Source of the DNA: Pseudoflavonifractor sp. MSJ-37
GTDB taxonomy: Bacteria; Bacillota; Clostridia; Oscillospirales; Oscillospiraceae
Direction: 5' to 3'
DNA length: 32,563 bases
NCBI RefSeq assembly: GCF_018917965.1
Contig: NZ_JAHLPP010000008.1
Coordinates: forward strand, 1-32,563
The translations under genes were made by a program, and so were the position numbers. Below, piece after piece: positions 1-32,563 of this stretch; position 1 is the stretch's first letter; every line of letters begins with the position of its first letter. Below the pieces are notes generated by a model. It searched no databases. It saw only the letters and a list, made by a program, of their open reading frames with translations, and was not told the origin of the DNA.

Positions 1-2409
1 GCCGGCCGCGGCGACGGCACCTTCGCTCCTTCTGCGAACGTGACCGGCTCTGAGGCCGCCAAGATGCTGCTGGTGGCTCTGGGCTACAACACCAAGTACG
101 AGGGCATCGGCGGCGCCACTTGGCAGACCACCACCGACGTCCTGGCCAACCTGGCCGGTCTGTACGACGAGCTGGAGGACATGAACACCTCCAATCCTCT
201 GACCCGTGACAACGCCGCCCAGATGATCTACAACGCTCTGAACGCCAACGTGGTCTCCTACAGCTGGACTTACAACGCCAATGGCACTGCGGTCGCCGTG
301 CAGAACAAGTCCGACGACACCATGCTGGAGGACAAGTTCGGCGTCGTGACCGTCGAGGGCATCGTGGTCGCCAACGAGTATGCTGACATCGAGAACGGCG
401 GCGATGCTCTCAAGGAGGGCAAGACCACCATCGATGTCACCAACCACGAGAAGGGCCAGGACAACTACGACGGTATTTCTACCTTCAACGTGTCTTCCGG
501 CCGCGACGAGCTGGGCCGCGCTGTGACTCTGTACGTCAAGCCTTCTACCACTGCCGCAAAGTCTGCCGACAAGGGCACTGTTATCGGTTCTGTGGTCGTT
601 ACCAGCGAGAACACCGTGGTGGAGGACTCCAGCCGTGACTCCCTGAAGGACGTGGCTAGCGACAATAAGCTGAGCTACGTCTCTACCGGTACCAACAAGA
701 CTCAGGTCTCCGAGAATTACAACGCTACTCGCGACATTACTACTTCTGACATCAGTGATGACGGCTATCGCGGTGAGGTCCGTGTGCTGATCGACAATGA
801 CGATGACAGCAAGGTCGATTATGTCATTTATGAGACCTATGAGCTGGGCAAGGTCACCAAGTACTCCACCAAGGATGACGGGTCCATTATCCTGAACGGC
901 ACCAGCTCTCTGTCCTTCGATGACAAGGACGACGTGGTGGGCTTCGAGAACGTGGCCAAGAACGACTACGTCATGTACGCTGTCATCGGCGGCAAGCTGT
1001 ATGTGTCCAAGGCTGAGTCTGTCACCGGTGAGCTGACCGCCTATAAGGCCGATGGAGCCAAGTCTACTCTGACCGTGGACGGCACTAAGTACAATGCCTC
1101 CGGCCTGAACTTCTACAGCGATGGCAACACTCTGACCAGCGCTCAGGGTTATAGCACCCTGAAGAAGGAAGCCACCTTCTATCTGGATCTGAAGGGCAAT
1201 GTGATCGCGGTCGATGGCACCAACGCCACCAACAACTACGCTTTCCTGATAAAGGCCGGTCTCGTGGGCGGCGCCAGCGACGATGTCCAGGTCAAGGTGG
1301 CTCTGGACGACGGTACTACCAAGACCTACACTCTGTCCGACGACAGCGTTGGTGTCAATAAGGATTCCGTGAACACTCTGTGCACCTACACTGTGAGCGA
1401 TGACGAAATCACTCTGGAGGCTGTTGATGCTGAAGACGTCGATAACGACAATATCACCATCAAGAAGGGCAATGCCACTGTGACCGGTATCTCCGGCGCT
1501 TACGCCGATTCCAGCACTGTGTACTTCTATGTTGCTCCCAAGGGCGCCTATGATGCTGCGACTAAGAGCTTCACCGACCTGAGCGTTGATGAGGTCGATG
1601 TCTATGTGGGCAAGGACAAGGTCTCTGGTCTGGAGTTCAAGAACACCGACAAGACCGACTATAAGTACTTCACCAAGGACGGCGACATCAAGGCCGTCGT
1701 GGTCGTGACTGACGGCACCAAGAGCGCCAGCAACTATATCTATCTGTATGAGAAGCTGGGCAAGAACTCTGACGGCTATCTGTACAACGCCATCGTGGAC
1801 GGTAAGATCGTGAAGGACGTTGTCGTGACCACTGACAAGGCCAACGAGACCCTGTATCCCTACACTCTTACCAGCAAGGGCTTCTACAAGGTCGGCGGCG
1901 AGCTGACTGATAAGGGCAATGTGACCCGCATCGACGGCGACTCCGTCATCATCGGCGGCACCGAGTATAAGCTGACCAAGGATACTGTCATTGCCAATAT
2001 CGACGGCGGCGACACTGAGCTTGAGTCTGTCATCAATGAGGGTGACTATGTTGCCTTCAAGGCGAACAGTGATAAGGATCTGGAGGCTGTCTTCGTGACC
2101 CTGCCTTACGACGCCAGCAAGACCGCGATCACTGTCGACAAGGATGCCGCTAATACCGCCAACGTGACCGTTACTGTCAGTGGCGATATCATCACCATCG
2201 GTGGTACGAACAAGGCTAGCCTGACCGGCACTACTCTGGCCGGCATTCTGAAGGGCGGCAGCAACACTGCGGTTGCCGTCTATGAGGATGACGGCGCGAC
2301 TGCGGTCACTGGCAGCAATGTTGCTGACGACTATATCGTCACTGTGACCTACACCAAGAGCGGTACCAGCAAGACCATGGTGGATACCTACACCATCGTT
2401 ATCGCTTAA
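1..2409 (+). CDS. SLH-domain surface (S-layer-like) protein, 5' truncated by window edge
   Basis: The frame is open from base 1, so the true start lies upstream. The first residues (AGRGDGTFAPSANVTGSEAA) fall inside an SLH repeat and align with residues about 115-135 of the complete paralogue at 19956-22895. A last SLH-like segment ends near base 250 (LTRDNAAQMIYNAL). The remaining 700 or so residues are Asp-, Thr-, Val- and Gly-rich, with many short beta-strand-like segments and no visible catalytic motif. SLH repeats normally tether a protein to secondary cell-wall polymer, so this is probably a major exported surface protein. It shares blocks with the paralogue, for example around VLIDNDDD and YELGKVTKYSTKDDGSI. 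It is the first of three SLH genes in the window, ends in a strong terminator, and converges on a minus-strand gene. The SLH assignment is firm; the role of the long C-terminal part is unknown. Confidence 0.9.
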   Translation, partial: AGRGDGTFAPSANVTGSEAAKMLLVALGYNTKYEGIGGATWQTTTDVLANLAGLYDELEDMNTSNPLTRDNAAQMIYNALNANVVSYSWTYNANGTAVAVQNKSDDTMLEDKFGVVTVEGIVVANEYADIENGGDALKEGKTTIDVTNHEKGQDNYDGISTFNVSSGRDELGRAVTLYVKPSTTAAKSADKGTVIGSVVVTSENTVVEDSSRDSLKDVASDNKLSYVSTGTNKTQVSENYNATRDITTSDISDDGYRGEVRVLIDNDDDSKVDYVIYETYELGKVTKYSTKDDGSIILNGTSSLSFDDKDDVVGFENVAKNDYVMYAVIGGKLYVSKAESVTGELTAYKADGAKSTLTVDGTKYNASGLNFYSDGNTLTSAQGYSTLKKEATFYLDLKGNVIAVDGTNATNNYAFLIKAGLVGGASDDVQVKVALDDGTTKTYTLSDDSVGVNKDSVNTLCTYTVSDDEITLEAVDAEDVDNDNITIKKGNATVTGISGAYADSSTVYFYVAPKGAYDAATKSFTDLSVDEVDVYVGKDKVSGLEFKNTDKTDYKYFTKDGDIKAVVVVTDGTKSASNYIYLYEKLGKNSDGYLYNAIVDGKIVKDVVVTTDKANETLYPYTLTSKGFYKVGGELTDKGNVTRIDGDSVIIGGTEYKLTKDTVIANIDGGDTELESVINEGDYVAFKANSDKDLEAVFVTLPYDASKTAITVDKDAANTANVTVTVSGDIITIGGTNKASLTGTTLAGILKGGSNTAVAVYEDDGATAVTGSNVADDYIVTVTYTKSGTSKTMVDTYTIVIA

Positions 2410-2455
2410 GTAACCATCCGATATTGTCCTGACGGACCATTTCGGAATGATCGAG

Positions 2456-2487
2456 ACACCCCCGGGCTTCGGCCCGGGGGTGTTTTC
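2456..2487 (+). terminator. Intrinsic terminator of the first SLH gene
   Basis: A 12-bp perfect GC-rich stem (2456-2467 with 2472-2483) is closed by a TTCG tetraloop and followed by a short T-run. It sits 47 bases after the SLH stop codon. The stem would also form on the minus strand, where the convergent gene ends at 2496, but the T-run there is poor. Confidence 0.85.
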
Positions 2488-2495
2488 GTGTCCAT

Positions 2496-3446
2496 TTAGA
2501 AGAACAGCAGACCGTGATCGTAGAGCGTACAATGCTCCTCTCCGCTGTGGAGGGTCCAGGTGAGCTGGACCGGACCGCCGTCCAGCTCTGCCGTCCAAGT
2601 CCCCTCGGTGCAGGGCTGACCGCCGGTCTCGGTGGTCGCCCGCTGTCCCGTCTGGACCAGAGGCGTGCCGTTCAGGGCCGGGGATACGGCGCCTCCGCTG
2701 TACCGGGCATAGAGCACGCCCCTCCGGCATCCCGCCGGAGGCGTGGCGGAGATCGTGGTCATATCAGCGGTCTCGCCGCACAGGGGGACGATCTTCGCGG
2801 TGCCCGCCAGCTTGTTTGAGGCGGTGACGGCCAGGTCGAGAGCGGAGCTGCCGCCCTTCGGGAAGCCCACATAGTACTTCTGGCCGGCAGAGAGCCGGAC
2901 CGGCTCCTCCAGCGTGACCGCCGCCTCCTGCGCAGAGGACGAGGCGGGGAAGCGGACCGACTGCTGGCGCGCTTTAGCCCCGTCTACCCACACCTCCAGA
3001 GAAACGCTGGCGGCAGAGGAGCTTTTCGCGATGACTGTGAAGCCGGTGAGCATCCCGGGCCCGGTGGCCGTGTGGACGGCGGTATAGAGGGCGCTGTAAT
3101 AAGGTCCATTGAAGCTGGAGCTCTGGCGGTCGGTCCAGCCGGCTTCGCCCTGACGGAACAGGCGGAGCGCCCCGTTTTGGAGCGTGAGGGCCTCATCCAT
3201 CTCGGCGATGGCGGCGTCGTTCAGGAAGCCGTCGTAGAATAGCCCGCGTTGGGCCCCGCCGCCCAGCCGCTCCAGATCCATCCGGAGCATCAGATCATAG
3301 AGGTCGTAGGCGGTCATCAAGGCCCGTCGTTCCAGCCCGCCCAGCGCCCCGTCGATCTTGGCGAAGTCCTCATTGAAGTCGGTCCGCAGGAACGGGTCCC
3401 CCGGTCCCCACTGGTGGAGCTGATGATGTTTCGTATAATTCGGCAT
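2496..3446 (-). CDS. Uncharacterised protein with tail-fibre-like N-terminus (HHQLHQW family), copy 1
   Basis: A 316-aa protein of unknown function. I chose ATG at 3446 (MPNYTKHHQLHQW) because GGAGGAAT lies about 7 bases upstream, as in its paralogue at 22976-23965. The in-frame ATG at 3452 sits too close to the same ribosome site, and longer upstream frames read through the leader. The N-terminal 60 residues (HHQLHQW, GDPFLRTDFNEDFAKIDGALGGLE) resemble the start of phage tail-fibre or host-specificity proteins, in which an FNEDxAKIDxAL segment precedes a beta-rich body. That resemblance is an impression, not a domain match. The C-terminal part is Ser/Thr/Gly-rich and ends in LYDHGLLFF, like LILL in the paralogue. 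There is no signal peptide and no membrane segment. It lies downstream of the SDR gene but behind that gene's terminator, and converges with an SLH gene. Confidence 0.75.
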   Translation of the reverse strand: MPNYTKHHQLHQWGPGDPFLRTDFNEDFAKIDGALGGLERRALMTAYDLYDLMLRMDLERLGGGAQRGLFYDGFLNDAAIAEMDEALTLQNGALRLFRQGEAGWTDRQSSSFNGPYYSALYTAVHTATGPGMLTGFTVIAKSSSAASVSLEVWVDGAKARQQSVRFPASSSAQEAAVTLEEPVRLSAGQKYYVGFPKGGSSALDLAVTASNKLAGTAKIVPLCGETADMTTISATPPAGCRRGVLYARYSGGAVSPALNGTPLVQTGQRATTETGGQPCTEGTWTAELDGGPVQLTWTLHSGEEHCTLYDHGLLFF

Positions 3447-3450
3447 ATAC

Positions 3451-3534
3451 ATTCCTCCTCGTGTTCGGATAGGACTGGGGCGGAGACGGCCCGAACGGGA
3501 CGGGACCGTCGGACGGAGGGGAGAAAAAATGGGC
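3451..3534 (-). repeat. 84-bp conserved leader of the HHQLHQW gene, copy 1
   Basis: This block upstream of the gene starting at 3446 is almost the same as 23970-24053 upstream of its paralogue. It contains the ribosome site, a CCCG-aa-CGGG hairpin and the 11-bp palindrome CCGTCGGACGG (3506-3516). GACGG and CCGTC segments could pair in two alternative ways. No sigma-A promoter is evident inside it. Confidence 0.7.
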
Positions 3535-3537
3535 ATG

Positions 3538-3566
3538 AAAAAGCGCCCCTCGACGAGAGGGGCGCT
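3538..3566 (-). terminator. Intrinsic terminator after the SDR gene
   Basis: On the minus strand a 10-bp stem (3557-3566 with 3542-3551, loop of 5) is followed by TTTTT (3542-3538). It lies 68 bases beyond the SDR stop and separates the sugar-acid cluster from the HHQLHQW gene on the same strand. Confidence 0.8.
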
Positions 3567-3633
3567 CAGATGGTCGCGTTCGACACGCCGGGAGCGGGCC
3601 GTATGGCCCGCTCTTTGGCGTCCTGCGGCCTTT

Positions 3634-4449
3634 TTACGCCTTGTAGGCGGTGTCATACTCCCAGGGCTTCCCGCCGCACAGACAGCCGCCGTCCACGTGG
3701 TAGGCCTGCCCAGTCATGTACACCGAGGCGTCGGAGGCCAGCATGATCGCCATGCCCACCAGCTCGTCGGGGGTGCCGGGACGGCCCATGGCGATCCGGT
3801 CCCGCAGGTAGTCGCCCCGGGTGGGGTGGTCCCAGGTCACCTGGGTCAGCTCGGTCAGGATATGGCCCGGGCTGATCGCGTTGGCCCGGATGCCGTACTG
3901 GGCGAACTCCACGGCCATGGAGCGGGTCAGGGCGATCACGCCGCTCTTGGACGCGCCGTAGACGGAACAGCCGCCCAGCATGCCCTCGTCGTTGTGGGAG
4001 CCGATGTTGATGATGTTGCCGCTCCGGCGCTTGTACATCTCCCGGGCCACGGCCTGGCTCAGGAAGAACACGCCCTTCAGGTTGGTGTCCATGATCCGGT
4101 CGTAGGTTGCCTCGTCCACGTCCAGCAGGCCCTCCCGCTTGTTGATGCCCGCCACGTTGAAGAGCACGTCGATCTTGCCGTAGGCGGCGGTCACGGCGTC
4201 CACACAGGCGTGGATGCTGTCCAGGTCGGCCACGTCCAGCAGGAAGGGGGCCGCGTCACAGCCCTCGGCCTTGAGCTTGTCGGCCAGAGCCTCGCACTTG
4301 GAGAGGGTGCGGCCGCACAGGGCGACTTGAGCCCCGGCTTTGGCCACGCCCTCGCTGATGGCCGCGCCGATGCCGCCGGCCGCGCCGGAGATCAGGATGG
4401 TCTTGCCCTCCAGAGAGAACACGGACTTGAGGTAGTTCGCGATATCCAT
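3634..4449 (-). CDS. SDR-family oxidoreductase (gluconate 5-dehydrogenase / 2-deoxygluconate 3-dehydrogenase-like)
   Basis: A 271-aa classical short-chain dehydrogenase. It shows the nucleotide-binding glycine motif SGAAGGIG (residues 21-28), the NVAG motif (98-101), a catalytic Ser in NIGSH (about 151) and the YGASK catalytic pair Y164/K168. The family reversibly oxidises secondary alcohols with NAD(P). The closest subfamily by feel is KduD/gluconate 5-dehydrogenase, which interconverts keto- and hydroxy-aldonates, and this fits the neighbouring permease, dehydratase and aldolase. It starts at ATG 4449, 56 bases after the aldolase stop, and was probably co-transcribed with it from the promoter at 5528-5556. 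The substrate cannot be fixed from sequence; a polyol dehydrogenase is possible. Confidence 0.88.
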   Translation of the reverse strand: MDIANYLKSVFSLEGKTILISGAAGGIGAAISEGVAKAGAQVALCGRTLSKCEALADKLKAEGCDAAPFLLDVADLDSIHACVDAVTAAYGKIDVLFNVAGINKREGLLDVDEATYDRIMDTNLKGVFFLSQAVAREMYKRRSGNIINIGSHNDEGMLGGCSVYGASKSGVIALTRSMAVEFAQYGIRANAISPGHILTELTQVTWDHPTRGDYLRDRIAMGRPGTPDELVGMAIMLASDASVYMTGQAYHVDGGCLCGGKPWEYDTAYKA

Positions 4450-4505
4450 TTCGAGTCAACGCCTTTCTTAATGGATCTGAGGATGGATCAAAGGGACGCT
4501 TAAGT

Positions 4506-5399
4506 TCAGTGGATGCTGTCCTTATGGAAGATGGCCTGGATGGCGGCGTCGTCCTCCACGGTGGCGTTGGGCATGGGGAAGGTGCTGGCGCTGGTGGCGG
4601 AGATGCCCCGGAGCCGCAGAGCCTCCTTCAGCACGGGCAGGAAGGGGCTCCGGACGGAGTACAGGTCCATGAGCCGGTCGATCGTCTGCTGGCCCTTGGC
4701 GATGCCCTCCAGGTCGTTCTCCCGGAAGGCCCGGACCCAGGCGGTGCAGACCTCGGGCACCACGTTGGACAGGGCGCCGATACAGCCGTTGCCGCCGGCC
4801 AGCACATTGTGGGCAAAGTTGTCGTCGAAGCCGGAGTAGATCTCGAACTCGGGGAGCTCGGACTTGACGGTCTTGATCAGCTCACGGGTGTGGTCCATGC
4901 CGCTGATGGTGTCCTTCATGCCCACGATGTTGCTGTGGAGCTTGGCCAGCTTCACCACGGTCTCCGGAGCGATGGTGTAGCCGGTGTTGTCGGGGAAGTT
5001 GTAGATGTAGATGGGCCCGTGGATCTCCCCGGCCAGCCGGTCGTAGTACTGGAGCAGGGCCTCGTCGTCGAAATGGAAGTAGTACGGGGGCAGGATCATG
5101 ACCGCGTCGGCCCCCTGCTCCAGGCAGTAGTTGGAGAAGTCGATGATCTCCCGGGCCACCATGCTGGAGGTGCCCACGATCAGCTTGACTCGGTGATCGA
5201 TGGTGTCGATGGCGAACTTGGCCATGGCCCGGCGCTGCTCCATATCCATGGCGAAGAACTCGCTGCTGCTGCCCTCCACCAGGATGCCGTCGATCCCATG
5301 GGCGATCAGGTTCTCATAGAGCTTCTTCTGGCTGTCCAGATCCAGGCTGCCGTCGGCGTGGAACAGGGTGATGGCCGGGCTGAGATAAGATGCATTCAT
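4506..5399 (-). CDS. DapA/DHDPS-family aldolase (probable 2-keto-3-deoxy-sugar-acid aldolase)
   Basis: A 297-aa class I (Schiff-base) aldolase of the dihydrodipicolinate synthase/N-acetylneuraminate lyase family, about the family's usual length. Start ATG 5399 is preceded by AGGAG at 8-bp spacing. The Schiff-base lysine is K162 (GMKDTISG) and the catalytic tyrosine Y133 (YIYNFPDN). The substrate loop reads EGSSSE (42-47) where DapA usually has GTTGE, so lysine synthesis is unlikely. Next to an IlvD/Edd dehydratase and a GntP permease, the expected reaction is cleavage of a 2-keto-3-deoxy-aldonate to pyruvate plus an aldehyde. The gene has its own sigma-A promoter upstream and is separated from the dehydratase by a terminator. 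The exact sugar acid (gluconate, galactonate, xylonate and others) is not resolved. Confidence 0.88.
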   Translation of the reverse strand: MNASYLSPAITLFHADGSLDLDSQKKLYENLIAHGIDGILVEGSSSEFFAMDMEQRRAMAKFAIDTIDHRVKLIVGTSSMVAREIIDFSNYCLEQGADAVMILPPYYFHFDDEALLQYYDRLAGEIHGPIYIYNFPDNTGYTIAPETVVKLAKLHSNIVGMKDTISGMDHTRELIKTVKSELPEFEIYSGFDDNFAHNVLAGGNGCIGALSNVVPEVCTAWVRAFRENDLEGIAKGQQTIDRLMDLYSVRSPFLPVLKEALRLRGISATSASTFPMPNATVEDDAAIQAIFHKDSIH

Positions 5400-5527
5400 G
5401 TCGATGACTCCTCTCATGTCTCCGCGGAGCGGATGACGATTCCGTATCGTGAAACCATTTTCCAAATATGATCCTTCAAAAAAACGGGTCCTTTCTCCGG
5501 GAGGACACCGTTCCCATATACACCCTC

Positions 5528-5556
5528 ATGATAGGCCCTCAGAGACGCTTTGTCAA
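5528..5556 (-). promoter_or_regulatory. Sigma-A promoter for the aldolase-SDR pair
   Basis: On the minus strand, TTGACA (5556-5551), a 17-bp spacer and TATCAT (5533-5528) make a near-consensus vegetative promoter about 130 bases upstream of the aldolase start and just after the dehydratase terminator. The two genes can therefore be expressed independently of the dehydratase. Confidence 0.85.
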
Positions 5557-5582
5557 GCATTTTGCACCGCGAAAAGACGTAG

Positions 5583-5623
5583 AAAAAATGCCTCCGCCCC
5601 CGTGCCGGAGCACGGGGGCGGAG
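5583..5623 (-). terminator. Intrinsic terminator after the dehydratase gene
   Basis: A perfect 14-bp stem (5610-5623 with 5592-5605, CGGA-type loop) is followed on the minus strand by GCATTTTTT. It ends the dehydratase transcript 34 bases after its stop codon. Confidence 0.92.
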
Positions 5624-5656
5624 CGCAGAGAGAGGGTAGAAGAGGATATCGATCTC

Positions 5657-7378
5657 TTATTCCAGACCGGCGCCCTTCATCGCGGAGAGAGCGCGGTCGG
5701 TATAGAGCTTGTAGAAGCCCTTGCGGGGCTCGCGGGGGATGATGCCCTTCTTGGCGCGCTCCTCCAGGACCTTGGTGGCCTCCTCGATGGAGCAGGGCAC
5801 GCCGTGGATGCCGGTCACGTTGATGGTGCGGTCCTTGACGCTGTAGGAGATCAGGTCGCCCTCCTCCAGGAAGGCGATGGGGCCGCCGGAGGCCGCCTCG
5901 GGAGAGACGTGGCCGATGGCCGCACCGCGGGTGGCGCCGGAGAACCGGCCGTCGGTGATCAGGGCCACGGAGCCGTTGATCCGCTCGTCACAGCAGATGG
6001 CCTCGGTGGTCATCAGCTGCTCGGGCATACCGCAGCCGCGGGGGCCCTCGTAGCGGATGATGACGATCTCGCCCGGATCGATCTTGTTATCGACGACGGC
6101 GTCGTGGGCGTCCTCCTCGCAGTTGAACACGCGGGCCTTGGCGTTGACGACCTCGCGCTGGTTCATGGCGCAGGCGGAGTACTTCAGCACGGAGCCCTCG
6201 GGGGCCAGGTTGCCCTTCAGGATGGCCACGGAGCCCTTCTCGGGGGCCTTTTCCACGGGGAAGATGACCTGGTCGCGCTCCAGGCCGTAGTTGTGCAGGT
6301 AGCCCAGGTTGCGCTCGAACCAGTTGTCCTTGTGCAGGTCCTCCAGGTTCTCGCCCAGAGTCTTGCCGGTGACGGTCATCACGTCCAGATCCAGCATGTC
6401 CCGCAGGAGCCACTGGACCATGGGGATGCCGCCGGCGAACCAGAAGGCTTCGGTCAGCTGAGTGCCGGAGGGGTTGATGTTGCCGATGTGGGGCACCTGA
6501 TGGTTGATCTCATCGAACAGCTCGATGGGCAGATCGTAGCCCAGCTCGCGGGCGATGGAGGGCAGGTGGATGGTGCCATTGGTGGAGCCGCCGATGGCGG
6601 AATGCACGATGATGGCGTTCTTGAAGGCAGCCTCAGTCAGGATCTTGCTGGGGGTGATGTCCTTCTCCACCAGCTCCATGATCTTGCGGCCGGCGTAGCG
6701 GGCATACTGGAGGATGTCGCGCATGGTGGCGGGCACCAGAGCGGCGCCGGGCAGGGTCAGGCCCAGAGACTCGGCCATGCACTGCATGGTGGAGGCGGTG
6801 CCCAGGAAGGTGCAGGCGCCCACGGAGGGACAGCCGGTCAGCTTGTAGTCCCGGATCTCCTGCTCGGTGATGGCGTCCTTGCGGCGCTGACGCAGGGAGA
6901 TGTCGCCAGCCACCAGAGAGGTGGTCATGTCGGGACCGGGACGCATGGAGCCGCCGGGCATGAAGATGGCGGGGATGTCCATCCGGGCGATGGCCTTCAG
7001 ATGGGCGGGGATGGACTTGTCGCAGCTGGAGGACAGGATCATGCCGTCCCAGGGTACGGCGGAGGCGTGGACCTCGACCATGTTGGCGATGGCCTCGCGG
7101 GAAGCCAGGACTACGTTCATGCCGTCATGGCCCTGCGCGCAGCCGTCGCAGATGTCGGTGGCGTAGTACTTCGCGGGCTTGCCGCCCTTCTCGTACACGC
7201 CGTAGACGGCCTGCTCCACCAGCTGGTTCAGATGGGTGGAGCCGGGGTGAGAGTCACCGTAGACGCTCTCGACCATGATCTGGGGCTTCACGATGTCGGT
7301 GTCGTCCCAGCCGGAACCCATCTCCAGCGCGTCGAACTGAGCCCACAGCATACGGGCGTCATGGCTAGTCTGCTTCAT
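5657..7378 (-). CDS. IlvD/Edd-family sugar-acid dehydratase
   Basis: A 573-aa Fe-S dehydratase. ATG at 7378 is chosen because AGGAGG lies about 8 bases upstream; longer frames run into a terminator hairpin. Candidate cluster ligands are C77/C80 (DICDGC), C119 (SSSCDKSIPA) and C183/C189 (GCPSVGACTFLGTA), the three-site pattern of the family. Family members remove water from dihydroxy-acids: branched-chain precursors (IlvD), 6-phosphogluconate (Edd), or free aldonates such as xylonate, arabinonate or gluconate. There are no branched-chain amino-acid genes here, but there is a GntP permease and a keto-deoxy-acid aldolase. I therefore infer a non-phosphorylated aldonate dehydratase giving 2-keto-3-deoxy acids. 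The subgroup and the cluster type (2Fe-2S or 4Fe-4S) are not certain. Confidence 0.9.
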   Translation of the reverse strand: MKQTSHDARMLWAQFDALEMGSGWDDTDIVKPQIMVESVYGDSHPGSTHLNQLVEQAVYGVYEKGGKPAKYYATDICDGCAQGHDGMNVVLASREAIANMVEVHASAVPWDGMILSSSCDKSIPAHLKAIARMDIPAIFMPGGSMRPGPDMTTSLVAGDISLRQRRKDAITEQEIRDYKLTGCPSVGACTFLGTASTMQCMAESLGLTLPGAALVPATMRDILQYARYAGRKIMELVEKDITPSKILTEAAFKNAIIVHSAIGGSTNGTIHLPSIARELGYDLPIELFDEINHQVPHIGNINPSGTQLTEAFWFAGGIPMVQWLLRDMLDLDVMTVTGKTLGENLEDLHKDNWFERNLGYLHNYGLERDQVIFPVEKAPEKGSVAILKGNLAPEGSVLKYSACAMNQREVVNAKARVFNCEEDAHDAVVDNKIDPGEIVIIRYEGPRGCGMPEQLMTTEAICCDERINGSVALITDGRFSGATRGAAIGHVSPEAASGGPIAFLEEGDLISYSVKDRTINVTGIHGVPCSIEEATKVLEERAKKGIIPREPRKGFYKLYTDRALSAMKGAGLE

Positions 7379-7419
7379 AAGAAAGATCCTCCTAAGATCG
7401 TTTGGATGAAGTGGTATCG

Positions 7420-7474
7420 AAAAAATGAGGAAGGCCTGCCTACCAGCATTTCGGCGAGTAAGCAGGCCTTCCTC
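7420..7474 (-). terminator. Terminator/attenuator between permease and dehydratase genes
   Basis: On the minus strand a perfect 13-bp stem (7462-7474 with 7427-7439) encloses a 22-nt loop that can add a few more pairs. It is followed by ATTTTTT (ends at 7420). It lies between the permease stop and the dehydratase ribosome site. No clear sigma-A promoter was found between hairpin and dehydratase, so it may work as a partial terminator or attenuator rather than a full stop. Confidence 0.78.
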
Positions 7475-7576
7475 CTCAGGGGCGCTCCGCTGAGAGGAGA
7501 AGAGGCTCCTCGCTGCTTGCGCTGATCTCACAGCGTTCAGGTTTGGGAAGATAGGTCACACGTCAGACGGGTCCGC

Positions 7577-9007
7577 TTAGAACAGGCCCACGGTGTGGAA
7601 GATGAAGACCAGGATCATACAGAAGACGCTGGCCACAGCATCGGGGATGGTGATGTACTTCAGGCCCTGAGTGATCTTCTCCAGGTTGAAGAACCGGGAC
7701 ACGACCCAGAAGCCGCTGTTGGTCACATGGTTGAAGCACAGGGTGCCGGCGCCGATGGCCAGAGTGGTGGCCACGGGGCTCAGGCCCAGAGAAGCCATCA
7801 TGGGGGCGACCACGCCCACGGCGGTCAGGCCAGCAGTGGTCATGGAGCCGACGGCGGTCATCATGACAGCGCCGGTCAGGTAGGGGATCAGGATGGCGGG
7901 GAAGCCGGTGCCGCCGATCAGGTCGCTCAGCAGGGGGATGGCGGGGCAGGACTGGATGACCTTGGAGAAGGCGCCGCCCATAGCGGTGATCAGCAGGGCG
8001 GCCAGGGCCACCTCGAGACCACGGGCGATCCAGCTGTTCAGCACGACCTCGTTGAAGCCGGCGGGGTCCTTGCCGGTGGCCTCCAGGTTGCTCTTGCGGA
8101 CGGAGGCCTTGTGGCAGCAGCCCAGGATCATGGTGTAGAACACGGCGATGCCCAGAGCCACGATCTTGTCGCTCATGATGGCGGCGACGGTGCGGATCAT
8201 GGCGTCATCGGGGGCGCTGTCGGGGATGAACATCTTGATGACGGAGCCGCCGGCGATCAGGATGACGGGGATGGCGATGGTCATGAAGGAGGCGAACGCG
8301 CCGGGCAGATCGGCGTCCTTGATGAGCAGCTCGTTCACGTCGTCGGACTTGGTCTCTTCCAGACCCTCGACCACGGCGGGCACGGGCTCGATCCACTCCT
8401 TCTCACACCACTTCTTCAGGACGATCCAGGTCAGGAAGAAGGCGATGACGGTGACCAGGATGCCCCAGCCGATGACGGCGCCCAGATCCGCCTCCAAGGC
8501 GATGGACACGGCCAGGATGCCGGGGGTGGGGGGCACCATGGCGTGGGTCAGGTTCAGGCCGGTCTGAGTGAAGGCGGCCATAGTGGACATAGAGATGTGC
8601 TTGCGCTTGGACAGAACGTTGGCGATGTTGGAGCACAGGATGGTGGTGATATCACCGAACACGGGGATGGACACCACATAGGCGGTCAGAGACGGAGCCA
8701 ACTCCAGGTTCTTGCCATGGAACAGCTTGATGAAGCAGTTCGCGATGGACTTGGCGGCGCCGGTGTCCTGCACGCCCATGGCCAGGATGGCGCCGAGCAT
8801 GATGGGGATACCGAGGCTCTGGAGGGTACCGCCGAAGCCGCCGGTCAGCAGGCTCAGCGAATCGACGAAGGAGAAGCCATTGACCATGGCCATGACCAGG
8901 CCGACCAGGAACAGTGCGAACGTGGGGTGCAGCTTGACTTTGATGATCAGCAGGACCAGGACGGCGATCGCGAGCACCAGAGTCACAAGGAACATACCAG
9001 CAGACAC
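7577..9007 (-). CDS. GntP-family gluconate/sugar-acid permease
   Basis: A 476-aa integral membrane transporter of the gluconate:proton symporter (GntP) family, with 12 or more hydrophobic segments along its length. Family-like segments include IPVFGDITTILCSN (about 115-128), SMSTMAAFTQTGLNLTHAMV and PPTPGILA (about 160-167). GTG at 9007 is preferred because GGGAG lies 8 bases upstream; ATG at 8995 is the alternative. GntP carriers import gluconate and related aldonates or hydroxy-acids. As first gene of the minus-strand cluster it would feed the dehydratase and aldolase. It has its own strong promoter with a leader of about 280 nt and a hairpin terminator after it. The exact substrate is unknown. 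Confidence 0.92.
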   Translation of the reverse strand: MSAGMFLVTLVLAIAVLVLLIIKVKLHPTFALFLVGLVMAMVNGFSFVDSLSLLTGGFGGTLQSLGIPIMLGAILAMGVQDTGAAKSIANCFIKLFHGKNLELAPSLTAYVVSIPVFGDITTILCSNIANVLSKRKHISMSTMAAFTQTGLNLTHAMVPPTPGILAVSIALEADLGAVIGWGILVTVIAFFLTWIVLKKWCEKEWIEPVPAVVEGLEETKSDDVNELLIKDADLPGAFASFMTIAIPVILIAGGSVIKMFIPDSAPDDAMIRTVAAIMSDKIVALGIAVFYTMILGCCHKASVRKSNLEATGKDPAGFNEVVLNSWIARGLEVALAALLITAMGGAFSKVIQSCPAIPLLSDLIGGTGFPAILIPYLTGAVMMTAVGSMTTAGLTAVGVVAPMMASLGLSPVATTLAIGAGTLCFNHVTNSGFWVVSRFFNLEKITQGLKYITIPDAVASVFCMILVFIFHTVGLF

Positions 9008-9293
9008 TCTAAAAACTCCCTTTCCGTTTTAGGATAGTCACGCGGCCGGAAACCTTCCCAGAAATACGGCCGCGCGGTGCGGCTGACGACACAGCCGCGG
9101 GATCACATCTACCTTCCCAAGTGGATGACGATCAGATCGAACGCGTGGTGAGCGTCCCTCCTTTCCCTCCGGTGAGATCCTGTCCCGGTGGAGCGGTGCA
9201 TGACAGAAGCACATTTCCACGATGCGGAATAGCATTTCACTAGATGACTCCAAAAAAGAACGACCATTCGTGCCGTCCATTTTTGTCACAGAC

Positions 9294-9322
9294 ATCATAA
9301 CCATTCCACGTGGATTTGTCAA
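9294..9322 (-). promoter_or_regulatory. Sigma-A promoter of the permease gene, with palindromic spacer
   Basis: On the minus strand, TTGACA (9322-9317), a 17-bp spacer and TATGAT (9299-9294) form a near-consensus promoter. The spacer contains the perfect palindrome TCCACGTGGA (9305-9314), a plausible operator half-way between -35 and -10. Transcripts would carry a 5' leader of about 280 nt (9008-9290) in which I recognise no riboswitch. Confidence 0.82.
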
Positions 9323-9534
9323 GCATCGACGAAAAAACCGTTCGGTCCAGTTGCTGCGTAAACTGTTTTGGACGATTCTTGTATGCCTATATTTGTATTT
9401 AAAACCATATAATTACAAAATTTATGCACACATCATTTTGAATGGAACAGTGCGATTTTTTGATATTTTATGAATCGACTGTGCTGTCACGAGGGAAAAA
9501 CAGGAGATGTCTGCTCCATGGAGCGAAGTAGGAT
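9323..9534. other. AT-rich divergent control region between permease and AraC-type regulator
   Basis: There is no gene here. Bases about 9370-9480 are strikingly AT-rich (runs such as TATTTAAAACC and GATTTTTTGATATTTTATG) against a GC-rich background, consistent with UP-element or bendable regulatory DNA. The perfect 12-bp palindrome GCTCCATGGAGC (9513-9524) lies 10 bases upstream of the regulator's -35 and is a candidate autoregulatory site. Confidence 0.5.
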
Positions 9535-9564
9535 TTGACATATTCGGCACCCGTATGATATAAC
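9535..9564 (+). promoter_or_regulatory. Promoter of the AraC-family regulator
   Basis: TTGACA (9535-9540) is followed after 18 bp by TATAAC (9559-9564), with TGATATAAC making an AT-rich -10 area. It lies about 45 bases upstream of the regulator start, which has GGAGG at 9596-9600. Confidence 0.72.
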
Positions 9565-9610
9565 TGTCTCACCGATCGAACGACAAAGCAGCGACGGAGG
9601 CCCGGTCCAC

Positions 9611-10459
9611 ATGAAAAAGGAAGAAGTTTACAAATATTCGTTCAAGCTGGAGCGGAAAACGGCCTCGCTCTATGTGCAGAACACCGGCAGACAGCAGTGC
9701 GCCCCCCGCTACAGCTGGGGACCCGGCATCCGGGACCACTATCTGATCCACCATGTGCTCTCCGGAAAGGGATGCCTGATCGTGGGCGAGGAGCGCTGGC
9801 CGTTGTCCAAGGGGGACACCTTCCTCACCTATCCGGACACGCCCATCCTCTATTATGCCGATGAGCAGGACCCTTGGGAGTATGTCTGGGTGGGGTTCTA
9901 CGGCTCGGATGCCCGCAAGCTGGTGGAACAGACCGCCTTCGCCCCGGCACGGCCGGTGCTCCACGCCTATTTCCCGGATGAGATCGCCCGGATGTTGCTG
10001 GACCTGTGTGGGGAATACGGCACCGCCCCCTGGTGCGGCCCGGCCATGACCGGACAGCTCTACCGGTTCCTGGCCTTCCTGATCGAGCGGGCCCAGTGCC
10101 TCTCCGGCGGAGCCGCCGTTCGGGAGGACTGCGCCGAGACCGCCGCCCACTACATCATGAACCACTATGAACAGCCCATCACCATCGCCGCTCTGGCAGA
10201 CCTGACCGCTGTGAGCCAGAGCAGTCTCTACCGGAGCTTCAAGGCCCGGTTCCATGTATCCCCCAAGCAGTTCCTCAACTCCTACCGGATTGAGCGGGCC
10301 AGCTTCCTGCTGACCAACAGCATCTATTCCATCCGGGAGATCTCCAACTCCGTGGGCTTCGACGATCCCCTCTACTTCTCCCGGGCCTTCAAACGGCTGA
10401 AGGGCATCTCGCCCCGGGCCTTCGCGGAGCGGTATGGCGCGCGGCCACAGGAGGAATGA
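9611..10459 (+). CDS. AraC-family transcriptional regulator (cupin sensor plus AraC HTH)
   Basis: A 282-aa protein with the two-domain AraC layout. Residues about 20-130 form a cupin-like sugar-sensing domain (GPGIRDHYLIHHVLSGKG, then GDTFLTYPDTP). Residues about 180-278 carry the double helix-turn-helix, with the typical second helix and tail (IREISNSVGFDDPLYFSRAF, KRLKGISPRAF). Start ATG 9611 follows GGAGG at 10-bp spacing. It is divergent from the GntP permease and 335 bp upstream of mglB. It could control either cluster, or both, in response to galactose or an aldonate. A strong terminator follows, so it is probably monocistronic. The ligand is not known. Confidence 0.92.
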   Translation: MKKEEVYKYSFKLERKTASLYVQNTGRQQCAPRYSWGPGIRDHYLIHHVLSGKGCLIVGEERWPLSKGDTFLTYPDTPILYYADEQDPWEYVWVGFYGSDARKLVEQTAFAPARPVLHAYFPDEIARMLLDLCGEYGTAPWCGPAMTGQLYRFLAFLIERAQCLSGGAAVREDCAETAAHYIMNHYEQPITIAALADLTAVSQSSLYRSFKARFHVSPKQFLNSYRIERASFLLTNSIYSIREISNSVGFDDPLYFSRAFKRLKGISPRAFAERYGARPQEE

Positions 10460-10478
10460 CGGAAAAGTCCATATAAAT

Positions 10479-10523
10479 AAAGGTCCTCTTCCGATCGGCA
10501 CCGATCGGAAGAGGACCTTTTGC
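10479..10523 (+). terminator. Intrinsic terminator after the AraC-type regulator
   Basis: A very long, nearly perfect stem (10479-10498 with 10501-10520; the closing pairs must open to give a loop) starts in an A-run and ends in TTTT, so it could act on both strands. Confidence 0.88.
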
Positions 10524-10678
10524 AGGTTCTCTGGCATTATTTCCGTCGCTGTTTCCCGCCGGATGGTCAAATAAACCTCGGCTAAATGGCCGGATATGCC
10601 CTCTTTTTCGCAAATCATCCAATGATGAGGTGGAGAGACGGCTCTGGTTTGGAAAAAATATCTATGAATGATCGGTCC
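10521..10678. other. Intergenic DNA upstream of mglB
   Basis: There is no coding sequence. The dyad TCATC-CAAT-GATGA is at 10615-10628 and an AT-rich patch at about 10650-10670. Both could be regulator or catabolite-control sites, but no consensus was recognised. Confidence 0.35.
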
Positions 10679-10712
10679 GTCCATTTCATTCGAATTGGAC
10701 ATACGCTATAAT
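10679..10712 (+). promoter_or_regulatory. mglB promoter with overlapping inverted-repeat operator
   Basis: A perfect TATAAT (10707-10712) has only a weak -35 (TTCATT, 10684-10689, 17-bp spacing). The -35 area is covered by a 22-bp inverted repeat (10679-10700) with arms GTCCATTTC and GAATTGGAC, one mismatch and a 4-bp centre. A weak -35 under a dyad is typical of a regulated promoter. The neighbouring AraC-type protein or a LacI-type repressor may bind it. Confidence 0.7.
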
Positions 10713-10794
10713 AAAGACAAGCCAGCCGGCGTGTGCTGCCGGCGTGATGGTCCCGCCGGATGGCGGGGCGACATTCAAAGGAGGAACGATCGAC

Positions 10795-11916
10795 ATGAAC
10801 AAGAAGATCCCTGCTCTTGCGCTCGCACTCACCATGACCGCCTCTCTGGCCGCCTGCGGCGGCAATAACGGCGGTACCGCCAGCACGCCTGCCCCCGCCG
10901 GCTCCACTGCTCCCGCCGGTCAGCAGTCCGACCTGAAGGTCGGCGTGTTCTACTACAACTTCGCGGATGCCTACATCTCCACCGTCCGCTCCGCCATGGA
11001 TGCCCAACTGGACGGCCTGGGCGTGACCTATCAGAACTTCGACGCCCAGACCAACCAGGGCGAGCAGACGAACCAGGTCAACACCGCCATCACCGACGGC
11101 TACAACCTGCTGATCGTCAACGTGGTGGAGAACGCCTCTCCCGACGCCGCCCAGAACATGGCCGACGCCGCCAAGGCCGCCGGCATCCCCATCATCTTCT
11201 TCAACCGCGACTTCGACGCCTCTGTCATCCAGAGCTATGACCAGTCCGCTTTCGTGGGCACCGATCCCGCGGAGGCCGGCCATATGCAGGGCCAGGCCAT
11301 CGGCGAGTATCTGGTGGAGAACTACGACGCCGTGGATCTGAACGGCGACGGCAAGATCTCCTATGTCATGTTCAAGGGCCAGGAGGGCAACCCCGAGGCG
11401 GAGATGCGTACCCAGTACGGCGTGGAGGATGCCAACACCGTCCTGGAGGCCGCCGGCAAGCCTGATCTGGAGTTCTATGACGCCCAGAACGAGAAGAAGT
11501 ATCTGGTCGACCAGACCGGCGCCTGGTCCTCTCAGGCCGCCACCGACTACATGAACACCATCCTGGGCCAGTACAACGACGGCAACAACAACATGGTCGA
11601 GCTGGTCATCGCCAACAATGACGGCATGGCCGAGGGCGCCATCTCCGCCCTCCAGCAGGCCGGCTACAACCAGCCCGGCAGCGATAAGGTGATCCCCGTC
11701 TACGGCGTGGACGCCATGGCTTCCGCCGTGGAGAAGATCGACGAGGGCATCATGGCCGGCACCGTCAAGCAGGACGGCGAGGCCATGGCCGCCACCATCG
11801 CCACTCTGGTGCAGAACGTGAAGGACGGCGCTGCCCTGATGGACAACACCGACCAGTATGTGGTGGACAGCGACGCCGCCAAGATCCGCGTCCCCTACGC
11901 CATGTATACCAAGTGA
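10795..11916 (+). CDS. mglB: Galactose/methyl-galactoside ABC transporter substrate-binding lipoprotein
   Basis: A 373-aa extracytoplasmic binding lipoprotein. ATG 10795 follows AAAGGAGGAA. The signal peptide ends in the lipobox L18-A-A-C21, so C21 is the lipidated residue, followed by a Ser/Thr/Ala/Pro/Gly linker (about 28-42). The body is a periplasmic-binding-protein type I fold. [15 protein letters not shown] matches the calcium-binding loop of the E. coli galactose-binding protein, and [16 protein letters not shown] and [13 protein letters not shown] match its sugar-site segments. It captures galactose or glucose outside the cell and delivers it to MglC/MglA. It is first in the mglBAC-gal cluster, with its own regulated promoter and a stable hairpin after the stop that may raise its expression over the downstream genes. 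Confidence 0.95.
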
Positions 11917-11958
11917 TCGAACGGGACCGCCGTTCATCCTGACCCCACGATCGACGGT

Positions 11959-11989
11959 CCGCGGGGCTGCCTTCCGGGCAGCCCCGCGG
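11959..11989 (+). other. Intercistronic hairpin between mglB and mglA
   Basis: A 13-bp GC-rich perfect stem with a 5-nt loop has no T-run after it. It is more likely an mRNA-stabilising or partial-termination hairpin than a true terminator; this is common after abundant binding-protein genes. It lies within the 166-bp mglB-mglA gap. Confidence 0.6.
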
Positions 11990-12082
11990 GCGCCCGTGGA
12001 GCCCCCGCCTGTGCTCCCTCTCCCCACTCAGTGGAGGAGTGGCGCAGGCAGCGGCTTCGCGCATATGGAGAGGAGGAATTTT

Positions 12083-13582
12083 ATGGACCAGCCGGTACTG
12101 CTGGAAATGAAGGGCATCTGTAAGGAGTTCCCCGGAGTGAAGGCCTTGGACCACGTGGATCTGAAGGTCCGGGCGGGCACCGTCCACGCCCTGATGGGCG
12201 AGAACGGCGCAGGGAAATCCACCCTGATGAAGTGCCTGTTCGGGATCTACAGCCGGGACGCGGGCACCATCACCCTGGACGGCCGGGAGATCCATTTCAA
12301 GAGCTCCAAGGAGGCGCTGGAGAACGGCGTCGCCATGGTCCATCAGGAGCTGAACCAGGCCTTGACCCGCACCGTGAAGGACAACCTCTGGCTGGGGCGC
12401 TACCCCAAGGTGGCGGGCTTCGTGGTCAGCGAGCGGATCATGGACCAGCGCACGAAGGAGATCTTCGACACGCTGGAGGTCTCTGTGGACCCCAAGGCCG
12501 TCATGTCCACCCTGCCGGTCTCCCAGCGGCAGATGGTGGAGATCGCCAAGGCGGTCTCCTATGACGCCAAGATCATCGTGTTCGACGAGCCCACCTCCTC
12601 CCTCACCGAGTCCGAGGTGGAGCACCTCTTCCGCATCATCGATATGCTGAAGAAGAAGGGGTGCGGCATCATCTACATCTCCCACAAGATGGACGAGATC
12701 CTCCGGATCAGCGATGACGTGACCATCATGCGGGACGGCGCCTGGGTGGCCACCCGGCCGGCCAGCGAGCTGACCATGGACGAGATTATCCGCCTGATGG
12801 TGGGCCGTGAGCTCACCAACCGCTTCCCGCCCAAGGAGAACGAGCCCGGCGAGGTGATCCTGGACGTGGAGCATCTGAAGGGCAGATACACCCGGCTGAG
12901 GGACGCCTCCTTCCAGCTCCGCAAGGGCGAGGTGCTGGGGATCGCCGGTCTGGACGGCTCCGGCCGCACCGAGGTGCTGGAGAACCTGTTCGGCTCCATG
13001 ACCCGGGACGGCGGGACCATCCGGCTCCATGGCACAGAGATCCACAACCGGAGCCCGCGCGAGGCCATCCGGAACGGCTTCGCCCTGCTGACCGAGGAGC
13101 GCCGGGCCACCGGCATCTTCGGCATCCGGGACATCAAGGACAACACCGTCATCTCCAACCTGAAGAGCTATCTGAAGGGCGGTATCTGCCTCAGCGACAA
13201 GAAGATGACGGAGGACACCGAGTGGGCCATCCAGGCCATGCACATCAAGACCCCCAGCCAAAAGACTCAGATCCGTTCCCTGTCCGGCGGCAACCAGCAG
13301 AAGGTCATCATCGGCCGCTGGCTCCTGACCAAGCCGGAGGTCCTGCTGTTGGACGAGCCCACCCGCGGCATCGATGTGGGCGCCAAATATGAGATCTATC
13401 AGCTCATCATCGATCTGGCCAAGGAGGGCAAGGGCGTCATCATGGTCTCCTCCGAGATGCCGGAGCTTTTGGGCGTGTGCGACCGGATCCTGGTCATGTC
13501 CGGCGGATGTCTGGCCGGCGAGGTGGACGCCAAGACCGCCACTCAGGAGCAGATCCTGACGTTGGCCGCCAAATATGTTTGA
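12083..13582 (+). CDS. mglA: Galactose/methyl-galactoside ABC transporter ATP-binding protein
   Basis: A 499-aa tandem ATPase of the sugar (MglA/RbsA) class. Start ATG 12083 follows AGGAGG. The first domain has Walker [10 protein letters not shown] (39-47), the signature-like [14 protein letters not shown] and Walker [12 protein letters not shown]. The second has the degenerate P-loop GLDGSGRTE typical of this class, the signature SGGNQQ (about 400) and [16 protein letters not shown] degenerate second nucleotide site is normal here. It powers sugar import with MglC and lies between mglB and mglC, 23 bp before mglC. The order B-A-C is as in E. coli. Confidence 0.95.
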
Positions 13583-13605
13583 CATAAGAGGGAGGAACAC
13601 GATCC

Positions 13606-14676
13606 ATGAGCAATGAGTCCAAGGAGCTGGCCGCGAACGCCAAGCGCTTCGACCGCAAAACTCTCGGCGACAAGCTGATGAACAACGCGCTGTACATCCT
13701 GATGATCCTGGCGGTCATCTACATCCAGTTCTTCTGCAACTCCAACTTCCTGGCCCCCGCCTCTCTGGTGAACATCCTGTCCCAGACGGCGGCCTATCTG
13801 CCCGCGGCTCTGGGCATCGCGGGCTGTATCGTCCTGACCGGCACCGACCTGAGCGCCGGCCGGTGCGTGGGTCTGACCGCCTGCATCTCCGCCTCTCTGC
13901 TCCAGAAGGTGGGCAGCGCCAGCAAGATGTGGACCAACATCGGCACCCTGCCCGTGCCCGTGGTCATCCTGATCGTGGTGCTGATCGGCGCTCTGGTGGG
14001 CGCGTTCAACGGCTTCTTCGTGGCCAAGTTCAAGCTGCATCCCTTCATCGTCACCCTGGGCACCCAGCTGATCCTGTACACCTGCCTCCTGCTGTATGTC
14101 CAGCAGGGCAACAACGGCGGCATGGCGATCTCCAGCCTGGATCCCAGCTACACGGACTTCATCAAGGGCTCCTTCGTCAGCGTGCCCACTGGCAACGGCA
14201 CCAGCACCCCCATCCCCAACTTCGTCTGGTTCGCCATCCTGCTGACCGCCCTCATGTGGTTCATCTGGAACAAGACCACCTTCGGCAAAAACATGTTCGC
14301 CCTTGGCTCCAATGAGGAGGCTGCCCGGGTCTCCGGTGTCAACGTGTTCGCCACCACCATCATGGTGTTCGCTCTGGCCGGCGCCATGTACGGCTGGACC
14401 GGCTTCGTGGAGGGCGCCCGCATCGGCTCCAACACCGCCAACACCGGCTTCAACTACGAGCTGGACGCGATCGCGGCCTGCGTCATCGGCGGCGTCTCCT
14501 TCGTCGGCGGCATCGGCAAGATCCGCGGCATCGTGATCGGCGTGCTCCTGCTCCGGCTGATCTTCGTCGGCCTGAACATGGCCCACGTCTCTCAGGACCT
14601 GATCTATCTGGTCAAGGGCGGCATCATCCTGTTCGCCTGCGCCCTGGATATGCGCAAGTATCTGGTCAAGAAATGA
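13606..14676 (+). CDS. mglC: Galactose/methyl-galactoside ABC transporter permease
   Basis: A 356-aa inner-membrane permease of the branched sugar-transporter family (BPD_transp_2), with about eight to ten hydrophobic segments. It has the typical GTDLSAGRCVGLTACISA segment (about 84-101) and the ATPase-contact region ALGSNEEAARVSGVNV (about 230-245). GAGGAA lies upstream of ATG 13606. It is last in the transport unit and followed by a terminator. RbsC/XylH paralogues differ in detail, but gene order and MglB identity make galactose the likely substrate. Confidence 0.94.
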   Translation: MSNESKELAANAKRFDRKTLGDKLMNNALYILMILAVIYIQFFCNSNFLAPASLVNILSQTAAYLPAALGIAGCIVLTGTDLSAGRCVGLTACISASLLQKVGSASKMWTNIGTLPVPVVILIVVLIGALVGAFNGFFVAKFKLHPFIVTLGTQLILYTCLLLYVQQGNNGGMAISSLDPSYTDFIKGSFVSVPTGNGTSTPIPNFVWFAILLTALMWFIWNKTTFGKNMFALGSNEEAARVSGVNVFATTIMVFALAGAMYGWTGFVEGARIGSNTANTGFNYELDAIAACVIGGVSFVGGIGKIRGIVIGVLLLRLIFVGLNMAHVSQDLIYLVKGGIILFACALDMRKYLVKK

Positions 14677-14700
14677 ACGAAACAGGGCCCAGTGCCCGGG

Positions 14701-14733
14701 AGAGGGCCACGCTTTCAGCGCGGCCCTCTTTTC
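14701..14733 (+). terminator. Terminator (possibly leaky) between mglC and galK
   Basis: A 13-bp stem with one mismatch (14701-14713 with 14717-14729) and loop TTC is followed by TTTCT. No good promoter is visible in the 34 bases between this hairpin and galK, so read-through probably supplies the gal genes. Confidence 0.75.
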
Positions 14734-14767
14734 TGTCTCCCATCATCCCATACGAGTAGGTGACTAT

Positions 14768-16066
14768 ATGAGAACACTTTCTGAACTGTATCAAGCGCTG
14801 GAGGACGGTGCGCTGGACGACTGCCTGCGTACCCTGGCCTGTCTGGGGGTGGAGGAACGCCCAACGATCCAGCGGGCACGGACGGCCCGAGTGGCCAGGG
14901 CCTTCCAGGAGACCTTCGGCCGGGACGACCGGACAGAGGCGGCCATGCTCTCCGCTCCTGGCCGGACGGAGATCGGCGGCAATCACACGGACCACCAGCA
15001 CGGCCGGGTCCTGGCCGCGGCAGTGGACGTGGACCTGCTGGCCTGCGCCGCGCCCAACGGCACGCACACGATCCGCTTCCAGTCTGAGGGCTGGCCTCTG
15101 GTGGAGGTAGACCTGTCCGACCGGTCGCCCCGGCCGGAGGAGAAGGAGTCCACCGCCGCCCTGATCCGGGGCATGGCGGCCCGGGCGGCCCAGCTGGGCT
15201 ATGTGCCCGCAGGCTTCGACGCCTATGTGGTGTCCGATGTCCTGCCCGGCTCCGGTCTGTCCTCCTCCGCCGCCTGCGAGGTCCTGATCGGCAATATCCT
15301 CAATGTGCTCTTCTGCCGGCAGGAGCTCTCTCCGGTGACGATCGCCCAGATGGGCCAGTACGCCGAGAACGTATATTTCGGAAAGCCCAGCGGCCTCATG
15401 GACCAGATGGCATCCTCCGTGGGCGGCGCGGTGGCCATCGACTTCGCCGATCCATCCGCCCCTGTGGTGGAGCCCCGCAAAGTGGATCTGGCGGCGGAGG
15501 GCTATGCCCTGTGCATCATCGACTCCGGAGCGGACCACATCGACCTGACAGCGGAGTACGCAGCCATCCCTGGAGAGATGAGGGCTGTGGCCGCCTTCTT
15601 CGGGAAGGAGGTCCTCCGGGAGGTGCCCGAGGACGCGTTCCTAGCGCATATCCCGGAGCTCCGGGCCGCGGCGGGAGACCGGGCAGTCCTCCGGGCCCTC
15701 CACTTCTTCGAGGAGGACCGGCGGGCCGCCGCGGAGAGCGCCGCTCTGGCCGCCGGGGACTTCCAGAGCTTCCTGGAGCTGGTCCGGTCCTCCGGGCGGT
15801 CCTCCTGGGTCTATCTCCAGAACGTGTCCCCCGCCGGGACAGTGCGGGAACAGCCGGTAGCCGTGGCTCTGGCCGCCGCCGAGCTCGCTCTGGGCGGCCG
15901 GGGGGCGTTCCGGGTCCATGGCGGCGGGTTCGCCGGGACCATCCAGGCCTTCGTGCCGCTGGACCTTCTGGAGACGTTCCGCCACAGGGTGGAGGCTGTC
16001 CTCGGAGAAGGCCGCTGCCATGTCATGTCCATCCGTCCCGTGGGCGGCGCGGTCCTCTGGGCCTGA
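14768..16066 (+). CDS. galK: Galactokinase
   Basis: A 432-aa GHMP kinase that phosphorylates alpha-D-galactose to galactose-1-phosphate with ATP. The galactokinase signature is at residues 64-77 (PGRTEIGGNHTDHQ), the GHMP phosphate loop at about 160-170 (PGSGLSSSAAC), and the third motif GGGFAGTIQAF near the C-terminus. The protein is somewhat longer than E. coli GalK (382 aa) because of an extra N-terminal stretch of about 40 residues. The ribosome site is weak (TAGGTGA). It opens the Leloir block galK-galE-galT-galM and follows the transporter genes across a terminator. Confidence 0.95.
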   Translation: MRTLSELYQALEDGALDDCLRTLACLGVEERPTIQRARTARVARAFQETFGRDDRTEAAMLSAPGRTEIGGNHTDHQHGRVLAAAVDVDLLACAAPNGTHTIRFQSEGWPLVEVDLSDRSPRPEEKESTAALIRGMAARAAQLGYVPAGFDAYVVSDVLPGSGLSSSAACEVLIGNILNVLFCRQELSPVTIAQMGQYAENVYFGKPSGLMDQMASSVGGAVAIDFADPSAPVVEPRKVDLAAEGYALCIIDSGADHIDLTAEYAAIPGEMRAVAAFFGKEVLREVPEDAFLAHIPELRAAAGDRAVLRALHFFEEDRRAAAESAALAAGDFQSFLELVRSSGRSSWVYLQNVSPAGTVREQPVAVALAAAELALGGRGAFRVHGGGFAGTIQAFVPLDLLETFRHRVEAVLGEGRCHVMSIRPVGGAVLWA

Positions 16067-16119
16067 GCCGTCCATCCTATCCGATCCATCCACCATTCCG
16101 CAGGGAGGTAATCTCAACT

Positions 16120-17109
16120 ATGGCTATCCTGGTACTTGGCGGCGCGGGCTATATCGGCTCCCACACCGTCTACGAGCTCATTGACGCGGGCCGCGACGTG
16201 GTCGTGGCCGATGATCTTCAGACCGGCTTCCGGGCGGCGGTCCACCCGAAGGCCCGCTTTTATCTGCTGGACATCCGGGACCGGGCGGCCCTGGACGTCC
16301 TCTTCGAGAAGGAGGACATCGAAGGCGTCATCCACTTCGCCGCCTCCTCTCAGGTGGGGGAGTCCATGTCCGATCCCCTGAAATATTACGACAACAACCT
16401 CCACGGGACCATGGTGCTCCTGTCCGCCATGGTGGCCCACGGAGTGGACAAGATCGTGTTCTCCTCCACCGCCGCCACCTATGGCGAGCCCGAGCGGGTG
16501 CCCATCTTGGAGGGCGACCGCACCGATCCCACCAACTGCTACGGGGAGACCAAACTGGCCATGGAGCACATGATGAGCTGGGTCTCCAAGGCCCACGGTC
16601 TGCACTATGTGGCCCTGCGGTACTTCAACGCCTGCGGCGCCCACCGCTCCGGCGCCATCGGCGAGGCCCATGCCCCGGAGACCCACCTGATCCCCCTGAT
16701 CCTCCAGGTCCCCAACGGCCAGCGGGAGAAGATTATGGTGTTCGGCGGGGACTATCCCACCCCGGACGGCACCTGCATCCGGGACTATATCCATGTTTCC
16801 GATCTGGCCCAGGCCCACATCCTGGCGCTGGACTACCTGATCCGGGGCGGGCAGAACGATGTGTTCAACCTGGGCAACGGCGTGGGCTTTTCTGTGCGGG
16901 AGGTCATCGACTGCGCCCGGAACGTCACCGGACATTCCATCCCCGAGGAGATGGCCCCCCGCCGGGCCGGCGATCCCGCCCAACTCATCGCCTCCTCCCG
17001 GAAGGCCATGGACGTGCTGGGCTGGAAGCCGGAGCAGAACAGCCTGGAGGCCATCATCGCCTCTGCGTGGAACTGGCACAAGAGCCATCCCCACGGCTAT
17101 GAGGCCTGA
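16120..17109 (+). CDS. galE: UDP-glucose 4-epimerase
   Basis: A 329-aa extended SDR enzyme interconverting UDP-galactose and UDP-glucose with bound NAD. It has the NAD motif GGAGYIGSH (7-15), the catalytic YGETK pair Y141/K145 and an upstream Ser/Thr in FSSTAATYGEPE. ATG 16120 follows GGGAGGTAA; the same frame is open further upstream only inside galK. It lies between galK and galT, and 15 bases separate its stop from the preferred galT start. Confidence 0.96.
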   Translation: MAILVLGGAGYIGSHTVYELIDAGRDVVVADDLQTGFRAAVHPKARFYLLDIRDRAALDVLFEKEDIEGVIHFAASSQVGESMSDPLKYYDNNLHGTMVLLSAMVAHGVDKIVFSSTAATYGEPERVPILEGDRTDPTNCYGETKLAMEHMMSWVSKAHGLHYVALRYFNACGAHRSGAIGEAHAPETHLIPLILQVPNGQREKIMVFGGDYPTPDGTCIRDYIHVSDLAQAHILALDYLIRGGQNDVFNLGNGVGFSVREVIDCARNVTGHSIPEEMAPRRAGDPAQLIASSRKAMDVLGWKPEQNSLEAIIASAWNWHKSHPHGYEA

Positions 17110-17124
17110 ATGGAGGAGCGTATC

Positions 17125-18627
17125 ATGACGATCGACGACGCGGTCTCCCAGCTGGTGAGCTATGCCCAGCAGAAAGGCCTCATCGAGCCGGAGGAGCGGA
17201 TCTGGGCGGTGAACACCGTTCTGGATGTGCTCCGTCTGGATGGCTGGACGGACCCCGGGCGGGACTGGGGCGAGCTGGAGCTGGCTCCGATCCTGGAGAC
17301 CCTTCTGGATGATGCCCGGGCCAGGGGCGTGCTGACCGAGGATGGCGTGACGTTCCGGGACCTGCTGGACACGGAGCTCATGGGGCGGCTCACCCCCCGG
17401 CCCGCCCAGGTCCGCGCCAGGTTCCGGGCGCTCTATGCCCGGTCCCCCCGGGAGGCCACCGACTGGTACTATCAGTTCAGCCAGGACACCAATTATATCC
17501 GCCGGGACCGGATCGCCCGGGATATGCAGTGGAAGGTCCCCACGGAGTATGGGGATCTGGACATCACCATCAATCTCTCCAAGCCGGAGAAGGACCCACG
17601 GGCCATCGCCGCCGCCCGGGTGCTGTCCCCTACGGCCTATCCCCGGTGCCAGCTCTGCGCGGAGAACGAGGGCTATGCCGGACGGATCGGCCATCCCGCC
17701 CGACAGAACCACCGGGTGGTCCCGGTGACGATCGCCGAGGCGCCCTGGTTCCTGCAATACTCCCCCTATGTGTACTACAACGAGCACTGCATCGTGTTCA
17801 ACCGGGAGCACGTCCCTATGAAGATCGACCGGGCCTGCTTCGGTAAGCTGCTGGACTTCGTGGCCCAGTTCCCCCACTACTTCGTGGGTTCCAACGCAGA
17901 CCTGCCTATCGTGGGCGGCTCCATCCTGGCCCACGATCACTTCCAGGGCGGCCATTACAGCTTTCCCATGGAGCGGGCACCCATCGAGGAGCCCTTCGTG
18001 TTCCCCGGCTTCGAGGATGTCCGGGCGGGCATCGTGAAGTGGCCCATGTCGGTGATCCGGATCGGCGGACCGGACCGAGACCGGCTGATCGGGCTGGCCG
18101 ACCAGATCCTCCAGTCCTGGCGGAGCTATACGGACGAGGAGGTCTGCATCCTGGCGGAGACCGGCGGGGAGCCCCACAACACCATCACCCCCATCGCCCG
18201 CCGCCGGGGAGAGGACTATGAACTGGACCTGGTCCTGCGGAACAACCTGACGACCCCGGAGCATCCGCTGGGCCTCTATCATCCCCACGCGGAGCTCCAC
18301 CACATCAAGAAGGAGAACATCGGCCTGATCGAAGTCATGGGCCTGGCCGTACTTCCGGCCCGCCTGAAGGGCGAACTGGCCGCGGTGGCCGCCCATCTGG
18401 CAGATGGGACCGATCTCCGGGCAGATCCGCTGTCCGCCCCCCACGCGGACTGGGCGGAGACCTTCCGGGCGGACTATCCGAACCTCTCCGCGGAGGACGC
18501 GCTGGACATCGTGGAGCAGGAGACCGGAAAGGTCTTTGCGCAGGTCCTGACCCACGCGGGCGTCTATAAGCGGGATGCTCAGGGCCGGGAGGCCTTCCGC
18601 CGCTTCCTGAGGCAGGTGCGCCCATGA
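17125..18627 (+). CDS. galT: UDP-glucose-hexose-1-phosphate uridylyltransferase (Gram-positive type)
   Basis: A 500-aa transferase of the class II GalT family found in Firmicutes, exchanging UMP between UDP-glucose and galactose-1-phosphate. The active-site motif HDHFQGG lies at 270-276. ATG 17125 is preferred because GGAGGAG ends six bases upstream; an ATG at 17110 abuts the galE stop but has no ribosome site. The length fits the class II family (about 490-510) and not the 348-aa E. coli type. It overlaps galM by ATGA, indicating translational coupling. Confidence 0.95.
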   Translation: MTIDDAVSQLVSYAQQKGLIEPEERIWAVNTVLDVLRLDGWTDPGRDWGELELAPILETLLDDARARGVLTEDGVTFRDLLDTELMGRLTPRPAQVRARFRALYARSPREATDWYYQFSQDTNYIRRDRIARDMQWKVPTEYGDLDITINLSKPEKDPRAIAAARVLSPTAYPRCQLCAENEGYAGRIGHPARQNHRVVPVTIAEAPWFLQYSPYVYYNEHCIVFNREHVPMKIDRACFGKLLDFVAQFPHYFVGSNADLPIVGGSILAHDHFQGGHYSFPMERAPIEEPFVFPGFEDVRAGIVKWPMSVIRIGGPDRDRLIGLADQILQSWRSYTDEEVCILAETGGEPHNTITPIARRRGEDYELDLVLRNNLTTPEHPLGLYHPHAELHHIKKENIGLIEVMGLAVLPARLKGELAAVAAHLADGTDLRADPLSAPHADWAETFRADYPNLSAEDALDIVEQETGKVFAQVLTHAGVYKRDAQGREAFRRFLRQVRP

Positions 18628-19661
18628 CCAGATGGACGAGAACGCCCTTTGGGCGCACGGCCGCCGGAGATCCGGTGGACTGCTGGACCGGCGAGGCCGG
18701 ACGCTATGCCGTGGAGCTCCTCACCTATGGCGGGACGCTCCGCTCGTTCCGGGTGCCCGCCCCGGAGGGCCGGCGGGACATCCTGCTGGGCTTCGATACC
18801 ATAGGAGACTATGAGGCCCAGGACAAGTATATGGGCGCCACCGTAGGCCGGGTGGCCAACCGGATCGCCGGGGCATCCTTCCCGCTGGATGGCAGGATCT
18901 ATCCGCTGGCCGCCAACAATGGTCCCAACTGTCTCCACGGTGGGACCTCCGGCTTCGACCGGAAGCTCTGGACTGCCATGCCGGCCGGCGAGACGCTGAC
19001 GCTGGCCTGCCGGAGCGCGGATGGGGAGGAGGGCTTCCCCGGTACGCTGGAGGTCTGGGTGACGTTCTCCCTCACGGAGACCGGTGCCCTTGCCATCGAC
19101 TATCGGGCGGAGAGCGATCAGGACACGCTGTGCAGTCTCACCACCCACGGCTATTTCAACCTGCTGGGCCATGGGGCCGGGAGCCTGGCCGGCCAGAACG
19201 TGCAGATCTTCGCCGACCGCATCGGCACCATCGGCCCGGAGAGCACTCCTACGGGCCAGCTCCTGTCAGTGGAGGGCACCCCATTCGATTTGCGGGAGCC
19301 TACCGCCTTTCTGGATGGCCTGGCCCGGGAGCATCCCCAGATGACGCTGGGGAACGGCTATGACCACAACTTCGTCCTCCACGGGCAGACGGTCGGACCG
19401 CTCCGCCGGGCGGCGGTGGTGACGGGCGGTGGACTCAAGCTGGTCTGTGAGACGACTCAGCCGGGGCTCCAACTCTATACTGCCAATTTCCTGTCGGGCG
19501 AGCGGGGGAAGGGCGGCGCGGTCTACGGGCCCCGCTCAGCCTTCTGCCTGGAGGCTCAGGGCTGGCCTGACGCCATCCATCATCCGGACCAGCCCAGCCC
19601 GATCCTCCGGGCCGGAGAGACGTATCACCAGCGGACGATCTACACCGTCACTGCGGAGTGA
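18624..19661 (+). CDS. galM: Aldose 1-epimerase (mutarotase)
   Basis: A 345-aa enzyme that interconverts beta- and alpha-galactose so GalK can act. The catalytic acid H175 (TTHGYFNL) and catalytic base E310 (FCLEAQGWPD) are both visible, as is the N-terminal sugar-site segment GRVANRIAGA. Its ATG overlaps the galT stop. It is the last gene of the galactose cluster and ends just before the structured leader of the second SLH gene; the first leader hairpin may also terminate this operon. Confidence 0.95.
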   Translation: MTRWTRTPFGRTAAGDPVDCWTGEAGRYAVELLTYGGTLRSFRVPAPEGRRDILLGFDTIGDYEAQDKYMGATVGRVANRIAGASFPLDGRIYPLAANNGPNCLHGGTSGFDRKLWTAMPAGETLTLACRSADGEEGFPGTLEVWVTFSLTETGALAIDYRAESDQDTLCSLTTHGYFNLLGHGAGSLAGQNVQIFADRIGTIGPESTPTGQLLSVEGTPFDLREPTAFLDGLAREHPQMTLGNGYDHNFVLHGQTVGPLRRAAVVTGGGLKLVCETTQPGLQLYTANFLSGERGKGGAVYGPRSAFCLEAQGWPDAIHHPDQPSPILRAGETYHQRTIYTVTAE

Positions 19662-19695
19662 TCGCCCCCCATGTCAACCAAATGTCAACCAACCC

Positions 19696-19739
19696 GAGTC
19701 CTGGAAGCCTTGCGGTGCAAGGCTTCCAGGACTCTTTCG
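19696..19739 (+). terminator. Leader hairpin 1, copy A (also likely gal operon terminator)
   Basis: A perfect 18-bp stem (19696-19713 with 19717-19734) with a 3-nt loop is followed by TTTCG. It stands 34 bases after galM, so it can end the gal transcript. It is also conserved in copy B, where the upstream gene is on the other strand, which implies a role in the SLH leader itself. Confidence 0.75.
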
Positions 19740-19777
19740 TATCGAAATCATATCTCATGTCAACCAAAAGTCAACCA

Positions 19778-19823
19778 GGGGTATTTTTCGGGGGCGTTTT
19801 GCCCCGAAAAATACCCCTTTTTT
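19778..19823 (+). terminator. Leader hairpin 2, copy A (terminator-like, upstream of SLH gene)
   Basis: A stem of about 17 bp (GGGGTATTTTTCGGGG paired with its complement, one bulged G) with loop GTTTT is followed by TTTTTT. It has full intrinsic-terminator form but lies 133 bases upstream of the SLH start, suggesting either attenuation or insulation ahead of a downstream promoter. Confidence 0.78.
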
Positions 19824-19955
19824 CTTGGAATCAGCACGGAAATGGCAGGTGTGAGGGCTGTCGTACCATCGTTCGACCGCACGTTTTCTTCGGAAAAAGT
19901 GCGGGAAAACAGGGGAAAACGCCGCTTTCTCAAATCAAACAAGGAGGAATCCTCA

Positions 19956-22895
19956 ATGAGCAACCTCAAGAAGGTTCTCAGCGTCGGTCTGGCGTCTACC
20001 ATGGTCCTTGGTATGATGACCACCGCCGGTGCTGCGAACTATGACAAGTTCACTGACAAGAACGACATCGAGCACAAGGATGCCGTCTCCATGGTCAGCG
20101 AGCTGGGCATCATCGCCGGCCTCACCAACGGCAGCTATGCCCCCAAGCAGAACATCGACCGCGCGTCCTTCGCCCGTCTGGTCTGTGTCGCCCTGAACGG
20201 CGGCAAGGAGCCCAAGCTGGGCAACCTGAAGACCACCTTCAAGGACACCCAGGGCAACTGGGCTGAGCCCTACATCGCCTACTGCGTGCAGCAGGGCATC
20301 ATCTCCGGCAAGGGCGACAACACCTTCGCTCCCTCCGCCAACGTGACCGGCTCCGAGGCCGCCAAGATGCTCCTCGTCGCCCTCGGTTACAACTGCGCTT
20401 ACGAGAACATCGGCGGCGCCAATTGGCAGACTGCCACCGACGTGCTGGCCAACCAGGCCGGCCTGTACGATGACCTCCAGAGCATGAACACCTCTGAGCC
20501 CCTGACCCGCGACAACGCCGCTCAGATGATCTACAACGCTCTGGACGCCACCAAGGTCAAGTATGAGATGGTCACCGGCGTGTCCACCACTGGTCAGATC
20601 ACCGTGACTCCTCAGCGCGTCAACCTGACCAAGACCGTCAGCGGCACCACCCATGATGTGACCATGCTGGAGGACGCATTCGACGCCGTCAAGGTCGAGG
20701 GTATCGTCGTGGCCAACGAGTTTGCTGATCTGAGCAAGGGCCCCAGCAGCTCCGCTATGGACGAGGGCAAGACCAGCATCAACATCACCAACACCGATGA
20801 GCAGTCTGCCTTCTCCGGTCGTAAGGCTATCTTCAGCGTCTCCACCGGCGAGGAGCATCTGGGCCGCTCTGTCACCCTGTATGTGAAGGACGACTCCTCC
20901 AATTCCTCCAAGGCCACCGTTCTGGGCAACGTGATCCTGTCCGAGGACAACAAGGTCGTCACCGATGCCTCCGGCGATTCCATCTACACGGTGGCGGATG
21001 ACAACGATCTGGACCTGTCCTACAGCAGCGATAAGACTCAGGTCGCGAAGAACTATGGCAATGTGACCGATCTGGCCAAGTCCGCTGCGGACGCGAAGGG
21101 CACCAAGGGCGTGGAGAAGGTCCTCATCGACAACGACGATGACGGCGATGTGGACTACGTCCTGCTGAACACCTTCGAGCTGGGCAAGGTCACCAAGTAC
21201 TCCACCAAGGATGACGGCTCCATCACCATCTCTGCCGGTTCTACCTTCAAGGCCGACAAGAAGAAGGATGTCGTGGGCTTCGACGACGTGAAGAAGGACG
21301 ATCATGTCCTGGTCGCCCTGATCGGCGGCAAGCTGCACGTCCAGAAGGCTGAGACCGTCACTGGCAACCTGACCGGCTACAAGACCGACAGCTCTCTGAC
21401 TGTGAACGGCACCAAGTACGATGTCTCTGATGTGCCCTTCGACACCAGAAATCTGGAGGATGCCTCCAAGTATGGCACGTCCAGCACCCTGAAGAAGGAA
21501 GCGACCTTCTATCTGGACCGCAACGGCCGCGTGGTCGCCGTGGGCGATGCTGAGACCTCCGCCTATGCCTACGCTCTGGTCTGGGGCGTCGAGAAGGGCA
21601 GCTCCATCGGCGACGACAAGGTCAAGCTGACTCTGGAGGATGGCACCACCAAGACCTATGTGGTCGATTCCGACAGCAAGGTCTATGTGAAGGCTGGCGG
21701 AGTTCAGCTGACGGATGGTAACAGCGTTGATGACCGTAATGCCCAGGGCGCTATCGTCTCCTACAGCGTGACCAGCTCCGGCGAGGTCAAGATGGAGTAT
21801 CCTACTGGCAACCACACCGGCGCTAGCGCGACCTTCAATAAGAACAAGACCGCTATTGCCGTCGATGGCAAGACTGTCGGTTATGCGAACAGCAGCACCA
21901 CCTTCTTCTATGTCAGCCTGAAGAGCGGCGGCTCCGCCATCGATAAGGTGAGCACCTACACCGGCTACACCAATGCCCCCAAGGTCACTTCTACCTCTAG
22001 CGTCAGTGTTGCCGAGAACAAGAGCGGCAAGACCGTCGCTGTGGCCTTCACCGGCACCAGCGTGGCCACCAACGTGGATGAGCATCTGTTCGTCTACAAG
22101 GTCGGCTCCATGAACGACGATGACACCATCAGCGCTGATGTCTACCGGAATGGCAAGGACGAGGCTGAGACCATCAAGATCTCCAAGGTCAGCGGCGGCC
22201 TGAGCAAGCTGGAGGACCTGTACGACTACTCCGACAACCTGTTCACCTACAATGTCGACAAGGACGGCAACTACGAGCTGGATACTGTGGCTCGTGCCAA
22301 CTATGTTGCCGGTACCGTGACCAACGATCCCAAGACCACTCTGGTCGTGGACAACGGCACGGAGTACAAGATCCTGTCCTCCACCGTCGTGATCGACAAC
22401 GTGGACGATCCCAGCAAGCCTGACGCGGTCCTGAACGGCGGCGTCGATGAGGGCGACACCGTCATGGCCGTCGTCAACAGCGATGACGAGGCTCTGATGA
22501 TCGTCATCACCAAGAATGGCGTCCTGTATGATGTGGACAGCAGTGATATCACCGATGCCTTCAAGGCCGACGATACTGTCACCGTGTCCGGCAACATCAC
22601 CGGCGATGTGGTCGTGCCCGTGGGCAAGACTCTGGTCCTGACCGGTAAGACCACCTTCAATAACAGCCTGACTGTGACCAAGGACAGCGCCGACAAGCAC
22701 GGCAATCTGGTCCTGGATGCCACTCTGGAGCTGGATGTCAAGAACACCGTCACCTCCATGAACGCCAACGGCTGCATCAAGGCGGAAGAGGGCGCTCTGG
22801 TCAAGAACGAGACCGACTCCACCATCTTCACCGTCCTCGCCGGCGGCGTTGCCACCAGCGCCACCAAGACTTGGGACGGCAGCGCTTGGAACTGA
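19956..22895 (+). CDS. SLH-domain surface (S-layer-like) protein, complete
   Basis: A 979-aa exported protein. ATG 19956 follows AAGGAGGAA; the frame is open upstream only across the hairpin leader and is not conserved in copy B. The signal peptide covers residues 1-26 (LKKVLSVGLASTMVLGMMTTAGA). SLH repeats follow at about 29-80 (AVSMVSELGIIAGLTNGSYAP), 92-145 (WAEPYIAYCVQQGIISG) and a third, weaker one to about 197. The rest is acidic, Thr/Val/Ser-rich and beta-like with no catalytic motif; it ends SATKTWDGSAWN. SLH domains bind secondary cell-wall polymer, so this is probably an S-layer or major surface protein. It is paralogous to the genes at 1-2409 and 32235-32563. Confidence 0.93.
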   Translation: MSNLKKVLSVGLASTMVLGMMTTAGAANYDKFTDKNDIEHKDAVSMVSELGIIAGLTNGSYAPKQNIDRASFARLVCVALNGGKEPKLGNLKTTFKDTQGNWAEPYIAYCVQQGIISGKGDNTFAPSANVTGSEAAKMLLVALGYNCAYENIGGANWQTATDVLANQAGLYDDLQSMNTSEPLTRDNAAQMIYNALDATKVKYEMVTGVSTTGQITVTPQRVNLTKTVSGTTHDVTMLEDAFDAVKVEGIVVANEFADLSKGPSSSAMDEGKTSINITNTDEQSAFSGRKAIFSVSTGEEHLGRSVTLYVKDDSSNSSKATVLGNVILSEDNKVVTDASGDSIYTVADDNDLDLSYSSDKTQVAKNYGNVTDLAKSAADAKGTKGVEKVLIDNDDDGDVDYVLLNTFELGKVTKYSTKDDGSITISAGSTFKADKKKDVVGFDDVKKDDHVLVALIGGKLHVQKAETVTGNLTGYKTDSSLTVNGTKYDVSDVPFDTRNLEDASKYGTSSTLKKEATFYLDRNGRVVAVGDAETSAYAYALVWGVEKGSSIGDDKVKLTLEDGTTKTYVVDSDSKVYVKAGGVQLTDGNSVDDRNAQGAIVSYSVTSSGEVKMEYPTGNHTGASATFNKNKTAIAVDGKTVGYANSSTTFFYVSLKSGGSAIDKVSTYTGYTNAPKVTSTSSVSVAENKSGKTVAVAFTGTSVATNVDEHLFVYKVGSMNDDDTISADVYRNGKDEAETIKISKVSGGLSKLEDLYDYSDNLFTYNVDKDGNYELDTVARANYVAGTVTNDPKTTLVVDNGTEYKILSSTVVIDNVDDPSKPDAVLNGGVDEGDTVMAVVNSDDEALMIVITKNGVLYDVDSSDITDAFKADDTVTVSGNITGDVVVPVGKTLVLTGKTTFNNSLTVTKDSADKHGNLVLDATLELDVKNTVTSMNANGCIKAEEGALVKNETDSTIFTVLAGGVATSATKTWDGSAWN

Positions 22896-22936
22896 TCCTC
22901 TCTCTGAGATGATCGTCCGCTCTGAATGAGCGAACA

Positions 22937-22977
22937 GACCCACCCCCGGGCTCCGGCCCGGGGGTGGGTCATTTTTT
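22937..22977 (+). terminator. Intrinsic terminator of the second SLH gene
   Basis: A perfect 15-bp stem (22937-22951 with 22956-22970), loop TCCG, is followed by ATTTTTT. Its T-run overlaps the stop codon of the convergent gene at 22976. It closely resembles the terminator at 2456-2487, sharing the CACCCCCGGGC core. Confidence 0.92.
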
Positions 22978-23965
22978 ACAGCAGGATCAGACCGTAGTCA
23001 TAGACATGGACTACGGCGCTCTCCCCACAGGCCACGTCCAGCCGGACCGCCATGGGGCCCGCCGGGAGGACCTCGTCCAGCCGGAACATGGACTCCGTGC
23101 AGGGGAGGCCCTCTCCCGGCTCCACCGTGGTCCGCTGTCCGTCCGGGGACATGGGGCGGGCCTGACCGCTCCAGTTCAGCGCCAGCGAGACGGAGCCGCC
23201 GCTGTGCCGCACCCACGCCAGCGCCCCGTGGGAGGCCGGGACGTCCCGCTCCATCGAGGTCATGGTCCCGGAGGCCGCCCCCAGCGGCGTGATCTGGAAG
23301 GAGCCGCCCAGCCCGGCGCCGGAGCGCTCCAGCAGAAGGGCCGAGTTGGTATAGGAGGCCGTCAGGGACACCCGGACCGTGTCGCCCTGCTTCACTGTGC
23401 AGGGCGTGGGGAACGAGAACGTGCAGGAGGCCGTGCCGTTGCCGGAGACCTTGGACGCCTTGTAGACGTAGTCCGTGAAGAGGGCCGTGCCGTTGTGGGT
23501 CAGGGTACAGCGGTAGGTGTTGTCGTGGGCGGAGCTGCCCTTGTTGTGCCACTGGAAGGTCATCCCCGTGAGGATGCCGCCGCCGTCGATCGTCAGGACC
23601 CGGGTCTCCGCGGAAGAGGGGCCGTCGGAGCCGCAGCCCAGGTCCAGGGCGCTGAGCCCAGTCTTGTGGAGGGTGAGACAGCGCCGCCCCAGGATCAGCG
23701 GATCGTCCTTGGCGGCGATACAGCGGTCATCCAGAAAGCCCTCTACGATCATGGCCTTCTTCCAGCCGGTGACCTTGCCCTCATAGTCCCGTTGGAGCAG
23801 GAGATTGTAGAGGTCGTAGCTCAGATCCGGCAGGACCGCCGTCCGGGCCTCCAGCCCGCCCAGCGCCCCGTCGATCTTGGCCAGGTCCTCGTTGAAGTCG
23901 GTCCGCAGGAACGGGTCCCCCGGCTCCCACTGGTGGAGCTGATGATGTTCCGTATAAGTTGCCAT
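22976..23965 (-). CDS. Uncharacterised protein with tail-fibre-like N-terminus (HHQLHQW family), copy 2
   Basis: A 329-aa paralogue of the protein at 2496-3446. ATG 23965 (MATYTEHHQLHQW) follows GAGGAGGAAT at about 7 bp. The N-terminus (GDPFLRTDFNEDLAKIDGALGGLE) is nearly the same as in copy 1, the central region diverges, and the C-terminus (VVHVYDYGLILL) is similar. The body is rich in Ser/Thr/Gly with alternating hydrophobic residues, suggesting beta-sandwich or fibre-like folds. It has no signal peptide or membrane segment. It converges on the second SLH gene and is divergent from spoIIAA, so it may use a promoter within 23966-24130. The function is unknown; a surface or tail-like structural protein is only a guess. 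Confidence 0.77.
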   Translation of the reverse strand: MATYTEHHQLHQWEPGDPFLRTDFNEDLAKIDGALGGLEARTAVLPDLSYDLYNLLLQRDYEGKVTGWKKAMIVEGFLDDRCIAAKDDPLILGRRCLTLHKTGLSALDLGCGSDGPSSAETRVLTIDGGGILTGMTFQWHNKGSSAHDNTYRCTLTHNGTALFTDYVYKASKVSGNGTASCTFSFPTPCTVKQGDTVRVSLTASYTNSALLLERSGAGLGGSFQITPLGAASGTMTSMERDVPASHGALAWVRHSGGSVSLALNWSGQARPMSPDGQRTTVEPGEGLPCTESMFRLDEVLPAGPMAVRLDVACGESAVVHVYDYGLILL

Positions 23966-23969
23966 TCAA

Positions 23970-24053
23970 ATTCCTCCTCGTGTTCGGATAGGGCCGGGGA
24001 GGAGACGGCCCGAACGGGACGGGACCGTCGGACGGAGGGGGGAAACGATGGGG
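23970..24053 (-). repeat. 84-bp conserved leader of the HHQLHQW gene, copy 2
   Basis: Almost the same as 3451-3534, including the CCGTCGGACGG palindrome, although the coding sequences downstream have diverged widely after the first 60 codons. It occupies half of the 165-bp gap between this gene and spoIIAA. Confidence 0.7.
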
Positions 24054-24061
24054 CCGCACCG

Positions 24062-24115
24062 TTCGACCACATCCTCCATCCGGTCTGTGGTATCCTGCCG
24101 TCATACCGAAATTTC
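24062..24115 (+). promoter_or_regulatory. Possible spoIIA control region (weak Spo0A-box and sigma-H-like elements)
   Basis: TTCGACC (24062-24068) matches the complement of the Spo0A box at 6 of 7 positions. ACCGAAATT just before the ribosome site matches the sigma-H -10 consensus except for one base, but the matching -35 is poor. In Bacillus, spoIIA is driven by sigma-H plus Spo0A; the sequence here is only suggestive. Confidence 0.3.
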
Positions 24116-24130
24116 CAGGAGGGACGAGCT

Positions 24131-24436
24131 ATGCCAGTGACGATCACAGGGGCGGGGCGGGACGTGACCGCCGCCCTCAGCGGCGAGGTGGACCACCACC
24201 ACGCCCGGGCCATCATGGACGAACTGGACCGGCTGGCCGACACCGCCCTGCCCCGGCGGCTGACGCTGGACCTGTCCGGGGTGAGCTTCATGGACAGCTC
24301 CGGGATCGCGGTGCTCCTGCGGGCCTATCGCCGGGCACAGGAGCTGGACGGAGCCGTCCGGGTGGTCCATGTGCCGGACCAGGCCTGGAGGGTGCTCCGG
24401 GCCGCCGGTCTGGAGCGCCTGATGACCTTTGAATGA
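24131..24436 (+). CDS. spoIIAA: Anti-sigma F factor antagonist SpoIIAA
   Basis: A 101-aa STAS-domain protein. ATG 24131 follows AGGAGGGA. The phosphorylation motif FMDSSGIAVLL places the regulatory serine at S57, matching Ser58 of B. subtilis SpoIIAA. Unphosphorylated SpoIIAA binds SpoIIAB and frees sigma F in the forespore; SpoIIAB rephosphorylates it. It is first of a three-gene spoIIA operon, with 16 bases to the spoIIAB start. Confidence 0.93.
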   Translation: MPVTITGAGRDVTAALSGEVDHHHARAIMDELDRLADTALPRRLTLDLSGVSFMDSSGIAVLLRAYRRAQELDGAVRVVHVPDQAWRVLRAAGLERLMTFE

Positions 24437-24452
24437 GCGGGGGGATACATAT

Positions 24453-24902
24453 ATGAGACAGAGACCGGAAAACGAGGCCGCGCTGACCTTCCTCAGCCGC
24501 TCCTCCAACGAGGGCTTCGCCCGCACGGCGGCGGCCTGCTTCGCCGCCCAGCTGGATCCCACGCTGGACGAGATCAACGACATCAAGACCGCCGTCAGCG
24601 AGGCGGTCACCAACTGCATCGTCCACGCCTACCCGGACGCCCTTGGAAAGATCCTGCTCCGCCTGCGGATCTACGGCCGGGACACGGTGGAGATCCTGGT
24701 GAAGGACAGCGGCGTGGGCATCCCGGACGTGGACAAGGCCATGGAGCCCCTCTTCACCACCGGGAACGAGGAGCGCTCCGGCATGGGCTTCACCATCATG
24801 GAGAGCTTCATGGACCGGGTGAAGGTCCGTTCCGCCCCGGGGAAGGGCACCGCCGTCACCATGACGAAGCGCCTCGCCCGCCGGATCGGCGGGGGCGCAT
24901 GA
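24453..24902 (+). CDS. spoIIAB: Anti-sigma F factor / serine kinase SpoIIAB
   Basis: A 149-aa GHKL ATPase kinase that holds sigma F and phosphorylates SpoIIAA. The N box is ..SEAVTNCIVHAYP with E50 and N54, the G1 box VKDSGVGIPD (83-92) and the G2 region GMGFTIMESF (110-119). ATG 24453 gives the usual length of about 146 aa; a TTG at 24429 would extend it by eight residues into spoIIAA without a better ribosome site. Its stop overlaps the sigF start (ATGA). Confidence 0.94.
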   Translation: MRQRPENEAALTFLSRSSNEGFARTAAACFAAQLDPTLDEINDIKTAVSEAVTNCIVHAYPDALGKILLRLRIYGRDTVEILVKDSGVGIPDVDKAMEPLFTTGNEERSGMGFTIMESFMDRVKVRSAPGKGTAVTMTKRLARRIGGGA

Positions 24903-25612
24903 GCGTCGCCGACACCCCGGAGCTGCTGGAGGAGGCCCGCAAAGGCGACAACGAGGCCTGCACCCGGATCTTGAACGAGAACGGCGGTCTGATCTGGGGC
25001 ATCGTCCGGCGGTACTACGGCCGGGGCGTGGACCCGGAGGACCTGTACCAGCTGGGCTGTCTGGGCTTTTTGAAGGCGGTGCGGGGGTTCGACCCGGCCT
25101 TCGGGTGCCAGTTCTCCACCTACGCCGTGCCCAAGATCGCCGGGGAGATCCGGCGGTTCCTGCGGGACGACGGGGCCGTGAAGGTGAGCCGGGGCATGAA
25201 GGAGCGCTGGGCCGTCCTGCGGCAGGCCCAGGAGCGCCTGACCGCCGCTCTGGGCCGGGAGCCCTCCCTCTCCGAGCTGGCGGAGGAGACCGGTCTGGAG
25301 CCGGAGGAGATCGCCGCCGCCGAGGAGGCGGCCCAGCCGGTGGCCTCCCTCCAGACGGAGACCGGCGACGGCGTCACGCTGGAGAGCGCCGTGGGGGCCG
25401 AGGGCTTCGAGGAGGCGCTGGTGGAGCGGGAGTCCCTCCGCGCCGCCGTGGCCGCCCTGCCCGACCGGGAGCGGCGGGTGATCCTCCTGCGGTATTTCCG
25501 GAGCTATACCCAGGACCGGACCGCCAAGGTCCTGGGGGTGTCTCAGGTGCAGATTTCCCGCATCGAGAAGCGGGCCATGGAGAGGCTCCGGCATCTGCTG
25601 GAGGAAACATAA
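24899..25612 (+). CDS. sigF: RNA polymerase sporulation sigma factor sigma F (SpoIIAC)
   Basis: A 237-aa sigma-70 family factor, the first forespore-specific sigma. Region 2 includes DLYQLGCLGFLKAVRGFDP and FSTYAVPKIAGEIRRFLRDD (about 47-92). Region 3 is about 105-150. Region 4 has the helix-turn-helix TAKVLGVSQVQISRIEKRAM (about 206-227). The N-terminal part matches sigma F/sigma G; the position after spoIIAA-spoIIAB fixes it as sigma F. It is translationally coupled to spoIIAB and followed by a strong terminator. Confidence 0.94.
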   Translation: MSVADTPELLEEARKGDNEACTRILNENGGLIWGIVRRYYGRGVDPEDLYQLGCLGFLKAVRGFDPAFGCQFSTYAVPKIAGEIRRFLRDDGAVKVSRGMKERWAVLRQAQERLTAALGREPSLSELAEETGLEPEEIAAAEEAAQPVASLQTETGDGVTLESAVGAEGFEEALVERESLRAAVAALPDRERRVILLRYFRSYTQDRTAKVLGVSQVQISRIEKRAMERLRHLLEET

Positions 25613-25616
25613 GACG

Positions 25617-25659
25617 CGCCCGCCCGGCTCCTTACAGATGGGAGCCGGGCGGGCGTTTC
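25617..25659 (+). terminator. Intrinsic terminator of the spoIIA operon
   Basis: A 15-bp perfect GC stem (25617-25631 with 25641-25655) with a 9-nt loop is followed by TTTCG, immediately after the sigF stop. Confidence 0.85.
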
Positions 25660-25668
25660 GCCTATCCC

Positions 25669-25710
25669 AAAACGAGGACAGGCCCCGGCCATATCAGCCG
25701 GAGCCTGTCC
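25669..25710 (-). terminator. Intrinsic terminator after iscU
   Basis: On the minus strand a 14-bp stem with one mismatch (25697-25710 with 25676-25689) is followed by CGTTTTGG. It ends the iscS-iscU transcript back to back with the spoIIA terminator. Confidence 0.8.
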
Positions 25711-25740
25711 CCAAAGAGATAAGAGAGAGTAGAACGCGGA

Positions 25741-26166
25741 TCAATGACAGCAGGGGCACTCGTCCGCCGGGGCGAGATCCTTCTCGTCGTAGCAGATGCC
25801 GTTGCGGTCGTAGTAGTCCTTGACGGCGGCCTTGATGGCCTCCTCCGCCAGGACGGAGCAGTGGATCTTCTGGGCGGGCAGACCGTCCAGGGCCTCCACC
25901 ACGGCCTGATTGGTGAGCTTCACGGCCTCGGTGATGGGCTTGCCCTTCACCAGCTCGGTGGCCATGGAGCTGGTGGCGATGGCGGAGCCGCACCCGAAGG
26001 TGTTGAACTTCACGTCGGTGATGATGCCGTCGGCGACCTTGATATACATCTTCATGATGTCGCCGCACTTGGCGTTGCCCACCTCGCCGATGCCGTCGGC
26101 GTCCTCCATCTTGCCCAGATTGCGGGGGTTCTGGAAGTGGTCCATGACCTTCTCACTATATAGCAT
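25741..26166 (-). CDS. iscU: Iron-sulfur cluster assembly scaffold IscU/NifU
   Basis: A 141-aa scaffold on which Fe-S clusters are built from IscS-derived sulfur. The three conserved cysteines are C34 (AKCGD), C59 (FGCGS) and C103 (KIHCSV), with D36 and H102 as in IscU. ATG 26166 with AGGAG nine bases upstream is chosen over an upstream ATG at 26187. The C-terminus carries an extra CPCCH tail, as in clostridial NifU-like proteins; its role is unclear. It overlaps the iscS end by 11 bases, so the pair is co-translated. Confidence 0.94.
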
Positions 26167-27343
26167 GGTGCTTGACTCCTTTTTCAAGATCTTCCCAGAC
26201 GGGAGACATATCGCGCAGGTAGGCCACCACCTCGGGGACGGCCTTGAGGATCAGGTCCATCTCCTCCTCCGTGTTGTACTCGGAGAGGGAGAGACGCAGG
26301 GAGCCGTGGGCGATCTCGTGGGGCAGGCCCAGAGCCAGCAGGACGTGGCTGGGGTCCAGAGAGCCGGAGGTGCAGGCCGATCCGGAGGAGGCGGCCACGC
26401 CCTTGGCGTCCAGCAGGAGGAGCAGGCTCTCGCCCTCGATGCCCTCGAAGCAGAAGCTCACGTTGCCGGGGAGCCGGCGCGCCCGGTCGCCGTTGAGCCG
26501 GGAGTGGGGGATCTGGGAGAGACCGTCGATCAGCTTGTCCCGCAGGGCGGTCATGTGGGCGGCGTTCTCGTCCAGATGGGAGACGGCCTCCTCCAGCGCG
26601 GCGGCGAGACCGGCGATGCCCGCCAAGTTCTCGGTGCCGGCCCGGCGGCCCCGCTCCTGCGCGCCGCCCTCGATGAAGGTCAGCAGAGGCTGGCCCTTCC
26701 GGCAGTACAGCACGCCCACGCCCTTGGGGCCGTGGAACTTATGGGCGGAGAGGGAGAGCATATCGATGTGGTCCTTGTCCACGTCCACGGGGATGTGGCC
26801 CACGGCCTGCACCGCGTCGGTGTGGAAGGGGACCTTCTTCTCCCGGCAGATGGCGCCGATCTCGGCGATGGGCTGGATAGTGCCCACCTCGTTGTTGGCG
26901 TACATGATCGTGACCAGCGCGGTGTCCTCCCGGATGGCGGCGGCCACGTCCTCGGGCCGGATGAGCCCCAGGGGGCCCACGTCCAGCAGAGTGACCTCGA
27001 AGCCCTCCCGCTCCAACTTCTTCAGGGTGTGGAGGACGGCGTGATGCTCGAAGGCGGAGGAGATGATGTGCCGCTTGCCCTTCTTGGCCCCCAGCAGGGC
27101 GGCGGAGCGGATGGCCTGGTTGTCAGCCTCGCTGCCGCCGGAGGTGAAGTAGATCTCCTCGGGCTTGGCCCCCAGACAGGCCGCGACCTTGGCCCGCTGT
27201 TCCATCAGGGCCTCGGCGGCCCGCTGACCCACGCTGTGGAGGGAGGAGGGATTGCCGTAGATGGTGTCGAAATAGGGCTCCATGGCCCGGATCGCCGTCT
27301 TGCTCATGGCAGTGGTGGCGGCGTTGTCCGCGTAGACGTACAT
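26156..27343 (-). CDS. iscS: Cysteine desulfurase IscS/NifS
   Basis: A 395-aa PLP enzyme that takes sulfur from cysteine to form a persulfide for cluster assembly. PLP lysine K202 lies in [12 protein letters not shown]. The catalytic cysteine C324 in the loop [17 protein letters not shown] is the IscS-type (group I) motif. The N-terminal YADNAATT and EHHAVLHTL motifs also fit. ATG 27343 follows AGGAGG. It has its own strong promoter just downstream of iscR. Confidence 0.95.
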
Positions 27344-27398
27344 AGGTGGATGCCTCCTGTCAGGACTGTCATGTCCGTTATCCTAGCTCGTTGGTATG

Positions 27399-27427
27399 AT
27401 AATAGCACTGATTTTCCTACCTGTCAA
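27399..27427 (-). promoter_or_regulatory. Promoter of iscS-iscU
   Basis: On the minus strand, TTGACA (27427-27422), a 17-bp spacer and TATTAT (27404-27399) form a near-consensus sigma-A promoter. The -35 lies only nine bases past the iscR stop, so iscSU can be controlled separately from iscR. An IscR site is expected nearby, but I did not recognise a consensus. Confidence 0.87.
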
Positions 27428-27435
27428 GTAGAAAT

Positions 27436-27897
27436 TCAATCGTCCTCTGCCGGACCGGCCTTTGCCTCCTCGTTCCCGGCCGTCTCCGGCGGCAGGAGGT
27501 CCTGGAGGGTGCGGCTGTCCAGGAAATGGTTGATGGTGTCATAAAAGTCCTGCCAGAAGCCCATGGACATGCAGTCGCCGAAGAGCTGATGCCGGTGACA
27601 GCATTCCGGTCCCGCCTCCAGGCAGACCGTGGGGGCCAGCTTGCCCTCTGTGGCCCGGAGGATCTCCCCCATGGTGTAGTCCTTGGGCTCCCGGAGCAGG
27701 CGGTAGCCGCCGCTCTTCCCCCGGACGCTCTGGAGGAAGCCGGCCCGGCTGAGCAGGGCGATGATCTGCTCCAGATATTTGACGGTGATATCCTGCCGGG
27801 CGGCGATCTCGTGGAGGGGGATCAGCCCCTCGTCCCGATGGACGGCCAGATCGGTCATGACCCGCAGGGCATAACGGCCCTTAGTAGAAATCTTCAA
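27436..27897 (-). CDS. iscR: Rrf2-family regulator IscR
   Basis: A 153-aa winged-helix regulator of the Rrf2/IscR family. I prefer TTG 27897 (MKISTKGRYALRVM), the standard family N-terminus, with GAGGTGA five bases upstream; a GTG at 27906 would add three residues and overlaps that ribosome site. The helix-turn-helix spans about 28-62 (IAARQDITVKYLEQIIALL, then the wing VRGKSGGYRL). C92, C99/C100 and C109 form the cluster-binding region, close to the C92/C98/C104 pattern of E. coli IscR. Fe-S-bound IscR typically represses isc genes. The acidic C-terminal tail (EEAKAGPAEDD) is poorly conserved. Confidence 0.9.
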   Translation of the reverse strand: MKISTKGRYALRVMTDLAVHRDEGLIPLHEIAARQDITVKYLEQIIALLSRAGFLQSVRGKSGGYRLLREPKDYTMGEILRATEGKLAPTVCLEAGPECCHRHQLFGDCMSMGFWQDFYDTINHFLDSRTLQDLLPPETAGNEEAKAGPAEDD

Positions 27898-27929
27898 AGC
27901 GCTCACCTCGTTCGAGTCGTTCCGCCTGT

Positions 27930-27958
27930 ATTATACTATGATCGCGGTAGGGATTCAA
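27930..27958 (-). promoter_or_regulatory. Promoter of iscR
   Basis: On the minus strand, TTGAAT (27958-27953), a 17-bp spacer and a perfect TATAAT (27935-27930) lie about 33 bases upstream of the iscR start. Confidence 0.87.
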
Positions 27959-27988
27959 CAGGGAAGCTCTGCCTAACCATACGGGCCA

Positions 27989-27995
27989 TTCGACA
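27989..27995 (-). promoter_or_regulatory. Single Spo0A-box match in the iscR/cytidylate-kinase-like divergent region
   Basis: TTCGACA on the plus strand is TGTCGAA on the minus strand, an exact 0A box, 31 bases upstream of the iscR -35. A single 7-mer can occur by chance. Confidence 0.3.
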
Positions 27996-28029
27996 GATCG
28001 TGCAGTTTGTATGGATATCATCGCCCGAG

Positions 28030-28059
28030 TTTGACACCAAATGTCAAAAGTGATAAAAT
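28030..28059 (+). promoter_or_regulatory. Promoter with palindromic operator for the cytidylate-kinase-like gene
   Basis: TTGACA (28031-28036), a 17-bp spacer and TAAAAT (28054-28059) form a strong sigma-A promoter. The -35 is one arm of the inverted repeat TTTGACA-CCAAA-TGTCAAA (28030-28048), so a dimeric regulator could compete with RNA polymerase directly. Confidence 0.82.
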
Positions 28060-28115
28060 GAAACTGCCCTTAGAGGGCGAAACGATCATTCGACTTCCTG
28101 AAGGGAGGTTCCGAT

Positions 28116-28745
28116 ATGGAACATACTGTGATCTGTTTGAGCCGGCAGTCCGGCAGCGGCGGCCGCGAGGTGGGCCGTCGGCTGGCCAAGCGCCTGAACA
28201 TCCCCTTCTATGACTATGAGCTGATCGAGCTGGCCGCGGAGAAGGGCGGCATCCAGCTGGAGCGGCTGGAGAAGGTGGACGAGCGCAAGACCAATCCCTG
28301 GCTCTACCGGAGCCTGTACGAGGGCAACGGCTCCGTGGTGACCCGGGGCGGCTCTCCCAACGACACTCTGTTCTGGCTCCAGAGCGAGGTGGTCCGGGAG
28401 AAGGCGAAGGAGGGGAGCTGTATCTTCGTGGGCCGGTGCGCCGGCTATATCCTGCGCAAGGCGGGCATCCCCCACCACAGCGTGTTCATCTGCGCCCCCT
28501 GGGAGGACCGGATCCGCCGGGCCGGGATGCGGGAACAACTGGACGAGAAGAGCGCCGCCGCCTATGTCCGCAAGGTGGACAAGCAGCGCAAGGGCTATAC
28601 GGAGTACTACACCGGCGAGAGCTGGGGCAAGCCCGAGGACTATGAGCTCTGCGTGAACAGCAGTGTGCTGGGCCTGGACGGCACGGCCGAGCTGCTGGCC
28701 CGCCTGGTCCGAGCCGCCGAGGACGAGGGCATCGAGGGGAAATGA
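28116..28745 (+). CDS. Cytidylate-kinase-like family protein (P-loop NTPase)
   Basis: A 209-aa protein matching the cytidylate-kinase-like family common in Clostridia. The N-terminal phosphate-binding loop SRQSGSGGREVGRRLA (9-24) is followed by LNIPFYDYELIELAA, and later CIFVGRCAGYIL and ICAPWEDRIRRAG resemble the LID/NMP region. ATG 28116 follows GGGAGGTT. True CMP kinase (Cmk) differs, and family members are often of unknown substrate, so nucleotide kinase activity is inferred. It has a strong promoter with an operator-like palindrome and its own terminator. A QSG-type loop replaces the usual GPxGSGKS of Cmk. Confidence 0.85.
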   Translation: MEHTVICLSRQSGSGGREVGRRLAKRLNIPFYDYELIELAAEKGGIQLERLEKVDERKTNPWLYRSLYEGNGSVVTRGGSPNDTLFWLQSEVVREKAKEGSCIFVGRCAGYILRKAGIPHHSVFICAPWEDRIRRAGMREQLDEKSAAAYVRKVDKQRKGYTEYYTGESWGKPEDYELCVNSSVLGLDGTAELLARLVRAAEDEGIEGK

Positions 28746-28775
28746 GCGGCGTCCCGATCGCCAGACACAGAACGA

Positions 28776-28812
28776 GGCCCAGCGGCGCGTTTAGAGCGCC
28801 GCTGGGCCGTTT
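28776..28812 (+). terminator. Intrinsic terminator after the cytidylate-kinase-like gene
   Basis: A perfect 13-bp stem (28776-28788 with 28796-28808) with a 7-nt loop is followed by GTTTC. It lies between two convergent genes. Confidence 0.82.
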
Positions 28813-28841
28813 CATCTATCAGTATGGATGCGGATGGACCG

Positions 28842-29051
28842 TCACAGGGTGAAGTCCTCGTCCTCCAGCCGACTCAGGTCCAGCGCGGCGGGACGGGGCG
28901 GCACCCGCTTGAGGGGGTCGTACCGGAAGGAACGGCAGTGGCCGGCCGGATCCACCACGCCCCGCTTCGCGCAGAGGACAGAGCCCTCCTCCAGCTGGGT
29001 CCCGCGGGCGCAGTAGGCGCACCGGGGTTCGATCTCTTTCTTGAACAGCAT
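28842..29051 (-). CDS. Small four-cysteine protein of unknown function
   Basis: A 69-aa protein with C11-x2-C14, C27 and C39, a spacing that suggests a small zinc-ribbon-like fold. The sequence RCAYCARGTQL and the ending FRYDPLKRVPPRP, LEDEDFTL look conserved rather than accidental, and I recall similar hypothetical proteins in Oscillospiraceae. ATG 29051 follows AGAGGTC. It lies 40 bases downstream of ylbJ on the same strand, so the two are probably co-transcribed. The function is unknown; a metal-binding accessory protein is a guess. Confidence 0.75.
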   Translation of the reverse strand: MLFKKEIEPRCAYCARGTQLEEGSVLCAKRGVVDPAGHCRSFRYDPLKRVPPRPAALDLSRLEDEDFTL

Positions 29052-29091
29052 GGCGTGACCTCTTTTCTCGCTAGTTTCCTCATCTTCCCTA

Positions 29092-30267
29092 TTATATCAC
29101 TCCCGACCGGCGGTGAACAGACCTTTTTCCGGCTGACCGGATCAGGAGGAGCATCCCCAGGAGGAGCCCTCCGGCGGATGCGGCGGAGCCGCTCAGGACC
29201 GCTCCGAAGCCGGGACCGGCGACCATATCGGCCGCCGGTCCGGACAGCAGGGCGGCCGCCGGGGCCTCCAGGGGGACCATCCGTACGGCCAGAGCGGTGA
29301 GGGCGGAGGCCAGGATGCCGTGGAGGGCTTTTCCAGCCAGATAGGTCTTGGCGGACAGGCCGCTCTCCCCCAGGAAAGACAGGACCTGACAGTGGACGGA
29401 GATCCCGGCCCAGCCCAGCAGGAAGGCCGCCATGGACAGCCGTCCGGGGAGCGGCCCGTCCCCGGAGAGGGTCCATACCCCGGAGGAGATCTCCAGCAGA
29501 CCGGTGAGGAGCCGTTCCGCCCAGACCCGGTCCAGGCCCGGCAGAACGCTCAGCGCCCCGGACAGCGCGGCCATCGCCCCGGACAGGCTCAGGAGCCGGA
29601 TCGTCACCGTGAAAAAGACCACGAAGGCGCAGATGTTCAGGGCGGAGGAGGCGGCACTCTGTACCGAGCGGGTCAGAGCGGCCGGGAACCGTTTGGCCTG
29701 GAACTGGGGCCGGACGCCAGTGCCGGCGGCTCGTCCGCCGGCACCCTTGTAAAAGCGGAAGAGGATCCCCACGCAGAGGGACGCCGCTGCGTGGGTCAGA
29801 TAGAGCAGGAGCCCCACACGGCCGCTGGAAAAGACCCCGGTCCCTACCACGCCCAGGATGAAGGCCGGACCGGAGTTGTTGCAGAAGGCCAGGAGCCGCT
29901 CTGCCTCGGTCTTGGAGCACATGCCCTGCTGATAGAGGTCGATGGCGGTCTTGGCCCCCACGGGGTATCCGCCGATGGCCCCCAGTACGAAGGCGGAGGC
30001 ACAGACGCCGTCCACCCGGAAGAGGGGCCGCATGATCCCCTCCAGCATCCGCCCCAGACCGGCGGCCAGCCCCAGCTCCACCACCAGAGCGGACAGGACG
30101 AAGAAGGGGAATAGGGACGGGATGATCACATTATAGCACAGACGGAGCCCCTGCTTGGCGCCCTCCATCGCCTCAGTGGGATAGAGGAGCAGAGCCAGAG
30201 CGGCGCAGAGCACCCCCGCCCCCAGGATCAGATCCCGGGCCCAGGCCCGGGAGGACTGTCGGAACAA
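29092..30267 (-). CDS. ylbJ: Sporulation integral membrane protein YlbJ-like (nucleoside-recognition Gate domain)
   Basis: A 391-aa membrane protein with about eight to ten hydrophobic segments. Two Gate-type blocks are visible: YNVIIPSLFPFFVLSALV (about 44-61), and IGGYPVGAKTAIDLYQQG plus the typical AERLLAFCNNSGPAFILG (about 93-138). B. subtilis YlbJ has the same GYPVGAK and FCNNSGP features, is about 408 aa, and is a sigma-E-controlled protein needed for spore cortex formation. TTG 30267 is taken as start because GGAGGTG lies about seven bases upstream. The spo genes nearby fit a sporulation role. Confidence 0.85.
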   Translation of the reverse strand: MFRQSSRAWARDLILGAGVLCAALALLLYPTEAMEGAKQGLRLCYNVIIPSLFPFFVLSALVVELGLAAGLGRMLEGIMRPLFRVDGVCASAFVLGAIGGYPVGAKTAIDLYQQGMCSKTEAERLLAFCNNSGPAFILGVVGTGVFSSGRVGLLLYLTHAAASLCVGILFRFYKGAGGRAAGTGVRPQFQAKRFPAALTRSVQSAASSALNICAFVVFFTVTIRLLSLSGAMAALSGALSVLPGLDRVWAERLLTGLLEISSGVWTLSGDGPLPGRLSMAAFLLGWAGISVHCQVLSFLGESGLSAKTYLAGKALHGILASALTALAVRMVPLEAPAAALLSGPAADMVAGPGFGAVLSGSAASAGGLLLGMLLLIRSAGKRSVHRRSGVI

Positions 30268-30320
30268 TACGGACCACCTCCCGGGAGAGCCTATGCAGGC
30301 CCAAAGACCGATATGCGGGA

Positions 30321-30356
30321 AGAACGCCTGCCGACGGGATCGTCAGCAGGCGTTCT
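30321..30356. other. Hairpin between the M23 gene and ylbJ
   Basis: A long interrupted stem (AGAACGCCTGC, then GACG, loop GGAT) has no T-run on either strand. It may stabilise or partly terminate the M23 transcript. No other feature was seen in the 104-bp gap. Confidence 0.55.
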
Positions 30357-30371
30357 GCGCATCGAGCCGGC

Positions 30372-31100
30372 TTAGGCAGTAGGGAGATAGTCTGCCGGGT
30401 CTACCGGCTGGCCGTCCTTCAGGAGCGCGAAGTGGAGATGGGGCTCGTCGGCGCTCTCCGCGGCGGCGGTGCCGCCCACGGTCCCCAGAACGTCTCCGGC
30501 CTGGACCTGATCTCCGGTCTCCACCACCGGCTCGGTGGAGAGGTTGGCGTAGACGCTGACCAGCCCGCCGGTGTGCTCCACCGTGACGATGGTCCCCATG
30601 AGCTCGTCCTGCTGGACGGCGTTGACGGTCCCCTCCGCGGCGGCGGCCACCGGAGTGCCCAGCTCCGCAGTCAGGTCGAGGCCCTCATGCGTGCGCCAAT
30701 CGCCCATGGTCTGGCTGTAGGTGAGCGTGTCCGTACTGAAGGGGGTCAGGACCTCTCCCTCTACCGGGCGGACCGAAAAGACAGGAGCCACCGCCTCCGG
30801 GTCCGGCGTCTGGAGCGGACTGGGAGAGGGGGCCGCGGTGGCCGATGGTCTCGGCCGGGCCGTGGGTCGGGGCGTCGCGCTGACCTGCGGCTTCTGAGGC
30901 GTGACCGAACGTTCTTTCGGTGTCGGCCGGACGGTGACGGTGACCGGCTCGACCACCGGGGCCTCCGCCTGTGCGGAAGATCCATCGGTGAAAAGATGAT
31001 AGCCCGAGATCCCGAGCGCTGCCGCGCACAGGAGAAGGGCTATGTAGAAGCCCTTCTCCTCCAGCATGGTGCCGAGTCGTTCCAGGAATGGTCGTTTCAT
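30372..31100 (-). CDS. spoIIQ: SpoIIQ-like membrane-anchored M23 (LytM) family protein
   Basis: A 242-aa protein. ATG 31100 follows GGAGGT. There is a single membrane segment at about 18-33, a Pro/Thr/Ser/Arg-rich linker (55-100) and a LytM domain from about 105 to the end. The zinc ligands are present: H138 and D142 (HEGLD), H221/H223 (HLHF). At the usual catalytic-His position the sequence reads YANL with N186 where active LytM enzymes have YxHL. Forespore SpoIIQ, partner of the mother-cell SpoIIIA channel, is a LytM-fold protein with altered active residues, and the TMGDWRTHEG segment is SpoIIQ-like. The location near ylbJ and spoIIA agrees. A non-sporulation M23 regulator is possible. Confidence 0.72.
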   Translation of the reverse strand: MKRPFLERLGTMLEEKGFYIALLLCAAALGISGYHLFTDGSSAQAEAPVVEPVTVTVRPTPKERSVTPQKPQVSATPRPTARPRPSATAAPSPSPLQTPDPEAVAPVFSVRPVEGEVLTPFSTDTLTYSQTMGDWRTHEGLDLTAELGTPVAAAAEGTVNAVQQDELMGTIVTVEHTGGLVSVYANLSTEPVVETGDQVQAGDVLGTVGGTAAAESADEPHLHFALLKDGQPVDPADYLPTA

Positions 31101-31120
31101 GTGTGCTGCACCTCCGGACC

Positions 31121-31150
31121 TATCATTGCCCGGAGGCTGGAGGATCATAC
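31121..31150 (-). promoter_or_regulatory. Possible sigma-F-type promoter of the SpoIIQ-like gene
   Basis: On the minus strand, GTATG (31150-31146), a 15-bp spacer and GGCAATGATA (31130-31121) match the sigma-F pattern GYWTA/GGnrAnAnTr with one mismatch in each element. The distance to the ribosome site is very short, which weakens it. TATGAT at about 31149-31144 could instead be a sigma-A -10 with a poor -35. Confidence 0.3.
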
Positions 31151-31174
31151 CTGATCCATCCTGTTTTTCCAGAT

Positions 31175-31207
31175 AAAAAGACCGCCGTTCCGGGAGGAAC
31201 GACGGTC
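31175..31207 (-). terminator. Intrinsic terminator after the 167-aa protein gene
   Basis: On the minus strand a 12-bp stem with one G-T pair (31196-31207 with 31180-31191, loop of 4) is followed by TTTTTAT. It begins 13 bases after the stop codon. Confidence 0.88.
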
Positions 31208-31219
31208 GATGGGATCGGT

Positions 31220-31723
31220 TCAGCGCTCCATGACGCCGACCACCGCAAAGCGGCTACCGGTCTTCATGGGACCGGTGAGACGGAGCGGCCTGGAAGGCGC
31301 ATCGGGTCCGGTCATAGAGATGGACGCCTCAGGCCCGGAGTAGACCGTGGCCTGGAGCGGCTTGTCCGGCTCTCTGCGGAGGAAGAGCGCATTCATATCC
31401 TGAGCGGCAGAGACGACCGCCAGATGCTCCTTGCGGACCAGACCGGAAGCGGTCGGCACATAGTGGTAGGCGTCCTCCCCCAGATCCATGACCAGCTGGC
31501 CGGCGGGAGCGCCCTTGGGAGGCGTATAGGAGAACAGCACAGCAGTATACTGCGTCCAGTCCTTGGCGGCGAGATCGAACTCCAGCTCATCCCGGTCCTC
31601 GGACAGCGTGAACTCGTACAGGATGGCCATGGCGGCTTTTCCAGTGGATCTATCCAAGAGCTTGTCGATCACCGTGTGGTCTCCAGCCGTGGAGAGACCG
31701 GTGTTTTCTATCTTTTCCGGCAT
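31220..31723 (-). CDS. Uncharacterised 167-aa protein with Spo0A-box promoter region
   Basis: I do not recognise a family. ATG 31723 follows GGGAGGAT. There is no signal peptide or transmembrane segment. The composition (LYEFTLSEDRDELEFDL, YTAVLFSYTPPKG, SGPEASISMTG) suggests alternating beta strands, as in small structural or regulatory proteins. It has a clear sigma-A promoter, three tandem Spo0A boxes upstream and its own terminator, so it is a real, regulated single gene. It sits between the SpoIIQ-like gene and the third SLH gene. A link to sporulation entry or to the surface-protein locus is inference only. Confidence 0.78.
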   Translation of the reverse strand: MPEKIENTGLSTAGDHTVIDKLLDRSTGKAAMAILYEFTLSEDRDELEFDLAAKDWTQYTAVLFSYTPPKGAPAGQLVMDLGEDAYHYVPTASGLVRKEHLAVVSAAQDMNALFLRREPDKPLQATVYSGPEASISMTGPDAPSRPLRLTGPMKTGSRFAVVGVMER

Positions 31724-31809
31724 GGGATCCTCCCTCTCTATGTCTAACGATATATGGAATGGAGCGAGCCGTCATCGATTCCTGCGGACTGCCCTATCAA
31801 CTGATAGAT

Positions 31810-31838
31810 AGTATAGCAGATTCCTTCGGTGATTTCAA
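31810..31838 (-). promoter_or_regulatory. Sigma-A promoter of the 167-aa protein gene
   Basis: On the minus strand, TTGAAA (31838-31833), a 17-bp spacer and TATACT (31815-31810) give a good vegetative promoter about 87 bases upstream of the start codon. Confidence 0.83.
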
Positions 31839-31880
31839 TGTTATCGTGTTTATATCTAAAAATCGCTGTTTTTTCATTTT

Positions 31881-31907
31881 TTCGACACGATTCGACAATA
31901 TTCGACA
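31881..31907 (-). promoter_or_regulatory. Three tandem Spo0A boxes at exact 10-bp spacing
   Basis: TTCGACA occurs at 31881-31887, 31891-31897 and 31901-31907; on the minus strand each reads TGTCGAA, the exact Spo0A (0A) box. A 10-bp centre-to-centre spacing is that of tandem boxes bound by a Spo0A dimer on one face of DNA. The array lies about 43 bp upstream of the -35 of the minus-strand gene and 327 bp upstream of the third SLH gene. Confidence 0.75.
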
Positions 31908-31975
31908 AAACGCGCCGGACCAGGTGGTCAGAGAGCGGTCTCGTCCCCCCATGTCAACCAAATGTCAACCAGCCT

Positions 31976-32018
31976 GAGTCCTGGAAGCCTTGCGGCGCAA
32001 GGCTTCCAGGACTCTTTC
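31976..32018 (+). other. Leader hairpin 1, copy B
   Basis: A perfect 18-bp stem with a 3-nt loop, followed by TTTCG. The gene upstream is on the opposite strand, so this hairpin does not serve as the terminator of an adjacent plus-strand gene. Confidence 0.75.
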
Positions 32019-32057
32019 GTATCGAAATCATATCTCATGTCAACCAAAAGTCAACCA

Positions 32058-32099
32058 GGGGTATTTTTCGGGGCGTTTTGCCCCGAAAAATACCCCTTT
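32058..32099 (+). terminator. Leader hairpin 2, copy B (terminator-like)
   Basis: A perfect 17-bp stem (32058-32074 with 32080-32096) with loop GTTTT is followed by a shorter T-run (CCTTTCC) than in copy A. It lies 135 bases upstream of the SLH start. Confidence 0.75.
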
Positions 32100-32234
32100 C
32101 CTCTTGAAAACAGTACGGAAATGGCAGGTGTGAGGGCTGTCGTACCATCGTTCGACCGCACGTTTTCTTCGGAAAAAGTGCGGGAAAACGGGGGAAAACG
32201 CCGCTTTCTCAAATCAAACAAGGAGGAATCCTCA

Positions 32235-32563
32235 ATGAGCAACCTCAAGAAGGTTCTCAGCGTCGGTCTGGCGTCTACCATGGTCATGGGCATGATGACC
32301 ACCGCCGGTGCTGCGAGCTACGAGAAGTTCACTGACAAGGCCGACATCGAGCACAAGGATGCCGTGTCCATGGTCAGTGAGCTGGGCATCATCGCCGGCC
32401 TCACCAACGGCACCTATGCCCCCAAGCAGAACATCGACCGCGCGTCCTTCGCGCGCCTGGTCTGTGTCGCCCTGAACGGCGGCAAGGAGCCCAACCTGGG
32501 CAACCTGAAGACCAGCTTCACCGACACCCAGGGCCACTGGGCGGAGAAGTACATCGCCTACTG
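32235..32563 (+). CDS. SLH-domain surface protein, third copy, 3' truncated by window edge
   Basis: The first 109 codons of an SLH protein. ATG 32235 follows AAGGAGGAA. The signal peptide (1-26) and first SLH repeat differ from the copy at 19956 at only about ten positions (for example N28S, D30E, N36A, S60T, K87N, P105K). The second SLH repeat begins as the window ends (HWAEKYIAY). The role in cell-wall anchoring is as for the other copies, and the C-terminal function cannot be seen. Confidence 0.92.
   Translation, partial: MSNLKKVLSVGLASTMVMGMMTTAGAASYEKFTDKADIEHKDAVSMVSELGIIAGLTNGTYAPKQNIDRASFARLVCVALNGGKEPNLGNLKTSFTDTQGHWAEKYIAY

Follow-up and report, generated by a model that had tools for sequence, protein, structure and literature searches.

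The near-identical leaders of two SLH genes in Pseudoflavonifractor sp. MSJ-37 are probably silent-copy half-sites of a switch in which a domesticated, putatively arm-binding integrase exchanges S-layer genes. Four observations from sequence comparison carry this reading: two upstream types, a discontinuity at a heptamer, a constant distance between repeats and heptamer, and co-occurrence with one integrase. In the proposed switch a single promoter-bearing half-site (P) would drive the SLH gene to which the 7-bp core connects it at the time. The remaining SLH genes would carry the other half-site (S), which has no forward promoter match, is marked by repeats and presumably keeps its gene silent behind insulating hairpins. 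The integrase would recognise the direct repeats as its arm sites, and strand exchange would take place at the heptamer. The P and S upstream halves would trade genes, and the S-layer protein of the cell, presumably made up of these SLH proteins, would change. Many gut Clostridia wear an S-layer as their outermost coat, which phages and antibodies probably target. The switch can be tested directly, since its enzyme is named, its site is 7 bp long and it has repeats and only one promoter; if true, an integrase of a kind tied to mobile elements serves host gene regulation.

The leader and its copies

The window, i.e., the whole stretch of 32,563 nucleotides that was analysed, is identical with contig C8, one of 18 in a draft genome; the SLH gene of leader copy b is therefore cut by the contig end (Table 1). 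As an earlier note had claimed, the two leaders match almost base for base (97% identity, 291 against 290 bp, E 1.9e-135), and the match continues through the signal peptide and the first SLH repeat (PF00395) to the window end (19665-20284 against 31945-32563, 94.8% over 620 bp). The upstream genes are indeed unrelated, an aldose epimerase (PF01263) ahead of copy a and an ORF without Pfam match ahead of copy b. Among solved chains, Sap-SLH of Bacillus anthracis is nearest to the SLH proteins. A known riboswitch or a tRNA-linked site in the window was ruled out because Rfam at gathering threshold returned no family and ARAGORN no tRNA.

Table 1. Features of the window and related sites elsewhere in the genome (contig given where it is not C8)
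Feature	Position	Strand	Remarks
SLH gene body without 5' end	1..2409	+	contig start
LHQW convergent partner of left SLH gene	2496..3656	-	
Aldose epimerase gene upstream of copy a	18624..19661	+	
S-type (putatively silent) leader, copy a	19665..19955	+	sequence match
DR1 direct-repeat pair, copy a	19673..19690	+	GTCAACCAAATGTCAACC; putative arm site
Hairpin 1, copy a	19696..19734	+	18 pairs, terminator-like, between DR1 and DR2
DR2 direct-repeat pair, copy a	19759..19776	+	GTCAACCAAAAGTCAACC; putative arm site
Hairpin 2, copy a	19777..19818	+	17 pairs, T tail, terminator-like
Core heptamer GTCGTAC, copy a	19860..19866	+	proposed crossover region; 101 bp from DR2 start, 96 bp upstream of ATG
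5' untranslated region, copy a	19867..19955	+	with ribosome-binding site
SLH (S-layer type) gene of copy a	19956..22895	+	979 aa, two PF00395 stretches
LHQW family gene	22976..23965	-	convergent partner of copy-a SLH gene
ORF upstream of copy b	31220..31723	-	
S-type leader, copy b	31945..32234	+	sequence match
DR1, copy b	31953..31970	+	
Hairpin 1, copy b	31976..32014	+	
DR2, copy b	32039..32056	+	
Hairpin 2, copy b	32057..32097	+	
Core heptamer GTCGTAC, copy b	32139..32145	+	
SLH gene of copy b	32235..32563	+	5' end only (contig end)
Further leader copy	C9:24514		full; before SLH gene start
Further leader copy	C9:4464		leader positions 9-291; before SLH gene start
Further leader copy	C7:164-273	-	positions 92-202 and last 24 bp; before SLH gene start
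Further leader match	C11:5502		positions 190-291 only; before SLH gene start
P half-site	C11:5460-5514		
Extra match	C1:257365-257428		second hairpin alone
Candidate integrase gene	C1:364282-365412	-	377 aa

The genome holds four near-full and two partial leader copies, all 5' of SLH genes, in line with the idea that copies elsewhere would each accompany such a gene; aside from these stands the hairpin match on C1, which has no SLH start downstream. Four contigs terminate within the SLH/leader family, and the switch would account for short-read assemblies of these genomes being broken at S-layer genes. Contigs of a draft genome that terminate in a repeat would also be expected had SLH genes and leaders simply been duplicated together not long ago, with contig breaks added and no switching at all. 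This is very improbable: other genera preserve the architecture and its constant spacing although their sequences are unrelated, and in G159, a single-contig genome of 2.9 Mb, one P gene and six S genes are intact.

A search of 60 relatives with the leader sequence gave matches in its own genome, G004 and G027 only, those in the latter two being weak. A phage collection searched with the leader gave no match, and a protein scan of genome contigs returned a single weak relative (40% identity). Judged by sequence, it is the architecture and not the leader itself that is common to other species. The expectation that the leader would also be found in close relatives sharing these SLH genes failed for the sequence in the 60 relatives and stood for the architecture.

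Two upstream types and one heptamer

In the window and in relatives the S-type upstream region consists of TGTCWACC direct repeats, paired at 11-bp spacing, and a hairpin. The only sigma-70-like match in leader a lies on the minus strand (19774-19747), with none on the forward strand. The promoter regex gave one match in the scanned S leaders, in G006 at -301, upstream of the repeats. An equivalent of hairpin 2 after DR2 was not seen in the relatives' leaders inspected. The P-type upstream region, in contrast, has a sigma-70 promoter. Among 150 family genomes searched whole, the P pattern occurs exactly once per genome in five, four of them S-bearing (our genome, G077, G120 and G159); the fifth, G122, is without exact S repeats. 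By exact pattern, whole-genome searches of the S-bearing G023, G118 and G147 gave no P site. The leader is probably of the silent-copy type rather than an expression site, and the promoter-bearing site on C11 has a different upstream sequence.

Could the S leaders be separately regulated promoters, with the repeats as transcription-factor boxes and each SLH gene condition-specific? Direct repeats of 11 bp resemble OmpR/PhoB-type boxes, and response-regulator-like genes, recognised by eye, lie near SLH genes at four loci (L139, L141, L261, L262). This is nevertheless distinctly improbable: the promoter matches just described are wanting or misplaced, two terminator-like hairpins stand between repeats and gene, and a common heptamer and an integrase would be left unexplained.

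The S and P types seen differ across their entire upstream part and meet their gene at one heptamer, GTCGTAC in six of six copies of our genome. From the heptamer onward the P copy on C11 and one S copy on C9 (C9b) are identical (200 of 200 bp), and before it they are dissimilar; other pairs of copies in this genome have 6-13 differences per 200-206 bp downstream of the heptamer. When S and P types are aligned within genomes (21 pairs), mean identity is 0.42 in the 22 bp upstream, 0.98 in the heptamer and 0.62 in the 23 bp downstream; between genomes the values are 0.49, 0.77 and 0.29. G008 and G009 have one deviating heptamer each. The copies C7 and C9b have the upstream half in common, differ right after the heptamer and then converge again. 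The view that leader and SLH gene constitute one unit has to be given up: the same 200-bp gene start follows an S type in one copy and a P type in another, and the sequences part at the heptamer.

Constant spacing and a lone integrase

All nine repeat pairs of our genome are located in SLH leaders. The family sample yielded 55 pairs in 7 of 150 genomes, and a reversed-pattern control gave six matches, none of them in the seven pair-bearing genomes. The distance from DR2 to the heptamer is 99-101 bp in 24 of 27 S sites, a result favoured by the choice of heptamer, which gave a bonus for about 100 bp from DR2; the remaining three are at 99-100 bp once DR2 is allowed one mismatch. Nine of nine further testable sites have 99-100 bp from repeat to heptamer, where only 95-105 bp from the last repeat were searched and the chance is about 0.043 per site with uniform bases. 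A bonus-free scan gave 94-95 bp to the GGGG-like start, equivalent to 99-100 bp to the heptamer, counted only where a core was found beside an exact DR2 and at the same place. For the copies of our genome the spacing was measured directly. It is these arm-type repeats at a fixed distance from the core which the integrase is proposed to bind.

The candidate recombinase is a lone lambda-type tyrosine integrase, present in six of six S-bearing genus members (Fisher p 0.005, ignoring kinship and counting G002 and G003 as S-free; for this table the whole-genome searches cover G001 and G005 only, the entry for G002 rests on its nearest SLH gene, and that for G003 on no judgement). The integrase-less G001, G002 and G005 have retained a TTGACS promoter, at a distance of 91-92 bp from the ATG, and no core or repeats there. 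In the family sample of 150, six genomes have integrase and repeats, three the integrase only and one repeats only. At an orthologue cut of at least 59% identity, chosen after the scores were seen, the integrase is found in 9 of 150 genomes and is associated with the repeats (Fisher p 4e-8, kinship ignored). G062, G088 and G164 have the integrase without an exact repeat pair, and G077 (70% complete) has repeats without the integrase. Xer-like recombinases were set aside as switch enzyme because they also occur in S-free genomes.

Twelve of twelve orthologues possess the catalytic domain PF00589, with the invariant residues R208, K243, K246, H321, R324, H347 and Y357, which we take to be catalytic, and the SAM-like core-binding domain PF14659. 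About 65 conserved residues precede the core-binding domain; the arm-domain model PF14657 matches 3 of 12 orthologues below cut-off (best E 0.051). In profile comparison the enzyme matches lambda Int (1z1g, E 9.6e-7), the alignment starting at residue 31, and Tn1549 Int. Its gene lies among unrelated housekeeping genes, and no mobile element was recognised around it by eye. At the 14 loci inspected for repeat or core, the integrase adjoins no S or P site. Among the best phage and plasmid relatives (best 15 of 1928 and best 10 of 356 records), none exceeds 31% identity. As a side observation, a serine-recombinase-like protein, identified by eye, is encoded close to the integrase gene of G009 (L352).

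RecA-dependent homologous recombination or gene conversion might keep the leaders alike and swap SLH genes behind one promoter, with integrase and repeats serving some other purpose; in Campylobacter fetus genes are swapped behind one promoter in this manner. The copies have hundreds of bp in common, the identity of C9b and C11 spans the whole common stretch, and leaders are much more alike within a genome than between species. Such a process, however, needs neither a heptamer with an AAGGG-like flank kept in the putatively silent copies, nor repeats 99-101 bp away from it, nor co-occurrence with one integrase, and C7 and C9b differ directly past the heptamer only to reconverge later. We consider it quite unlikely.

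Against the integrase-driven switch count the mismatched genomes (G062, G088, G164 and G077), the lack of an exact-pattern P site in G023, G118 and G147, the weak PF14657 match, the position of the integrase, next to none of its presumed sites in the loci viewed, and the deviating heptamers. Further, G159 has a tandem array, in which exchange between sites in direct repetition would remove genes.

Scanning viral contigs for the repeat gave 59 stretches, mostly single pairs in unlike contexts; hence outside the family the repeat by itself lacks specificity. On four viral contigs (L219, L228, L231, L253) a pair is followed by a core. S-type SLH genes adjoin terminase-like genes in G120, G077 and the viral contigs L219 and L228, so lysogeny could supply new coats. 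It is possible, albeit unlikely, that prophages add silent SLH cassettes which the host integrase, a domesticated phage-type arm-binding enzyme, plugs into the single promoter.

Comparison with known systems

The earlier note took conservation of long non-coding sequence as a sign of function and drew a comparison with antigenic-variation expression systems. Both ideas fit; as a whole its interpretation is partly supported. As in switches of the sap or vpma kind, there are several homologous genes with one promoter-bearing copy and a common sequence where promoter and gene meet.

In Campylobacter fetus sap, S-layer homologues likewise lie behind one promoter, and RecA-dependent exchange uses long common 5' regions in one locus. 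In our case, by contrast, there are an integrase of the putative arm-binding type, repeats and a 7-bp core; the genes are spread over several contigs, in a Gram-positive family, and encode SLH-anchored proteins (PF00395) rather than homologues of Campylobacter Sap. The sections consulted on Mycoplasma agalactiae vpma and M. bovis vsp (Xer1) describe a unique promoter, silent genes, recombination sites in the 5' UTR and a tyrosine recombinase (PMC2268961, PMC5634654), all in common with the proposed switch. According to the same sections the vpma recombinase gene is close to the gene locus (PMC2268961), whereas ours, integrase-like and in a housekeeping neighbourhood, has no repeat or core nearby in the 14 loci, and the putatively silent sites have repeat pairs some 100 bp away from the core. 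The vpma and vsp products are lipoproteins, ours SLH proteins.

Clostridioides difficile cwpV (RecV), as far as the cited text goes, is a phase-variable clostridial cell-wall protein with a tyrosine recombinase and an off-state terminator hairpin (PMC2784873), and in these respects resembles our case. It differs in being a single gene, with an invertible segment of 195 bp that lies between 21-bp inverted repeats and a promoter fixed outside this segment, as against one promoter half and many genes. With IntTn916 and lambda Int our integrase has catalytic and core-binding domains in common. The arm-binding domain is tied, in the part of the source considered, to phage and ICE mobility (PMC8138268); unlike for these enzymes, no phage or ICE was recognised by eye near ours. 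On the best reading, the proposed switch would resemble C. fetus sap or Mycoplasma vpma in its mode of working and use other machinery.

Leader copies and their neighbourhood

The leader match that the earlier note reported for two dispersed SLH genes is real (19665-19955, copy a, C8a; 31945-32234, copy b, C8b; 97% identity), and its continuation past the leader reaches the contig end, at 94.8% identity over 620 bp. In this draft genome of 18 contigs, of which the window is all of C8, every leader match precedes an SLH start, as the note had proposed to check, except a lone hairpin 2 at C1:257365. The SLH bodies diverge: the identity of copy a is 57% with C9a, one of two copies (C9a, C9b) on C9, 46% with C13 and 41% with the gene at the left end of the window. 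Contigs C8 (right end), C9, C11 and C7 end within the common SLH 5' region; headless SLH bodies lie at the left end of C8 and on C13. A short SLH copy without leader (208-aa frame, 69% identical) occupies C1:327820-328278 (-), and the five small contigs C14-C18 are all N.

Such leaders, with paired TGTCWACC direct repeats (DR1, DR2), are termed S-type and read as silent copies. In copy a (scan of 19560-20060) the single promoter-like match is on the minus strand. On C11 a promoter, TTGACG-17-TAAGAT, stands at 5460-5488 immediately before the heptamer (P-type). The hairpin 2 loop is inverted among copies: CGTTTTG in C8a, C8b and C9b, CAAAACG in C9a and C7.

Behind the SLH genes of this family lies a convergent gene that belongs to an unnamed family (motif NYxLHQW...FLRTDFN), of which four scanned members gave no Pfam match above cut-off and no PHROG match. 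S-type cassettes or repeats adjoin terminase-like genes at four loci, L219 (confirmed by PF03237 and phrog_2) and, by eye, L228, L268 (G120) and L364 (G077).

Features of the SLH leaders, the integrase and the convergent genes (G, genome; L, fetched locus)
Feature	Location	Strand	Detail
DR1, copy a	19673-19690
Hairpin 1, copy a	19696-19734		terminator-like
DR2, copy a	19759-19776
Hairpin 2, copy a	19777-19818		terminator-like
Heptamer, copy a	19860-19866
Untranslated region, then ATG, copy a	19956		ATG
Hairpin 2, copy b	32057-32097
Hairpin 2, C9	4568-4608
Hairpin 2, C7	212-252
Leader match	C9:24514		full length
Leader match	C9:4464		leader positions 9-291
Leader match	C7:164-273	-	leader positions 92-202
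Leader match	C11:5502		leader positions 190-291
Leader match	C1:257365-257428		hairpin 2 alone, 85%, with no SLH gene start nearby
Integrase, own	C1:364282-365412	-	377 aa
Convergent gene	window 2496-3656	-
Convergent gene	window 22976-23965	-
Convergent gene, other loci	L104, L137-L139, L261, L262
Heptamer, own			GTCGTAC, 6/6
Heptamer, G159			GTTATGC, 7/7
Heptamer, G004			GTTATAC, 3/3
Heptamer, G120			GTTATAC, 3/3
Heptamer, G023			GTTGTCC, 2/2
Heptamer, G006			GTTGTAC, 2/2
Heptamer, G008			GTTGTAC, 3/4
Heptamer, G009			GTTGTAC, 2/3
Heptamer, G118			GTTGTAC, 4/4
Heptamer, G147			GTCATAC, 2/2
Heptamer, G077			GTCATAC, S site and P site alike

Two upstream types and the heptamer core

In same-genus relatives the upstreams of the closest SLH genes sort into the same two types. 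The repeat pair gave 55 matches in 7 of 150 family genomes; a reversed-pattern control gave 6, all in other genomes. All nine own matches lie within SLH leaders; beyond this genome the SLH gene was checked in the fetched loci. The P pattern occurs once each in five of the 150 (own, G077, G120, G159, G122); the exact repeat pair is absent from G122, and the exact P pattern from S-bearing G023, G118 and G147. Among the SLH genes examined, G004, G006, G008 and G009 have one P-type gene each. The promoter expression matched 6 of 8 P sites; those of G006 and G008 carry, by eye, TTGACG and a TAAACT-like second box. By eye, a TTACAG-like repeat with 11-bp spacing, perhaps a regulator box, precedes the P promoter (e.g., L020:5400-5500; also in G002 and G005).

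From heptamer to contig ends, S-type C9b and P-type C11 are identical (200/200 bp); other own copies show 6-13 differences per 200-206 bp from the heptamer on. C7 and C9b are alike before the heptamer bar one indel, and unlike after it. These patterns would fit either a sequenced culture in which one gene stood behind both upstream halves, or recent exchange or duplication. An inverted repeat has the core at its centre in L219 and L231.

DR2 lies 99-101 bp from the heptamer in 24 of 27 S sites, in a measurement whose heptamer choice carried a bonus for about 100 bp from DR2, favouring constant spacing; in the other three DR2 has one mismatch and the distance is 99-100 bp. Nine further sites, all the testable ones of ten, give 99-100 bp. 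Heptamer-to-ATG varies from 44 to 141 bp at the same S sites. A geometry held constant while the sequence changes points to a protein complex that would assemble on the DNA.

A lone integrase

Clustering of the gathered tyrosine recombinases yielded one cluster, of seven, exclusively from S-bearing genomes. Nine of the 150 family genomes carry this integrase at 59% identity or more: six have the repeats (own, G023, G118, G120, G147, G159) and three lack them (G062, G088, G164); G077 has repeats without integrase. Within the genus it occurs at 76% identity or more in own, G004, G006, G007, G008 and G009, all S-bearing. The best match in G001, G002, G003 and G005 is 39%; a similar promoter is retained in G001, G002 and G005, where the core is absent, and the repeat pair is absent from the whole genomes of G001 and G005.

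The integrase neighbours appear housekeeping-like by eye, and the same pair flanks it in own, G006, G008, G009 and G164. Neither repeat nor core was found at 14 integrase loci searched. PF00589 and PF14659 match 12 of 12 aligned orthologues (G147 and G164 lie outside this alignment), and PF14657, an arm-binding domain model, weakly matches 3 of these 12; arm-binding domains are linked to mobile elements in PMC8138268. The integrase profile could be aligned to lambda Int (1z1g, residues 37-224) and to Tn1549 Int. Identity stays below 60% in every one of the 1928 phage and 356 plasmid records matched, and is at most 31% among the matches listed (15 phage, 10 plasmid).

A putative switch and known systems

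Most likely, the integrase would bridge the S-site repeats and core to the P-site core, and strands would be exchanged at the heptamer. Where S and P sites are oppositely oriented, as in G006, G008, G009 and G120, the intervening DNA would invert and place another gene behind the promoter. In the G159 array the sites are directly repeated and exchange would cause deletion, so that the switch would there have to proceed by copying or between molecules. The hairpins would keep transcription from running on into silent genes.

No description of such a switch in these bacteria was found in the open-access literature, with subscription papers mostly outside this scope. Campylobacter fetus sap and Mycoplasma vpma share the logic of the proposed SLH switch and differ in machinery.
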